A stretch of 57,252 nt of DNA, taken from a virus. A program made the translations under genes and the position numbers. Positions 1 through 57,252 of this stretch are shown in pieces; the first letter of the stretch is position 1; the number at the start of each line of letters is the position of its first letter. The DNA lies in IMG/VR virus record IMGVR_UViG_3300025128_000041, positions 1 through 57,252 of that record; one strand, 5' to 3'. The notes under the pieces were generated by a model. That model did not search any database. It saw only the letters and a program-made list of their open reading frames with translations, and was not told where the DNA came from.

Positions 1-235
1 TATCATTAAAGTTTTCTAAAATATCAAACACAGGCCAATAACTCTTAAGGTGTTTAAACGTTATAACAACCTTATCGTCATTCCACGCTCTTCTTGCATA
101 CGGGCATGGAGACATCCCGTTATAACGGTCATCAGGCTCTTCCAGCCAATTAAAAGACCACTCTCTGATCTCCTTACGAATAGTATATTCTCGTATACTA
201 TTAGTTTTATTGGCTAAATATTCTAGCTTTGCCAT
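1..235 (-). CDS. 5' part of hypothetical late gene, cut by window edge
   Basis: This is the first 78 or so codons of a protein that begins MAKLEYLANKT and runs off base 1. The same gene is complete at 56199-56828. The first 125 bases are identical between the copies. The remaining stretch has about nine substitutions, several at third codon positions. The duplication is best explained by the contig ends being the same locus from two variants. Function is unknown. Confidence 0.7.
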   Translation of the reverse strand, partial: MAKLEYLANKTNSIREYTIRKEIREWSFNWLEEPDDRYNGMSPCPYARRAWNDDKVVITFKHLKSYWPVFDILENFND

Positions 236-350
236 AGCCTTAATATCATGTAGCTAATTTTGCTAGCCGTTCTTTCTAAAGTATTGAGTTCGAGCTGCGC
301 CGCTACCACGAGCAATTGTTTTAGGCTCACCTACTAAGCTGCCACCACTC
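1..350. repeat. Left copy of imperfect terminal redundancy
   Basis: Bases 1-240 align to 56594-56833 and bases 268-350 align to 57170-57252. The left copy has only about 27 bases between the blocks, where the right copy has about 336 holding a 120-codon gene. This marks the contig ends as one genomic locus, implying a circular map, with a gene presence/absence variant. A true divergent tandem duplication is the alternative. Confidence 0.85.
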
Positions 351-487
351 ATCTTCTGTATTTCTTCCTGCTCAGATATAGCAATAGCCATAGCTTGTTT
401 AGGATTAGTAACCTTATCTCCTGAACCGGATTTAAGGTCACCGCTTCTAAACTCCTTCATAACTTTTTTAATCTTCTTTCCAGCCAT
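263..487 (-). CDS. Small basic late protein, unknown function
   Basis: The 74-residue product is rich in Lys, Gly and Ser (start MAGKKIKKVMKEF) and ends with a conserved-looking tail GEPKTIARGSGAARTQYFRKNG-like in charge, without a membrane segment. Its last 29 residues are encoded again at 57165-57252 with the same amino acids. Its start codon overlaps the stop of the gene at 487-723, suggesting translational coupling in the late operon after the capsid genes. No function can be assigned. Confidence 0.7.
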   Translation of the reverse strand: MAGKKIKKVMKEFRSGDLKSGSGDKVTNPKQAMAIAISEQEEIQKMSGGSLVGEPKTIARGSGAARTQYFRKNG

Positions 488-723
488 TACACCGCCTTTT
501 TCAACGAGCCTTGCAGCTCCTTGCCTAGTTTTTTGATTGTCTGCTCCGACATATTAAGAAAATGTTCTAATGGCATTTTGTGCGCTATTGGTATAACGCT
601 TTTTGTTTCAAGTATTACTACATCCACATCCTGATCCAGCGATATAACTATATTGCAAGGATCGGCAGGATCAGTAAGACAAAACAAAACCGCGACCATT
701 TTTTCATCAAATTCACTAAGCAT
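487..723 (-). CDS. Hypothetical late protein (78 aa)
   Basis: I do not recognise this 78-residue product. It has a hydrophobic beta-rich first half (MVAVLFCLTDPADPCNIVISL) and a C-terminal amphipathic helix (HFLNMSEQTIKKLGKEL). It overlaps the genes on both sides by a few bases, so it is translated with the capsid-proximal cluster. A virion or assembly role is plausible from position only. Confidence 0.65.
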   Translation of the reverse strand: MLSEFDEKMVAVLFCLTDPADPCNIVISLDQDVDVVILETKSVIPIAHKMPLEHFLNMSEQTIKKLGKELQGSLKKAV

Positions 724-1124
724 TATCCAAACCTTTTCGCAACCTGCATTACAACAACGTAAACGTCACCGCTAGAGTGACCTGTTGTAGTAAACTGCAC
801 ATCGCCTGTAGTTCCAGAGGACAATGGATCTGGTAATCCAAACTCAGAAAAATCTAACGTATCAGTCCAATCAGCAGCTAATTGCCACGCAAGGTCATCA
901 GTAGAAGCGTCAAATAATATCTTTAAGCCCATACCAATGGTTTGATAATAGATTTTTTGTATAACAACAGACGAGCAAGATGCACCCGTAATACTTGGCG
1001 TTAGGGCAGAAACATCTATTTTAGTTACTGCGCTTTCACCCGTTCCATCACTGACATTAATAAACTTAAAGATGGCTGTTTTAGGGCCATCTTGAATAGT
1101 TTGGGTTGATACCGCATCAGCCAT
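723..1124 (-). CDS. Putative minor structural protein (133 aa)
   Basis: The 133-residue protein is rich in Thr, Ser and Asp with alternating beta-type stretches and no membrane segment, typical of virion surface or connector proteins. It lies just downstream of the capsid and a similar 206-residue protein. No catalytic motif is visible. It may be a head decoration or completion protein. The family was not recognised. Confidence 0.65.
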   Translation of the reverse strand: MADAVSTQTIQDGPKTAIFKFINVSDGTGESAVTKIDVSALTPSITGASCSSVVIQKIYYQTIGMGLKILFDASTDDLAWQLAADWTDTLDFSEFGLPDPLSSGTTGDVQFTTTGHSSGDVYVVVMQVAKRFG

Positions 1125-1134
1125 AAATTACTCC

Positions 1135-1755
1135 CTACGATGCTACGTCGTAGCCAGTGATCTCAATCAGGAAACGTCCTGCTGTATATGCAGCATGACC
1201 TGTGCCTTGACCTACCAAGTATAAATACTGATCAGCAGCTATAGTTCCACCAGCAACCATAGTTCCTGCGGAAGCAGCACCGGCATTAATAATCTGAGTT
1301 TCTGTTAAATCACCAATGGCTGTGTCATTAACACCTGTGCCTTCAGTAGCAGAATACAAATCTATATCCGTACCACCACCAGCAGGTGTTTCGGTGCAAG
1401 TCATAGTCACACCAAATACAACGCCTTGGTTAGCCGTGGTTACTCGGCCAATAAATGCAACTCCATCACCATCTTTACCAATGATGTCGCCAGCAGTTCC
1501 ACCATCTCGCAAATCAGTAAGATCAATCATTATGGTTGTCTTAACAATATTTACATTAGTGTCAACGTCACTCTTTAAGCGATTAACTTGAGTTACATAA
1601 ACAGCAGCGGTGCCTTCAATACCAGCATCTGAAGTGGCTTCAGTAGCCATCTTGTCACCACTAGTAACTGTAATAGCGCCCGTGGTTGCATTTTTAGAAA
1701 TTTGTTGATACCCATTTTCCGAACGGACTGGGCCATTAAACGTAGTCTTAGCCAT
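1135..1755 (-). CDS. Putative capsid-associated structural protein (206 aa)
   Basis: The 206-residue product is dominated by Thr, Gly and Ala beta-strand-like segments and starts MAKTTFNGPVRSENGY. It sits immediately downstream of the major capsid gene. Composition and place fit a head decoration or stabilisation protein. A good Shine-Dalgarno (AGGAGAC on the minus strand) lies upstream of the ATG. No enzyme motif is visible, so function is inferred from context alone. Confidence 0.7.
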   Translation of the reverse strand: MAKTTFNGPVRSENGYQQISKNATTGAITVTSGDKMATEATSDAGIEGTAAVYVTQVNRLKSDVDTNVNIVKTTIMIDLTDLRDGGTAGDIIGKDGDGVAFIGRVTTANQGVVFGVTMTCTETPAGGGTDIDLYSATEGTGVNDTAIGDLTETQIINAGAASAGTMVAGGTIAADQYLYLVGQGTGHAAYTAGRFLIEITGYDVAS

Positions 1756-1837
1756 GTGTGTCTCCTGTCGTGGCTAGTGTCTGTTGATTATACAACAGTC
1801 AGGAAAGAAAAGGGGGCGCAAAGCACCCCCCAATCCG

Positions 1838-2776
1838 TTAGCTCGATCCGGGTGATCCAAAGATTCCTAGTGGATCAGATACGCCGAAACTATAACGCTC
1901 TCGCGCCTTGTATCGAACATTACCTGTATCGAAATCACCGTCCATCGAATTCTCCAAAGCAGCTCTCTCAAAGTGCTTCATACCGTTAGGTATGTCTGTA
2001 ATCAGATACCATGAGTTAGTATCAGTCAAATAGTGATTGACTGAGTAGCCTTCTGGAATAGTTCCATTGGAACGAATTGCGTTGATGTCGTTATCCGCTG
2101 TCGCAGGTCTACCCTCCGATTGCAGAATACGAGTCGCCACAAACATATTGTTTGGGGGAACAATCAACTTTCTAGGACGAGCTGCGATCAATAGACCTCG
2201 CTCATCTTTCCAACCAGCAATAGTAATAACCGCTGCTTCGAGGGACGTTTCATTCAAGTCAGTTCCAGTGGCAGGACGATTATTGTTCTTGCCTCCGTCA
2301 ACTGTTGGGTGACCGTCACCGCCAGTTACACCATCACCAGACGCTGTGAAAAGGTTAACCCCATCACCTGACTGATATGAATTAGTGAAACCGTTGTTAA
2401 GCGGATTAGCAGCTTTGACTTGCTTAGTGTAAGCCATTGCTCTTGCTAATGCTTTGGTATAACGAGCAGACAGTGAGTCATAGAGGTTATCCTCCATAGC
2501 TTCTTCTGTAATTGCGAAACCCATTCCAATGGTTTCGTGATTATACCTAGCAGTGAAAGACTCTTGCGCAGTATCGTAACTGATAGCTGAACCTTCGTCT
2601 TTAACTGGTGCCGCAGCAAATCCACTCAACTTAACCTCTTCCTCGAATGAACGATCTGAAGATTCAGTCTCATAAATTTCTGCGTGTTCGTCTTCGTACT
2701 TATTGTACTCCAAGCCAAAAAGGGCATTAAGTCCCGGCAGGAGTTCCTTAAGCATTTGCGCTCTTGAAATAGCCAT
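1838..2776 (-). CDS. Major capsid protein
   Basis: The 312-residue protein (start MAISRAQMLKELLPGLNALF) has the profile of a phage major capsid protein. It shows an early acidic, extended region, a domain able to host the E-loop near residues 45-75, and a P-domain-like segment (EEAMEDNLYDSLSARYTKALARAMAYTKQ, residues about 92-120). A C-terminal receptor-like stretch (YSFGVSDPLGIFGSPG) follows. Size and position after portal, scaffold and accessory genes match an HK97-fold capsid shell subunit. It would assemble around the scaffold encoded at 3879-4814. Family assignment is by pattern and gene order. Confidence 0.88.
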   Translation of the reverse strand: MAISRAQMLKELLPGLNALFGLEYNKYEDEHAEIYETESSDRSFEEEVKLSGFAAAPVKDEGSAISYDTAQESFTARYNHETIGMGFAITEEAMEDNLYDSLSARYTKALARAMAYTKQVKAANPLNNGFTNSYQSGDGVNLFTASGDGVTGGDGHPTVDGGKNNNRPATGTDLNETSLEAAVITIAGWKDERGLLIAARPRKLIVPPNNMFVATRILQSEGRPATADNDINAIRSNGTIPEGYSVNHYLTDTNSWYLITDIPNGMKHFERAALENSMDGDFDTGNVRYKARERYSFGVSDPLGIFGSPGSS

Positions 2777-2789
2777 TCTCTAATCTCCC

Positions 2790-3368
2790 TTAAACGCCAG
2801 TCGTATTAACGTACTGGTGACCAACATTGAATTTCATAATGACATCTGTATAGGTGTCATTGACTGCACTATTCGGGCCTGTCCAAAAATCATAGATTCT
2901 CAGCGGTAGCGTGTTAGTAGTTGCTACGGTGCTTCCGTCTACAGCATTCTTGCTTCGACCAATAGATGTTGAACCCGCTGTTTGTACTACAGCGAAGTTA
3001 GCGCCAATTGCTGTTTGGGCAATTGCTGCATCACTTTGCATTACAAATACAACATTAGGATCAGTAACGATATATGCCTCTGCATCGCTAGCAACCGTTG
3101 AAGCGGGCCACTGTTGATTAAAAGTCATTTGGTTAGTGCTTGGGTCTGTGTATTTACATCCCAAGAATATGCCGATAGGAGTTAAGGTTGTTGTGCCAGT
3201 ATCTTTCTCGACAGTACCAGCGGCAACTAACTTAACGAAATCGCCATAAAAAATAGCAGTAGCATAACCACTAGCTATCTTGATGTGCTGAACCTTGCCA
3301 TTAAACGAGCCACTTGCGCTCGTAGTGTTGACTGGTCTAGCACCTGAAGGGGCTGCTGTTGTAGCCAT
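2790..3368 (-). CDS. Putative head decoration protein (192 aa)
   Basis: The 192-residue product is Thr/Ala/Val-rich with many short beta-type segments (for example YGDFVKLVAAGTVEKDTGTTT). It sits directly upstream of the major capsid gene in the transcription order. Small beta-rich proteins beside the capsid gene are commonly decoration or cement proteins. No membrane or enzymatic motif is seen. The role is inferred. Confidence 0.65.
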   Translation of the reverse strand: MATTAAPSGARPVNTTSASGSFNGKVQHIKIASGYATAIFYGDFVKLVAAGTVEKDTGTTTLTPIGIFLGCKYTDPSTNQMTFNQQWPASTVASDAEAYIVTDPNVVFVMQSDAAIAQTAIGANFAVVQTAGSTSIGRSKNAVDGSTVATTNTLPLRIYDFWTGPNSAVNDTYTDVIMKFNVGHQYVNTTGV

Positions 3369-3404
3369 TAGATGTTACCTCGTTCAAACAATTTAATGCG
3401 GTTA

Positions 3405-3866
3405 CTAAGAACCACGGCCAAACGTAACACGAGTGTTTCGATCCGGTTTCAGCAAAGGCATCCGTGGATCGTTTTCTTTCATGTACGAGTTATCAACGCT
3501 CTGCATTTGTTGAGATGCTACATTTTCGTAATAACGCTGACGAGCTTCCGCAACTTCATCTGGAGCTTTACACAATAGCAATCCTCCAATTTCAACACAT
3601 CCGGGGAATCGAGATTCATGGTCTGGTATGATCTCTAACTCTGGATGGTCTTCCAACTTACAAGGTTCCCAGCCTTCTCTAAAACGCATTGATACATTAG
3701 TAGCATCACTTTGTCCCGTCATGGCAGTTCGGATATACCGAAACGTCCATCCCGGTTGAGGGGTAGGGTCAGGTAGTATTGGTGGAGGTGACCATTGCTC
3801 CATTCGCGCATTCTTATCACGCGACTCTAGTTCCCTTGGCGATCTTTCTTGAGTATCGTCTTCCAT
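3405..3866 (-). CDS. Hypothetical head-region protein (153 aa)
   Basis: The 153-residue hydrophilic protein has a Pro-rich N-terminal part (SPPPILPDPTPQPGW) and a single CxxxGGLLLC-like segment near residues 90-100. The C-terminus is charged. It lies between the scaffold and the putative decoration genes. I recall similar proteins next to capsid genes of uncultured marine phages but know no function. A packaged or assembly role is possible. Confidence 0.6.
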   Translation of the reverse strand: MEDDTQERSPRELESRDKNARMEQWSPPPILPDPTPQPGWTFRYIRTAMTGQSDATNVSMRFREGWEPCKLEDHPELEIIPDHESRFPGCVEIGGLLLCKAPDEVAEARQRYYENVASQQMQSVDNSYMKENDPRMPLLKPDRNTRVTFGRGS

Positions 3867-3878
3867 TAGCTAATCTCC

Positions 3879-4814
3879 TTATAATTGTGCTGCATATTGT
3901 TCATTGGTAATCCCAAGCCGTTTCGCTAACTGTACTTGCGTTTCAGATAACTTAACTTTGCGGGACTTCCTACCTGCTCGTTGAGCGGGTGCAACAACGG
4001 TGGATGTTCTTCTTTGTGTTGATTCAGACTGTTCTCTTTCAACCCCGAAGGCTTTTGGAAAACTCTCTCGAAGCGTTTTATCAATGGCTGAAAAGTATTC
4101 AGGAGAGTTTCTAACTATCCCTCTATGACCTAACATCTCATCTAAACCGTAAGCAAAACCTGTTAAGGCTTCATTTCCGGGCGCTCCAAACCAAGGGTTT
4201 TTTTGCAACCACGAAACCAGATTGGGGTCCATAGGTTGCTGTTGCGGCGCTGTCGCCGTTTGTTGTTGAGGTATCTGCTGTTCAGGCACACTCTGTTCTG
4301 GATTTACTTGAGGCTGATAGTTCTGTATATACGTTCTATCTGCCTGTATTTTTGCCATCTGCTCTTGAGCAGCAACCATCGCATCCGTATCACCTTCTTC
4401 GTGAGCTTGCTTATACGCACGCTTCGCGGTTTCTAATTCAGCTTCGGTTCGCGTCTGCACACTCTGTAGTAATGCTTGCTCGCTCCTGCCAACTAAACCT
4501 TGTAGGTGATCGTTGTGTTGTTTCTGCTGCTGTGCAAATTGAATTGCCTCATCACGCATACGCTGGGCTTCTTCTTTCTCCCTGCGTTGTTGATGGTATT
4601 CATACTTAAGACGATTAGTTCTTTTCTTAACGTTCTCATCCATGTCATCTATTTCGTCATCAAGACGAAACGGTTCGGATTGAGTTCTTAATTCTTTCTG
4701 ATCTTCAGCCGGACGATCATCAACTACCTCAACTTCTATCTCTTCGATTTCTTGAGGAACAAGATCTAATTCAGATTGAGGCTCTATAGGTTCTGGAAAT
4801 GATAATTCAGACAC
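3879..4814 (-). CDS. Scaffolding protein
   Basis: The 311-residue protein is highly charged and Gln/Glu-rich. An acidic N-terminal 60 residues is followed by a long predicted coiled coil (about 60-170). A Gln/Pro-rich linker and a basic C-terminal segment (AGRKSRKVKLSETQVQLAKRL) come next. Acidic coiled coil plus basic capsid-binding tail, located between portal and major capsid genes, is the usual layout of podovirus scaffolds. It would template procapsid assembly and leave before DNA packaging. The start overlaps the stop of the GroES-like gene. Confidence 0.8.
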   Translation of the reverse strand: MSELSFPEPIEPQSELDLVPQEIEEIEVEVVDDRPAEDQKELRTQSEPFRLDDEIDDMDENVKKRTNRLKYEYHQQRREKEEAQRMRDEAIQFAQQQKQHNDHLQGLVGRSEQALLQSVQTRTEAELETAKRAYKQAHEEGDTDAMVAAQEQMAKIQADRTYIQNYQPQVNPEQSVPEQQIPQQQTATAPQQQPMDPNLVSWLQKNPWFGAPGNEALTGFAYGLDEMLGHRGIVRNSPEYFSAIDKTLRESFPKAFGVEREQSESTQRRTSTVVAPAQRAGRKSRKVKLSETQVQLAKRLGITNEQYAAQL

Positions 4815-5199
4815 GCCTTATCCCCCTTGGATCTTCGACAACAGCTTCCACTGTGTCATCGTTAATGATACGAAACTCTTTGCCATGTATGCTTATCCGT
4901 GTTCCGCTATAAGATCGCATTAGGATAAAGTCGCCTTCTTTGCACCACGGGCCGCTTGGAAAACGTTTCTTATCCTGATAACAGTCTGGCCCCAACTTAA
5001 GAACAAACCCAACGATTGTGGCTGTTTCCTCAATCTCGATAGTCTGTCTTGCTTTAAGTATTCCGCCATCTGTTTTCTCTTCGCTTTCAGGTATACCAAT
5101 TAATATATGATACCCTGATGGTTCTGGTAGTTGTTTCGCCTTTTCTGCTTCAGACGATTCTTCTACCGCTTGTATTGTAGTTTCTGCTACTACGTCCAT
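4807..5199 (-). CDS. GroES-like co-chaperonin
   Basis: The product of about 130 residues resembles the GroES fold over its last 100. An opening strand (GYHILIGIPE) leads to a mobile-loop-like DGGILKA, matching the GGIVL of GroES. It continues with a barrel segment (TATIVGFVLKLGPDCY), a basic turn, then EGDFILMRSYSGTRI and a closing DDTVEAVVED, like the GroES C-terminus. Such phage proteins (for example T4 gp31 in role) partner host GroEL to fold the capsid protein. Its position between portal and scaffold fits that. An ATG with AAGGG upstream is preferred to the longer GTG start at 5220. Confidence 0.75.
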   Translation of the reverse strand: MDVVAETTIQAVEESSEAEKAKQLPEPSGYHILIGIPESEEKTDGGILKARQTIEIEETATIVGFVLKLGPDCYQDKKRFPSGPWCKEGDFILMRSYSGTRISIHGKEFRIINDDTVEAVVEDPRGIRRV

Positions 5200-5256
5200 C
5201 TGCTTACCCTTATACACCACTTAAAAGGAAGTGGTTAACCTTCGCACCCTGTAGTG

Positions 5257-5460
5257 CTAAATCTCAGTAAACGTTTTTTCGGCTACCTCCGTTATTTCAC
5301 GTTTTGCCATTTGTAAACCTTCTATCTGCCCCCTAACAACTTTATATTGCTCCATCGTTTCGATGCTTCCTGCAATTAAGGTTTCCGTTAGGCGAACTTC
5401 AGCCTCGTTTAAACGCGACAATATCAAATCTATAAACTGCGGGTCAACAAAATCTGCCAT
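5257..5460 (-). CDS. Small portal-linked hypothetical protein (67 aa)
   Basis: This 67-residue, mostly helical, charged protein (MADFVDPQFIDLILSRLNEAE) starts exactly at the stop codon of the portal gene, implying coupled translation. GTTTAAAC at 5407 encodes its Arg-Leu-Asn. No enzyme or membrane feature is seen. It may assist portal or head assembly. Confidence 0.65.
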   Translation of the reverse strand: MADFVDPQFIDLILSRLNEAEVRLTETLIAGSIETMEQYKVVRGQIEGLQMAKREITEVAEKTFTEI

Positions 5461-8081
5461 TATCTTACGGGCTTCTTAGGGTTTGTTATCTGTTCGGCTA
5501 TCTTTCTACCAAGCTCTGCGCCAGCTTTTTTCTCGTCTGATGCAATCTTTGCTTCGCTCATTGCGTTTTTCAATAGTGAATCAGCAATGCGTGTACCTAT
5601 CTCAACACCCCTTGCTCTTTGATTTTCACTAAGTTCTTTTTCACTAGCCATGCGGTCTAGCGCAGAATCTATTGCGCTTGCTCCAAGCTTGATCCCAGTT
5701 AACTTTTCATTAGCCTCTAACTTACGTTGTTCAATTTCAGCACGCATTTCGGCTTTACGCATATCGGCTTCAATCTTACGTTGCTCATTAGCAGTACGCT
5801 CTGCCTCGTTCTGAGCTTTTGCCGTAGCCGCTTGTTCATTAATCTGAAGTTCTTTCTGCTTAAGCTGCAAGATTGGATCTGCTGCTTGCTCTTGAGCTTG
5901 CTGCTCCTGTACTTCCATTTGATCTTTCTGAAGCAATTGAGCTGCTGCTTCTGCAACCAGTGATGCAAGCTTTGCTTCGACCTCTGGCGGTAGCTCCATA
6001 TCTTCTGGAGGAAGATCCATGCCAAGCTCTTTTTGTATTTCCTGTCGGTACTGGAATGCCAGATGCTCTGCAATATGAGCAGACATTTGCGCTTGTATTG
6101 CTTCTTGATTTGGCGCTTGTCCAAGTAGCTCTAACATCTTTGGATCTTGCATCATAGACATATGCGTTTGTATATGAGCCTCGTGATCCTGATAAGCAAA
6201 CGCCTTTATCGGCTCACCATTAATAAGATCCATGTTTTCGCTAACTGGATCTTTAGGCTTCAAGTCATCCTTGTCAGGTACAATGTTTTCAGGATCTCTT
6301 ATGCCCAACGCTTCAAGCATTTGCCTATGCAATACAGGCAAGTCGTATAGTTGTGGTGCTTGCTGGGATAACTGAAGAGCTGACTGATACTGCATAATCC
6401 TTTGCGACATTGTTGCGGCATTAGGATTAGATACAGGTATTACATCAACACGGCCATCAAAGTCTTTTGTAATATCATCACGTTCGCCATAAGGCTGATA
6501 CGGATATTCAGTAGGGCCGAAGTCCTCAACAATGGTAACTAACAGCTTTAGTTCGTCCTTCATTGCTGCGTGAAGTCTGGCTTGTATTGCCGACATCACT
6601 TTCATATTTCTTTCAATCAACGCAAGCGTTGTGCCTACTGGAGCCTGATTTGACATATCCGCAGCTTTAATATCTGCCATAGATGCAAATCGTCTGGACT
6701 CTTCAGTGATTGTATTAAGTAGTTGATACAGGGTGCCGCTTGGTTCTTTGTATGGAAGGAAAGATATATTCTCTTTAATCGTTCCTCCGGGTACATCCAC
6801 ATCCCTAAATTCTCCGGGCATGATTGGCGTATCGTCAGCCTTGATCCTCATACCTCTTGCCTTTAACCCGCCCGGAAGGTTAGACAATGTTCCAGCATCT
6901 ACCAACTGCCGTAGTATAGATGTAGCAGATTTAACAAGGCCACCAATTAGATGAACCAGCCCCAGACCATAAAAGCCAAGGCCGGGGATATATTCATAAT
7001 GGACAAAATGATCTCTACGCATTTTATGCGGATCATCTTCATAATAGTTTCTTCTGATCGACAACACTGTAGACGAGCCTTTGTCGATAGTAACAACATA
7101 CGGAACTGCAATACCTGTCGGCTCTCCATCTTGTTCATCGGGGAAATCCTCAAGATCTAGCTCGACCTGAACCTCCAATAACGTATGAACGCTTTCTCCA
7201 GAAAGATAACCACTACCAATTCCTGTGCCTACAGTTTCTCCAGTGATCTCTCCGTACTTGCTTTTAATGGGATCAATTTCATTATCAGGTGAGTTTAGTT
7301 CTACATCACGATACAGGCCGCTTACCTGTAGTTTACGAATCTCATTGCTAGTCTTACGCATCAAATGCGTCATGCGGTTTGTTGTTTTAAGATCTGTTGC
7401 GCCGTTGTATACCACCATGTCTTCAGCCGGAACAAACATTGAACATGGCCTACCCATGCTGGGATCATAATAAACTTTCTTGAAAGCACTACCCGCAAGC
7501 GGTAAGGAAAACAACATCCTTTCTGTTTCGCTGCGATACTCAGCCATCTTTTCTACAATGAGATAGTTCATGTAGTTCTGTATACGGCCAGCTTGCTTTT
7601 GAATCTCGTCTGTCGCTTCGCCAATAATCTTAGTACGGGCTGGGCCAGACGCAGGGAATATTTCTGAAATTGCCTGTGATTGAAATCGGATAACGGATTC
7701 GGCTAGCAAAGGATGGTGTACACCGCAAGCTCCCGGCCACGGCTCTGTACGATCTTCGATCTTTAAACCAAGAAGGTCTAAGCCCTCCATATAGGTTTCT
7801 TCCCATTCTCTTCGGGAAGCCTTGTCATCCTCATAAGCAGAGATTAGCTCAGAGCCAATAGCGCCAAGCTCAACCTCATCAATATACTCTGCTAGGTTAG
7901 AGTCAAACTCTACTGGTAGATCTTCTGCGCTAGGATCGAAATCAATAATGACCCCACCATCGTCAGTCTCCACTGAAACCGAATCGGGGTTTTCAATTTC
8001 AACAACAAGCTCTGGCGCTTCCTGTAAACGATTTTGAATATCCGCAACCTGTAGCGGATCAAGCGATTTATCTACGGCCAT
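5460..8081 (-). CDS. Portal protein (P22-type, large)
   Basis: The 873-residue protein has the layout of large podovirus portals. An acidic N-terminus leads to the core (SRREWEETYMEGLDLLGLKIEDRTEPWPGA) and a wing/stem region with LPLAGSAFKKVYYDP. A membrane-free central helix follows, then a C-terminal helical, Gln/Lys/Glu-rich barrel (residues about 690-873) like the long P22 barrel. It lies directly after the large terminase gene. It would form the dodecameric DNA channel at one capsid vertex, the docking point for terminase and tail adaptors. The RBS is upstream of ATG at 8081. Confidence 0.9.
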   Translation of the reverse strand: MAVDKSLDPLQVADIQNRLQEAPELVVEIENPDSVSVETDDGGVIIDFDPSAEDLPVEFDSNLAEYIDEVELGAIGSELISAYEDDKASRREWEETYMEGLDLLGLKIEDRTEPWPGACGVHHPLLAESVIRFQSQAISEIFPASGPARTKIIGEATDEIQKQAGRIQNYMNYLIVEKMAEYRSETERMLFSLPLAGSAFKKVYYDPSMGRPCSMFVPAEDMVVYNGATDLKTTNRMTHLMRKTSNEIRKLQVSGLYRDVELNSPDNEIDPIKSKYGEITGETVGTGIGSGYLSGESVHTLLEVQVELDLEDFPDEQDGEPTGIAVPYVVTIDKGSSTVLSIRRNYYEDDPHKMRRDHFVHYEYIPGLGFYGLGLVHLIGGLVKSATSILRQLVDAGTLSNLPGGLKARGMRIKADDTPIMPGEFRDVDVPGGTIKENISFLPYKEPSGTLYQLLNTITEESRRFASMADIKAADMSNQAPVGTTLALIERNMKVMSAIQARLHAAMKDELKLLVTIVEDFGPTEYPYQPYGERDDITKDFDGRVDVIPVSNPNAATMSQRIMQYQSALQLSQQAPQLYDLPVLHRQMLEALGIRDPENIVPDKDDLKPKDPVSENMDLINGEPIKAFAYQDHEAHIQTHMSMMQDPKMLELLGQAPNQEAIQAQMSAHIAEHLAFQYRQEIQKELGMDLPPEDMELPPEVEAKLASLVAEAAAQLLQKDQMEVQEQQAQEQAADPILQLKQKELQINEQAATAKAQNEAERTANEQRKIEADMRKAEMRAEIEQRKLEANEKLTGIKLGASAIDSALDRMASEKELSENQRARGVEIGTRIADSLLKNAMSEAKIASDEKKAGAELGRKIAEQITNPKKPVR

Positions 8082-8114
8082 AAATAACCTCGTGTTTTAC
8101 AGAGTTTAAACGCC

Positions 8115-9638
8115 TTAGTAATAGTTAGCAATCCTTCTAACATCGTCTACTTGCGCCTCATCGTGGTCAAGTGCAATGAATCCACCCTGCCTAAATCTAA
8201 GCAACGCCTGTGTCGATGAGTCAACTAAGTCATCATGGTCGCCCACAGGAAAGGAAGCAAACTGCTCAACCACTTCTTCTGCCCATCTCTTCTTGGGTGC
8301 CCATACAACTCCTGATGCGAAGAAGTCAGCGATAGCGTTAACTCGTGATATTTTATCATTGCCACGGGAAGGTGTGTATTCCGTTACTGGTATTCCCATC
8401 GAGCGAAGCTCGAAAATTAATGGCGCACCTGCGGCCTTGGCTTCCACGATAAACGCATCGGGTTGCCATTCCTTATACATATCAAAGGCACGCTTCTTTA
8501 ACTCAGGGAACTCTAGTCTCTCCTGTAAGGCATCAAGCAGGATAATGTTGGGAGCAGATTGTCCATCATCGTTATCGGCATAGAACACGCCCCACGTTGT
8601 ACAAGCCGAGTAGTCAGCTCGTTCGTGTTTCATAAAGGCCGTATCCCAAGACTGGATAATAAAGTGGACATAGGGAGGAGCTGATTGCTCCCACATCTGC
8701 CACCAATCCCTTTTAATGATTGCCGACTCTTCTGAGGTAGGTTGCTGTTGATACTGCGCTTCCCACTTCGCTATAGGCAATTCAGCTTTAAGCTTTTCTA
8801 ATTCTTCAACCGGCCAGTAGTCGGGCCATAGTGATCTACCTGAAGGAAGTATTGCCGGTAATTCGATGACTTCCCATTCATCCATACCCTCTCTTGTGAT
8901 AGAATCACGTAGTATCTGACCGCAAAGATCTTTCTGACTCCAACGAGTCATAACGATTATGATTGCACCTCCGGGTTGTAAACGCTGGCGAGGGCCAGAA
9001 CTAAACCACTCGTAGGTACTATCAAAGACTTTAGGATCAGCTTGCTGACCTTGTTGTTCAGAATGGGGATCGTCAATGACGAGTAGATCCGCACCACGAC
9101 CTGTGACTGCGCCACCTACACCCACGGAGAAATACTCTCCTCCCCCTGATACATCGAATCGACCAGCCGCTTTAGAGTCTGAGGTAAGTGATACGCTGGG
9201 GAATACGTTATCATACTCCTCACTGTTGATCAGGTTACGAACCATACGACCAAACCTAACAGCAAGCTCGGCGGTGTGGGATGCCATAATGATTTTCTTA
9301 TCTGGAGATCTCCCCATGATCCACGCTGGCAACAACCAAGAAGTCAACTGACTCTTACCCATACGAGGAGGCATATTAATAATTAGCCTCTTAAGCTCAC
9401 CAGAAGCGACTCTCTCGAATGCTTTAGCCATCTTGACATGATGATGCCCTTCTATAAAAGCGGGCCATACAGAAGCACAGAAGTCCAAGAACGAGTCCTG
9501 ACTCTTCTCTCTATTAACCGATACCTCTAAATCACCCATCAACTTCACTACTTGCTTACGAGTTGTCGGATCAAGAGACAATAGTTTCTCAGGAGTCAGG
9601 TTAGACTTAAGCTGTTTAAACTGTTCTTGCGTATCCAT
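8115..9638 (-). CDS. Terminase large subunit
   Basis: The 507-residue packaging motor has an N-terminal ATPase and a C-terminal RNase H-like nuclease. A Walker A-type PPRMGKSQ lies at residues 90-97. A Walker B-type ADLLVIDDPHSE lies near 185, and a coupling-type IVMTRWSQ near 230. Nuclease acidic residues fall in QSWDTAF, FIVEAKAAG and DHDDLVDSS. It would cut concatemers and pump DNA through the portal encoded next. The gene is separated from the small-subunit gene by about 450 non-coding bases, which is unusual because these genes normally abut. Confidence 0.95.
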   Translation of the reverse strand: MDTQEQFKQLKSNLTPEKLLSLDPTTRKQVVKLMGDLEVSVNREKSQDSFLDFCASVWPAFIEGHHHVKMAKAFERVASGELKRLIINMPPRMGKSQLTSWLLPAWIMGRSPDKKIIMASHTAELAVRFGRMVRNLINSEEYDNVFPSVSLTSDSKAAGRFDVSGGGEYFSVGVGGAVTGRGADLLVIDDPHSEQQGQQADPKVFDSTYEWFSSGPRQRLQPGGAIIIVMTRWSQKDLCGQILRDSITREGMDEWEVIELPAILPSGRSLWPDYWPVEELEKLKAELPIAKWEAQYQQQPTSEESAIIKRDWWQMWEQSAPPYVHFIIQSWDTAFMKHERADYSACTTWGVFYADNDDGQSAPNIILLDALQERLEFPELKKRAFDMYKEWQPDAFIVEAKAAGAPLIFELRSMGIPVTEYTPSRGNDKISRVNAIADFFASGVVWAPKKRWAEEVVEQFASFPVGDHDDLVDSSTQALLRFRQGGFIALDHDEAQVDDVRRIANYY

Positions 9639-9689
9639 ATACCGCCCTATAGTATAGTTATCGCCTTGCTAATGGAAGGCAGTCCCCCC

Positions 9690-9742
9690 ATCGGGTATAA
9701 CACCACCCGATACTGGTCGGGGGGTTCCCTAGCTCCCCGACC
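9690..9742. promoter_or_regulatory. Two adjacent hairpins in terminase spacer
   Basis: ATCGGGT at 9690-9696 pairs with ACCCGAT at 9705-9711. GGTCGGGG at 9715-9722 pairs with CCCCGACC at 9735-9742. Both stems are perfect. A third weaker stem, CCGAAAGGA with TCCTTTGG, lies near 9793-9818. On the minus strand these lie in the leader of the large terminase message. They could be an attenuator, RNA stabiliser or part of a packaging site. Confidence 0.5.
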
Positions 9743-9852
9743 ACTCCTCAATAAGAAGCTCGTTGTAGCCATAAGTGAGCCACGCTTACTCCGAAAGGAC
9801 GAGAATCCTTTGGCTGTCAACCATTATAACTCAGGTACGTCTTACATCCAAA

Positions 9853-9877
9853 CTGTCAACTAACATTTAGTTAACAG
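9853..9877. terminator. Dyad with 11-bp arms, terminator or operator
   Basis: CTGTCAACTAA (9853-9863) and TTAGTTAACAG (9867-9877) form an 11-bp hairpin with one mismatch and a 3-base loop. A T-rich run follows on the plus strand. It may be a terminator for read-through on the plus strand or a protein-binding palindrome. The A+T-rich TATATAAT stretch just after it could instead be a promoter element. Confidence 0.4.
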
Positions 9878-10002
9878 AAATGGTTTTTAATTTATATATA
9901 ATTTTTGTGGGGTGTAAACCAGAAAATAAACTGTGGTTTACAGGGGTGGGGGTTTGTAAAGTGAGAGTGTTCGACTGTCAGAATTTGTATATATAGGTAT
10001 AC

Positions 10003-10108
10003 GTGGGACTCCTGCGCATAATGCGGGTGGTCCGGGGTGCTGCACAACGTGTAAACGCATCGCCCGTGGGACTCCTAGGCATAATGCACGCTAGTCCTGC
10101 GCATCATG
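10003..10108. repeat. Direct repeats beside small terminase gene
   Basis: A 22-base unit reading GTGGGACTCCTGCGCATAAT then GC starts at 10003. It recurs with two changes at 10066, and a shortened third copy (AGTCCTGCGCATCATG) lies at about 10093 across the 3' end of the small terminase gene. Small terminases often bind repeated sites in or near their own gene, so this is a candidate packaging-recognition site. No function is shown by sequence alone. Confidence 0.5.
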
Positions 10109-10501
10109 GGATAGCAAACCGTTTAAACGATCCAATATCACCGTAGGTGAGTCTACTTGCTGCTCCACTACGTGCTGTTGCTCCACATAAAGACGGGAGG
10201 CTTTGCCTCTGTGGTGCTCTGCTTGGATAGCTGCGCTGTATTGCCCAGCAGATTTAGCCTCATCCCGAAGGGAAGCCAGCGATTCGAGGTGATCGGAGAG
10301 AGAAAGCGCTCTTTCTTCCTCCAATTCCTTAGATCTACGATCTATTAGCTCCATAACGTCCTCTCTTTTAACCAACTTACTCCCCAGCTTTGCTGGGTGA
10401 CCTGTGTATCCCGCCATACGTACCGCATCACTCTGTGTGTGGCCTTCGGCTACGTACCGAGCAAACAAGCGTTCTTTCACCGATGTATGTATATGAGGCA
10501 T
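10091..10501 (-). CDS. Terminase small subunit
   Basis: The 136-residue product begins with a helix-turn-helix region typical of small terminases (VKERLFARYVAEGHTQSDAVRMAGYTG, residues about 9-35). A basic turn and a long central helix (ELEEERALSLSDHLESLASLRDEAKSAG) for oligomerisation follow. It would bind phage DNA and present it to the large subunit. The ATG at 10501 is preferred. An in-frame TTG at 10513 gives four more residues. No clear Shine-Dalgarno precedes either. Confidence 0.82.
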   Translation of the reverse strand: MPHIHTSVKERLFARYVAEGHTQSDAVRMAGYTGHPAKLGSKLVKREDVMELIDRRSKELEEERALSLSDHLESLASLRDEAKSAGQYSAAIQAEHHRGKASRLYVEQQHVVEQQVDSPTVILDRLNGLLSHDAQD

Positions 10502-10559
10502 AGCGCGATTCAATGCAAAACTTATACGTAGTATAAAAACTTATTGGAATAAAAAATAG

Positions 10560-10593
10560 TTGACAAAGTTTAAACGATATGAGCTTAGTGTAA
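10560..10593 (+). promoter_or_regulatory. Possible early promoter with GTTTAAAC inside
   Basis: TTGACA at 10560-10565 is followed by GTTTAAAC at 10568-10575 and a TGTAAT at 10588-10593. The TTGACA-TGTAAT spacing of 22 is longer than ideal for sigma-70, so the -10 assignment is weak. It lies between the divergent small terminase and early-operon genes. That is where an early promoter is needed. Confidence 0.35.
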
Positions 10594-10850
10594 TGGCAAC
10601 TGAGCGGCGGAGCTTCTCCATCTCCAGTAGCCCGATAGGTGTAGGCCACCTCCCCACGGATCTTGGGGTGCATCATGTTAACGGCGATGTGATGTTACAG
10701 CGAAGCTGAAAGGATGTCGGAACTGGGGCGTAGCGGTCCTTCGAGTCTCCCTCGATACCGCCAAACCAGTGGACAGCGTAGCTGAAATGTTGCGTGGCAT
10801 AGGAGATATGCCTCATGTCCGAGTAGCTAAGATTTCATCTTAGAGAGGCT
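10594..10850 (+). ncRNA. Candidate structured leader RNA of early operon
   Basis: About 260 bases without a credible gene hold several perfect stems. GGCATA (10796) pairs with TATGCC (10807), and CTAAGAT (10827) pairs with ATCTTAG (10837). A CCCC/GGGG stem lies at about 10652-10667, with a GCGGT/ACCGC stem at about 10732-10760. A 20-base direct repeat beginning ACAGCG(A/T)AGCTGAAA occurs at 10697 and 10773. The region is G+C-richer than its surroundings and lies before the first early gene. It may be an ncRNA or structured 5' leader. It matches no RNA family I know. Confidence 0.4.
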
Positions 10851-10942
10851 TACGATAACGGTAGGCCACTACGAGATTAGATCTTGCTTGTTTTACAAGT
10901 GACAACCGTTTAAACTAGAGTTTCGCAACAAGGAGTTATCCT

Positions 10943-11572
10943 ATGGATAAGATATACAACGACCGAGAGCAGTGGTTAAACGCTGCCATCATCTTGCTCA
11001 TTAATGAGCTGTTCACACTTGCTGGAGTCCAACCGGCTGAATGGGAGTCGAAGAGATACGCAGTATCTTGTGGCTTCCCTATTGGATACAGAGGATCACG
11101 TACTGGCAAGGTGACCCTTGGTCAAGCTTTTGACCCCGCCACATCGTCTAACGGCACCGCTGAGATGTTCATCAACCCCATCATGGATGATGTGATCGAG
11201 GTACTGCTGGTGCTGCTGCACGAGATGGTTCATGTCCTAGTGGGTAACCATGAGGGACACAAGGGGCGTTTCGCAGTGGTTGCCAAGGCAATGGGTTTAA
11301 CCACCCCGCTGACGGCTTTGATGAGTGCCGAAGGCAAATACAATGCTACTGAGGAGCTTATCGCTAAGATTCGAGAGATTGCCGAAATACTCGGAGAGTA
11401 TCCACACTCGAAGGTTGACCCCCAGATGCGAAAGAAACAAGGCACCCGAATGCTTAAGATCTCTTGCACTGATTGCGGTTTTACCGCAAGAGCTTCTGCT
11501 AAATGGGTATCTTTGATACACAGCAATTCACCCTGCCCAGTGTGTTCATCAGCTACGCTGGTCACTGAGTAA
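10943..11572 (+). CDS. SprT-like zinc metallopeptidase
   Basis: The 209-residue protein carries the zinc-protease motif HEMVH at residues 93-97 with a further His in GNHEGHKGRF. It has a C-terminal zinc ribbon (CTDC near 178-181 and CPVC near 197-200), the SprT/Spartan-like layout. Family members cleave proteins bound or crosslinked to DNA, and here the target is unknown. It is the first gene of the early plus-strand operon, after a TTCGCAACAAGGAG leader. The following two genes encode a MoxR-like ATPase and a vWA-like protein, suggesting a joint protein-remodelling function. Confidence 0.82.
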   Translation: MDKIYNDREQWLNAAIILLINELFTLAGVQPAEWESKRYAVSCGFPIGYRGSRTGKVTLGQAFDPATSSNGTAEMFINPIMDDVIEVLLVLLHEMVHVLVGNHEGHKGRFAVVAKAMGLTTPLTALMSAEGKYNATEELIAKIREIAEILGEYPHSKVDPQMRKKQGTRMLKISCTDCGFTARASAKWVSLIHSNSPCPVCSSATLVTE

Positions 11573-11605
11573 CGTTTAAACAAATCGCAACAAGGAGAAC
11601 ATTTC

Positions 11606-12727
11606 ATGTTCGATCATTCTAACAAAATTCCACCCCATTCACTAATGAAAATCACCGATGCGCTGGAGTTAATCCAGCTTGGTGACGCTCCCAACGCCAT
11701 CCAATCATCAGCGCTTAAACTGCTAGCAGTACGCTACGGCAAAGGCACGATGACTGAGCAAGAGATGATCAACCTATGGTTGAGCGGTCCCGATGCTGGT
11801 CAACCTGTGGTTGATGAGTCAAGCATGGCAGCCGCTGTAGTACAGCTCGAAGAGACGATGACCAAGAAGATCCAGCCCCAGCTCGAAGAGATTCGAGAAC
11901 AGGTAGGCAAGACGGTCAAGACCGAGCTTACCATCACCATAGGTGACTACAGCAAAAACCTTGGCACTGAAGCCAAACACTACGTGTTCGAGAAGGTACT
12001 GATCAAGATTGCAGCACGTTTAAACGTTTACCTCCCCGGTCCTGCTGGATCCGGCAAGACTACGATTGCGGAGCAAATAGCCGAGGCGCTTGATCTTCCC
12101 TTCTATGCCTACGGTGCCATCGGCATGGCCCACGAATTCGAGGGATTTATGAACGCTCAAGGCAACTACGTTGAATCGATGCTTTACAAGGCATTCAAGA
12201 ATGGCGGGATGGTGCTGTTCGATGAGATGGACGCTTCCAACGCTAATGCGTTGCTTCGTTTAAACGCTATCCTAGCCAACAAGATCGCAGCATTCCCCAA
12301 CGGGGAGATGGTCAAGAAGCATCCAGACTTCGTAGTCATAGCAACAGGCAACACGTTTGGACATGGAGCAACAGCGCAGTACGTAGGACGTAACCCGCTA
12401 GACGGTGCAACGCTCGACCGATACGTCAACATCCCTATGGGATACGATGAGGAGCTAGAGCGCAGCATAGCTGGCAACGATGCATGGGTAGACTTTGTTC
12501 AAGCAGTGAGGCACGTAGCAGAGGAACACAAGATGCGCTACATCGTCAGCCCAAGAGCGAGCATTAACGGAGCGATACTGATCGCTGCTGGTGACAACGT
12601 GGATGACATCAAAGATGAAACCATCTTCAACAAGGGATTCAGCGAAACCGATCTTGAAAAGATCAACACTGATCCACGAGTAATCAACGCTGGAATCGCA
12701 CTTAACGACAGCCAAGCAGTAGCTTAA
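11606..12727 (+). CDS. MoxR/CobS-type AAA+ ATPase
   Basis: The 373-residue AAA+ protein has Walker A GPAGSGKT at 145-152 and Walker B MVLFDEMD at 202-209. Sensor-1-type VIATGNT lies near 243-250, and an arginine-finger-like DRYVNIPMGYDEELE follows. Residues 1-110 form a separate helical N-terminal domain. MoxR/CobS ATPases work with vWA proteins, remodelling substrates or inserting metals. The vWA-like gene follows after 11 bases, supporting such a pair. Phage relatives are often annotated CobS but a cobalamin role is unproven. Two GTTTAAAC copies are embedded as Arg-Leu-Asn codons. Confidence 0.85.
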   Translation: MFDHSNKIPPHSLMKITDALELIQLGDAPNAIQSSALKLLAVRYGKGTMTEQEMINLWLSGPDAGQPVVDESSMAAAVVQLEETMTKKIQPQLEEIREQVGKTVKTELTITIGDYSKNLGTEAKHYVFEKVLIKIAARLNVYLPGPAGSGKTTIAEQIAEALDLPFYAYGAIGMAHEFEGFMNAQGNYVESMLYKAFKNGGMVLFDEMDASNANALLRLNAILANKIAAFPNGEMVKKHPDFVVIATGNTFGHGATAQYVGRNPLDGATLDRYVNIPMGYDEELERSIAGNDAWVDFVQAVRHVAEEHKMRYIVSPRASINGAILIAAGDNVDDIKDETIFNKGFSETDLEKINTDPRVINAGIALNDSQAVA

Positions 12728-12738
12728 GGAGTTTAAAC

Positions 12739-13593
12739 ATGGCAAGACGCAAGCAAGGACAGACATTGACAGTCGAATCTACATACGGCGAAGTAATCGA
12801 CAAGATGCGCACTGGTGTCCTAAAGGACAACGACATGAGATCATCTAAGACTAGTGACAAGTCATTTACTGGCACCGACACATTTGATGAAGCGGTACAC
12901 CTAGCAGTCAACGGATGGGATGAGGGACGCAGCGAGCTAGCACAGAGCGCAGAGTTTGCATCGGCGCTGGTACAACAGATCGACCAGCCAACGTGGGAGT
13001 TTGCTCCTTCTGGAGCGATGCCTCACATCCCAGCGGCAGCGGCTGGAGTGCCTGACAACATGATGACCCTCTACGAGAACGACACCAATCGCAAGATGCC
13101 TATCGTGACAATGTATGTAGACATCGGAGCAACGTGGAACACTACGACCGAAGCGATGATACGAAGAGGCGGGGCAATCGTGGCTCTTGTAGACCAGATC
13201 GAAGCAAGCGGCAAGCGAGTGCAGATCGTGGCAACGAGTGCAACGGAGACTCACGGAGTGAAGTTTGATGGAGTCAACACAAGCAAGCTGATCCACAAGA
13301 TCACCATCAAGGAAGCCGGAGAGCATCTGGACATTGACAGAGTGGCATTCGCTACAGCTCACCCAGCGATGCTCAGACGGATATGGTTCAGGCTTGTGGA
13401 GATCCATGCAGATGGCATCGTGTCTGGATATGGCAACGTAGGCAAGCTTAAGGCTGAAGACATCGAGTCCAACGCAATGTATGTCCCTCCGATGTACGGA
13501 GACGATGGATACTACAGCGAAGAGGAAGCAGTCGAGACTGTTCAAGGACTCTGGAGGGAGGCGACCGAAGGGGAAACCTTTGAAGCCGCGTAA
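12739..13593 (+). CDS. vWA-like partner of the AAA+ ATPase
   Basis: The 284-residue product has a Rossmann-like core (MPIVTMYVDIGATWNTTTEAMIRRGG, residues about 115-140), then ALVDQIEASGKRVQIVATSATET, resembling vWA proteins paired with MoxR ATPases. The usual metal-site DxSxS is replaced by DIGAT, so metal binding may be altered. GTTTAAAC at 12731-12738 directly abuts the ATG, sitting between the AAGGA Shine-Dalgarno and the start. The assignment as vWA-like rests on context and fold pattern rather than a full motif. Confidence 0.65.
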   Translation: MARRKQGQTLTVESTYGEVIDKMRTGVLKDNDMRSSKTSDKSFTGTDTFDEAVHLAVNGWDEGRSELAQSAEFASALVQQIDQPTWEFAPSGAMPHIPAAAAGVPDNMMTLYENDTNRKMPIVTMYVDIGATWNTTTEAMIRRGGAIVALVDQIEASGKRVQIVATSATETHGVKFDGVNTSKLIHKITIKEAGEHLDIDRVAFATAHPAMLRRIWFRLVEIHADGIVSGYGNVGKLKAEDIESNAMYVPPMYGDDGYYSEEEAVETVQGLWREATEGETFEAA

Positions 13594-13617
13594 CGTTTAA
13601 ACACAAACGGATTACAC

Positions 13618-13648
13618 TTGACAACCAACTAAACAATCGGGTTACAAT
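13618..13648 (+). promoter_or_regulatory. Possible sigma-70 promoter
   Basis: TTGACA at 13618-13623 and TACAAT at 13643-13648 are 19 bases apart. They are followed by a TTCGCAAC-type leader and the ATG at 13684. The spacing is slightly long. GTTTAAAC lies just upstream at 13595-13602, two bases after the previous stop codon. Confidence 0.5.
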
Positions 13649-13683
13649 GGTAACCTATTCGCAACCGCAACAAGGAGAACATT

Positions 13684-13923
13684 ATGTTCACTACTTATAT
13701 GACCGATGGCGAAACGCCATCAACGTGGGCCGATCACCAGATCGGAGAGGCAATAACCGAGATCATCTTCGCAGTGCGTGATGATAGCAACACGAGCCTC
13801 GAACAGAAGAAGCGCATGATTACTGCGCTGATTCGTAGGCAGAACGCTTTGCTTGACAAAGCAGAAGCTGACAGGCTTTGGGATAGCCCAGAGCATTTCT
13901 TCAGCCGAGTACCCTTGGCTTAA
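13684..13923 (+). CDS. Hypothetical early protein (79 aa)
   Basis: The 79-residue acidic-to-neutral protein starts MFTTYMTDGETPSTWADHQIG and has a helical, Arg/Lys-rich centre (LEQKKRMITALIRRQNALLDKAEADRL). It has a strong TTCGCAACCGCAACAAGGAG-type leader and its own putative promoter. No family is recognised. Tiny early proteins of this type often modify host functions. Confidence 0.7.
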   Translation: MFTTYMTDGETPSTWADHQIGEAITEIIFAVRDDSNTSLEQKKRMITALIRRQNALLDKAEADRLWDSPEHFFSRVPLA

Positions 13924-13938
13924 CCTTTCGCAACAACA

Positions 13939-13956
13939 GGGGGGGCTTGTCCCCCC
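13939..13956 (+). promoter_or_regulatory. G-run/C-run hairpin before Shine-Dalgarno
   Basis: Seven G (13939-13945), a CTTGT loop and six C (13951-13956) form a very stable hairpin. It is inserted between the TTCGCAAC element (13927) and the AAGGAG Shine-Dalgarno. It is too close to the start to be a normal terminator. It may protect the downstream message, pause RNA polymerase or separate expression of the flanking genes. Confidence 0.5.
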
Positions 13957-13968
13957 AAGGAGAACACG

Positions 13969-14253
13969 ATGAAAATGGAAGTAGAACTGGAAGTGCCAGT
14001 GACCGTGACGGTCAAGGTAGAGATTGACGCTACTAAGTCAGAGATCAGAGAGCTATATGGCCTTGATCGTGATGACGATGTAGAGGATTACTACGTGGAC
14101 TATGTGAATGATCATCGACACGATGAGATCGTGGATGACATGAATTTGGATTCAATAAATGTATCTTTTGACTCCAGCGCACCATCAAGAAAAATAAAGG
14201 TGGATGTCGCTAGTCAAGATATAGATGTAACCGAGGCAGAGGAGGCACGATGA
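13969..14253 (+). CDS. Acidic hypothetical early protein (94 aa)
   Basis: The 94-residue product is strongly acidic (repeated Asp/Glu, for example DRDDDVEDYYVDYV) with a beta-rich start (MKMEVELEVPVTVTVKVEIDA). High acidity is common in phage DNA-mimic or anti-host proteins, but no specific match is recognised. The stop overlaps the next start as ATGA. Confidence 0.65.
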   Translation: MKMEVELEVPVTVTVKVEIDATKSEIRELYGLDRDDDVEDYYVDYVNDHRHDEIVDDMNLDSINVSFDSSAPSRKIKVDVASQDIDVTEAEEAR

Positions 14254-14456
14254 GACAGATAGACATAACAGGCCAAGACGGTAACGCCTTTGCATTACTG
14301 GGGTGCGCAAGGAGTTTTGCAAAGCAACTTAATTGGGATGCCAAGGCAATCACAGAAGAGATGAAGGCGGGTGACTACGAACACCTACTCGACACGTTCG
14401 AGAAGCACTTCGGATCTTTCGTTGAATTAGTAGGGAGGGATGAAGATGACGATTAA
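14250..14456 (+). CDS. Hypothetical early protein (68 aa)
   Basis: This is a 68-residue protein (MRQIDITGQDGNAFALLGCA) with a helical C-terminal half ending in Asp/Glu. The start overlaps the preceding stop (ATGA). I recall similar short proteins, GNAFALLGxA, in other phage genomes, but no function is known. Confidence 0.65.
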   Translation: MRQIDITGQDGNAFALLGCARSFAKQLNWDAKAITEEMKAGDYEHLLDTFEKHFGSFVELVGRDEDDD

Positions 14457-14652
14457 AGATTACACTGTTATCTGCGAGACAGATGAAAACTATCAGACAG
14501 AATATGTTTTTTCAGCAGAAAGTTTCCACGATTGCAGGGTTCAGGCCAAGGAACACGGGTTGATGGGCGACAAACCTCTGCGGGTAGAGCGAACAGAGAT
14601 CTACTATGGCAATTCGGGGGAGAGAACGTGGAAAACAAGCGAGGGATTTTGA
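14446..14652 (+). CDS. Hypothetical early protein (68 aa)
   Basis: This small protein starts MTIKDYTVICETDENY. The ATG at 14446 has GGGAGGG eight bases upstream, making it a better start than the ATG at 14440. It overlaps the previous gene by 11 bases. No domain is recognised. Confidence 0.55.
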   Translation: MTIKDYTVICETDENYQTEYVFSAESFHDCRVQAKEHGLMGDKPLRVERTEIYYGNSGERTWKTSEGF

Positions 14653-14653
14653 T

Positions 14654-14806
14654 ATGACGGTGAGTGATAAAAAAGAAACGCCGGATTGGTCGAAAGAAGA
14701 GGCTAAAGAAAATGTCAGGTCAATGTGCTCACGATGCGGCCAACCGCCTAGGGCGTATGAATGCCGGACTTGTGGCAGCACAACTCATCACTACGAGGAA
14801 TTTTAA
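14654..14806 (+). CDS. Zinc-ribbon miniprotein (50 aa)
   Basis: The 50-residue product ends with two CxxC pairs (CSRCGQPP and CRTCGS), a zinc-ribbon-like pattern. Its charged N-terminus is MTVSDKKETPDWSKEEAK. The ATG follows the previous stop by two bases (TGATATG). It could bind nucleic acid or a host protein. Function is unknown. Confidence 0.55.
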   Translation: MTVSDKKETPDWSKEEAKENVRSMCSRCGQPPRAYECRTCGSTTHHYEEF

Positions 14807-14807
14807 T

Positions 14808-15032
14808 ATGAAGATAACGTTTAAACAGCTAACCAAATTTATTTATAACCTGCTGGGCCTATCAAGCTGGGTTCTTGCCAACTTATTTATGGGATACACA
14901 GGCTTTGTATTCATCGAGCTAGGCGACACGCTATCCACGATCATGGGTAGCTGTATGCTTGTGGCAGTCTCAGCAAGTTTTGTAATGCTGATACTGTACA
15001 CGTTTTATTTAACCAAGAAGGGAAGCGCATGA
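14808..15032 (+). CDS. Two-span membrane protein (74 aa)
   Basis: The 74-residue product has two hydrophobic segments (LGLSSWVLANLFMGYTGFVF and MGSCMLVAVSASFVMLILYTF) with a short acidic loop and a basic C-terminus, so an inner-membrane protein is expected. It sits among early genes, away from the lysis genes, so an early host-membrane function is as likely as a holin. GTTTAAAC occurs within its start region. Confidence 0.6.
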   Translation: MKITFKQLTKFIYNLLGLSSWVLANLFMGYTGFVFIELGDTLSTIMGSCMLVAVSASFVMLILYTFYLTKKGSA

Positions 15033-15241
15033 AAGTAACAAGACAATCAATGGCGAGCGGTAAAACCCGCACGAAAGATCTTCCGATAACCCCTGTTCAG
15101 TATGTAAAATACATACGAGGAGAAGGTCATGTCCAAGACATCATGCCTGACCTCCCTCCAGAGGATCGTGAGTTCCTCATCAGTGGGGTTACTCAGGAAG
15201 AGTGGGAAGAGTTATACGGTAAGAATGAAGACGATGAATGA
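15029..15241 (+). CDS. Hypothetical early protein (70 aa)
   Basis: This 70-residue hydrophilic protein overlaps the membrane protein's stop by ATGA. The C-terminal half is acidic (MPDLPPEDREFLISGVTQEEW), and QEEWEELYG resembles short helices in other small phage proteins. No function is recognised. Confidence 0.65.
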   Translation: MKVTRQSMASGKTRTKDLPITPVQYVKYIRGEGHVQDIMPDLPPEDREFLISGVTQEEWEELYGKNEDDE

Positions 15242-15262
15242 ACAACGCAGACCGGAGGATTG

Positions 15263-15565
15263 ATGGCTCGTTTAAACAAGGAAAAGAAACCCGGATTCCA
15301 CCGGCAATTTCTCACACTAACCAACGGAGTAGCACCGTTCAAGTCAGCAGACAAGGCTGGCGAAAGTAAAGAGCTTGAGGATCAGGTCCAAAAGTTCTTG
15401 GATCAAGGCGGCAAGATCGAGCAAGTGGAGGAGGGCGCAAGCAAGTACCAGCCGATCAGGAACAAGAAGCAGATGAAGGTTAGCGCAAGGGCGCACTTCA
15501 GCAACGCTCAACGTAACGCTACGGCAAAGGTTTCAAACACCAGAAACCGCAGCAAGTGGTACTAG
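15263..15565 (+). CDS. Basic hypothetical early protein (100 aa)
   Basis: The ATG at 15263 has GGAGGA just upstream, so it is preferred over the TTG at 15260. The 100-residue protein is basic and hydrophilic. The segment LEDQVQKFLDQGGKIEQVEEGASKY resembles phage peptides of the FLxxGGxIxxxP type. The tail is Arg/Asn-rich (NAQRNATAKVSNTRNRSKWY). It may bind nucleic acid. GTTTAAAC at 15270 encodes Arg-Leu-Asn. Confidence 0.6.
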   Translation: MARLNKEKKPGFHRQFLTLTNGVAPFKSADKAGESKELEDQVQKFLDQGGKIEQVEEGASKYQPIRNKKQMKVSARAHFSNAQRNATAKVSNTRNRSKWY

Positions 15566-15580
15566 TAAACTAAAAAAACG

Positions 15581-15609
15581 TTGACAGTTCTAAACACCCC
15601 GCTTATTGT
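15581..15609 (+). promoter_or_regulatory. Sigma-70-like promoter before HNH gene
   Basis: TTGACA at 15581-15586 and TATTGT at 15604-15609 are separated by exactly 17 bases. The -10 lies inside a CCCC/GGGG dyad (15597-15614). A TTCGCAACAGGAG leader and the ATG at 15638 follow. This is the best canonical promoter seen in the window. Confidence 0.65.
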
Positions 15610-15637
15610 GGGGGTTCCTTCGCAACAGGAGACAAGC

Positions 15638-16057
15638 ATGGCAAACAAAAACCCTCAGTTCTGGGGTGAATCAGAGTGCAGAAACTGCGGTCTGGTTTTC
15701 CAATACCGATACACACAGAAGAATGGCTTCTATTGTTCACGGCAATGTTCTGGTGAACACATAGGTAAGGAGCGATTCCAGAAGGGTACGGACTACCGAT
15801 CACGGACTATCCGCAAGTATCTATTTAGAGAGCGCGGCAAGCGGTGCGAGGTGTGCGATCAGGTTAGGGTCGCAAAGGGGCTGGAGATTCACCACGTTGA
15901 TGGAGATCCTACCAACAACGGACGAGAAAACCTCCAAGTAATATGTTTGGAGTGTCACGAATTATCACACAACCATGACGCATCAAAGCTCTCGGCTAGT
16001 GGACGAGCTAGATGCAATAACGCAACATCGTTTAAACGTAAAGGAGAAGCAGCATGA
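15638..16057 (+). CDS. HNH endonuclease
   Basis: The 139-residue protein has an N-terminal zinc-finger-like part (CRNCGLVF and FYCSRQC) and a C-terminal HNH core. CEVCDQ is followed by LEIHHVDGDPTNNGRENL and VICLECHELSHNH, giving the CxxC, HH, N and H residues of the fold. It cleaves DNA, either as a homing-type free-standing nuclease or as a phage function. Its ATG follows the TTCGCAAC leader. The stop overlaps the next gene by ATGA. Confidence 0.85.
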   Translation: MANKNPQFWGESECRNCGLVFQYRYTQKNGFYCSRQCSGEHIGKERFQKGTDYRSRTIRKYLFRERGKRCEVCDQVRVAKGLEIHHVDGDPTNNGRENLQVICLECHELSHNHDASKLSASGRARCNNATSFKRKGEAA

Positions 16058-16308
16058 GAAGCATGATGGACTTAGTGGAAGAAATACAGGATGAAACCTT
16101 GAACGAATCAATCAGGCGATCATTCGATCAGTTCAGAAGACCAGAGGAATTGTACTACGCATTCCAAGCGGCAGTGGCAGCTTGCAGTGAAGCCTCTCAG
16201 GAGATCCTTGATGGATCAGATGAAGAGCTTCGTAAGTTTGTCTTAGGGTATCAGGTGGAGATGATTATTGATGCTTTCGACAAGCGCTTGAAGGAGCTTG
16301 CACAATGA
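16054..16308 (+). CDS. Hypothetical early protein (84 aa)
   Basis: The 84-residue, all-helical and acidic product starts MRSMMDLVEEIQDETLNESI. ATGA couplings link it to the genes before and after. There are no membrane or catalytic motifs. GTTTAAAC (16030) and AAGGAG lie upstream, inside the end of the HNH gene. Confidence 0.65.
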   Translation: MRSMMDLVEEIQDETLNESIRRSFDQFRRPEELYYAFQAAVAACSEASQEILDGSDEELRKFVLGYQVEMIIDAFDKRLKELAQ

Positions 16309-16493
16309 ATGTGGATGAAAAGAAAACATACAACATCACAGGTATATCAGAGGAAGAGCATCGGCTTCTGGTGCTTGCCTTAGATTACTACATCGACAGC
16401 GTGACGCAGGGTAATGATGTGCAGTGGGCGCAAACGATAGCGATGGGGGTGAGGCTTAAGCACCTACTAATGGGGACGCTTGATGAACGGTGA
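16305..16493 (+). CDS. Hypothetical early protein (62 aa)
   Basis: The 62-residue protein has a central helix (EEEHRLLVLALDYYIDSV). It overlaps both neighbours by a few bases. The pattern ISEEEHRLLVLALDYY is typical of short regulatory helices, but no family is recognised. Confidence 0.6.
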   Translation: MNVDEKKTYNITGISEEEHRLLVLALDYYIDSVTQGNDVQWAQTIAMGVRLKHLLMGTLDER

Positions 16494-16671
16494 TGATCTA
16501 ACCAAGAAACTTAAGTTCTTTCTTAATCACCAGCTTGGTGAGAAGTGGGCGATCAATGCCGACATGGACATCTTGAACAACCAAGAGGGAGGAACAATAA
16601 CAATCCATGTGTGGGGTTTAAACAAGAACCCCAAACAATTCAAATCAATTCGCAACAAGGAAAACATATGA
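16483..16671 (+). CDS. Hypothetical early protein (62 aa)
   Basis: The 62-residue product starts at ATG 16483, inside the end of the previous gene. It contains a beta-type segment (GGTITIHVWGLN) and a basic tail. GTTTAAAC at 16616 encodes Gly-Leu-Asn. The next gene's TTCGCAACAAGG leader lies inside its last codons. Confidence 0.55.
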   Translation: MNGDDLTKKLKFFLNHQLGEKWAINADMDILNNQEGGTITIHVWGLNKNPKQFKSIRNKENI

Positions 16672-17147
16672 GTGATGTAACTTCAGCCCCGGTATTACAA
16701 GCAAACATCGTGAAAGGTAAGCCGATTCTTTTGACAGGCGGCTCTCACCTTATCGGCAATCTGAACATAAAGTATGGTGAGCTTGTGCGCTTGTTTGGGA
16801 AGCCGCAAGAGTGTGACGATAGCAAGGTTGATGTGATGTGGGAGCTTGAGTTTGAGGATAGCTACGACCTAAGTACAGGTGAGAAAGACTCAACGCTTGC
16901 ACCTACAAAGGTCAGGATCGACATACATAACTGGAAGGATGGCCCGAACTATGGCGGCTATGACGTAAGAGATATTATCAGTTGGACTATCGGGGGTAAT
17001 TACGTAAGGGATGTGTTTGTTTTAATCAGGTACTTGGAAGATGCTAACGTTGATTTTAACGCAATCGTTCCAACGTTTATGGTTGAGCAAGCCCAGAGAA
17101 CAGAAGGATTTAAGGGGTCACCAAATGGATCTGTTAAGTTCGTTTAA
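16668..17147 (+). CDS. Hypothetical early protein (159 aa)
   Basis: The ATG at 16668 follows a TTCGCAACAAGGAAAAC leader and overlaps the previous stop. The 159-residue protein is mixed alpha/beta with a segment MWELEFEDSYDLSTGEKDST and a hydrophobic helix (VRDVFVLIRYLEDANVDF). It resembles small phage proteins with no assigned role. No catalytic motif is identified. Confidence 0.7.
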   Translation: MSDVTSAPVLQANIVKGKPILLTGGSHLIGNLNIKYGELVRLFGKPQECDDSKVDVMWELEFEDSYDLSTGEKDSTLAPTKVRIDIHNWKDGPNYGGYDVRDIISWTIGGNYVRDVFVLIRYLEDANVDFNAIVPTFMVEQAQRTEGFKGSPNGSVKFV

Positions 17148-17301
17148 ACATCAAGCCGGTCGCATTATGCGATGGGTTTTAACTGCGCTTTGCGCAATGG
17201 TGTATCTGTACATTCACGAATTAGATTTTCGTGATCAGTGCAGATTGGATAAGCAATGTGTTTCGCAACATTTAAATGGAGAAAATAGCTATGACTATTA
17301 A
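17125..17301 (+). CDS. Small single-span membrane protein (58 aa)
   Basis: The 58-residue product starts at ATG 17125 with AAGGGG seven bases upstream. It has one hydrophobic span (MRWVLTALCAMVYLYIHELDF) preceded by basic residues. It overlaps the neighbours on both sides. The next gene's leader motif lies inside its last codons. The call is moderate because of its short size. Confidence 0.45.
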   Translation: MDLLSSFKHQAGRIMRWVLTALCAMVYLYIHELDFRDQCRLDKQCVSQHLNGENSYDY

Positions 17302-17470
17302 TGTAAAAGAACTTGCCACGCAAGCAAAAGAAATCGGTATGGACAACATCGTGAAGGCGCTAGAAAAGCAAGCCGCTAAGTTGAGGAAACAGGATGAGTC
17401 TTCTCAGAAGATTGCAGATCTTGTGGATTCAATACTTGAACTTGTTGACACTGATAAGGAGAAAGCATGA
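17291..17470 (+). CDS. Helical hypothetical early protein (59 aa)
   Basis: The ATG at 17291 has GGAG nine bases upstream and is preferred to the in-frame ATG at 17276. The product is a nearly all-helical Lys/Glu-rich peptide (MTINVKELATQAKEIGMDN), coiled-coil in character. The stop overlaps the next start as ATGA. Confidence 0.6.
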   Translation: MTINVKELATQAKEIGMDNIVKALEKQAAKLRKQDESSQKIADLVDSILELVDTDKEKA

Positions 17471-17844
17471 GCAACGTAGTTAGTCTGGACGATTACCGTC
17501 CAAACCAATTCTCTAAGGATAGCGCGGTCACTAGGCCGCGCTTTAAGAACGTGCTTAAGCGTATGAATATCGGAGCTGTAACACCCAATGCGGTGGAGCA
17601 GCTTCTTCAAGCTCACGAGACAACGGCAAGAGCATACGTTGAACACCTGTTCGCTCGATTCGATTCGGGCGACTGGGGTGATGTGTGCGAGGAAGACTCC
17701 AAGATAAACGAAGAGAGCGTGTCGGATGGCTCTATGGTGATGGGTGTGTACCCGATACACCAGAACACACCAGACGTAAAGGTTTGGCTCGTCTTGGATG
17801 GTGGTCACGAAACTGCAACCGTACTAATGCCAGAGGATTACTAA
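17467..17844 (+). CDS. Hypothetical early protein (125 aa)
   Basis: The 125-residue product starts MSNVVSLDDYRP, a start common to small phage and bacterial regulators. A helix QLLQAHETTARAYVEHL follows, and an acidic tail ends the protein. No domain is recognised. It is coupled to both neighbours by start/stop overlap, placing it in one operon with the following HTH protein. Confidence 0.65.
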   Translation: MSNVVSLDDYRPNQFSKDSAVTRPRFKNVLKRMNIGAVTPNAVEQLLQAHETTARAYVEHLFARFDSGDWGDVCEEDSKINEESVSDGSMVMGVYPIHQNTPDVKVWLVLDGGHETATVLMPEDY

Positions 17845-18257
17845 TGAACCTACCGCCTTGGAGCGATGCGGCTGTAGAGATGTACAAGCAAGGAAAGTCT
17901 CTTCGAGTAATCGGGGAGACGCTTGGTATGTCGATCACGCCAATACGAGAACAACTACTACTGCGTTTAAACGCTGAAGGATACTACCACCTACGATTTA
18001 ACAAGCCTGAGTCTGAAAAAACCATACGGATTAAGGATGCTTTAAGGAACGGAGATCGTGTTGCAGACATTGCGAAACAAGAAGGGTGTTCGCGCAACTG
18101 GGTTTACAAAGTAAAGAATGGTGTGCATAGGACTGTGGACAGGCGCATCAAGAATCTTGCAGACAAAGACTACATAGACAAGAAGCTTGGTATGCCAGAG
18201 ATGACACAGGAACGGCGCAGTAAAGAGATTGAAGAGATAGAGAAGTTGTTAAGGTAA
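17844..18257 (+). CDS. Two-HTH DNA-binding protein
   Basis: The 137-residue protein contains two helix-turn-helix-like segments. One is AVEMYKQGKSLRVIGETLGM (residues about 9-28) and the other IKDALRNGDRVADIAKQEGC (about 62-81), followed by SRNWVYKVKNG. The tail is charged. It resembles Trp-repressor/resolvase-type HTH modules and would bind DNA as a regulator. It is the last gene of the coupled operon before a noncoding gap with an inverted repeat. It is a reasonable candidate to read the repeated GTTTAAAC palindrome, but that is inference. Confidence 0.75.
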   Translation: MNLPPWSDAAVEMYKQGKSLRVIGETLGMSITPIREQLLLRLNAEGYYHLRFNKPESEKTIRIKDALRNGDRVADIAKQEGCSRNWVYKVKNGVHRTVDRRIKNLADKDYIDKKLGMPEMTQERRSKEIEEIEKLLR

Positions 18258-18467
18258 CTCGTGGGGGAAAGGGTTAGGGGGGTGGTGACCTCAGACCTAA
18301 ATTCCTTCCGCTCTCACTATAGGTATTCATATGCCTTCTCCTGAGAGCGGTTAAACCAGAAATAGGGGGGATGAAGCGCGGCCCCACGGCCTAGCTGATA
18401 GGTTTTCATGCCGCCAATCCCCTCGCTCACCACACATATTTACTTTGCAACATGATAGGAATGTAAC
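18258..18467. promoter_or_regulatory. Gap with 8-bp inverted repeat
   Basis: This 210-base gap has CCGCTCTC (18308-18315) and GAGAGCGG (18343-18350), arms that could pair in RNA. G-rich runs lie on both sides. A TTTGCAAC leader-like motif (18444) precedes the GTG start at 18468. The repeat could be a terminator-like stem for the upstream operon or an operator. Confidence 0.4.
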
Positions 18468-18893
18468 GTGAACACCCACAAGAACATGACAGGGGCTACG
18501 ATCTATGTCCTGTTTAAACAAAGCGAAATTGTTTATGTTGGACAGAGCATTAACCCTTACAGTCGGATAGGCCAACACACAAAAGACAAAGACTTTGATC
18601 ACTTCAGAGTTATGCCTTGCCTGAAAAATCGCATGACCTATTGGGAAGATTATTTAATCTACAAGTACCAGCCCAAGTACAATGTTCTGGGAAAGAAGAA
18701 AGGCAACCGCGCAATTAAACAAGTGGCTAAAGAAGATCCGAGGATCGAGTACGAGTGTGAGCCGTTGTTCATCAACAATTCTCACAACATAGGCTATAGT
18801 TATGTGTCATCCACAGGGTCACGGTTAGTGATTGATAGTGGTCGCACCTTTCAATCCAATGTCTTGATGATCAGCGATCCGATACGTGCATGA
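18468..18893 (+). CDS. GIY-YIG nuclease
   Basis: The 141-residue product shows the GIY-YIG pattern. ATIYVLF is followed by IVYVGQSINPYSRIGQHTKDK, giving the YV, YVGQS and R positions of the fold. EDYLIYKYQPKYNVLGK supplies the later Glu and Asn. GIY-YIG proteins nick or cut DNA, often as free-standing homing nucleases. The GTG at 18468 has AGGA upstream and is preferred. An ATG at 18486 is an alternative. It is the last plus-strand gene before the repeat array. Confidence 0.75.
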   Translation: MNTHKNMTGATIYVLFKQSEIVYVGQSINPYSRIGQHTKDKDFDHFRVMPCLKNRMTYWEDYLIYKYQPKYNVLGKKKGNRAIKQVAKEDPRIEYECEPLFINNSHNIGYSYVSSTGSRLVIDSGRTFQSNVLMISDPIRA

Positions 18894-18925
18894 TACGTGC
18901 ATGAGTTGAGGACAACTTATACGAT

Positions 18926-18943
18926 CTACAACTTTTCTTGTAG
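18926..18943. terminator. Hairpin after GIY-YIG gene
   Basis: CTACAA (18926-18931) and TTGTAG (18938-18943) form a 6-bp stem with a TTTT-containing loop. It lies between converging genes just before the repeat array. It has no long T-tract, so the terminator call is tentative. Confidence 0.35.
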
Positions 18944-18944
18944 C

Positions 18945-19112
18945 GTTTAAACGGAGCACTATTCATTACACCACGAGTCACAACAATACTGCTGTTGGTC
19001 ATAGCGCTTCCGTCACAATACCACCCGTCACAATAACACCGCTGTTGGTCATCAGTTTAAACGGCGCACATCTCATTACACCGCAGGTCATAATAATACC
19101 GCTGTTGGTCAT
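18945..19112. repeat. Direct-repeat array, candidate replication origin
   Basis: Two 58-base units, 18945-19002 and 19055-19112, are about 83% identical by eye. Each starts with GTTTAAACGG and ends with GCTGTTGGTCAT. A third partial unit (19027-19052) shares the last 26 bases, giving spacings of 50 and 60. A further CGTCACAATA lies at 19011. The array fills the gap between converging genes next to the primase-helicase gene. Such iterons are typical of replication origins. A packaging site is the alternative. Confidence 0.65.
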
Positions 19113-19157
19113 AATTTATTGTGAAGGGTTGGCTCAAATAAAATTATGAGTAGCTCA

Positions 19158-20867
19158 TTAGCCTGTCATGTTGTGACCAGTGTAGTAAGTTCCATCTTTA
19201 TAGTTGTACTTCAAGTCAACCGTTCCCACCATACCGCTTTGCTTAAAGCGTATCTTCTTCACATGGATTCGGATGTCATTAGAGTCTGGCGTGAAGTCCC
19301 TCTCAACAATCAGGATGTTGTCAGCTTTGTTATAAAAGTTAGCTGACCCCGCTATGTCATAAGGCTCTGGTACAGGGAACGTTCCATCTGCATTACGTCT
19401 TAGCTTTGCGGGGTGAGCAACCAGCCACACATGGCACTCGTTATTTGCCGCCCACCTCTTTAGCTTCGCTAGCATCTGAGAAACGTATTCGGTTTCTGTC
19501 CACCCGCTAGGCCGCTTATGCTCAAACTCATTATATGGATCAAGGACTAACCCTCTTACCTTTGAGTACCTCTGCACGCAAGCAGTAGCATTGTCTAAAC
19601 ACCAATCTATAGTCGGAGCCTCATCGTCCGATCTGATCCAGTAATAATGGTTGCCTATGAATGAAATTGCATTGGCCCATTCACCATCATCCATCTCTCC
19701 TCCAGCAAATGTTTTCCAAGCTGGCTTCCCCACATACTTGGCAGCAATTTTATTGATGTGATCATCAACAGGATTCTCGAATGAGCAAACAGCAAATCTC
19801 CAGTCATGGTCTTTAGCTAGGTTTAAACAGATCTGATCTAGGAATTCTGACTTGCCAACTCCGGGTGCGCCGGAAACTATCGTGAGTTCTCCGGGCCTTA
19901 CCCTGTAGTTCTGACTAAGGGCAGAGATTCCAACATCAATACCCATCCGAACATCACCCTTCAATAATGCGTAAGCATCTTCCACATAGTTACGTGTTTC
20001 TTGTAACGCTTTAAGCGGCCAAGGCTCTGCGCTATCAACAAACTCTGCTAACTTTTCCTTTCCATACCCGACCAATACATCATTAGGATCTTTGCATCCT
20101 TCGGGCCACACCACTCTCCAACATCTTGACCTACCCAACCTACGCGCCAGCTCATTGCGCATGATAAGACCAACCTCGTCACCATCATTCAATAAAACTA
20201 TTCGTTTAAACGTTGACAGCGAATCGTTTAGCTCATCGATCCACGGGATCTTGTGATCACTTGCTCCATCAGGTAGTGAGATAACGTTAGTAAATCCCGC
20301 TTCCATAACTGACAGCGCATCAACCTCGCCCTCTGTTATGATCAGCGTTTCGTTTTCTGGATCGACTAAGTTCCATAGGTATGGCAAACGAGATCCGTTT
20401 TTTACCTGAGTAAACTGCTTATCAATCGTGCGAAACTTAACGTTAATTGTTTTGCCATCAGCATCTCGATGAACAAAGGCGATTGCCTTCTTGTTCTCAC
20501 CATTAATGAATGCCTCTCCAGCCTCAACTCCCGCCAAGTCTGTTATCTCTTTAGATATTCCTCTCTTCTCAAACCATTGAGCTATCTTATCGTTAATCCC
20601 TTGAAGCTCTGGTATCTTGGGTTTCTCTTTCTGTTTAAACGGACTGTTGTTCATAGTGTTTCTCCATACATTCCCTTCCCAATCACAGTGATGGCAGCGC
20701 CATTGCGCACCCTCAAAATCTATTGACATGGAAAGGCAATACTCGTTGCGATTTTTCTTGCGTGTGTGTGAACATTGGGGGCAAAGCATTTTCTTCTGCC
20801 CCTCGTTTAAGTCTGTAGGATTAAAGCCCTCAGATGTAAGCTTGTCCCAAAAGTCTGGCGCACTCAC
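19158..20867 (-). CDS. Primase-helicase (T7 gp4-like)
   Basis: The 569-residue protein has an N-terminal zinc finger (C29, C32, C58, C61). A TOPRIM primase part includes LIITEGEVDALSV near 173 and LLNDGDEVG. A RecA/DnaB-type helicase follows, with Walker A GAPGVGKSEF near 332, RGLVLDPYNEF as Walker B, and VWLVAHPAKL with DIAGSANFYNKADN. It would synthesise primers and unwind DNA at the fork. No phage DNA polymerase is seen, so it probably recruits the host replisome. The stop faces the repeat array. GTTTAAAC occurs three times within it. Confidence 0.92.
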   Translation of the reverse strand: MSAPDFWDKLTSEGFNPTDLNEGQKKMLCPQCSHTRKKNRNEYCLSMSIDFEGAQWRCHHCDWEGNVWRNTMNNSPFKQKEKPKIPELQGINDKIAQWFEKRGISKEITDLAGVEAGEAFINGENKKAIAFVHRDADGKTINVKFRTIDKQFTQVKNGSRLPYLWNLVDPENETLIITEGEVDALSVMEAGFTNVISLPDGASDHKIPWIDELNDSLSTFKRIVLLNDGDEVGLIMRNELARRLGRSRCWRVVWPEGCKDPNDVLVGYGKEKLAEFVDSAEPWPLKALQETRNYVEDAYALLKGDVRMGIDVGISALSQNYRVRPGELTIVSGAPGVGKSEFLDQICLNLAKDHDWRFAVCSFENPVDDHINKIAAKYVGKPAWKTFAGGEMDDGEWANAISFIGNHYYWIRSDDEAPTIDWCLDNATACVQRYSKVRGLVLDPYNEFEHKRPSGWTETEYVSQMLAKLKRWAANNECHVWLVAHPAKLRRNADGTFPVPEPYDIAGSANFYNKADNILIVERDFTPDSNDIRIHVKKIRFKQSGMVGTVDLKYNYKDGTYYTGHNMTG

Positions 20868-21136
20868 GGTGCTGTCTGAAAGACTGTTCTCCCAGACTCA
20901 GTAACCCTTCGGCCTAAGTCATCTCGATCAAGATCTCGCGCTGTCTTAGCGTCCATCTTGGTTAGATAAGCTGACGTACTTATGTACCAGCGCTTACGTG
21001 TCTTGGGATCAGCATCGTATGTCAGCCAGTCATCCCTCGATTGAAGCACTGCATCTAAGTTCGGTATGTTTTTGAAAGCCTTTTGCCAACGTGTGTAGTC
21101 GGCCTCGTTAAGTTTGATTGTGTTCCCTTTGAACAT
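20864..21136 (-). CDS. Hypothetical replication-region protein (90 aa)
   Basis: The 90-residue basic protein includes LNEADYTRWQKAFKNIPNLDAVLQSRDDWLT, which resembles a segment seen in phage replication-accessory proteins (KLTDEEYARLEKDFP type). The start at 21136 has GGAGG five bases upstream, better than the adjacent ATG at 21139. A TTCGCAAC motif precedes it. The stop overlaps the primase-helicase start, so the pair is co-translated. It may be a loader or primase accessory. Confidence 0.6.
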   Translation of the reverse strand: MFKGNTIKLNEADYTRWQKAFKNIPNLDAVLQSRDDWLTYDADPKTRKRWYISTSAYLTKMDAKTARDLDRDDLGRRVTESGRTVFQTAP

Positions 21137-21572
21137 CATTTCCTCCTGTTGCGAATTGAAAATGGTCGAGGTTCCAGTGTACTACTGGTTCCTGATCTTG
21201 TGAATCGTTTCTGTCATTTCTTCCACCCCATTCTATAGAATCTGGCGGTGTGCTTAAGTCAAGGAACCCTATTGATCCGCATGACCACTTCACAATAAGT
21301 ATTACATCCTTGCCTGTTGCAGTCATAAGCATCTTTGCATTGGCTAGTTTCATTGCCGACAATATGTATGTTGAAAATGTCCCGCACTTATGCGTCCGTA
21401 CTTTAATCTCTGCAAACCCCTCAACCTTCCCTTGCTCGTTCAAGAAGGTGTAGTCGATTGGGTATTGCCTTGGGTTAGCTTTCGCTTCCACTCCCCAGAG
21501 TTCCGAAACCCTTTCGGCAAGCTCTGATTCGTTCTTGCGATCCTTGTCGGATTCATATATCGGTCTACTCAT
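21108..21572 (-). CDS. PD-(D/E)XK-like nuclease
   Basis: The 154-residue product carries PIDYTFLNEQGKVEGFAEIKVR, the D...ExK pattern of a PD-(D/E)XK nuclease fold, at about residues 43-64. Later helices contain KMLMTATGKDVILIVKW. It starts MSRPIYESDKDRKNE after GAGGAG. It overlaps the next gene by 29 bases. It could act on branched or broken DNA. Low similarity families make the subtype uncertain. Confidence 0.6.
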   Translation of the reverse strand: MSRPIYESDKDRKNESELAERVSELWGVEAKANPRQYPIDYTFLNEQGKVEGFAEIKVRTHKCGTFSTYILSAMKLANAKMLMTATGKDVILIVKWSCGSIGFLDLSTPPDSIEWGGRNDRNDSQDQEPVVHWNLDHFQFATGGNDVQREHNQT

Positions 21573-21881
21573 ATCAGCTCCTCAGTTGCTTATATTTATA
21601 GATAGTTGATTAGATCGGTTGGTGAGAGAAGGACGCTCCCCCCAAACCCCCCACGTTAAAACATGGAGAAGATGGAAAGATCATCCCACTAGATCGGTCG
21701 GAGCCGAGCATGGACATTACCAGTAATTTATAACGCGGATTCTGGTCTTACCCCCTTCCGCTGATTCCTTGCTTTTATTAAAATACACACATACACTTGA
21801 TCGCGCAACCCCTACTAAATTTATACTGTATCGTGTTGCACTCCTTTGTTGCGAAAGGAACGGCCCTGTCCATAGTTCACC
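21573..21881. other. Non-coding gap with leader motif and G/C runs
   Basis: This 309-base gap lies between the RusA-like gene stop and the nuclease gene start. It holds a minus-strand CTTTCGCAACAAAGGAG motif (about 21843-21859), not followed by an ordinary start codon. A CCCCCC-AAA-CCCCCC run lies near 21640 and A+T-rich segments near 21595 and 21730. A long 5' leader or a promoter for the nuclease/primase unit is plausible. No gene is supported. Confidence 0.4.
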
Positions 21882-22394
21882 TCAGTTAATTATGGGCGGG
21901 GTCAACCCTTCGACATCATCACCATCTTCATCAAAGTCTATCTCCTCTATAATCACTTCAGCCCTTGGCGAGATCTTATCAAGGAACCTAGCGCACGAGA
22001 TTACTTTCACCTGTCTATCGTTTTCGTAGACTAGTCCTTGCAGTGCATCTAGGATCACCGATGGATCTAAATCCTGCCTCCTGCTTGGATAGTAAATTGC
22101 GGCGGAGAAAGCCAAGTCACCCTCAAGCATTTTGTTTAAACGAGGCACTTGCATTTGCAAATCTTTCTCGAACTGCAACGCCTTCTTTGATTTTATAAAC
22201 CGCGGCTTCCCACCAAACGTAACAAGTCTTCTGCTGTTTGCCTTTGATGCAACCTCACCATGAATTATATGCTTGACCTTTCTTTTTATTCGTGTTTCTA
22301 TCGTACACCTACCTTTCGCAACAGGGTTATCAATGCAATACACTAACAAGTTAAATCTGCCCGCGCCAATAGTTGAAGCTGTTAAGCGCGACAC
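21882..22394 (-). CDS. RusA-like Holliday junction resolvase
   Basis: The RusA core is visible from IIHGEVASKANSRR through PRFIKSKKALQFEKD. It continues with the signature YYPSRRQDLDPSVILDALQGLVYENDRQV, with its Asp pairs. RusA enzymes cut four-way junctions formed in recombination. The longest frame starts at 22394, but that overlaps the opposite gene by about 60 bases. The true start is uncertain (GTG/TTG near 22350-22360, or a rare start near 22290). The C-terminus is acidic. It is transcribed divergently from the RecB-like gene. Confidence 0.8.
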   Translation of the reverse strand: MSRLTASTIGAGRFNLLVYCIDNPVAKGRCTIETRIKRKVKHIIHGEVASKANSRRLVTFGGKPRFIKSKKALQFEKDLQMQVPRLNKMLEGDLAFSAAIYYPSRRQDLDPSVILDALQGLVYENDRQVKVISCARFLDKISPRAEVIIEEIDFDEDGDDVEGLTPPIIN

Positions 22395-23202
22395 CTATTC
22401 AAAAGGCAAGGCAAGTTACTCAGCCACCGGCCTACTCAGGCCACCACAAATGGCAGCTCTCTATGACAGTTATTCAGACTTCATATCAAAGGATGTGTCT
22501 CAGGAGCTGTGGACGCTGTTTGGGAGCGCTGTTCATCTTATCCTTGAAGGTACCAAGGCTCCAGAATACGTCACTGAGGAGCGCTTATACTGCTCTGTAG
22601 AGGGTGTTCGGTTATCTGGGCAGATAGATGTTCAACACATACAGCCTGATGGTTCGAGGGTATTGCAAGACTACAAGACACGAAAGGCATACGGAGTAAT
22701 GAACAACGACTCCGATGAGAAGCAACTAAACATCTACCGCTACATTGCAATGCAGAATGACATTGAGGTGAGTGGTCTACAGGTAATCAACCTGATCAAA
22801 GATTGGTCGCGCCACGAAGCAGAGCGCAGGGAAGGATACCCGCCCAATGACATATACATACAGGACGTACCAATTTGGTCAGACCAAAAGATCAAATCGT
22901 TTGTAGAGGAACGCATACGCTTGCACGAGGATGCAGCTAAAGGCAATGCGATTCTTTGCACAGACGATGAGAGATGGCTGCGTGACGAGAAGTTCGCAGT
23001 TATGAAGGAAGGAAGAAAGCGTGCGGTTCGCGTGTTTGATTCTATGAAAGAAGCAGAGGTCTTTATCACTGCGCAGAAAGATGCCGACAAACATATTGTC
23101 GATCACCGTAGGGGTCAGCCCACAAGGTGTATGTCGTTTTGCGATGTCAGAGATTTCTGTCCACAATTCGCAACGTTTAAACAGGAGAATACTTTTGAGT
23201 GA
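22333..23202 (+). CDS. RecB-like PD-(D/E)XK exonuclease
   Basis: The 289-residue protein has GSAVHLILEG (RecB motif G-x-x-x-H), then LSGQIDVQHIQPDG and VLQDYKTRKA, the D and D-x-K residues of the PD-(D/E)XK fold. The C-terminus has CMSFCDVRDFC, and an earlier Cys lies in AILCTDDERW, reminiscent of Cas4/AddB iron-sulphur clusters. It probably resects DNA ends for recombination with the next gene. The ATG at 22333 follows TTCGCAACAGGG. The last codons overlap the annealing-like gene. Confidence 0.78.
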   Translation: MQYTNKLNLPAPIVEAVKRDTYSKGKASYSATGLLRPPQMAALYDSYSDFISKDVSQELWTLFGSAVHLILEGTKAPEYVTEERLYCSVEGVRLSGQIDVQHIQPDGSRVLQDYKTRKAYGVMNNDSDEKQLNIYRYIAMQNDIEVSGLQVINLIKDWSRHEAERREGYPPNDIYIQDVPIWSDQKIKSFVEERIRLHEDAAKGNAILCTDDERWLRDEKFAVMKEGRKRAVRVFDSMKEAEVFITAQKDADKHIVDHRRGQPTRCMSFCDVRDFCPQFATFKQENTFE

Positions 23203-23950
23203 TAACAAACTTCTTGAAGCAATCGGCTTCATGGAATCCTTGCCGGACTCGGACAAGGTGGATATTGGCGGGAAGCTATACGCACAGGTTACTACTCGTG
23301 TCGTTGCATTCCGCAAAGCTTACGGAGATCAAGGCCGAATAACGACAACGATTCATGTGTCTAACGAGAATCGCGTACAGATAGAGGCTCGCATCTACGT
23401 CAGGGATGGCAACACTTGGCACTTAATCGCTAATGATTGGGCCGAGGAGTTTAGGTCTGATGGATTTATCAACAAGAAATCAGCAACGGAAAACTGTGCT
23501 ACATCAGCAATAGGTAGGGCGTTAGCCGCTTGTGGTTTGGGTGGCGGCGAATACGCATCAGGTGATGAGGTAGAGTACGCCAAGACAGACAAGGCTGAGA
23601 TCGGATCTGGCAAGGCCAAGGTTGAGAAGAAGGAACCCGCTGCAAAAAAGACTGAAGAGGCAAAGCCAACGCCTAAAGAAGTACAGGCAGAGGAACCCAA
23701 GACAGAGGAACCCAAGGCAGAAGAGAAGCAAGAAAAGGTAGCGTCTTCTGAGTGGCCGACTAAACTTAGGACGCAGCTCAACGCACTTAAGGCGATGCAC
23801 ACACATCACCAGATGGTGTACCACGTAAAGGAACACGCAGAGGAATGGAAGAAAACATACGGCGGCACACCCGCTTATGATTCATTTGTCGGCGAGATAA
23901 CCGCGCTGATTCAAGCGCAACAAGAACTAGAAAATAAGGAGAGTTTTTAA
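23195..23950 (+). CDS. Single-strand annealing (Rad52/ERF-like) protein
   Basis: The 251-residue protein (TTG start with GGAG seven bases upstream, after TTCGCAAC-GTTTAAAC) has an N-terminal domain whose segment ATENCATSAIGRALAACGLGGGEYAS matches the TSAIGRAL-type core of phage annealing proteins. A charged linker rich in Lys, Glu, Pro and Ala spans about residues 135-185, and a helical C-terminal domain follows. It should pair with the RecB-like exonuclease upstream, like exonuclease/annealase systems. The call is from motif similarity. Confidence 0.65.
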   Translation: MSDNKLLEAIGFMESLPDSDKVDIGGKLYAQVTTRVVAFRKAYGDQGRITTTIHVSNENRVQIEARIYVRDGNTWHLIANDWAEEFRSDGFINKKSATENCATSAIGRALAACGLGGGEYASGDEVEYAKTDKAEIGSGKAKVEKKEPAAKKTEEAKPTPKEVQAEEPKTEEPKAEEKQEKVASSEWPTKLRTQLNALKAMHTHHQMVYHVKEHAEEWKKTYGGTPAYDSFVGEITALIQAQQELENKESF

Positions 23951-24192
23951 TGGCTTACGAAATCCGAGAACTGGACTGTAATTTGTTTCCTAATGATAGG
24001 AAGCAAGAGTCTTGGCACGCTGACTTCAACGGAAAGTTGCTAGTCAATGGCAAATACTACTACGTAAACCTTATGGATAAGCGAGAAGACCCGCAGTCCA
24101 AGGTATCTTTTAGGCTGACACTTAAAGAATCTGGAGAACCGAAGCAAGCCCCACGATCTAGCGGTTTTGAATCGGATGATTTAGGATTATGA
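23950..24192 (+). CDS. Small protein after the annealing gene (80 aa)
   Basis: The 80-residue product starts MAYEIRELDCNLFPNDRKQ and has two strands (ADFNGKLLVNGKYYYVNLMD). The acidic tail DDLGL resembles those of single-strand-binding helpers, but an OB fold cannot be shown by eye. It starts at the TAATG junction, so it is translated with the recombination genes. Confidence 0.6.
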   Translation: MAYEIRELDCNLFPNDRKQESWHADFNGKLLVNGKYYYVNLMDKREDPQSKVSFRLTLKESGEPKQAPRSSGFESDDLGL

Positions 24193-24449
24193 GTAGGGTA
24201 AAAGGATATGCGATGGATCTTGAAACCACACTGGAAAAGGCCGAGGTAATTAGCCTCGATGCTAGGAGACTTGCAAATCGTGTAGGGATACACATTGATA
24301 CGCAAGTTGAAAACAACCTTGATTCAGAATCATTGGTGGAAATAGACAAGCGTTTAAACGATCTACTTCAAAGCGTTGAAGACCTGAAGCAGATTAACGA
24401 TAAGCTAAAAGATCTAGTCGATGACATCGAACGAAAAGGATTGGTCTAA
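24189..24449 (+). CDS. Coiled-coil hypothetical protein (86 aa)
   Basis: The 86-residue acidic, helical product has heptad-like LNDLLQSVEDLKQINDKLKDLVDDI at its end. ATGA overlaps the previous stop. GTTTAAAC at 24352 encodes Arg-Leu-Asn. No function is recognised. Confidence 0.6.
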   Translation: MSRVKGYAMDLETTLEKAEVISLDARRLANRVGIHIDTQVENNLDSESLVEIDKRLNDLLQSVEDLKQINDKLKDLVDDIERKGLV

Positions 24450-24717
24450 CAAAGTACGCAGCCAGAGATACCTTGCACACGTAAGGGATCATGGCTGCTT
24501 AATCTGTCAACGCCCAGCACAAGCACACCATTTAACGTTCACCGATAAGGACAACCTTAGAGGCATGAGGCGCACGAGTGATGCAGACACAGTACCTCTG
24601 TGTGACGATCATCACAGGCATCTCCATGCTTATGGGAACGAGCAACGTTGGTGGGCTATGCAGGGCATAGATCCTTTAATGTTTACAACCGCAACATGGA
24701 GCGAATTTAATGAGTGA
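24421..24717 (+). CDS. HNH/DUF968-like nuclease (98 aa)
   Basis: The 98-residue protein contains CLICQRPAQAHHL, then VPLCDDHHRHLHAYG. This is the C-x-x-C/HH...C-x-x-HH pattern of the Ref/DUF968-like recombination nuclease family. Phage P1 Ref, of this type, is a RecA-dependent endonuclease. Its place in the recombination cluster supports a similar role. It overlaps the coiled-coil gene by 29 bases. Confidence 0.78.
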   Translation: MTSNEKDWSNKVRSQRYLAHVRDHGCLICQRPAQAHHLTFTDKDNLRGMRRTSDADTVPLCDDHHRHLHAYGNEQRWWAMQGIDPLMFTTATWSEFNE

Positions 24718-25024
24718 AAACAATTACCCGATAACCCAAGAGGAATACAACCAAATCGAGGAAGAGTTTGGCGACTACCGATTCAACCAGTATTGCATCC
24801 TAGTAAGACAGGAAGACGGTGGTATCGGAGTCTTTGGGGAGTTTCAAGACCCAAAGGATGCCGCAGATTACTACAAATATTTCTTAAGCCACGCCATAGA
24901 AGAGAAGGATGTGACCATCCAAATGCTGACTATGGTTTCTCGTTTAAACGATGAGGGCAACGCTTACCAGTTTGATATGGATTTTATGAACCATAACAAA
25001 GATGATGGAGAAGATGATGAGTGA
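24710..25024 (+). CDS. Hypothetical protein (104 aa)
   Basis: The 104-residue acidic product starts MSENNYPITQEEYNQIEEEF. Its tail is Asp/Glu-rich. The segment DYRFNQYCILVRQEDGGIGVFGEF resembles a small beta sheet. GTTTAAAC at 24942 encodes Arg-Leu-Asn. It may be a regulatory or inhibitor protein. The family was not recognised. Confidence 0.6.
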   Translation: MSENNYPITQEEYNQIEEEFGDYRFNQYCILVRQEDGGIGVFGEFQDPKDAADYYKYFLSHAIEEKDVTIQMLTMVSRLNDEGNAYQFDMDFMNHNKDDGEDDE

Positions 25025-25469
25025 TGCAGATAGAATTGCCGAACACTTCGAGGCAAAGAAGTATGCGTACCGACAGTCGAGAGATGGCATGGTGCTTTCT
25101 TTTATCTTACACCCAGACGATGTGCCTAACGAACTAGCCACGGCAAAAATCGGACAACGATATATGATAGCCTGTGCGCAGATAGGTGAGGATGAGAGGC
25201 CGGTTGTGAAAGCAGCAGTTACCAAAGGTGAACGAGCTATGGCTAGGGCCAACTTAATTTGCCGAGAACAAACCTTTCAAGGATGGGTACGTTTAAACAA
25301 CGAACGTGAAGGCTGGGTTGCCGACACCCCTAATGACGAAGAGCTTGCATCAAATGTAATCAGATCTGTTTGTGGTATTGAGTCACGAAAAGAACTGCTC
25401 ACTGATGAAGAAGCTCAAGAGAAACTTAAATCTTTTCTCGCGTTCTTTGAAGACGAGGTGAAGGCATGA
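25017..25469 (+). CDS. Hypothetical protein (150 aa)
   Basis: The 150-residue product has SFILHPDDVPNELATAKIGQRYMIACAQI, a pattern I associate with phage-encoded recombination-region proteins of unknown role. The middle is mixed alpha/beta, and the end is helical. The ATG at 25017 has GGAG six bases upstream and overlaps the previous stop. GTTTAAAC at 25291 encodes Arg-Leu-Asn. It is coupled to the XRE-like gene. Confidence 0.6.
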   Translation: MSDADRIAEHFEAKKYAYRQSRDGMVLSFILHPDDVPNELATAKIGQRYMIACAQIGEDERPVVKAAVTKGERAMARANLICREQTFQGWVRLNNEREGWVADTPNDEELASNVIRSVCGIESRKELLTDEEAQEKLKSFLAFFEDEVKA

Positions 25470-25741
25470 GCTGGTATACCGAGAAGATAAGAAGACTGCG
25501 CAATGATCAAGGTATGTCTTTACAGGTTCTCGCAGACAAAGCAGGAACTACCAAGTCATATTTAAGTCAGGTCGAGAGAGGCCATAGGAAGCCCAGCTTT
25601 GAGATTGTTGAGCAAATAGCTACCGCTCTAGGTGCTAGCGTATCAATCCAGCTAGAGGCTCCAGAGCCGCCACGAGCTATGGCTCCGAATCGTCCTCGCC
25701 GCCGCTCGATTGCGAGTCAGTTTCTGAATAATACTGAATAA
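25466..25741 (+). CDS. XRE-family HTH regulator
   Basis: The 91-residue protein has a Cro/C1-type helix-turn-helix. KIRRLRNDQGMSLQVLADKA leads to GTTKSYLSQVERG and EIVEQIATALGASV. Such proteins bind operator DNA as dimers. Here it ends the recombination operon and faces the late lysis genes (its last 65 bases overlap the o-spanin gene tail to tail). No integrase accompanies it. It may control early/late switching and is a second candidate to recognise GTTTAAAC. Confidence 0.85.
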   Translation: MSWYTEKIRRLRNDQGMSLQVLADKAGTTKSYLSQVERGHRKPSFEIVEQIATALGASVSIQLEAPEPPRAMAPNRPRRRSIASQFLNNTE

Positions 25742-26081
25742 TACTTTTCGTTTGTCTTAGGTAACGCTTGATCTCTGCCATGTTGTAGGAGAGATTCTCA
25801 TAACCTTTAGAGGTCAAGCTGTACCAAACGTTCATTGGTGCCTCACCTTTCTCAAGATCGTCTAAATACTCTTGCATAATTGCTGGTGTCAGAACCGTCC
25901 ACTCAACAGGCATTGCAGATATTGCTCCCGGTGGTGGCGGATGATACATCGGAGCTTCCTTCACCACAGTTACAACTTCCACAGGCTTTACCTCTGTGGG
26001 TTTAAACGACCCGCCCCCTAATAAACTACACCCTGATAGTAAACTAAGAACTAGTCCGACTAATGTTGCGACCATTTTCAT
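25677..26081 (-). CDS. Outer-membrane spanin lipoprotein (Rz1-like)
   Basis: The 134-residue product starts with a signal peptide and lipobox ending LLSGC (Cys18). A Pro-rich stretch (HPPPPGAI) and a helical C-terminus follow. This is the arrangement of an o-spanin that is lipidated in the outer membrane and fuses it with the inner membrane. Its 5' end overlaps the i-spanin gene, as in Rz/Rz1 pairs. It needs a Gram-negative host. Confidence 0.82.
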   Translation of the reverse strand: MKMVATLVGLVLSLLSGCSLLGGGSFKPTEVKPVEVVTVVKEAPMYHPPPPGAISAMPVEWTVLTPAIMQEYLDDLEKGEAPMNVWYSLTSKGYENLSYNMAEIKRYLRQTKSIIQYYSETDSQSSGGEDDSEP

Positions 26082-26484
26082 AAAATGTTTCCGGGTTGGT
26101 TATATCGGTGAGATCTGCCATTACCCGCTTCGTCCCCTTGTTGATTATGTTTTCTATTAGCTTTGGTTTCTTAAGACCCAGCACATTTATATCGTGCTTG
26201 GCGAACTTTTTTCTGATGTTCTCAACCTCGATCTGTGCTTGTTGGTTCTCATCACTTAACCTTTCTATTTGCTCAACCATTCTCTGTTGATTGTCGATGG
26301 TTTGTTTTAGGTTTTCATTTTGAGATTCAATTGTTCTTTCTAAAAGGTTTTGATTCTGTATTGATTGTTCAAGTTGCAAATGAAACGACTTAATCTCTGC
26401 CTGAGACTTATCGTAATACATCTTAAAAGCCCCAGCCGTAATGATTAAAATTGCCCCCAACCCTGCGCTTAACTTAAGCCCCAT
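26044..26484 (-). CDS. Inner-membrane spanin (Rz-like)
   Basis: The 146-residue protein has an N-terminal membrane span (LGAILIITAGAFKMYY). A long coiled coil (ESQNENLKQTIDNQQRMVEQIERL) and a polar C-terminus follow. It would span the periplasm and pair with the overlapping lipoprotein gene to disrupt the outer membrane during lysis. The order and overlap are typical. Confidence 0.82.
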   Translation of the reverse strand: MGLKLSAGLGAILIITAGAFKMYYDKSQAEIKSFHLQLEQSIQNQNLLERTIESQNENLKQTIDNQQRMVEQIERLSDENQQAQIEVENIRKKFAKHDINVLGLKKPKLIENIINKGTKRVMADLTDITNPETFYENGRNISRTSS

Positions 26485-26485
26485 A

Positions 26486-26797
26486 TTAAGATCCTTTCTT
26501 CCATTTCTTAGATGATGACTTAGTTTTGCTAGGACTCCACTTTACTTTATCTGCCCAGTAAGCTGCTGACATCTTCCCTTTCTTAATGTTTTTACCATGC
26601 CTTGATTTAAACGCTTTGCGTTGTCCGACTGTCTGGTTAGTCTTGACACCCTGCTGCCCAAAGCGAATGGTCTTTACCTTGTCACCCTCTTTTGCCACGA
26701 CAACATGGGATTTCTTAGGATGGTTAGGTGTACGCTTGGGCTTGTTAAACCCGCTGACTCCAGCCCTAGATAGTCGAGGATCTTTCTTAGATGGCAT
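26486..26797 (-). CDS. Lysine-rich protein (103 aa)
   Basis: The 103-residue product is very basic and lacks a membrane span. Segments include SRAGVSGFNKPKRTPNHPKK, SHVVVAKEGDKVKTIRFG and MSAAYWADKVKW. I recall the same family from marine phage genomes but not its function. It may bind nucleic acid or be packaged with DNA. It is coupled to two more basic genes. Confidence 0.75.
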   Translation of the reverse strand: MPSKKDPRLSRAGVSGFNKPKRTPNHPKKSHVVVAKEGDKVKTIRFGQQGVKTNQTVGQRKAFKSRHGKNIKKGKMSAAYWADKVKWSPSKTKSSSKKWKKGS

Positions 26798-27054
26798 TAT
26801 TTTTTCCTATGAGATCTTGTTTTTGTGGCAATCTTCTTGGGCTGCGCACTGTGCTGCTTACCTTTTTTAGTGTCGGCTCGCTTCTTTTTAGTTGTAGCTG
26901 CATACTCTTTAGAAGACAAAGACTTGATTGCTTTTTCTGGTAGATACCGTTCTCCCGTGGCTTTAGATCCCTGAGTCGATGGCTTGCCTGACTTAGTTCG
27001 CCACTTTTGTTTTGTCCATTTCTTTAAAGACTTTTGTGATTTCTTTAAAGCCAT
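26797..27054 (-). CDS. Lysine-rich protein, DUF5872-like (85 aa)
   Basis: The 85-residue product is highly basic. LKKWTKQKWRTKSGKPS, then ERYLPEKAIKSLSSKEYAATTKKKRADTKKGKQ, is a family pattern I associate with DUF5872-type phage proteins. It forms a run of three overlapping or abutting basic genes. Function is unknown. A nucleic-acid-binding role is inferred from charge. Confidence 0.7.
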   Translation of the reverse strand: MALKKSQKSLKKWTKQKWRTKSGKPSTQGSKATGERYLPEKAIKSLSSKEYAATTKKKRADTKKGKQHSAQPKKIATKTRSHRKK

Positions 27055-27245
27055 TAGTTTTTATAACCTCCACCTTTGGCTTTGTATTGTTTGGCAAGCA
27101 TCTGTGCTTTTCGAGCTGACCACTGACCAGACTTACCACCTTTCGATCCTGCCTTGATCTTATTAAACAGCGTCTTCCTCATGGCTGGCTTAGTGTAATT
27201 ACCAGCTTGATTTACTTTAGATTTTGCTTTCTTTTTTTCTGCCAT
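27054..27245 (-). CDS. Lysine-rich protein (63 aa)
   Basis: The 63-residue product ends with GGKSGQWSARKAQMLAKQYKAKGGGYKN, a short family repeatedly found in phages of aquatic bacteria. Many Lys and Gly residues suggest a nucleic-acid-binding or virion core protein. GTTTAAAC at 27246-27253 directly abuts its ATG, replacing the usual Shine-Dalgarno region. Confidence 0.7.
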   Translation of the reverse strand: MAEKKKAKSKVNQAGNYTKPAMRKTLFNKIKAGSKGGKSGQWSARKAQMLAKQYKAKGGGYKN

Positions 27246-27247
27246 GT

Positions 27248-27454
27248 TTAAACTAAAACGTTAATATTAGTCGGGGATTTTCCCGATTGAAGTTGTATCT
27301 TATTATTTTTAGCCACATAAAGTGTAGTGTTTAATTGCTCCACTTTCTGCTTACGTTCTTCAACCTGAAGATCATCCATTAACCTTTGATACTTCTGCTC
27401 TGCTACCTGCCGCCAAGCTATTTGGTTGGCAGGGTTTGTTGATCCTACATCCAT
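27248..27454 (-). CDS. Helical hypothetical late protein (68 aa)
   Basis: The 68-residue product is helical and charged (NPANQIAWRQVAEQKYQRLMDDLQVEERK). It is preceded by an AGGAG element. No membrane or enzyme features were seen. It may be a chaperone or virion component. Confidence 0.55.
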   Translation of the reverse strand: MDVGSTNPANQIAWRQVAEQKYQRLMDDLQVEERKQKVEQLNTTLYVAKNNKIQLQSGKSPTNINVLV

Positions 27455-27462
27455 AACTTCTC

Positions 27463-27927
27463 CTAGGGTTTAAACATCAAGATAGCTAGACCAACTACAA
27501 TTCCAGCGGCAACCAAGCCTGTAATTATAATCACTGTTATTAATATAATACGTTGGACTAACTCTGCCCGTTGTTTTTTCTGCTGGGCCAGCATCTCCAT
27601 GTGTCGCTTGCGTTTTGCTGCTTGGTCAGCCTTGGCTTTCACATAGGTTGTGTGAAGAGCCGGATCGACCACTATGAGCATATTCTCAAGATCCTTTTCG
27701 TACCGCTCTTGCTGCCTACGCATCATAGAAATTTTGAGCAGATCACTATGGCTGACATTAACAAACTTTTCTCTTTCATTTTTCTCAAGATCATCCAAGC
27801 CCTGACCAAAATCAAGGATAGCAGACATAACTCTTTGCGCCCCGCCTTGAGCTTCACTGGCACTTTCTATTAATTTGCCAATTTGGTTTAGGATTGCCGC
27901 AGCCGCAGCTACGCTTTCGATAATCAT
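27463..27927 (-). CDS. C-terminal-anchor coiled-coil protein (154 aa)
   Basis: The 154-residue product has an Ala-rich N-terminal helix, a long basic/acidic coiled coil and a single C-terminal hydrophobic span (LITVIIITGLVAAGIVVGLAIL). It lies beside the lysis genes. It may be a holin-like or membrane-anchoring late protein. The last codons overlap GTTTAAAC at 27468. No family is recognised. Confidence 0.6.
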   Translation of the reverse strand: MIIESVAAAAAILNQIGKLIESASEAQGGAQRVMSAILDFGQGLDDLEKNEREKFVNVSHSDLLKISMMRRQQERYEKDLENMLIVVDPALHTTYVKAKADQAAKRKRHMEMLAQQKKQRAELVQRIILITVIIITGLVAAGIVVGLAILMFKP

Positions 27928-27940
27928 GACTCACTCCCGA

Positions 27941-28261
27941 TTATGGTTTGCGAGACATATAAGCGGTAGCTCCGAAATACAACCCTATGATCGAGGCTTG
28001 AGAAAGAAAAAGCATATCCGAAAGAGATGAGAGGGTACTAAGTCGCTCCTCTGGTACGAAAGGAAGCAATGGTAAAAGAGAATAAAGTACCATAGAAGCC
28101 ATAGCTACCCACGCTATACGCCTTTGTGAATCTTGTTTCTCTTCCCTAAGATCTAGCTCGATCATCTGAGTAGCACGCTCTAATTCTTCATCGCTTACTG
28201 TGCCATCGTTATCGATGTCATACTTAGCCCAGACAGAATCATGCTGAAGTTTCTTTGTCAT
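27941..28261 (-). CDS. EF-hand membrane protein, holin candidate
   Basis: The 106-residue protein contains a textbook EF-hand loop D15-I-D-N-D-G-T-V-S-D-E-E26, with ligands at positions 1, 3, 5 and 12 and Gly at 6. Two hydrophobic spans (WVAMASMVLYSLLPLLPFV and LFLSQASIIGLYFGATAYM) follow. It is adjacent to the endolysin and spanin genes. A two-span membrane protein here is likely to be a holin or lysis regulator, with calcium sensing added. The role is inferred. Calcium binding follows from the motif. Confidence 0.7.
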   Translation of the reverse strand: MTKKLQHDSVWAKYDIDNDGTVSDEELERATQMIELDLREEKQDSQRRIAWVAMASMVLYSLLPLLPFVPEERLSTLSSLSDMLFLSQASIIGLYFGATAYMSRKP

Positions 28262-28362
28262 ACCCTCTCCTTATCTTGGAGCTTGTAATACGCAAGATAA
28301 TCTTCCCACCGAACAAATCTTTTTTCTTCAGCAATATAGAATAAACTTTCATACACTTTCAC
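28258..28362 (-). CDS. Possible tiny late gene (34 aa)
   Basis: A GTG-started frame of 34 codons begins VKVYESLFYIAEEKRF and ends in an ATGA overlap with the EF-hand gene. It starts just after the stop of the 75-residue gene. The exact tiling of the gap supports it, but no good Shine-Dalgarno is present. Confidence 0.35.
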   Translation of the reverse strand: MKVYESLFYIAEEKRFVRWEDYLAYYKLQDKERV

Positions 28363-28366
28363 AACA

Positions 28367-28594
28367 TCAGTCCCAAAACTTTTGATTAACGCCAGCCATT
28401 ACTGGCTTGCAATATGCCGTTATGTTGTGCTGTTTAATTCCTCCTCTACACCTAGAGTCTCTACAGTTATGCTCTATCCAGTAGGCAAACTGTTGACAAC
28501 GATGTATATCCCTAAACAGCATACTATCGGCTCCTTCTACCACATTACCTTCGATAACCGTTATTAGCATAAAAGCTAAAACTGCACCTTTCAT
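28367..28594 (-). CDS. Small exported Cys-rich protein (75 aa)
   Basis: The 75-residue product starts with a hydrophobic signal-like segment (MKGAVLAFMLITVIEGNVV) and contains four cysteines that could form disulphides in the periplasm. It is coupled to the endolysin gene by ATGA. Location suggests a lysis or periplasmic role, unproven. Confidence 0.6.
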   Translation of the reverse strand: MKGAVLAFMLITVIEGNVVEGADSMLFRDIHRCQQFAYWIEHNCRDSRCRGGIKQHNITAYCKPVMAGVNQKFWD

Positions 28595-29043
28595 TCAAAT
28601 TGTGTATAAGATTTACCGTCAAAGACTAAGGATTCGTTTCTGTTTTCTCCTGCTGATACATACGAAACATGAATCCACCCACTGTTGGGATCTATCCCGT
28701 CATAAAACTCTAAGATAAGCTGGTCATAATCCAAGTTATCTTTAATCCAGAACGCAACCTCTTCGTTGTCTACGCTTGGTAACTCAAAATCAATCGCCTG
28801 TCCTTTGCAGTGCTGGCTGTTAGGGTTGCCCCCAACCTCTGCATTCAGATCAGGGCAGCGATACCCACTGTTAGGTATAAAAGGTACGCCATAGTGAACC
28901 CTGACCGGCTCAACCACATACTCTAACACGCGCTTTAGGTTTTCAAGATGCTCGCCTGTAGCCATATTGTCTATGCCTTTACGAGTAGCTGTCTCGCTAC
29001 GGCAACATTCAGCTAATGTAAAATGATCACTTAATTTAGTCAC
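28591..29043 (-). CDS. M15-type peptidoglycan peptidase, endolysin
   Basis: The 150-residue product has SQHCKGQAIDFE, the zinc-binding S-x-H-x-x-G-x-x-x-D pattern, and WIHVSY with the third ligand, as in M15 D-alanyl-D-alanine peptidases. GYRCPDLN is a conserved structural part. It would cleave peptide bonds in peptidoglycan at lysis. GTG at 29043 gives the natural MTKLSDHFTLAE start and overlaps the upstream stop. TTG at 29064 is an alternative. Confidence 0.85.
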   Translation of the reverse strand: MTKLSDHFTLAECCRSETATRKGIDNMATGEHLENLKRVLEYVVEPVRVHYGVPFIPNSGYRCPDLNAEVGGNPNSQHCKGQAIDFELPSVDNEEVAFWIKDNLDYDQLILEFYDGIDPNSGWIHVSYVSAGENRNESLVFDGKSYTQFE

Positions 29044-32000
29044 TGAAACGCTCTTTATCGTCAATTCGTCTTATAACTCCACGAGTAATTGCGCCAGCAT
29101 TTGTTAATGCCCTCTGCATCTCATCGTATTCAGACAACGTTTGTTGGTAATTTTGCATTCGCCTTCTGCGCTCTGCGGGAGTAATGCTTTGATCTCTAGC
29201 TATCCTTTTAATGTTACTTGTAACTTTACTTCTCTCTCTGTCAATGTAATACAAAGACACCCTGATTTGTTCCGGGTCAATATTGATAACGTTTAAACCA
29301 ATCATTCGCAACAGTGCCTGATTAACCGAGTCAGGCTCAAGACCTGTGGGCTTTCTAGTTCCCGATGTTGCATCAAACAATTTTTTAACTGCGCCATAGT
29401 CTGTGTTTAAAAACCCCGGCAGTATGTATTGGTTTGCCGCCCAATAAAAAGCATCAGTTAATTTGCCTCTATTATAAAACGGCCTTTCTTCTGCGTTTGC
29501 AATCCACCAAGGATCATGCGCATTAACTATTGGTTGCTCGGTAAATGGATCTTTGTTGTAAAGAACCCCGCTTACTAAAGACCAAGCCGGACCACCAAAC
29601 ATACCAAATGTTGAAGTCACATCTGACAGCTCAAATCCACCTTGAGTGTAGTCTCGTTTTCCAGCAACAGCTTTTCCTGCATCTATCATTTTAGAGCCTA
29701 TGCCAGTAAACGCACCCCACGGATATAAAAAGCTAGTATCTAAAAACTTTAATCGGCCCTTATCATCTCTATAAGGAAGAGGCATTAGTCCGGGGTTGCC
29801 CCTCAAGTAATCAGGAACAGACGCTTTAATCGCTTCGTACTCATCATCGTCTATGTCAAATGCAGACATCATTAAATGTGGCATTGCATAAGAAAGAGCA
29901 ACATATGGCGCGAATTTAAGCGGGTTATTAATAGCAGTCTTCATTAAGACCGGAAGAACCTTGTACTGGAAAGTAATAAAAGGAATACCAAAAGGGCTAG
30001 TCCTTGTCTTCCTAACCCAGCCGGGAACGTCAGAGTAATCAAATAAATACTCTTGCGCTCTAAGAAACGCATCGTCTGCGCTTAACCCTTCACGCTCCAT
30101 GACATCAATGGCAATCGCTGTCTTGCCCATAACCTCTATGTTCTGATACATATTAGATGCTTTGGTAGCCAGCTTTCCCCAAGCCTTTAGCTTTAACCAC
30201 CCGTACAAACCTAAATCTTTTGCATCTACACCCCCAAGAAAATCCATAATGTCATCTGACATCTTTACTAGTTCTTGGTCGGCAAATGATGACTGCGTTA
30301 CACCGCGCTCAACCAATGCCATGTAATGCCTAGCATTATCATAGTCACGGTTGTTGTATGCGCGTATCTCCCCAATAGCTTCAACCATCCTTGGCAACAC
30401 CTTATAAAAAGGTATGCCAGATAGGTGCATGAGAATCATATTACTGAATGTGTTCCGCGCAATCGTTGGGGGGTTAAGAGGAACCTTTATTGTTTTCCAA
30501 ACAGCAACAGATTTCTTAAACAAGCTATCCATCTGAACAACTGTGGTATCACCTACATTTGCAATCGCACTAGAAGCAACTACGTCTTCATATATTTCAT
30601 CTCTAACTAATCGACCAGCAAGCATCCCAAACTTGCGACCAGCCGGAACACGTTTAAACCCTCTGAAGTATTTTGTTCCAGCGGTTTTAAGCTGTTCATC
30701 TTCTAGCTTAGTTACATCTATTCCGTCATTTGCATCTGCATACTCTTTATATTTTGCTGTTGCAGCAGCCTCCATACGATCCGCTTCTGCGTTTAAACGC
30801 TCTGACTTTTCAGGAGATAAACCTTTTTCTGCTTCTGCTATTTTGCGTAACGTGTCAGCCTCGTTACTTAACCAGAACGCGCTTACTTGTTTTGTTTTTC
30901 CATTAACATCTTCATATGAAACAAGAAACATATCATCAGGGCTTGTCCAATTTTCGTTTTCACTTACAGCATTAAGAAAGTTAATTAACTCTAAATCTCT
31001 TATAGATCTTTGCATTGCTCTTGAAGCCAAAAATGCTGGATCTTGTTCTGCTATTTCCCCAAGAAGTTCTCTTGATGCTTCTGGTAGGTTCTTGCTTCTT
31101 TCTTTAAGGTACTCAAGAGCTTTGCCTGACGGATCTTCAATGATGTGCTTAAGGTAAAGCCTTGGAAGATATGACCTTTGATTCTCCATATAAGTCTGAG
31201 GAGACATTAATCCTTTAGCAACTAACTCTGCGCCAACGTTTTCTATAACGTCTTTTGCTTTAGCGGATGCTTTAGCAGCTCTTGGATCTAAAGCGTTCAG
31301 CGCATCAAATGCAGTCTGCTCTCCTATCGAATCACCAGTAGTCATATAGGTATAAATAGCATTGCGAATTAACGCATTGCTTTCTCTGGCTTGAGCGCCA
31401 ACACCTTTAGCTAAATACTTATTCCCTATTTCATCTCTTAAATACTTAGCAGCATTTTCTGCCTGTGCAATAAGCCCTCTAAACTCCCCGCGCTTAAGAT
31501 AATATTCTCGTTTTTGTGGAAGATCTTTAAGGGTATTAAAGAACGGTATTGAATCAATAAATTCCGTTATTGATTGCCTTCCCGTCTTACTCATCTCATT
31601 TCGTGATGCAACCCCTGCGTTTGTAGCAGTATTGCGATCATCTTGCTTTGCCATCTGGTAAATGGCGTAAGGCTCTGATCTCCAAGACGCGCCCTCATCA
31701 CGCATCTCATCAGTAACTTCAAACAAAGGAAGTGAGTTAGTAATCGCAGACTTGCGAATTAAATACTGATCTCTTTTATCTTCAGCTAAATCTAGTATTT
31801 GCTGATCTAAGCCAAACACTTCATCTGGATCTACATCAGGATTTGCTCTAGTTGCTATATCCTCAACAAGCATTTCTTTTGAGGCCAATTCTTTTCTAGT
31901 TTCTCTTTCTGCCGGTATAAGCCTTTCGCCTTCCCATTCCAATTCTTTAATGTTGGTTATAATTGCTTGTTGATCTGCATCAGCATCGCCTATGTATAAG

Positions 32001-35000
32001 ATAGATCCTTGGTTATCATTACGCACCTTGCTTTCTTTTTTCTTTATTGTAGAACCAAGAGCTTTAGCCAAGGCTTTGGGCATCATGCGGTCATATATGT
32101 TGGTAAAGCCAGAACCCACAGGATAATCCACCGCGCCATCTGCCCTACGTTTTGCGTCTGATATTGCTTTAGCTATGTCAGCATCATCTAATATACGCGA
32201 TCTATTAACTGCATCTTCTGAGTCTTCTTGCCCAGAATTTATTCCTTCCCTTAAACTCATCAACTCATCGGTTTTACTGTTAATAAAATCCATGACGTTA
32301 TCAATCGCAATCTCTCTACCGGGGAAGCTAGCCATTTCGTCTTCAACAAGTTTAAACAGCCCGGTTCCCAAGAAATCATCCAGCATCCCACCTGCCGAAT
32401 TGTCAGCGAGATCTAATGGTTTGTACTTACCAAATAAATAGGTGCCTCTATGTATGGATTCTTGTGCGCCGGTAGCCATATCAAACACTGGAACCGTATA
32501 AGAAACTCGATACGCATTAACTAATTCTGGATAAAGCTCTGCTAAAGATTCCTGCATTGAAAGCCGTGGAATTATTCTGGGATCTATGTTTTCTAGTGTT
32601 CTATTTTCAGCGTCATATCCCTCAACTATCTTAATTGAATCTATATCAATAGATGTTTTGTTGGGTAGGTCTTCAAATGTTTTTGCTAATATAAGCAGCG
32701 TGTCTTTTTTAGCCTGTTCTTTGTCTGGATACTGTTTCAGTAGTTGGTCAATGTATTCAGGCTCTAATGGGCCAAGCTCTTCTGCTTCATAAACAAATCC
32801 TTGCTCATCTATTTCTGGAGCATCCTTCATAAGCAGATCTATATTAGCTTCTACTTTTTGCTGAATGTAAGAAGTAGGAATATCGGCGTAATACAAACCC
32901 TTATCGCCGTCTTTAATTAAATTGGAAGCTTCTAGTTTGCTGATTCCATAAATAGACTCTAAGTCTCCAGTGTCAAATGAAAATCTCATTACAGGATTAC
33001 CAGAAGCATCAAACGCTGATGATACTTTATGCGGCATAGAAGAATTCCCATCGTCAAGAATCACTGTCTCTGCTACTGCTATACCATCAATGTGGTTTTT
33101 AAAGTTACCTCTATATCTTTCTAATTGAAGCTCGCTGTTAGACACTGCTATATGGCTATACCCACCATTAATTGCCATCCTAGTAATACCGTTCATGGCA
33201 AACGCCATTCTTTGATCTTCATTTTTTAATGGCATATTAGGAAGAATAGGCCCATAAACTTGATCTTTGTATGAAGGCGCATTCTGCTTAACTAAGTTCT
33301 TTTCATCCCTAGATAGCTTGTCGAAATCAGGCTCACTAATCCTTCCTTCTTTAAACAAATCAAAAGCTGCCATCCTTTTCATAATGGATTGTGCTTCTTG
33401 GTGTAGATCTGATTGTATTTCTTCCACGATCAGTATCTTTTTCTGATCACCATTTTCGTCAGTTACATACACATCGGACAAACGTATGTGCATTATCGGA
33501 TTAACAGTATCTCTGAAATGCGCGTGAACATACTGACCAGTTGCAGTTAACCCTCCAGCGCCTTGCTTCCACTTTGTATGTTGTTCTTGATCTACCTTAG
33601 TAGATGACGCAAGAGGCGCGGATATAATCACTTCTCTGTAGTTTAATGAGTTATCTTCTAAATAGTTATGTAACGCTGACCTTCTATTTTCAGGGTTTTC
33701 AAGAGCATCGCTTAATGCAAGATTCCTAGCCCCGGTAGATGTGTATGGCAAATATGTCCCACCATAATCCGGCCCCATTTCCATGCCGCTTCCCGGCTCT
33801 ATAGACATTTCCGTGTCACCAACATCCGGCATACGCATATGACGATCTGTCATACCAAAGCCTAACTTCATTCGTCTTAAGGCAACCGTTGCTGCTTGAG
33901 GCGAAGCCAAGTCTTTTGCTTTAGCTAGCTGCTTTTGCATATGCTTGGTTCTTCTTGGCCTAGCCAAGTTCAGGTTATAGTCATCTTTAGCTTTTTCTAA
34001 TATGTTTAAATAGTGCATCGGCATATCTAATGAAGGTATAGACGCTTCGTGTTTACCAATGCCATCGTTATAATTGGATGGGTTTTTAAATGCACTCATT
34101 AATGAGTTAGCGCTTGGATACGAAAGCCACATTTCTGCAATGTTTCCAGAAGTAAGCTCATTGGCTGGGCTAGCTAAATCTTTTCTAAGCTGTCTTTTTA
34201 TTGGAGCATAGTATTGATTTGCGAGTTCTTTATATTCTGGAACAGTAATTTTGCCATCAAACAATTCTTCAAAAAGCTGAAAATCTACAGCTTGTGATTC
34301 ATCAAGAAGCTTTGCCAGCTCTGGCGAAAACATTGACTTGACATCTTTATTTTTACTTCCTTTTGTTTGCGCGTCATATACATAACGAATAGTGTTACCT
34401 ACAAACGCAGAACTAATTGCAGGGTTCATAAGTAACCTGCCCATATTCTTTTTGATTTCTGCTTCACGGTCATCTAGAAACGCAAGGGCAACTTTGTTTT
34501 CATTCGTTGGATCGCTCATTGAATCTAACGGAGTGCCGTAAATATTAACTTCTATTAACACTTCGTTTTCTTCAATCTCTTCAATAAGCTGACTAGCAGA
34601 CACTTTTACATTCTCGCCTCCTTTAAGCTTTTGATCCTCAAGAAACTGAACGATTCCAGAGTCTTCTATCTCTGCTAGCTTAACGTCTTTAGTAAGAAAC
34701 CCTTCCAACGACCCATCTTCATTCCTTCTAATCCAGTCATTAGCTGGCTTAGACCCCCCGGCTTTATTAATTTTATCCTTAAGAACTGAGTACATCATCG
34801 GTCTAACAAAGTCAGACTGAGCAATTCTAGCTGTTGCATCACCCTGCTTAACCATAGCTAAAGGCGTTGTTCCACTCATGCCCTTCTTATCAGACATTCT
34901 TCTTGGCGCTCTAGCTCCTGCCCTTCCCTGTCTTATTGACTCGAATACTTCTTCAAGCTCCATAATAACTTCGCCATCAAACGCAGACTTAAGCTGTTTA

Positions 35001-38000
35001 AACAGGTTAATAATTTTATTAAATATTCTGCGTAGCGGCGGAGTAAATTCTCCGGGTATCTTCCCAGTAACATCTAAGCCACGGTTGTACAGCGCAGAAG
35101 CATACGCAACCAGCTCATCAATCTGTTTATCTGGCGGGATAATCTCAATAGCATTGGCGTACTTTCTATCACCCAAATGTTTGCGAACAATGCTTTGAAG
35201 CCTTGGTATATTAGCCCTTAAGGAATCCATCTCTTTATCATTAAGATAACGATTACGCATTAAGAAGTGAGTTGCCTCGTGATACGCCCTGTTTTCTGGG
35301 TCTAAAAATCCATCTTGAGCTGATACAGCAACTACGTTTCCTATCTGAAGGCCCAAGGCTTCTTCTTTTGGGATTACTTGTCCGTTATGCTCAACCATTG
35401 TCAAAGCGTCTGGCATCGACAATGGCCTACTAAATATTTGATCCGCAATCACTAGGTTTGCTTCGGGGGCTATAGACTTAACTATTCTGCTTACCCTAGT
35501 TTGCTGATTCATATCCATTCTAATTGGCTTGGTAGAGCGTAATATTACTGGCTGTCCACCAACCTCTGTTCCTTCTACCCCAACCACAGGCACAGCTTCT
35601 TCTACAGCCGCACCCTGTATTCGCATAAAGTCTGGATCGGCATCAAAGATTAAGTTTTGGATTTCATCTGACCCAGATATTTCTTCTATAGCGGTAAATA
35701 CATCTATACTTGGGTTGTCTGCTTTTAACGTTCTGTACTGATCTGCTGCAACTTTATATATATTTGCAATCGCGCTCTTGCCAATACCTTGAGGCAACAG
35801 CTCCTCTATACTTTCTCTAACAGCTCCAAGCTCATCTGTAGTAGGTTCGTTTTCGTTGCGAGATTCTTTGTTATAAAACTTAACGGGTATTTCTATACCG
35901 CTAAACTCTTGGCCTATGTTGTCTAAAGCTGTATTAACATCTAGCTTAGAAGCACTACGCTCGTCTACAACTTTGCCGTCTTGATCTAATATTTGTATAT
36001 CATATTTCTTTGAACGCTTATTATATTTAGGCTTCATAAGCGTTAAGGTCTGAGGAGCCTCGTCTTCTACTACCTCTTCAACAAGATCCTCTGTTACTTC
36101 TTCAACGACTGGCTGTGTTTCTTGAGGTACAACCGTAGGTACAGTAAATACTTCCTCGTTACGCTTCCTAGCAGCCTCACCACGCTTCTTAACTTCTTCG
36201 GCTACCTTACTACCACGGCTACGAAGTTCAGCCTCTGACACGCCCGGAAAAGCCGCCTTGAGTTCTTCGATAATACTTGCATCTTTCTTTGACTTATTGA
36301 CACCGTCTCTAACAATGTAAAGCGCCTTATCAGAAAGCGACTCAAACTCTGGAGTTTCATCTCTATATCTAGGCTTTGAGTTCTCTACATCTTGCGAATA
36401 AAATTCTGTTGGAGCAGCTTCTTCTTCTACTACTTCTTCAACAACGCTTTCACCAATAGGAACAACGTTAGGTTTGCGTCCACTAACGTAATAATCATTA
36501 GGAACTATAAACCCAAACTCTTTGGCATAATCATTAATTGCAGAGTCTGCATCAGTGGCATACAACGTTGCACCAGCCATTGTCTTGTAGCCAAACTCAT
36601 TGTTTTTATCTGGTCTGCTTTTGTCTACAACAACAACTCTATACCTAGCTTCAATGTTTTGTTCGGGAATCGCGTCTTGTATTTTTTCAGGCTTTAAAAG
36701 CTGATAAACAGGTTGTCGCTTTGTTTCCTCTTCAGTTTTGCTATCTAGCTCATCAGCTCTCTGAGATACTTTTTCTTGCTCTTCCTTGTCAAGCTTCCTG
36801 TTTAGTTTAATACTTCTAGCTTGCTCGATAACCGCTATATTTTCTTCTGGCGTAAGACCTTCAATTAGGTCATCTGCCTTTACCTTCTTTTTACCTTTAG
36901 CTTTGCGAAGCTCATCAACACGCTCGACACCAATTGCCTTAGATATAGCTGTAAGTTTTTCTCCCGCAGTTAGGTTGAATCGTTTAAACAGTTCTTGTAG
37001 GTTTGTGCTTTCTTGGATGTCTTTTAATGCTTGATCTTTTCTTGCTTGCCCTACTTCATCAACAGCATCTTTGGTTGGAGCTTTTGGATCAAAGTAAGTT
37101 TCAGTAAGTTTATCTCCACCTATCTCTGCTAAATTATCATTGATGTCATCCGCATATTGTCCAGAATCAATCTTGCTTTGTTTGTCAGCACTTCTTAATT
37201 CATCCTCTGCTCTAGGATCTACATCCGCAACCTCAAATCCTCTGCGATCAAGCTCCATACCAATAGCTGTTAAGTCATACAACTCCCTTGCGTTTAAACG
37301 GCTTAGATCTGTTTGCTCGTTAGCTTCTGTTTGGCTTATTTCACCATTAGCAACTCTTTCTTTTAGGTCATCAGTTAATACTATGTCATGTCCTAACTGT
37401 CTAAGCTGCTCTGGCTCCAAAGTTCCAAGCTCTACACCGCCAATCTTGTATTTGCCGGGAGACGATAGCGACTGATTGCTAGCAAAAGAATATCCATCTT
37501 GATTTGGATGGCTATCTAATGGCAGAGATAAGACAACACCATCTTCATCAATAACTTCTGCAACACCCTCTTCTTCGTTTACCCTAGAAATCGTGACATC
37601 TATCTGCTCACCATTAGCATCGTAAGCAGGAACAATATCTCCGCTAAGAATTTTCTCTTCAAGTAATGTTGTGTCCACAACTTCAATTGGATCAGCTTCA
37701 GAGTATTCTTTCTGAACATCCTTATCACTTCTTGAGGGCTTGCTTGGAGTACGTTTGCCTATAACTAGATCAAGTATTGCTGCTGCGCCAGCACCATACC
37801 CAAAATCAGAAAGCATACTATCGCCAATAGGACGCTCTGGATCATAGTTATATTTAGCGGCAAGTTCTTGCAACACCCCTGACAACGCTTCTTGTGCGCC
37901 CTCACCTGTAGCATTTGCGCCTAATCCAGTTACTCTTCTTAATATTTCATTCTTTATTGGATTGGCAAGCTCTTTACCAAAACCTCTTAATATCATTTCT

Positions 38001-38842
38001 GGGCCAATAAGTTCTAATGCACCTATCGGTATGCCCCACATTATAGCTTGATTTCTTTGACCTATTGTGTAATCACCGCCAGCATCTTTATATGCTTTCA
38101 TCATCTGGCTTGCCTGACCTGACCCGGAACCAACAGCAGCAGCTCCTTGTAAGCCTCTAAATCCTATAGCCAAACCTTTAGCTCTTTTAGCTGCATTTGC
38201 ATATTGAGCGCCTTGAGTCATTAAACTAGCAGCTTTCCCGGCTTGACCAATAGCTCCAATAGCGGGAGCCATAATTGTTAGCATACTACCAACAGCTTCG
38301 CCTAACTTACCTACAACTGTTCGTTCATTACCTACCCATTCACGAGCTTCATTTAGATTCTTAAATGTTTCTGATGTTTCAGGATCTATAAGATCTTCAT
38401 ACCCAGCAACATTTGCTGCTACATCGGCTATAGAAAATAAACCCTCACCTATAGAAATAGCTGACTGTGCGCCGCCGCGACCAATACCTCTCGTAAATGC
38501 CCAAAATGGATTATCTGATTCATCTAACTCCTCAACGGTAGTAGCAGGATCTGCTATAACACCTGATGGAGCGCCGGAAAATAAATCCATTGCTGTTAAA
38601 TCTTCTCTCGGTGTTAACTGAGGAGGAGAAGGCATAGCTTGTGGGTAGAGTATTGGGTCTGGTTGCGGCTGTGGTTGCGGCATACCTGTGTAACTACCAA
38701 GTATGCTTCCGGGTTCTATCTCAGGAACCTCATAAAATTGAGGAGTTGCCTGTCTAGGGGTTATATAATTTACACCCCTAGATAAAGGCTGGCCTTGAAG
38801 CCTACTAATTAATGCCTCTAGCCTTTCTTCTTGTGTCGCCAT
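29036..38842 (-). CDS. Giant polyvalent/ejection protein (3268 aa)
   Basis: A single 3268-residue chain is encoded. The N-terminal 330 residues are Gly/Ala-rich helices that could cross membranes. Around residue 1186, YHEATHFLM is a HExxH zincin motif. Around 1500-2000 is the domain with HVHA-HFRD and VEEIQSDLHQ that recurs in phage polyvalent proteins. The C-terminal part (from about 2780) is LPD38-like (VPLNPPTIARNTFSN, SPFGIPFITFQYKVLP). Such chains are packaged in the head and injected with DNA. The frame is open throughout with at least six GTTTAAAC sites. Confidence 0.8.
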   Translation of the reverse strand: MATQEERLEALISRLQGQPLSRGVNYITPRQATPQFYEVPEIEPGSILGSYTGMPQPQPQPDPILYPQAMPSPPQLTPREDLTAMDLFSGAPSGVIADPATTVEELDESDNPFWAFTRGIGRGGAQSAISIGEGLFSIADVAANVAGYEDLIDPETSETFKNLNEAREWVGNERTVVGKLGEAVGSMLTIMAPAIGAIGQAGKAASLMTQGAQYANAAKRAKGLAIGFRGLQGAAAVGSGSGQASQMMKAYKDAGGDYTIGQRNQAIMWGIPIGALELIGPEMILRGFGKELANPIKNEILRRVTGLGANATGEGAQEALSGVLQELAAKYNYDPERPIGDSMLSDFGYGAGAAAILDLVIGKRTPSKPSRSDKDVQKEYSEADPIEVVDTTLLEEKILSGDIVPAYDANGEQIDVTISRVNEEEGVAEVIDEDGVVLSLPLDSHPNQDGYSFASNQSLSSPGKYKIGGVELGTLEPEQLRQLGHDIVLTDDLKERVANGEISQTEANEQTDLSRLNARELYDLTAIGMELDRRGFEVADVDPRAEDELRSADKQSKIDSGQYADDINDNLAEIGGDKLTETYFDPKAPTKDAVDEVGQARKDQALKDIQESTNLQELFKRFNLTAGEKLTAISKAIGVERVDELRKAKGKKKVKADDLIEGLTPEENIAVIEQARSIKLNRKLDKEEQEKVSQRADELDSKTEEETKRQPVYQLLKPEKIQDAIPEQNIEARYRVVVVDKSRPDKNNEFGYKTMAGATLYATDADSAINDYAKEFGFIVPNDYYVSGRKPNVVPIGESVVEEVVEEEAAPTEFYSQDVENSKPRYRDETPEFESLSDKALYIVRDGVNKSKKDASIIEELKAAFPGVSEAELRSRGSKVAEEVKKRGEAARKRNEEVFTVPTVVPQETQPVVEEVTEDLVEEVVEDEAPQTLTLMKPKYNKRSKKYDIQILDQDGKVVDERSASKLDVNTALDNIGQEFSGIEIPVKFYNKESRNENEPTTDELGAVRESIEELLPQGIGKSAIANIYKVAADQYRTLKADNPSIDVFTAIEEISGSDEIQNLIFDADPDFMRIQGAAVEEAVPVVGVEGTEVGGQPVILRSTKPIRMDMNQQTRVSRIVKSIAPEANLVIADQIFSRPLSMPDALTMVEHNGQVIPKEEALGLQIGNVVAVSAQDGFLDPENRAYHEATHFLMRNRYLNDKEMDSLRANIPRLQSIVRKHLGDRKYANAIEIIPPDKQIDELVAYASALYNRGLDVTGKIPGEFTPPLRRIFNKIINLFKQLKSAFDGEVIMELEEVFESIRQGRAGARAPRRMSDKKGMSGTTPLAMVKQGDATARIAQSDFVRPMMYSVLKDKINKAGGSKPANDWIRRNEDGSLEGFLTKDVKLAEIEDSGIVQFLEDQKLKGGENVKVSASQLIEEIEENEVLIEVNIYGTPLDSMSDPTNENKVALAFLDDREAEIKKNMGRLLMNPAISSAFVGNTIRYVYDAQTKGSKNKDVKSMFSPELAKLLDESQAVDFQLFEELFDGKITVPEYKELANQYYAPIKRQLRKDLASPANELTSGNIAEMWLSYPSANSLMSAFKNPSNYNDGIGKHEASIPSLDMPMHYLNILEKAKDDYNLNLARPRRTKHMQKQLAKAKDLASPQAATVALRRMKLGFGMTDRHMRMPDVGDTEMSIEPGSGMEMGPDYGGTYLPYTSTGARNLALSDALENPENRRSALHNYLEDNSLNYREVIISAPLASSTKVDQEQHTKWKQGAGGLTATGQYVHAHFRDTVNPIMHIRLSDVYVTDENGDQKKILIVEEIQSDLHQEAQSIMKRMAAFDLFKEGRISEPDFDKLSRDEKNLVKQNAPSYKDQVYGPILPNMPLKNEDQRMAFAMNGITRMAINGGYSHIAVSNSELQLERYRGNFKNHIDGIAVAETVILDDGNSSMPHKVSSAFDASGNPVMRFSFDTGDLESIYGISKLEASNLIKDGDKGLYYADIPTSYIQQKVEANIDLLMKDAPEIDEQGFVYEAEELGPLEPEYIDQLLKQYPDKEQAKKDTLLILAKTFEDLPNKTSIDIDSIKIVEGYDAENRTLENIDPRIIPRLSMQESLAELYPELVNAYRVSYTVPVFDMATGAQESIHRGTYLFGKYKPLDLADNSAGGMLDDFLGTGLFKLVEDEMASFPGREIAIDNVMDFINSKTDELMSLREGINSGQEDSEDAVNRSRILDDADIAKAISDAKRRADGAVDYPVGSGFTNIYDRMMPKALAKALGSTIKKKESKVRNDNQGSILYIGDADADQQAIITNIKELEWEGERLIPAERETRKELASKEMLVEDIATRANPDVDPDEVFGLDQQILDLAEDKRDQYLIRKSAITNSLPLFEVTDEMRDEGASWRSEPYAIYQMAKQDDRNTATNAGVASRNEMSKTGRQSITEFIDSIPFFNTLKDLPQKREYYLKRGEFRGLIAQAENAAKYLRDEIGNKYLAKGVGAQARESNALIRNAIYTYMTTGDSIGEQTAFDALNALDPRAAKASAKAKDVIENVGAELVAKGLMSPQTYMENQRSYLPRLYLKHIIEDPSGKALEYLKERSKNLPEASRELLGEIAEQDPAFLASRAMQRSIRDLELINFLNAVSENENWTSPDDMFLVSYEDVNGKTKQVSAFWLSNEADTLRKIAEAEKGLSPEKSERLNAEADRMEAAATAKYKEYADANDGIDVTKLEDEQLKTAGTKYFRGFKRVPAGRKFGMLAGRLVRDEIYEDVVASSAIANVGDTTVVQMDSLFKKSVAVWKTIKVPLNPPTIARNTFSNMILMHLSGIPFYKVLPRMVEAIGEIRAYNNRDYDNARHYMALVERGVTQSSFADQELVKMSDDIMDFLGGVDAKDLGLYGWLKLKAWGKLATKASNMYQNIEVMGKTAIAIDVMEREGLSADDAFLRAQEYLFDYSDVPGWVRKTRTSPFGIPFITFQYKVLPVLMKTAINNPLKFAPYVALSYAMPHLMMSAFDIDDDEYEAIKASVPDYLRGNPGLMPLPYRDDKGRLKFLDTSFLYPWGAFTGIGSKMIDAGKAVAGKRDYTQGGFELSDVTSTFGMFGGPAWSLVSGVLYNKDPFTEQPIVNAHDPWWIANAEERPFYNRGKLTDAFYWAANQYILPGFLNTDYGAVKKLFDATSGTRKPTGLEPDSVNQALLRMIGLNVINIDPEQIRVSLYYIDRERSKVTSNIKRIARDQSITPAERRRRMQNYQQTLSEYDEMQRALTNAGAITRGVIRRIDDKERFSD

Positions 38843-41025
38843 TAAAGACTTAACGCTTCAGTAAATGTTTCTGGATCTAAGTAAGGATACCGTTTAATAA
38901 GCTGCTTAAGAGCTAAATTTGGATTTTGAGAGTTAGCAATTTCGGCAAGCTCTGGGCCAAACTTTCTCATTAATTGCCTAGAGCCAATCATTTCTTTTGG
39001 CTCATCTCTATACTGTTGATCTAAAACTCTAAATGCTTCAGCAGATCTTTGCATATCATCTAATATCGGATTAGCTTGTGTTCTTAATTGCTTGTCAACC
39101 TTGCTTAAATCTTTAACTAAGTCTTTTAATCCTTGGTTAATAGCCATTTGTGCGCCGGGAACATATAGCTCTGCATATCCCGTTTCAAGAGCAAGTGAAA
39201 GTTTTGCTTGTTTAGGTAAAATTTCCATTGACTTAGACATATCGTCATAATCATTTACTGTTTTACTCCAATCCTTAATAGCATCTCTTCTGTCATCTCT
39301 AGCTTGATTGATTTGCTCGGCATTAAGTTTTTGGGTTTCTTGCGCATCCTTGCCAAGCTTATGCAGCATATCAATTTTCTTCCAACGCTCTGTATCCATC
39401 TTGTTTGCGTAATTTAATTTAAGAGTATTCAGATTGTTTTCTGTTGTTTGCAGTAAAGTTTTCTCTCTATAAATCTCATCAGATCTATTCTTATCAAGTT
39501 TAAACTGCGTATTAGCTTTTTGTTGTTCTCTGTTATAAGCATCCATAGCGTGCTTATACATTTCTTTTTGCTCTTGACCTGTCATCTTCTGCATAACACC
39601 TGCCGCACCGCCAAAGCCTTGCGACAACGCTGTAAGAAAATCAGGACTTTTAGAACCTGCTGCATTAAAAAATGCTGCGGCCACGCCATAATTTGTTTGC
39701 TCTTTAAGACGCTTCTTTATATTTTCTCTGCTTGGAAAATCTTTCTCAAGCTCTTTCATTTTATTTAAGTGACCCTGAAGTCTGTCACCAGATGCTTTTT
39801 CTTGCGCTGTTAATTGTTCCAACCTCTTTGTATCTGCGGCTTGTATTTTTCTGCCAATTCCCTTTGTTATAGAAAGAGAATCCAAATCAAAGCCCGGAGT
39901 TGTCGGCTGTTCAGTAAGCGCGTCCGTTAATGGTTTAGATTCGTCTTGAAAAAGAACTGGGAAAACTTCGGATCGTGCTAACTCAGTAACAGTAGGCGTA
40001 CTTACAACACCAGATGGCGGCTTCCCAGCTTGCGCATTTGCTTGATTAATTTTAGCGTTTGTCTGCTGCATCTGTCTTTCAATTAAATCTGTATACCTTG
40101 TATTACTGGGTATAACACCACTAGAAACATCCATGCCTTGAGGTATAAATGCTGTTGCTGTTTGTCCGGGCGGCGCATTAGGATCTAATAAATCTTTTCT
40201 AATAGTTCCTTTTTGAAGCTGAGAACCGCTAAATAATTTAGACGCAGCCTGTTGTCTTGCAGCTTCTACTGCGGCATCAGCGGCATCTTGAGCTGTACCT
40301 TTTCTTGGGGGAGGACTAATAAACCCTTTTGCTCCACGCCCACTTAACAGTGGTTGTTGAGGTTGATTAAACTGTTGATATGCTAGTTGTGCTTCCCTAG
40401 AAAATGGCTTTTGCATAATGTCTTCATACTCTTTGCCAAGAAGCTGTAACTGATCTACTTGCATCGGCATTTGATCAACATACATATCTTGCTGTACATC
40501 AACTAACTCATATGGATTGTATCCATAATACTGCGTAAGCGCGTCTGCATAGCCTTGAGGAACGCCATAAGGCCCACCAACCGTCCCAGAACTACTGGCA
40601 AACTTTCTAACTAATCCACCAAACCTAGCTTGAGCTATACCCATATTTGCGCCAGCAAACTCTGGAGGCATACTTGCATCTTGATTAAGCATTGCCATAG
40701 CTGGATCGCCTTGATACATATCAGGCTGCATACCCACAGGAGGTAATGGCTGCTGCGCCACTTGTTGTGACATCTGTTGTGGCATCTGTTGTGGCATTTG
40801 TTGTTGTTGCGGAGCAGCTCTCTGTAGCAATTGATCTATTACAGGAGGTTGTTCCTGCATATTTTGTTGCTGTGCATCCTGACGTATATCTTCTCTTGCC
40901 TTCATCTCAGTAGCTGCAAGAAGGCTCTCTATTCCACCTCCTCCTTGACCAACAACTTGTGCAAGCATATCGTCAGACATACCCTCAGTACGCTCTGCAA
41001 TCTTTAACAACTGTTCCATTGCCAT
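38842..41025 (-). CDS. Putative internal virion protein (727 aa)
   Basis: The 727-residue protein has Gln/Pro/Met-rich low-complexity stretches in residues 40-110 and a long helical, Lys/Glu/Gln-rich C-terminal half. It is the first of the large proteins before the giant one, in the order internal virion proteins usually follow. The GTTTAAAC at 41027 lies between AAGGAG and the ATG. A head-to-membrane DNA-ejection role is inferred. Confidence 0.7.
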   Translation of the reverse strand: MAMEQLLKIAERTEGMSDDMLAQVVGQGGGGIESLLAATEMKAREDIRQDAQQQNMQEQPPVIDQLLQRAAPQQQQMPQQMPQQMSQQVAQQPLPPVGMQPDMYQGDPAMAMLNQDASMPPEFAGANMGIAQARFGGLVRKFASSSGTVGGPYGVPQGYADALTQYYGYNPYELVDVQQDMYVDQMPMQVDQLQLLGKEYEDIMQKPFSREAQLAYQQFNQPQQPLLSGRGAKGFISPPPRKGTAQDAADAAVEAARQQAASKLFSGSQLQKGTIRKDLLDPNAPPGQTATAFIPQGMDVSSGVIPSNTRYTDLIERQMQQTNAKINQANAQAGKPPSGVVSTPTVTELARSEVFPVLFQDESKPLTDALTEQPTTPGFDLDSLSITKGIGRKIQAADTKRLEQLTAQEKASGDRLQGHLNKMKELEKDFPSRENIKKRLKEQTNYGVAAAFFNAAGSKSPDFLTALSQGFGGAAGVMQKMTGQEQKEMYKHAMDAYNREQQKANTQFKLDKNRSDEIYREKTLLQTTENNLNTLKLNYANKMDTERWKKIDMLHKLGKDAQETQKLNAEQINQARDDRRDAIKDWSKTVNDYDDMSKSMEILPKQAKLSLALETGYAELYVPGAQMAINQGLKDLVKDLSKVDKQLRTQANPILDDMQRSAEAFRVLDQQYRDEPKEMIGSRQLMRKFGPELAEIANSQNPNLALKQLIKRYPYLDPETFTEALSL

Positions 41026-41039
41026 TGTTTAAACGCTCC

Positions 41040-42674
41040 TTATCCCTGCCTACCGCGACCAAGCGCTAATGCGCCTAATCCAAGATTAGCCATCTGCCCT
41101 AATCTACTTGGGGCTGGTGATGTCACTGTTTGTCTTGCGTCTGCCGGTATTGGATTTATGTTTTGCTTCATAAGGTTAGAGTAGTAAGCCAACATTTCCT
41201 TCGGATAATCACGCTGCCTTATAAAGTCTTGATACGCCATGTCTAAGCCACGTTGCGTTAATGCTCTCATGTCTTGACCAGATTGTGCTAACGCGCCCAT
41301 TCTCTGTAGATCCATAGCTTGCTCAGTCTTATCAAGATCAACCCCATATTTCGAAGCAGCATCTCTTCTAGCAAGAGCAGCGGCATAGGCTCTTTGGTTA
41401 GCCATTGAGGTTCTAATATCCTGATCTCCTCTGGCTCTAGCAGCCTGATCTGACGCTATAGCAGCTCTTAATCCTTGTTCGCCACTAGCTCTCATCGCCG
41501 CATCTTCCATCTGCTGACTTCTTAATGTTTGCTCACCAGCAGCTCGCCTTGAAAGATCTTGATATTGCTGGGCTGTCAATCCTAATTTAGCTGCCTGTTG
41601 AGCCGATTGATCTGCATATTGTTGTGCTGACAAATCCATTTGCCCAGCCGCTCTAGCCGCTGCATCACTAGCAATTTGAGCCTGAATATCTTGCGCCCCC
41701 GCAGCTTGACCAAACCGAGCTGTTGCTTCTTGAGCGCGTGTAGCCATTTGCGCCCTAGCCCTTTCAGCAGCATCCCTTGCAGTGTCTGCTCCAAACGCCA
41801 TTTGTGCGCGAGTTCTTTCCGCCTGATCACGTAACTGCTGGACACGAAGATCGCGATCTATATCTCTTGATGATGCTGACAATGCTTGTTGATATGCTTG
41901 ATCTAATGCAGATGCCTCTATATCTGCTGTGCCTTCATCAAACGCCGTTTGCGCCGTTTGTTGTTGTAATAACCCTCTTCCCCCAAATGCAGAAGCTCCA
42001 CCTGCCGCGGTATCTTGTGCTTGCTGTTGCGCTCTTCTTTCTTGAAATCCTTTTTGCCTTCTTGCTAATTGCCTATCAAGAACCCGCTCTGTGTACGGGT
42101 TCATGTAGTCATCTATGTTTGTTATAGAGCGTTCAGCTTCAAATTGCCCGGGTGCATATGTAGATTGTATTTCTCCGGGCTGGTAATCAGACCCTATATT
42201 TGCCCCTTGAAATGATGAGGTTATTTGTCCGGGCTGATAGCTAGATGTAAAATCCCTAGCTCCGTATCCAGAAGAAAAATCTGCTCCGCCATATCCAGAA
42301 CCAAAAGATCCAGCCGTAGGAGAATACGCAGAAGTTATTGTTCCCGGCGCATAATTACTGCCTACACCAAGATAGTCAGTACCTGCTACTGGTGATCCTG
42401 TTTGCCCAGCTAGGTTACCAAAATATGTTTTAGCTCCAGTTACTCCCGGTAAATTTCTTTGAGCAATTGCTTGAACGCCAGTAAATGCCGCTTGCTCTTG
42501 AGGATTAAATCCAGCTAATCGTTGACCGCCATATGGTATGTAATCTTCTTGTAGCAAAGCATCTGCTAATTGCATTTGCTTTCTTAAATAAGGTCTAAAC
42601 TCTTCAGGTATATTGTGCTGTACTACTTCACTGGTTTGGTCTACCTTTTGTGTGCCGCCACTTTTACGACCCAT
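41040..42674 (-). CDS. Putative internal virion protein, Ala/Gln-rich (544 aa)
   Basis: The 544-residue product starts MGRKSGGTQKVDQ (AAGGAGG six bases upstream). A Gly/Ser/Tyr-rich part has repeated SSYQPGQIT-type units (residues about 105-165). A long helical stretch with repeated AAxRAxGQ/DQAARA-type blocks (230-460) follows. Such repeats suggest a rod-like ejection or tail component. An 11-base overlap links it to the acetyltransferase-like gene. Confidence 0.7.
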   Translation of the reverse strand: MGRKSGGTQKVDQTSEVVQHNIPEEFRPYLRKQMQLADALLQEDYIPYGGQRLAGFNPQEQAAFTGVQAIAQRNLPGVTGAKTYFGNLAGQTGSPVAGTDYLGVGSNYAPGTITSAYSPTAGSFGSGYGGADFSSGYGARDFTSSYQPGQITSSFQGANIGSDYQPGEIQSTYAPGQFEAERSITNIDDYMNPYTERVLDRQLARRQKGFQERRAQQQAQDTAAGGASAFGGRGLLQQQTAQTAFDEGTADIEASALDQAYQQALSASSRDIDRDLRVQQLRDQAERTRAQMAFGADTARDAAERARAQMATRAQEATARFGQAAGAQDIQAQIASDAAARAAGQMDLSAQQYADQSAQQAAKLGLTAQQYQDLSRRAAGEQTLRSQQMEDAAMRASGEQGLRAAIASDQAARARGDQDIRTSMANQRAYAAALARRDAASKYGVDLDKTEQAMDLQRMGALAQSGQDMRALTQRGLDMAYQDFIRQRDYPKEMLAYYSNLMKQNINPIPADARQTVTSPAPSRLGQMANLGLGALALGRGRQG

Positions 42675-43170
42675 TCGCAACCTCCTTTAACATATCACCT
42701 GAATCAAATTCAAAAAGGTCTACAGCTTCTTCATCTTCCTCTTGATCCTGATAGCCTATCTCTCTTGTCATTGTTACAAATTCTTTTTTAAAGCCTCTTT
42801 TTTTCCACGTTTTTTCAAACGCTACCGCTGTGTTTGTTTCCAAACCATCAACGTTTAGCTCTCTGCCAAAATCTTCTAATGCTTCTAATGCTTGATCGCC
42901 CCACTCATTAACCCTTAAGCCGCTTAATGTATTTAGGTCTAAGTAAGTCTTGCGTGGGTAATAAGAAACAGAACATATAAAAAATGCAATAATGTTTTCA
43001 TCTTCTTTTACAACCCAAAGAAAACACGGTTGCTCTACAATCTGATCAAATATATCTGCTGTTACATATCTTCCATAGCTTCGCTTTTGAAGATTATCAG
43101 CATGATGTTTTATATCAGGCCAGACAGACAACACATCTTCTTTCTTTACCATTTCAATAACAAACGACAT
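42664..43170 (-). CDS. GNAT-like acetyltransferase (168 aa)
   Basis: The 168-residue product has the outline of a GNAT fold: FLWVVKEDENIIAFFICSVS (strand pair), LSGLRVNEWGDQALEALEDFG, then FEKTWKKRGFKKE with the typical YxxxGF-like end. The acetyl-CoA loop (Q/RxxGxG/A) is not clear, so catalytic activity is uncertain. It sits among ejection protein genes, as GNAT-like proteins do in some podoviruses. The tail is acidic. Confidence 0.6.
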   Translation of the reverse strand: MSFVIEMVKKEDVLSVWPDIKHHADNLQKRSYGRYVTADIFDQIVEQPCFLWVVKEDENIIAFFICSVSYYPRKTYLDLNTLSGLRVNEWGDQALEALEDFGRELNVDGLETNTAVAFEKTWKKRGFKKEFVTMTREIGYQDQEEDEEAVDLFEFDSGDMLKEVANGS

Positions 43171-43538
43171 TAGATTTGTAAATCCAACATTATGTCTTCT
43201 GGTGTTTCTTGTAGCTCTTCGGGCTGAAGCTCTGTATTTGTTTTCATCATTCTAATATTGGCAATCATCTCATCTAATAATTCACCACCGCGCTCAGAGC
43301 TACCATCACCTATATGTGACACAACATCAGCGGGTACAACGTATTCGTCCCTAGACAATAATATAGGCTCAACACCTTCTATTGTTGCCGGAACAAAATC
43401 ATCCATGCCACCACCAGACCCATCAACCATTCCTTCAAAGTATGGTTCTTGAATAACTAAAGGGCCACCATTATCAAACCCTCTTGGGTAAGGGCTTAAA
43501 GGCATTGGACTGCGTAAGTTGTTTAAACGTCTATTCAT
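43170..43538 (-). CDS. Hypothetical virion-region protein (122 aa)
   Basis: The 122-residue product carries DGSGGGMDDFVPATIEGVEPILLSRDEYVVPADVVSHIG. The GMDD and SRDEYVVPADVV parts are familiar from large marine phage virion proteins. It is translated by overlap with the acetyltransferase-like gene. It may be a piece of the tail or ejection apparatus. GTTTAAAC at 43521 encodes Arg-Leu-Asn near the start. Confidence 0.6.
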   Translation of the reverse strand: MNRRLNNLRSPMPLSPYPRGFDNGGPLVIQEPYFEGMVDGSGGGMDDFVPATIEGVEPILLSRDEYVVPADVVSHIGDGSSERGGELLDEMIANIRMMKTNTELQPEELQETPEDIMLDLQI

Positions 43539-43539
43539 A

Positions 43540-45606
43540 CTATATCATAAACCTAAAGTCTTGATTCATGCCCATGCCGCCATAGCCAGCGCCCCTTGTA
43601 GGCATTGTTGTAGGTGAATACATTGGTGTTTGGGCAATAGATTCATACGGATTGAGGTTAGCTCCTGATATTGAAGACATATCTAAACCATTTCCTCCAA
43701 CATAACCCGTTTCTGCCATATCAAAACCACCAGCATTAGTAAATGTTCTTGGATCAAATGTCGGCTGTATATTAGCTCCTGATACTGAAGGCATATCGAA
43801 AAGTCTTCCTCCAGCATTTACTGATGGGCCTGTATTAACTGGCTCTACATAGTTAGGGTTTCTTCCTCCTATACCGCCTCTTCGGGGCTTATTAGCAGTG
43901 CCAAATGCCTCTCTTAAAGATTGCATTCCAGTAGCTTGTTTCCCTCTATCATCTACAGTTCCATATGAAACCGGCATAAACGTTTCAGAAGGCATAGCTG
44001 ATTCCATGCCATAATTAAGACCCATTTGATTTTCCATTCCTACAGGCATTGCAAAATCTTCCATGCCAAGATTACGAAACATTTGATTTCCCATTTCTAC
44101 AGGCATTCCATAATCTTCCATGCCGCTCATTTCTGGAGAAGCTGTTGCTGCTGGAACTGCCGAAGCTGCTGGCGTAACAGGGTCAGGAGCAAATCTCCCG
44201 CCAAACGCTGTAAGGGTTGGATCTGGGCCATATGTAGCAGCGCCGCTATAATAATCAGGATAATAGCTTTCAATCATGCCCGGAGCGCCTTCTAATCCAA
44301 TTGAAGCTAAATCCATTCCGGGGCCAAAACCAATACCAGCTCCAATGTTACTAAGGTTCGGCATTGTTCTTGTTGGCTGTGCTGCTATCTGCTGAAATCT
44401 ACTTTGACCCGAATCTACAGCATTTGTTGTAGGTGTTGATAAATTAAAATCTTCCATGTTGACAGGAGCAGGGCCATATATATCTGTTCCGCTAAAGTCA
44501 AAACTAGGGGGAGCCGTTATCTGATCAAACCCTCTAAGGCCAGAAAGATTTATAGGCTTATCAACTGTGCCACCTTCTTCAAATTGCCTTAAATGACCGC
44601 CAGTCTTTGCTACAGGTATAGCTTTGAACGGATTAGCAAAGTAATCGAACTCGCCGCTTGTGCCAGCATCGTAGCCCATACCGGGCATTTGTATTCCTCT
44701 ATCGCTAGGGCGCACTTCTTGATAAAAAGGATCTTCGTCCTCTTCTTCCATATCACCGCCACCATAGTCATACATGGCAACAGCATCGTCTGCAATCATT
44801 CCTTGCATTGCCGGAATAGCAACATCAGTTATGCCCATACTTCCAATAGCATCCCCTATACTAAAATCACTAGCTGGAGGAGTAACGTTAGATACTAAGC
44901 CGGGGCCAGACCACTGCTGCCCACTGATGGGATCGAAATCTCCAATATTTGGTTGCGGAGCTAGATCTGCTGCGAAAGCTTGCCCATCAGCTCCAGCAAG
45001 AGCGCTTCCGGGAACTGGAGGGCCACCCTGTAAAGCAAGCGCGTTTTGAACAGTACCGGCTTCTGGTGTTATTTGTGATCCAGCATCAGCTCCTAGCCCA
45101 GCTCCTTCACCAAGACCGCTCATCATTTTTCCTGCAATGTGTCCTGTAACACCGCCTATAACTCCGGTCTTTAAACCTTCCATAAGATCGCCGGTTTGAA
45201 TAGCAGTAGTTGTTCCTGAAGCAAGAGCGCCAGCCACCGTAGGATTCATTGTGCCAAGAGATAACATTTTACCAAGTGTTGCAAGCTTTCCAGCGCCAGC
45301 AGCTCCTGCTGCTGCTCCTGCCGCCCCACTCGCCGCAGCCGTTCCACCCGCCGCTGCTCCTGCTGCCGCTGATGCCGCTGCTGCTTTAGTTATCATTGAT
45401 GCAATTATTGAAGCCAGCATACCAAACGCTTCTGGTTGTCCGGTTTGTGGATTGCGAGTTAATCCGCCGGGAGCCATCTGGTTCAATACCTGAACCTCGG
45501 TTGGATTCATATGAACCATCATTGAATCGCCATAGCGACCTTGACTGGCTAAACGATTAGCCTGTCTTTCCATAGGCGCTTGTTGCGGCTTAAAAGAACT
45601 GTTCAT
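43540..45606 (-). CDS. Gly/Ala-rich structural protein (688 aa)
   Basis: The 688-residue product has an N-terminal HMNPTEVQVLNQMAPGG region and an Ala/Gly hydrophobic stretch (residues about 70-105). Near residues 490-540 are repeats with the motif LGMEDFAMPVGMENQM, and the rest is Pro/Gly/Met-rich. An internal hydrophobic segment and low-complexity tail suit a virion core protein that enters the envelope on infection. The call is by composition and place. Confidence 0.65.
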   Translation of the reverse strand: MNSSFKPQQAPMERQANRLASQGRYGDSMMVHMNPTEVQVLNQMAPGGLTRNPQTGQPEAFGMLASIIASMITKAAAASAAAGAAAGGTAAASGAAGAAAGAAGAGKLATLGKMLSLGTMNPTVAGALASGTTTAIQTGDLMEGLKTGVIGGVTGHIAGKMMSGLGEGAGLGADAGSQITPEAGTVQNALALQGGPPVPGSALAGADGQAFAADLAPQPNIGDFDPISGQQWSGPGLVSNVTPPASDFSIGDAIGSMGITDVAIPAMQGMIADDAVAMYDYGGGDMEEEDEDPFYQEVRPSDRGIQMPGMGYDAGTSGEFDYFANPFKAIPVAKTGGHLRQFEEGGTVDKPINLSGLRGFDQITAPPSFDFSGTDIYGPAPVNMEDFNLSTPTTNAVDSGQSRFQQIAAQPTRTMPNLSNIGAGIGFGPGMDLASIGLEGAPGMIESYYPDYYSGAATYGPDPTLTAFGGRFAPDPVTPAASAVPAATASPEMSGMEDYGMPVEMGNQMFRNLGMEDFAMPVGMENQMGLNYGMESAMPSETFMPVSYGTVDDRGKQATGMQSLREAFGTANKPRRGGIGGRNPNYVEPVNTGPSVNAGGRLFDMPSVSGANIQPTFDPRTFTNAGGFDMAETGYVGGNGLDMSSISGANLNPYESIAQTPMYSPTTMPTRGAGYGGMGMNQDFRFMI

Positions 45607-45640
45607 ACAACCTCCATAATATGCAAGCGTTTAAACACTT

Positions 45641-45976
45641 TTATAATACCTCAAGTATTGAGACAAATATATCAAAGTAGTTAGAAGCTCCTGCTGTCAT
45701 TCTTAATTTATCTTTTGATTCCAAAACTATTACTTCGCCGTTCTCTAAATACGCTTGTCGTGTCTCAGCGCCAATAGAGGCGGTCTTTTCAAACTCTGTT
45801 GTAGCATCTGCGCTGCTATCATAAATATGTACAATCAAAGATGAAGCTGTACTCGCGTTAGTATTGTACGCGCTAATCGTTTTAAGTATTGCAGTCTTTC
45901 CTTGAGGCACCTCATATATATCTGCAATAGACGTTCCATCTAATGTTTTGATCGCATTTATATATGTGCTAGGCAT
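45641..45976 (-). CDS. Putative structural protein (111 aa)
   Basis: The 111-residue product starts MPSTYINAIKTLDG at the TAATG junction with the preceding gene and is mostly beta in character (KTAILKTISAYNTNAS, SLIVHIYDSSA). An in-frame upstream start (45991) is possible but less natural. Small beta proteins of this sort are frequent fibre- or neck-associated parts. The family was not recognised. Confidence 0.65.
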   Translation of the reverse strand: MPSTYINAIKTLDGTSIADIYEVPQGKTAILKTISAYNTNASTASSLIVHIYDSSADATTEFEKTASIGAETRQAYLENGEVIVLESKDKLRMTAGASNYFDIFVSILEVL

Positions 45977-46146
45977 TACGACATAAACCACGCATTTGCA
46001 GCAGAATCAGATTCAACCTCTGTTGGCGATGGTATTAGCTCAAATATTAATCTCAATTGATTAATAAGCCTTTGCATATACTGCTCGTCATACTCAGCGG
46101 TAGGAAACTCAAGCGGTAATCTAAACTCTGCGCCTTCGCTACTCAT
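45976..46146 (-). CDS. Small late protein (56 aa)
   Basis: This 56-codon gene is missed by longer-frame calls. It begins MSSEGAEFRLPLEF, has a central helix (YMQRLINQLRLIFEL) and ends at TAA overlapping the next ATG. It overlaps the 3' end of the 618-residue gene by four bases (ATGA). It exactly fills the gap. Short helix proteins here are common in podovirus tails. Function is unknown. Confidence 0.65.
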   Translation of the reverse strand: MSSEGAEFRLPLEFPTAEYDEQYMQRLINQLRLIFELIPSPTEVESDSAANAWFMS

Positions 46147-47999
46147 CGCCTACCATCCTGTCTTACATCCAACCTAACATCGCCTAACCGCCAAGCATTA
46201 TCTACATCTGTGCTTTCCATTCTTACACGCATCTGCCTACCTCTGGCCCTTACATTAGATACGCCATAGTTAGTTGAGTTTGTTACAGTTGTTGATGATT
46301 CAGTAGATAATGTTCCTGTTGCATCACTCCGAGACTTAAGACTGTATGTAATTTCTGGCGAATCATTACTACCTATAAACTCTACATCTGGCAATAAACG
46401 CCTAACAAAAGCAAAATGATCTCCATCATCTATATCAAAATCAGCCGTTTCTAAATACGCAGTCATTGCTGATCCATCTGCGTTATAACCTGTTTCATGG
46501 TTATATACATAACCAGTGCCGCTAGATGTGATAGTTGCCAATGGTACACTTGATGTAGCGCCAGCATCATCCCAAGCTGTTCTTTCTAGGCTTCCAATAG
46601 ACCATGCTTTTTCTACATAGTTATAAGTAACAAAGCTATCTATTGTCGTAGATTCTCCAGTGCAGTAAAACCAACCGACCTCATTAAAAGCCGTATTAGT
46701 AAACCCAAACACTTGTTCTGCTTGTTGTTGATTTAGGTTATCAAATACATAACCAAGAACAGTACATGGAAGAGTTTGAGCTGCGCCCGTATAGATGTAG
46801 AAATTACGGCGATCCATAAAATAAACTACGTTATTAGCATTAACCGCAGCTTTAGGGGAAATCATGCTAATACCTTCTGTTATTAGCGTAGACTTAAATA
46901 TGAATGGTGCGCCAATAAATCTAAGGCTATACAAAGCAACATCAGTCCAAACCAATACTTCTTGCCTTCCTCTAACTGCGCCAATTATTTCTGATCCAGC
47001 AGAAAGCCTTAAATCACCAGCGGTGTTTGTAGTCAAGGGTGTCCATTGAGCGGCATTGCCCTGATCGCACCACCTAATCTGCATTAAATCTATATTGCTT
47101 CCGCCAAAAGGCGTGCATCCAATAGCCAACACATGACGATCTTGAGTGGATACTATAGCGTTTAAACACTCTGAGGGAGGGTTAGAAGCCCCAGATAAAC
47201 TTGATAATGGGACAGCTCTATTTGTTGGATTAGTTGCATCCCAATAATAAAGTCCTCCAGATCTAACGTTAGCAATAAAGTCTTCTCCAAAGTTATCTAT
47301 ATCCCACAACCTTAAGGAGTTAACCATTCCTGATTCTGAATTACCCCACGTACCCCCGCTGTAAGTACCAGAACCCCACCCTGTTCCAGCAACAGCAATA
47401 TCTAATCCAATACTTATTTGATATGCACCAACAGTAGAGCCGCCACCATTTCCTGAGTCACTGGCGTTAGCGGTAACCGTATCTCCTGATGTGTCTTTTG
47501 CAGTAATTGTATAGGTATTAGTGCTAGCTATTGTTGCAATTTCATACTCTTGATTAAGAACAGAGGCTGTAACCAAACCGCCTAAAGTAGCGGCTCCGCT
47601 AAATGTAACAAAGTCTCCCTTGACGGCACCATGAGAAGAGTCTGTTACTGTTAATGTTGATGATCCATTAGTGGCTGCAAAGGTAACATCTCCAGCAGAT
47701 GTTGTAGTTCTTAAAGGCGTTACATCTGTAAAAGAATCCCCTAGCACTTGATACAGCTTTTTACTAGTACCAAGAGCTATATATCTTTGGTTACTTAAAT
47801 TAACCCATTGGTGTATTTTTCTACAAATACCAATAAATGTAGATGTTGATTCATTATATTTTTTTGCCCATCCGCCCATTTTTTCTGCGCGGCCAGAACG
47901 CCATCTAATAAATGACGCATCATAAAAAGCACCTTCATTATTATAGGCGGTGCCTTCTCTCTTTATTCCTGCTTGAAAATTAAATCTTTTTAATGGCAT
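46143..47999 (-). CDS. P22 gp10-like tail/hub protein (618 aa)
   Basis: The 618-residue protein begins LKRFNFQAGIKREGTAY and has YDASFIRWRSGRAEKMGGW followed by repeated beta-propeller-like blocks (for example RYIALGTSKKLYQVLGDSF, RHVLAIGCTPFGG). It resembles packaged-DNA stabilisation proteins (P22 gp10 type) that plug the head-tail channel. It would sit below the adaptors. Position in the tail gene run supports this. Confidence 0.7.
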   Translation of the reverse strand: MPLKRFNFQAGIKREGTAYNNEGAFYDASFIRWRSGRAEKMGGWAKKYNESTSTFIGICRKIHQWVNLSNQRYIALGTSKKLYQVLGDSFTDVTPLRTTTSAGDVTFAATNGSSTLTVTDSSHGAVKGDFVTFSGAATLGGLVTASVLNQEYEIATIASTNTYTITAKDTSGDTVTANASDSGNGGGSTVGAYQISIGLDIAVAGTGWGSGTYSGGTWGNSESGMVNSLRLWDIDNFGEDFIANVRSGGLYYWDATNPTNRAVPLSSLSGASNPPSECLNAIVSTQDRHVLAIGCTPFGGSNIDLMQIRWCDQGNAAQWTPLTTNTAGDLRLSAGSEIIGAVRGRQEVLVWTDVALYSLRFIGAPFIFKSTLITEGISMISPKAAVNANNVVYFMDRRNFYIYTGAAQTLPCTVLGYVFDNLNQQQAEQVFGFTNTAFNEVGWFYCTGESTTIDSFVTYNYVEKAWSIGSLERTAWDDAGATSSVPLATITSSGTGYVYNHETGYNADGSAMTAYLETADFDIDDGDHFAFVRRLLPDVEFIGSNDSPEITYSLKSRSDATGTLSTESSTTVTNSTNYGVSNVRARGRQMRVRMESTDVDNAWRLGDVRLDVRQDGRR

Positions 48000-48002
48000 A
48001 AC

Positions 48003-48266
48003 TTACTTTAATATTACAGTTACCCAACCAGCTAAAGCGGTTGTAAGAACAGTGCCTACAACCAACCAAGCCACCTTTTCCCACCTAGCAGCATGAGCCT
48101 TACTAGCTTCTTTAAGCTCTCTAAGCTCAACAGTGCATTCAGCCCAACGCTCACCACATTCTTTTTCATGCTTTGCAATACGCTCTAATGCCTTTAAAGC
48201 CAGTGCTGTAGGTGTGGTTGGCTTAACAGCTTTTGCTGCCTTAGTCTGAGCTTTCTTTGCTGGCAT
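48003..48266 (-). CDS. C-terminal-anchored protein, possible holin (87 aa)
   Basis: The 87-residue product has a basic, Ala-rich start, a charged helix (HEKECGERWAECTVELRELKEASKAHAARWEKVA) and one membrane span at the end (WLVVGTVLTTALAGWVTVIL). The HxxxCGxRW pattern is shared by small phage proteins (XhlA-like), which are lysis or holin-associated. It overlaps the next gene by 26 bases. Confidence 0.6.
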   Translation of the reverse strand: MPAKKAQTKAAKAVKPTTPTALALKALERIAKHEKECGERWAECTVELRELKEASKAHAARWEKVAWLVVGTVLTTALAGWVTVILK

Positions 48267-48462
48267 CTTTCTTGATCTCGGCTTGCTTTACATTCGCACT
48301 TGATTGTTTTGCCTTGCCTATATTCAATGCCGCAATCTCCACTATCTTGTATAGCCTTCCAATCAGGGCATCGTCTTTTGGAGTTTCGGTCAAACTGCAT
48401 ACAATGCTAGCAATACAAACAATAGATGTTACAACCGTAATAATATTTGTAAGCGCTTCCAT
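48241..48462 (-). CDS. N-terminal membrane-span protein (73 aa)
   Basis: The 73-residue product begins with a span (LTNIITVVTSIVCIASIVCSL) followed by TPKDDALIGRLYKIVEIAALNIGKAK. I recall this short family from other phages with no assigned role. It is a second candidate holin or a membrane anchor. Its ATG overlaps the preceding stop. Confidence 0.6.
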   Translation of the reverse strand: MEALTNIITVVTSIVCIASIVCSLTETPKDDALIGRLYKIVEIAALNIGKAKQSSANVKQAEIKKDASKESSD

Positions 48463-48692
48463 TACTGTTGCTCCGCATTAGCTGCTTCTAGCTGCTGCGA
48501 ATACCAATTAAACGCCGCTACATAGGTATCAAGCTGCTTTTGGTTTGCGTTAATTACATTGGTGATCTGCCCAATCTCTTCTCTAAGCTCCTCCATACGA
48601 GAATTTAACATCTCAGGATTAGGGGGAAGCTGAACAACCTCTTCTTCTGGAGCCGTAACTGTAACTGTGTCTTCTTTAATGTCTTGTTCCAT
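48462..48692 (-). CDS. Coiled-coil protein (76 aa)
   Basis: The acidic 76-residue product has a Pro-containing N-terminus and a helix (MEELREEIGQITNVINANQKQL). No membrane segment is present. The stop overlaps the next start as TAATG. It lies between the oxygenase and the membrane proteins. Function is unknown. Confidence 0.55.
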   Translation of the reverse strand: MEQDIKEDTVTVTAPEEEVVQLPPNPEMLNSRMEELREEIGQITNVINANQKQLDTYVAAFNWYSQQLEAANAEQQ

Positions 48693-49380
48693 CTTCTTCT
48701 ACCTTCCATACATTTAAGTTTGCAGCGACTGTACGCCGTTCTCCTTCACCCTCAAAGGGGTAAACCATATGTGTTAACCAACTAGGAAACATTAATAGTT
48801 TTCCTACCTCTGGCTTGATAATAAAGCTCTGTGGGGGCGCTAACCGCTCCACATCTAATAAACTATTACGGCCATAGCTAAAGGCCAGACAACCATCTGC
48901 ATTACCACTGGAGTTATATAAGCTGTACTCAGGAGATCCCGCTGTAGGCTGATCTAGGATTTGTTGCGGTACTTTTGTCCATGTGGTGCAGGAGACTCCC
49001 ATAATCGTTTTAGTACCATGATCATGAATAGGATTGTAGTCGCCCATATAAGAATGAACACTCCAAAGCTCATCAGTCATTACCTCCCGATTACCTGTTA
49101 ACGCATTACCAGAAGCAACACAAAACTGCTTCACATAATCCATCGCCAACCCTTGAATCATCGTGTTGAAGTCACTCATCTCTTCACATAAATGATCCAT
49201 CGTAAGCTGCTGTCCGTGACCTATCTGGCCTACTAACGTACCCGCATGACTCTTACGCTCCTCTGCAACCATCAGCTTATCGAGATAAGCGTTTAGATCA
49301 CCCACCATATTCTCAGGTAGCTGAGTCTCCAGCATAAAAACTGCTGGCAGCGTGTGGTATGTATAGGGTTGCGGTTCCAT
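48676..49380 (-). CDS. 2OG-Fe(II) oxygenase
   Basis: The 234-residue protein carries the iron ligand pair HDH (H119 and H121), with H204 in LTHMVYP and an Arg in GERRTVAANL for 2-oxoglutarate. The fold is the one of phage 2OG-Fe(II) oxygenases (PF13759 type). It hydroxylates an unknown target, probably a virion or host protein. It sits in the tail-fibre gene set as in many marine phages. Confidence 0.8.
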   Translation of the reverse strand: MEPQPYTYHTLPAVFMLETQLPENMVGDLNAYLDKLMVAEERKSHAGTLVGQIGHGQQLTMDHLCEEMSDFNTMIQGLAMDYVKQFCVASGNALTGNREVMTDELWSVHSYMGDYNPIHDHGTKTIMGVSCTTWTKVPQQILDQPTAGSPEYSLYNSSGNADGCLAFSYGRNSLLDVERLAPPQSFIIKPEVGKLLMFPSWLTHMVYPFEGEGERRTVAANLNVWKVEEDGTRH

Positions 49381-49721
49381 TAGCTAGGTATCACAAAAGA
49401 GTTATTAGGAACAGGAACTTTAGGCGGGTTTGTAATTACTGAGTCATACTGACTTGCAAATATCTCATCCCACTGGGCCGTTGGGCAAAGATCCTCTAAC
49501 TCTTTCTTAGTCCACTCGCCTTCAGCTTTAGGAGTAAAGTTAGTAGTAGTTGATCCATCTGGATTAGGGTATGTTGCATTAACAAATAGAGTCTTCTCAT
49601 TTTCATAATAATCAGCCTCACCTTCAGTACCTTGCTCATATTTCATAGAAAGGTTCCAAGCCACAACCTTTCCTCCTTCATTGGAAGGAATTGCTCCGAT
49701 TAAAGTCTTTTTAACAGCCAT
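49380..49721 (-). CDS. Hypothetical tail-region protein (113 aa)
   Basis: The 113-residue product contains KVVAWNLSMKYEQG and NFTPKAEGEWTKKELEDLCPTAQWDEIFASQYDS. Proteins of this type are found near fibre genes in marine phages, without function. It lies between the fibre and the oxygenase and overlaps the latter. Confidence 0.6.
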   Translation of the reverse strand: MAVKKTLIGAIPSNEGGKVVAWNLSMKYEQGTEGEADYYENEKTLFVNATYPNPDGSTTTNFTPKAEGEWTKKELEDLCPTAQWDEIFASQYDSVITNPPKVPVPNNSFVIPS

Positions 49722-49723
49722 CT

Positions 49724-52672
49724 TTAGTCTCCTTTAAGTTTTTCGACTTCAGCCGAAAGTTCTTGAATTGCTTTAATTAACATGGGTATAACTGCTGTTG
49801 GCCCTACCCTCTGCCTTCCATCAGCCTCATCTTCTGACCACATATCAAACCCATCTTTTAATGATGAATGCTTGTCTATAGCCTCTTTTACTTCTTGAGC
49901 AATAAAACCGTGTTGGTATTCGTCACTGTTATAGCGGTTTTCTGAATCCGCTACATGAGCATTTAACTCTTCGGGTATATCTTTTTCTTTACGATACCTA
50001 AATGTTCTAGGTCTAAGATCATTAATAAAAGATAACCCAACTACTTCGTCTTCAATTTCTTCTTTAATTCGTTCGTCAGAAGGATTAGCCCAAGTAGTGC
50101 CTCCCATAGAACAATTCGTATCAGTTGTGCCGTTACCGAAAACGAAAGTGTTGTTCCCAGTTCCAGTAACCTCTTGTCCCATAACTATTTCATTAGACAC
50201 GGTTGCTGAACTAGTACGAGCAGCCTGACCAATAACTACGTTAGCAGCCCCTGTGGTAAGCAAAACGCTAGAGTTTCCCGCAGAAGATCCTATGAGAATA
50301 TTGTTGTCCCCAGTTGTTAGATTTGAACCACAACTACCTCCTATTGCTATATTATTAACAGCCGAAGTAGCTTGCCACATAGCAGCATAACCAATTCCTA
50401 CGTTATGCTCACCTGTAAGAGCTTTTTGTGCGCCGTAGCCAAGGGCAGTGTTATAGGAAGCTGTTGTATTAGCTAAAAGAGTTTGATAACCAATAGCGAC
50501 ATTAGCTAACCCAGTGGTATTAGCTCTTAATGCCTCTAACCCCATTGCTACGTTATAATAACCTGTAGTGTTACTAAACATAGAGTCAAATCCCATAGAG
50601 GTGTTGTTTGCGCCATTGTTACTATATAAGGCTCTAAAACCAACCGCCGTACCAGCATCTGCCGTAGTATTTGTATACAACGCCTGATGACCAATAGCGG
50701 TCATGCGATCACCTGTTGTGTTACCACTAAGGGCGGTAACGCCTACAGCTACATTGTAATCAGCGGTTGTGTTGCTTTGCAGAGCAGCAGAACCTACAGC
50801 CACATTAGCTGTTCCAGTAGTGTTTGCGTAAAGTGCCAACCTTGCAAGGGCGGTGTTGTTATCAGCGGTGGTATTGCTGTATAAGGCTTTGTAGCCAACA
50901 GCGGTGTTTTCTTGACCTGTGGTGTTTTGTTTAAATGCCTCTGAGCCAGCGGTTGTGTTGTAACCACCTGTAGTAGTATTTTCCATCGAGCCATAACCCA
51001 GAGAGGTGTTGTCACTAGCTGTGGTGTTAGCGTACAACGCATTCATACCCAAGCCTGTGTTATTCCCACCCGTAGTGGTGCTTAACAATGCCTGAGATCC
51101 CACCGCAGTATTCTGAGTGGCTGTCGTGTTGGCCGTTAAAGCAGTATATCCAACTGATGTGTTGTTATTTCCCGTGGTGTTAGCTTTTCCAGCACGAAAA
51201 CCAACAGCAACACCACCTGTTCCTGATGTGTTCCCGCTTAATGTCTCATGACCTACCCCTGTGTTGCCACTTACAGTAGTTTGAGCATCTAACGAACCAT
51301 AACCAATTGCTACATTGTTGCCGCCCGTGGTTAATGCGTCACCAGAGTTAGCTCCAACTAATACGTTAGTTTCACCTGTTGTTATATGATCTCCAGCAAC
51401 GTAACCAATTGCTACGTTCCCACCATTTCCCGTAGTGACCCGTAACAACGCATCTTTACCAACAGCTACGTTAGCAGTTGAAGTAGTGGCTGCACTTAAC
51501 GCATAGTCACCTAATGCAGTGTTAAAAGTACCAGTGGTCAGGGCATCTCCAGCCCTGTGGCCCATAATTGTGTTTTGTGCGCCCGTTGTTATTGAACCGC
51601 CAGCATTAAAACCAACCGCTGTATTAAATCCACCTGCAGTGGCTGAAACCAAAGCACTTGAACCAACCGCTGTGTTTTTATCTGCTGTAGTAGCTGCACT
51701 TAAAGCAACAGTGCCTACTGCCACGTTGTCAGCACCAGTTGTCAAAGCATCTCCTGCACCATAGCCCACCGCTGTGTTATTGTCTGCGGTGGTGGCTGCC
51801 GAAAGTGCTACATATCCAACAGCAACATTCGATGTGCCAGTGGTGTTAGCACCTAAAGCACCATGTCCAATAGCTGTGTTGTTGTTTGCGGTTGTATTGG
51901 CATCTAACGCACCCCCTCCAACAGCAACATTACTTATACCTGTAGTGTTTGCCGTTAAAGCCTGATATCCAACAGCAACATTTTGACCATCAGAACCAGC
52001 GTCTTGTACTTTAAGAGCTTCAAACCCAACTGCGACAGCTCTGCCAGCAGCATCTTCTGTAAGAAGTGCGCTAGAACCAATAGCTACATTATATGATCCA
52101 CCAGTTAAAGCTCCACCAGCGTTGTCGCCAATCAAGGTATTATCAGACCCAGTAGTTAGAGCATCGCCAGAAGCTTCGCCTATAGCCACATTATCTGTAC
52201 CTGTGGTAAGTCCTGTGCCAAACGCACCGCTACCCAGCCCTACATTGCCTGTACCGCCTAGTACGTCTAGGACATCAGTGACCGCTGCACCAGAACCGCC
52301 ACCATCGGTAGCCACCATGCGGATACCGCCGTTTGGTATGACCACATTTGCGCCTGTTCCTGCGGTTAGTGTAACCGTATCGCCAGCGGAGTTTTGTACT
52401 ACCCATACGTTAGAAAGAGTATTTGGAGCTAACGTGACCGTACAAGCCTGTGAGAGAGATCCTGTGAGGGTAAGGGCCATCGAGCGAAAGGCATCACTAG
52501 ATCCATCTGCCATCGTTATGGTAGCGGTACTAGCGTCCGAAAGAGCCTCGCTTCCTGTCCCGAATTTTTCAGCGATTAGCTCCAAATTAGTATTTGTGCT
52601 TGTTCCCCAAGTTCCCGATTCATCGCCAGTGGCGATCTCTTTTAATCTTAAGTCATTAACGTAAGTTGCCAT
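49724..52672 (-). CDS. Tail fibre with repeats and S74 chaperone
   Basis: The 982-residue protein has an N-terminal attachment region (residues 1-130). About 40 copies of a 17-residue repeat of NTAVGYGALxANTTGxx form follow, giving long trimeric beta structures. The C-terminus (from DERIKEEIEDE) is an S74-type intramolecular chaperone: GFIAQEV and AIQELSAEVEKLKGD give the coiled coil. The chaperone cuts itself off at a Ser-Asp after folding. The fibre would bind the host surface. Copy-number change in the repeats is expected. Confidence 0.88.
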   Translation of the reverse strand: MATYVNDLRLKEIATGDESGTWGTSTNTNLELIAEKFGTGSEALSDASTATITMADGSSDAFRSMALTLTGSLSQACTVTLAPNTLSNVWVVQNSAGDTVTLTAGTGANVVIPNGGIRMVATDGGGSGAAVTDVLDVLGGTGNVGLGSGAFGTGLTTGTDNVAIGEASGDALTTGSDNTLIGDNAGGALTGGSYNVAIGSSALLTEDAAGRAVAVGFEALKVQDAGSDGQNVAVGYQALTANTTGISNVAVGGGALDANTTANNNTAIGHGALGANTTGTSNVAVGYVALSAATTADNNTAVGYGAGDALTTGADNVAVGTVALSAATTADKNTAVGSSALVSATAGGFNTAVGFNAGGSITTGAQNTIMGHRAGDALTTGTFNTALGDYALSAATTSTANVAVGKDALLRVTTGNGGNVAIGYVAGDHITTGETNVLVGANSGDALTTGGNNVAIGYGSLDAQTTVSGNTGVGHETLSGNTSGTGGVAVGFRAGKANTTGNNNTSVGYTALTANTTATQNTAVGSQALLSTTTGGNNTGLGMNALYANTTASDNTSLGYGSMENTTTGGYNTTAGSEAFKQNTTGQENTAVGYKALYSNTTADNNTALARLALYANTTGTANVAVGSAALQSNTTADYNVAVGVTALSGNTTGDRMTAIGHQALYTNTTADAGTAVGFRALYSNNGANNTSMGFDSMFSNTTGYYNVAMGLEALRANTTGLANVAIGYQTLLANTTASYNTALGYGAQKALTGEHNVGIGYAAMWQATSAVNNIAIGGSCGSNLTTGDNNILIGSSAGNSSVLLTTGAANVVIGQAARTSSATVSNEIVMGQEVTGTGNNTFVFGNGTTDTNCSMGGTTWANPSDERIKEEIEDEVVGLSFINDLRPRTFRYRKEKDIPEELNAHVADSENRYNSDEYQHGFIAQEVKEAIDKHSSLKDGFDMWSEDEADGRQRVGPTAVIPMLIKAIQELSAEVEKLKGD
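50150..52200. repeat. 51-bp tandem coding repeats in fibre gene
   Basis: A 51-base unit (17 codons) is repeated about 40 times, with third-position variation. It encodes the NxAxGxxAL blocks. Long open frames on the plus strand over this zone are by-products of the repeat. The unit count is approximate. Confidence 0.75.
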
Positions 52673-53374
52673 TTATGCTACCTCTTTCCAGTCTGCTGTC
52701 TGGCTATCGTCAATAGCCGTCCAATTTGGTGTTTGACTTGTACTAACTGCTGACCAGCTCGCCGTTTGTGAATCATCAACCAAGCTCCAAATGTTTGGAG
52801 TCGTTGTTGAAACTGTAATTGAATTTCCTGTGACCCCAACAACGGAGTCACCATTGATGCTAACGCTTGCGGTATACGCTGTAAGCGCCGTACTACTAAC
52901 CGTAACTGTATTGCTTGTGATAAGCGTAATAGTTCCAACCGAAACTGTTGCAGCGTTTCCTGTCGGGGATACTGTTGCTGTCCCTGTAGCTGTAACCGAT
53001 CCCAGCCCAACTGTACCAGCGTTACCACTTGGCGATACATTTGCATCAGCCGATACCGAAACCGATCCAACGGATACTGTAGCCGCGCTTCCGCTTGGTG
53101 ATACATTTGCCGTACCCGTGACACTAACCGAACCAACGCTCCCAGTAACAGAATTACCAGAAGGAGAGACATCCGCATCAGCGGATACAGATACTGAGCC
53201 GACAGAGACTGTCGCCGAGTTGCCAGTAAGCGTAACATTTGCATCCGCGCTGACTGAGACAGAGCCGACAGACGTTGTACTAGCCGGGAATGCAGACCCA
53301 TTGCCCCACGTTCCGTCTCCCCATCCGTGAGAGGACGAATTCCATCCATCAAATGCAACTTTAACATCTGCCAC
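52673..53374 (-). CDS. Repeat structural protein (233 aa)
   Basis: The 233-residue product has five to six tandem 22-residue units with SVGSVSVSADANVSPSGN-type sequence (DNA period 66). It starts MADVKVAFDGWNSSSHGWGDG and ends with short QTASW/QTPNW repeats. The pattern suits an extended beta-solenoid or fibre spacer. A tail-associated role follows from position before the fibre gene. No enzyme motif was seen. Confidence 0.65.
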   Translation of the reverse strand: MADVKVAFDGWNSSSHGWGDGTWGNGSAFPASTTSVGSVSVSADANVTLTGNSATVSVGSVSVSADADVSPSGNSVTGSVGSVSVTGTANVSPSGSAATVSVGSVSVSADANVSPSGNAGTVGLGSVTATGTATVSPTGNAATVSVGTITLITSNTVTVSSTALTAYTASVSINGDSVVGVTGNSITVSTTTPNIWSLVDDSQTASWSAVSTSQTPNWTAIDDSQTADWKEVA

Positions 53375-53382
53375 ATTATGCC

Positions 53383-53859
53383 TTACGCAATCCTGATTAT
53401 CGCGTTACTTGCATCTGCTGTTGGAAATGCAATGGTAAAGTCACCGCTTGTTGAAGTCTTGTCTGCGCCAAAGTCCAAGACAACTACGGCTCTGTTAGCT
53501 GATCCTGCTGTAGTAGAGGAATTATAAATCAACGCCCCTCTTGCCGTAATTGAACTGCTTGACCAAGTGCTGTCGGCAAAATCGGTTAATGCTGTTGTAC
53601 CTGATGAACTTGGAGTTACATTAGTAAGTGTATTACCGCCAGCGGTATACCCTGTGCCTGTAGCAGAAACCTCGTTAGTCGTTGCATAAGCCGTAGTAGA
53701 CGCTGACATAGTTGCACTACTAGTATACAAAGCAATCTTAAACGTATTGCCTGTACCTGTGGTAGTGGTCGTTCCTCCACCAGAACCGTTCTGAAAATTA
53801 TGAATTCCTTGCAACAGCTCAGATTTAAAGCTCGTGGACACAGCTTGGGTGATAGCCAA
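53383..53859 (-). CDS. Putative structural protein (158 aa)
   Basis: The 158-residue product is rich in Ser, Thr, Ala and Gly with beta pattern (KSELLQGIHNFQ, FKIALYTSSATM). I recognise the KIALYTSSA type from phage tail or fibre-associated proteins. No catalytic motif is visible. It starts with a GGAG element upstream. Confidence 0.65.
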   Translation of the reverse strand: MAITQAVSTSFKSELLQGIHNFQNGSGGGTTTTTGTGNTFKIALYTSSATMSASTTAYATTNEVSATGTGYTAGGNTLTNVTPSSSGTTALTDFADSTWSSSSITARGALIYNSSTTAGSANRAVVVLDFGADKTSTSGDFTIAFPTADASNAIIRIA

Positions 53860-53860
53860 T

Positions 53861-54151
53861 TTATAGTCTCCTTATAATATCAGCCATATCTTCATGGCCC
53901 TGTTTACTCAGCATATTATGCAATGTTGTTTGATTGCTTAATATTGCATCCTGACACGCCTGTACTATTACATAATACATACGCTGTTTAAACGCTTCTG
54001 CTTGCGCTTTTAATACTGGATCAGTTCCTTCGGATATGCTAATAATCTTTTCACAAGCTCTTTTCGCAATTTCTTCTGGAGTAAAACCTCTATGCTCTGT
54101 GGTTTCTACGCTTACACTGCCTGATGACATACCTACGTCCATTGTAAACAT
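53861..54151 (-). CDS. Hypothetical late protein (96 aa)
   Basis: The 96-residue product has EIAKRACEKIISISEGTDPVLKAQAEAFKQRMYYVIVQACQDAI, mostly helical with two Cys. GTTTAAAC at 53986 encodes Phe-Lys. It starts at the stop of the adaptor gene. I recall similar proteins in marine phages, function unknown. Confidence 0.6.
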   Translation of the reverse strand: MFTMDVGMSSGSVSVETTEHRGFTPEEIAKRACEKIISISEGTDPVLKAQAEAFKQRMYYVIVQACQDAILSNQTTLHNMLSKQGHEDMADIIRRL

Positions 54152-54792
54152 CAGCTAGTCCTCATCTTGATTTGGCCTGTACGGTACGCATCAGTTCGAT
54201 CATAACCGTCTGCTTCTAACTTTAATTGCCCTAAAGATGTATCAAATTGATTTTGATATAATTGAATTACATCAGGCTCGCCTTTCATAAATATATAAGC
54301 TTGCACTAACGCTCCATACAACAAGGCATTATCTGCATTAGTTCCAAGCCAGCTTGTTCCATCTCCCGCTGTAGTAATAGATGTTGGTTTATAAAAGTAA
54401 TGAAGCTCTGCCGTATAGTTTGATCCGGGCGTAGGGCCAATTATAAATGTTGTGTCATCAAACAAAGCATAATACTTAGGAACACCTGTAGTAGCGCTTA
54501 CAGGATAAAGCTCACGCATATAGTTAACATCTTTAAATATCAAATACTCATAACCAGAATCATTAATCGCCAATGAATATGGAAACAAAAAGTCTGAAGG
54601 AGTTGATAGATAAGCACTACTAGATGTTAACGTTCCAGTAACATTCTTTCTGAAGTTAGGAAGCTGAACCGTTCTTAGTATCGTTTCTTCTGCTGAAACA
54701 ACAAAACGTGCAATGTTATTGCTAAAGGTTGTCTCAGTATTTTCAGTATAATCTTTAATTGCTTGAGTTAATGTAGTATATGTCCACGCCAT
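54151..54792 (-). CDS. Putative head-tail adaptor (213 aa)
   Basis: The 213-residue product has LTQAIKDYTENTETTFSNNIARFVVSAEETILRTVQLPNFRKN and later PSDFLFPYSLAI, YALFDDTTFIIGPTPGSNYTAELHYFYKP. This layout is that of podovirus adaptors or tail accessory factors that attach to the portal. It is placed between neck genes. The family fit is by pattern. Confidence 0.65.
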   Translation of the reverse strand: MAWTYTTLTQAIKDYTENTETTFSNNIARFVVSAEETILRTVQLPNFRKNVTGTLTSSSAYLSTPSDFLFPYSLAINDSGYEYLIFKDVNYMRELYPVSATTGVPKYYALFDDTTFIIGPTPGSNYTAELHYFYKPTSITTAGDGTSWLGTNADNALLYGALVQAYIFMKGEPDVIQLYQNQFDTSLGQLKLEADGYDRTDAYRTGQIKMRTS

Positions 54793-55136
54793 TATGATGT
54801 ACTCACTGTTACGTTTCCGGCTTTAACGTGTATATCCAAACCAACAGTCCTGCTACCAAGCTCGCTTATACCACCACCAACAGGATCAAAAGCAAACATT
54901 CTTCTTGAATCAGATAACGCTTTAGGCGGTCTTGGATTTCTAAGAGCTTGAGGATCTGAAATACTCATTCGGCCTAATTCATATTGAGGGTTATCTTTAT
55001 CAAGCTGATCATAACCAACCCTAAAACCAGTATCCCTTCCATCCCTAATTAATGGGACTAAATCACTTAGCTTGTATCTAAAGCCAGTTATATCGCAATA
55101 TCCAAAAGCATACTTGCCGCTAGCATAGATACTCAT
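54792..55136 (-). CDS. Hypothetical neck-region protein (114 aa)
   Basis: The 114-residue product includes KYAFGYCDITGFRYKLSDLVPLIRDGRDTGFRVGYDQLD. This family occurs beside adaptor genes in several marine phages, but its function is unknown to me. It overlaps both neighbours by a few bases. It may be a small neck or collar protein. Confidence 0.65.
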   Translation of the reverse strand: MSIYASGKYAFGYCDITGFRYKLSDLVPLIRDGRDTGFRVGYDQLDKDNPQYELGRMSISDPQALRNPRPPKALSDSRRMFAFDPVGGGISELGSRTVGLDIHVKAGNVTVSTS

Positions 55137-55828
55137 ACTGTTCTATAGCCTCCCGGCGTAAAGAACAATGATGACTTATCACGATCTGCATCAGCCGCTA
55201 ATGACCATTGCTCTTCATATACCTGCTTTAACATAGGTATTCTATCTGCCGACTCTGGCTTTTTAAGGCTAATTTGATAAGCAAGTCCGGCAACCATACA
55301 TGGCAAATACCTAGCAGGTATATCTACATTATTAGTTGCAGGGCTACCTGTGTCTTCAACCCTTTGCAAATAATAATAAACCAGTGTGTATGTAGCCGTT
55401 GAATCAGGCACAGGCCAAAGGTTCATTGATATTGCTGCCGGATCTTTTTCCAACCAATACTGCAAAGGCTTAGATGACGATAGCTTGTTTGTTAAATGAG
55501 CAAACTGACTAACTGATATTCTAGTTAGCATTTGATCTGTCTGCTTACTAGTATCACCAGCATCGGTTCTTATAAACGCCTCTACAATATCCAACACATC
55601 GCCATCAAAGGTATACCTTGCGGTTCCAGATGTTATTGCTTGAGTGCCTTCTTGAATTGTCCAAAGGTTTAAACCTCTATTTTGCCATTCAAGAAATAAC
55701 AGATCCAAGCTGCGTCTAGCTGTTCTATAGTCATAACCGCTCTTCGCTTCCAACCCAGCACGCTCAAACGACTCTTCGACTATATCTCCAAGATCTAAAT
55801 TAAATGTGTAGGTTCCGCTAGTAGCCAT
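55133..55828 (-). CDS. Putative tail accessory factor (231 aa)
   Basis: The 231-residue product has DLGDIVEESFERAGLEAKSGYDYRTARRSLDLLFLEWQNRGLNLWTI, a helical start like P22 gp4-type tail accessory factors. YLPCMVAGLAYQISLKKP and LKQVYEEQWSLAADADRDKSS follow. It would form the first ring under the portal. The ATG has an upstream AAAG element and overlaps the neighbour. Confidence 0.7.
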   Translation of the reverse strand: MATSGTYTFNLDLGDIVEESFERAGLEAKSGYDYRTARRSLDLLFLEWQNRGLNLWTIQEGTQAITSGTARYTFDGDVLDIVEAFIRTDAGDTSKQTDQMLTRISVSQFAHLTNKLSSSKPLQYWLEKDPAAISMNLWPVPDSTATYTLVYYYLQRVEDTGSPATNNVDIPARYLPCMVAGLAYQISLKKPESADRIPMLKQVYEEQWSLAADADRDKSSLFFTPGGYRTV

Positions 55829-55831
55829 ACT

Positions 55832-56050
55832 TTACTTCTTCGTGGTTTTTTTAGCTGGAGCTTTTTTAACAGCAGGTTCTTTTTTAGGCTCTGCTTTTTT
55901 AGGAGCTAATGCCTTTAGCGCTGCATCTGCTTCCTTCTTTGTATAAGGCCCAACATCCACAACTTCGTCTTCAGCATTTGCAATTTGATATACAGGATCT
56001 CCTGTAAGCAAGCTGTAGCCATTTTCAACTACCTTTAGTTTATCAGCCAT
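55832..56050 (-). CDS. Small protein with histone-like Lys/Ala tail (72 aa)
   Basis: The 72-residue product starts MADKLKVVENGYSLLTGDPVYQ and ends with Lys/Ala/Pro repeats (PKKAEPKKEPAVKKAPAKKTTKK) typical of histone H1-like tails. It may bind DNA or stabilise the packaged genome. It lies near other basic genes. Function is inferred from composition. Confidence 0.6.
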   Translation of the reverse strand: MADKLKVVENGYSLLTGDPVYQIANAEDEVVDVGPYTKKEADAALKALAPKKAEPKKEPAVKKAPAKKTTKK

Positions 56051-56062
56051 AATTCCTCCGAA

Positions 56063-56197
56063 TTACTTCTTAGGTCGTTTCTTTTTGTTGACTCCAACCT
56101 TCTTCATTGGCTTGCCAACCATTCTACCGCCCCGCATAGCCTTAGGCCGCTTCTTCTTGTTCACCCCAACTTTCTTCATTGGCTTCTTTCCGGGCAT
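56063..56197 (-). CDS. Basic miniprotein with internal duplication (44 aa)
   Basis: The 44-codon product starts MPGKKPMKKVGVNKKKRPKA. The core GVNKKKRPK repeats after 22 residues, and the DNA repeat is about 50 bases long. It is nearly half Lys and Arg. It is preceded by a GGAA element and fills the gap between genes. A nucleic-acid-binding role is likely but unproven. Confidence 0.65.
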   Translation of the reverse strand: MPGKKPMKKVGVNKKKRPKAMRGGRMVGKPMKKVGVNKKKRPKK

Positions 56198-56198
56198 C

Positions 56199-56828
56199 TT
56201 AATTTTCCTTAAGTTGTTTATAAAACTGTTCTCTTAATTCAAAGATATGAGATGGCTCTGAATCTTTAAACATGGCTTCATAATATCCAGTAGGCTTTAA
56301 CTTGTAAGCGGCTTCTTGCAACTTATCAAGCCTTTGGATGAATATCATGGCATATATCTCTTCTTCATCTGGCGGGATTAAAAGACTGCTTGTGTCATAC
56401 TTAACAGGAGCATCATCTTCATAATCAAGCATTCCTTCATGCTCTTCATCATCTGGATGAAAACCCATTACCCAAAGATTCTTATCACCAAATGCACCAT
56501 TAGCTATTCCATGATTAATGCCAATTAATCTTTGATGAAACTCTTCAGGCTCTTCTTGATACTGCGTATCTGCAATAATCGTTAAGTCTTTGTTATCATT
56601 AAAGTTTTCTAAAATATCAAACACAGGCCAATAACTCTTAAGGTGTTTAAACGTTATAACAACCTTATCGTCATTCCACGCTCTTCTTGCATACGGGCAT
56701 GGAGACATCCCGTTATAACGATCATCAGGCTCTTCTAGCCAGTTAAAAGACCACTCTCTGATCTCCTTACGAATAGTATATTCCCGTATACTATTTGTTT
56801 TATTAGCTAGGTATTCGAGCTTTGCCAT
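56199..56828 (-). CDS. Hypothetical late protein (209 aa)
   Basis: The 209-residue product starts MAKLEYLANKTNSIREYTIRKE, has SFNWLEEPDDRYNGMSPCPYARRAW and is acidic. The 5' part is also present at 1-235. The ATG at 56828 is preferred because that start is conserved in both copies. The segment PCPYARRAWNDDKV is a familiar piece of marine phage and cyanophage hypothetical proteins. Function is unknown. Confidence 0.75.
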   Translation of the reverse strand: MAKLEYLANKTNSIREYTIRKEIREWSFNWLEEPDDRYNGMSPCPYARRAWNDDKVVITFKHLKSYWPVFDILENFNDNKDLTIIADTQYQEEPEEFHQRLIGINHGIANGAFGDKNLWVMGFHPDDEEHEGMLDYEDDAPVKYDTSSLLIPPDEEEIYAMIFIQRLDKLQEAAYKLKPTGYYEAMFKDSEPSHIFELREQFYKQLKEN

Positions 56829-57165
56829 AACCACGATGCGATTTAACCGGCCCACCAGCCTTCATCATTGGCGGTCTTTCGACTTCAGTAAAAGCAGGTC
56901 TTGCTTTGGCTATTGCAGGCATTTTATATCCTCCTAATAGCTTATTAGTCCCACTTCCTCTCTCTCCCCTTCTAGATTGCCTTGTAAACTCTTCACTAGA
57001 TGGGATTGAACGATCAGAATAAATTCTTCCAAAATTTGTCGGATCTCTTAAATCTCTTCTACTTTGCTTAGTTCTTCCAGCAACAGCCCTCTCCGAAGCG
57101 CTTAAGGTTTTTATCTCGCCCCTTGCTTTATCTTCTTTAAGAGCATTTGATTCATACTCAGACAT
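56803..57165 (-). CDS. Variable basic protein (120 aa)
   Basis: The 120-residue basic product starts MSEYESNALKEDKARGEIK. It has Arg/Ser-rich blocks (SRRDLRDPTNFGRIYSDRSIPS, RQSRRGERGSG) and ends RGYGKARIPS. It overlaps the next gene by 26 bases. It is absent from the left copy of this locus, so it is an accessory gene that varies between strains. No domain is recognised. It may be a small virion protein. Confidence 0.65.
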   Translation of the reverse strand: MSEYESNALKEDKARGEIKTLSASERAVAGRTKQSRRDLRDPTNFGRIYSDRSIPSSEEFTRQSRRGERGSGTNKLLGGYKMPAIAKARPAFTEVERPPMMKAGGPVKSHRGYGKARIPS

Positions 57166-57252
57166 TAACCATTCTTCCTGAAATATTGAGTACGAGCTGC
57201 ACCGCTTCCACGAGCAATTGTTTTAGGCTCACCTACTAAGCTGCCACCACTC
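57165..57252 (-). CDS. 3' end of the basic late protein, cut by edge
   Basis: The final 28 codons match the gene at 263-487 in amino acid sequence, ending RTQYFRKNG. The stop overlaps the ATG of the 120-residue gene. It is the same gene seen at the other contig end. Confidence 0.8.
   Translation of the reverse strand, partial: SGGSLVGEPKTIARGSGAARTQYFRKNG

What the first reader, a model, noticed from the sequence alone, without database searches (positions are those of the whole stretch)
10594..10850. Highly structured non-coding RNA candidate before early operon
Within 260 bases there are at least four perfect or near-perfect stems and a 20-base direct repeat, with no credible gene. It resembles no tRNA or known riboswitch I can identify. 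It is placed between divergent genes and follows a TTGACA. It may be an abundant early phage RNA that controls the host or the early operon.
Basis: seen in the sequence. Interest (0 to 1): 0.65.

Follow-up and report, generated by a model that had tools for sequence, protein, structure and literature searches.

The report
New structured RNA in aquatic phages
The spot is a real, previously uncatalogued folded RNA of about 280-370 bases that a group of HTVC023P-related aquatic phages makes from the very start of their early-gene transcript; its shape is kept by matched mutations in relatives, but what it does in infected bacteria is not yet known.

Summary
Window 10595-~10870 (+) is a genuine structured noncoding RNA. 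It begins at the predicted start of an early promoter (TTGACA, 18 nt, CTTAGT), between the divergent terminase small-subunit gene and an early operon (SprT-like protease, AAA ATPase, DUF7192). Covariation decides it: relatives in 29 other IMG/VR contigs keep the same order and stems. In 17 aligned sequences 98.5% of stem cells pair and 23 of 58 pairs change on both sides (0/500 shuffles; slid controls at most 5). Constant blocks are a GGUG..CACC hairpin, a loop with ACGGC, and AAAGGAUGUCGG. G-U pairs show the + strand is the functional one. Nothing in Rfam matched in any of four groups tested, up to E=10, apart from chance hits. Relatives lacking the RNA mostly carry small unrelated early ORFs in that slot; one with TerL 93% identical has neither. 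I commit, at modest confidence, to an accessory early RNA acting in trans during host takeover. A cis-acting leader (antitermination or processing) is the main rival. The 20-base repeat is not a family feature. New RNA family; mechanism inferred, transcription untested.

The parts
10560..10589 (+). early promoter: -35 TTGACA (10560-10565), 18-nt spacer holding GTTTAAAC (10568-10575), -10-like CTTAGT (10584-10589)
   Evidence: 18-nt spacing kept in 23 of 24 distinct RNA-bearing sequences; the generic sigma-70 scan did not score it because the -10 is weak
10595..10870 (+). conserved structured noncoding RNA; 5' end at the predicted transcription start, 3' end not fixed (last conserved hairpin ends at 10867)
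   Evidence: 29 further IMG/VR contigs; covariation; no Rfam match
10595..10632 (+). P1/P1a hairpin: GGCAACTG/CAGTAGCC and GGAG/CTCC
   Evidence: stems replaced by other complementary sequences in groups B-E: GGCCAAGC/GCTTGGTC, ATCGACGG/CCGACGAT, GACC/GGTC, GGGC/GCCC
10636..10694 (+). P2-P3-P4 core: nearly invariant GGTG-TAGGC-CACC hairpin, P3, and P4 with NACGGC loop
   Evidence: model R1 68.1 bits; 92.4% of cells paired, 10 covarying pairs, 0/500 shuffles on covariation score
10709..10720 (+). AAAGGATGTCGG block, identical in all five sequence groups
   Evidence: alignments and sequences
10722..10770 (+). P6 domain closed by ACTGG/CCAGT, with the conserved GGCGT and GCCAA elements
   Evidence: stem covaries across groups: CTGTG/TACAG, GCGTT/AGCGT, GCGGT/ATCGT
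10771..10867 (+). 3' domain: P7 (GGACA/TGTCC), 7-bp hairpin 10827-10843, and hairpin GGCTTAC-GATAACG-GTAGGCC 10847-10867
   Evidence: predicted fold; last hairpin has a counterpart CTTTCAC-GATAAAG-GTGAGAG in group B; in groups C-E this part folds differently (P7/P7a/P8) and covaries strongly
10091..10513 (-). terminase small subunit gene (divergent neighbour)
   Evidence: PHROG 51 terminase small subunit E 2.5e-8; next to the RNA in every carrier
10943..11572 (+). first gene after the RNA: SprT-like metallopeptidase (HEMVH motif, zinc ribbon read by eye)
   Evidence: PHROG 6361, unknown function, E 9.6e-32; on the RNA strand downstream in every carrier contig that extends far enough
11606..12727 (+). 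AAA+ ATPase (MoxR/CobS-like)
   Evidence: Pfam AAA_5 E 2.8e-12, PHROG 249
12739..13593 (+). DUF7192 protein
   Evidence: Pfam PF23822 E 5.1e-41

Best explanation
A new family of structured phage RNA, transcribed on the + strand from the first early promoter, with its 5' end set by the promoter. Shown by sequence comparison: the fold, the strand, the conserved position and the absence from Rfam. Inferred: the 280-370-nt RNA is the first product of infection, is probably cut or stopped away from the downstream mRNA, and acts in trans on a host or phage factor through its constant elements (UAGGC loop, ACGGC loop, AAAGGAUGUCGG), as an accessory early takeover or counter-defence function. It sits in the slot that relatives mostly use for small, variable early ORFs. 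The confidence given is for the trans-acting mechanism; that this is a real structured RNA I hold at about 0.95.
For: Covariation in all stems except the nearly invariant P2. Constant loop and linker sequences inside otherwise variable stems, as expected for binding elements. 126 of 986 stem cells are G-U, which would be A-C mismatches on the other strand. P1 starts at the predicted start site in all groups. The slot is optional: L003 (TerL 93% identical) has only a short promoter leader, and 12 relatives with lower TerL identity carry small ORFs there. Carriers can have an extra gene between RNA and SprT gene, so the RNA is tied to its promoter, not to one gene. The locus therefore looks like an exchangeable early cargo.
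Against: No transcription data. No recognisable terminator or established processing site separates the RNA from the operon, so it could be only a leader. The position before the SprT-AAA-DUF7192 genes is the same in every carrier; a freely acting cargo might be expected to move more. No target was identified; a reverse-complement search of the invariant block in the window gave only chance matches.
Confidence: 0.45

Rival explanations
1. Cis-acting leader of the early operon: the nascent RNA modifies RNA polymerase (put-like antitermination), or controls processing or stability of the early mRNA.
For: It lies directly after the promoter and ahead of a long early operon, with no strong terminator in between; it is co-oriented and always promoter-proximal; domains are arrayed in a row, suited to co-transcriptional action; in groups C/D a long hairpin follows just before the ribosome-binding site.
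Against: Relatives including L003 run the same operon without it. Terminator-like sites in 10900-26500 number 18 against 13 +/- 3.4 in shuffles, most of them on the other strand. It is about four times larger than HK022 put sites (size of put from general knowledge).
Confidence: 0.35
2. Ligand-sensing or translation-controlling leader (riboswitch-like).
For: 5' leader position, complex fold, invariant loops.
Against: No alternative terminator or conserved pairing of the ribosome-binding site was seen; the first downstream gene differs among carriers; no Rfam riboswitch match.
Confidence: 0.08
3. Packaging RNA analogous to phi29 pRNA, given its place beside the terminase genes.
For: Adjacent to TerS in all carriers.
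Against: Transcribed away from terminase with the early genes; L003, with TerL 93% identical, lacks it; no Rfam match.
Confidence: 0.04
4. Structured DNA (packaging or replication site) rather than RNA.
For: Intergenic, at a divergent junction next to terminase.
Against: G-U and U-G pairs are kept or exchanged for one another (column pair 241-315: GU 9, UG 7, CG 1; 238-318 GU in all 17), which fits RNA on the + strand; exact promoter spacing upstream.
Confidence: 0.03
5. Chance stems in intergenic DNA.
For: Energy of the original interval is not unusual.
Against: 98.5% paired cells, 102 both-side-changed cells against 34 +/- 4 in shuffles; slid controls at most 9.
Confidence: 0.01

Closest known systems
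GOLLD and ROOL RNAs
   Same: large, elaborate phage-encoded RNAs found by covariation, with no known function (PMC12286853)
   Different: half their size or less, unrelated in sequence (no Rfam hit), at an early promoter and not in a tRNA island; no tRNA genes in the window
HK022 put RNA (general knowledge)
   Same: structured RNA at the start of an early phage transcript
   Different: about four times longer, different fold, antitermination untested, operon is kept without it in relatives
phi29 pRNA
   Same: phage structured RNA gene near packaging genes
   Different: no Rfam match, divergent from terminase, absent from the held fragment of a phage with 93% identical TerL
CsrB/RsmZ-type sponges (general knowledge)
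   Same: one invariant AAAGGAUGU resembles a good CsrA site
   Different: GGA motifs are not enriched (window 6 against 6.0 expected)

Membership tests
any Rfam 15 family | reaches the curated or at least a suggestive score | tested here: not met
   no gathering-level hit at the RNA in the window; E<=10 scans of groups A-D gave nothing or weak chance hits below gathering scores; group E was not scanned
tRNA / tmRNA | ARAGORN-detectable fold | tested here: not met
   no genes in the window or in L005, L009, L086, L087, L172
GOLLD / ROOL | covariance-model match | tested here: not met
put-type antiterminator | position just after an early phage promoter on the sense strand | tested here: met
   (promoter predicted, not measured)
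put-type antiterminator | readthrough of terminators in cis | not testable with these tools
   needs a reporter assay; relatives without the RNA keep the operon
phi29 pRNA | needed with the packaging motor | tested here: inconclusive
   absent from the held fragment (21.9 kb) of L003 despite 93% identical TerL
CsrA/RsmA sponge RNA | many GGA motifs in loops | tested here: not met
   GGA counts equal to shuffles in nine members
structured RNA in general | compensatory base-pair changes beyond shuffled and slid controls | tested here: met

The most novel reading that the evidence does not exclude
A new class of trans-acting phage RNA, made first in infection, that binds and redirects a host machine (polymerase, ribosome or a defence protein) through its invariant loops, and that replaces the small early takeover proteins used by related phages.
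Probability: 0.35. Interest if true: 0.8.

Novelty: new variant of a known kind. Interest (0 to 1): 0.62.

Why it matters
Few large phage RNA families are known and the best-known ones (GOLLD, ROOL) have no settled function. This one has a predicted promoter and 5' end, a strand, a fold and constant motifs, and sits at the first position of the early transcript with close relatives that naturally lack it, so its role could be tested directly by comparison or reporter assays.

Tried and rejected
tRNA/tmRNA (a 5' GGCATCGACGGATT recalls tmRNA; ARAGORN and Rfam negative). CsrA sponge (GGA not enriched). Hidden gene. The 20-nt direct repeat as a functional unit (absent from other groups). Antisense target of AAAGGATGTCGG in the window (6 matches against 3.75 by chance). 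Cultured phages: no DNA match in 50,697 phage records with two members (one 27-nt chance hit) and no model match in four TerL relatives. A first attempt to align the whole core failed, so hand-trimmed modules were used. A further loose pattern scan gave no new member. SprT used as a query found only two near relatives.

Full report
Setting. The 57-kb window (44% GC) is a phage with TerL up to 59% identical to those of sequenced phages, DSL-LC04, 023Pt_psg01 and the pelagiphages HTVC027P and HTVC023P. Terminase, portal and structural genes run on the - strand; early genes run on the + strand from 10943. The RNA lies at that divergent junction.

Observation. Folding energy alone does not separate the given interval from shuffles (z -0.99), and energy z-scores in relatives are modest. 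The direct repeat is 17 of 20 identical and is not a family feature.

Relatives. TerL relatives in viral contigs gave 80 loci. Several keep TerS(-) and SprT(+) flanking a 480-560-nt gap with no gene. Pattern scans checked with a covariance model of the P2-P4 core gave 29 contigs besides the window, 24 distinct sequences with the standard motifs. They fall in five groups by eye: A (window, L085), B (L005, L007, L084/L109), C (L004, L009, L011, L013-L016, L094, L097), D (L086, L087, L089, L093, L095, L170, L173), E (L172, L174). Wherever the contig reaches far enough the order is TerL-, TerS-, RNA+, SprT+, AAA+, DUF7192+, with an extra gene sometimes inserted between RNA and SprT gene.

Structure. 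On the core of all groups but E, 92.4% of stem cells pair, 10 of 18 pairs change on both sides, and the covariation score is 0.548 against 0.192 +/- 0.032 in shuffles and at most 0.140 in slid controls. On the near-full-length alignment of groups C-E (A4), 98.5% pair, 23 of 58 pairs and 102 cells change on both sides (shuffles 13.0 and 34.4, 0/500), and slid controls give at most 5 pairs and 9 cells. Examples: P7 AGTGAA/TTCACT, CGTAAA/TTTACG, CGTTAA/TTAACG; P7a CTAG/CTAG, CTCG/CGAG, CAAG/CTTG; P8 varies at all six pairs. P1 and P6 are replaced by other complementary sequences between groups; these stems were read by hand. The structure was partly derived from the same sequences, so the percentage paired is favoured by construction, and cells count sequences rather than independent events; but the number of both-side-changed pairs and the slid controls are not explained by that. 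Constant parts are the P2 hairpin, the ACGGC loop, AAAGGAUGUCGG, GGnGU and GCCAA-like elements. Groups A and B differ from C-E in the 3' domain. Summing the table, 126 of 986 cells are G-U or U-G, which supports RNA and the + strand.

Promoter and ends. TTGACA (TTGACG in one) and a -10-like hexamer (CTTAGT, CTTGAT, CATAGT, CCTAAT and similar) are 18 nt apart in 23 of 24 distinct sequences (19 in L004), and P1 starts about 5-8 nt after the -10. So the RNA 5' end should be the transcript 5' end. The 3' end is unknown; no terminator was found.

Optional slot. L003 (TerL 93% identical) has a 133-nt gap without the RNA, and no match in its 21.9-kb record. Twelve other relatives without the RNA carry small ORFs with ribosome-binding sites in the same slot. 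The RNA therefore behaves like an accessory early locus. This is the main reason I prefer a trans-acting role over a required leader, but it is inference.

Known families. No Rfam match to this RNA at gathering level in the window, none up to E=10 in group A, and only chance-level matches in groups B-D. ARAGORN is negative. Open-access literature searches on phage structured RNAs and on HTVC023P phages found no description; the HTVC023P-type genome paper does not contain the words noncoding, non-coding or sRNA (PMC9599517). Subscription papers and preprints were not searched. GOLLD and ROOL are the nearest kind: large phage RNAs of unknown function (PMC12286853).

Verdict. Real, conserved, new RNA family (about 0.95 confident). 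Mechanism: trans-acting early RNA 0.45, cis leader 0.35, others the rest.

Noticed in passing
window, 47 sites (e.g. 10121, 10568, 10908, 11574): The palindrome GTTTAAAC occurs 47 times (about 1 expected), often between genes and in the spacer of the early promoter. It is about 0.4-1.4 per kb in TerL relatives down to about 72% identity and absent or at chance level in more distant ones: possibly the site of a phage DNA-binding protein.
   Followed up: partly
window 9660-9832, - strand: A second candidate structured RNA upstream of TerL, conserved in L085 and L003, with compensatory stems such as ATCGGGT/ACCCGAT and TTCGGGT/ACCCGAA.
   Followed up: partly
window 9980-10100: GGGACTCCTnnGCATAATGC repeats between TerS and TerL, with similar blocks in nearly all RNA carriers; possibly a packaging or operator site.
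   Followed up: no
L024:3703-3949: A possible structured RNA in the same early slot of a relative, with a 90% identical copy of part of it in L019.
   Followed up: no
window 1753-1804, - strand: Rfam RF03012 Mu-gpT-DE RNA just after the Mu gpT-like capsid gene.
   Followed up: no
window 1-236 and 56594-56829: Contig start nearly repeats a stretch near its end, then diverges; likely end redundancy with strain variation.
   Followed up: no
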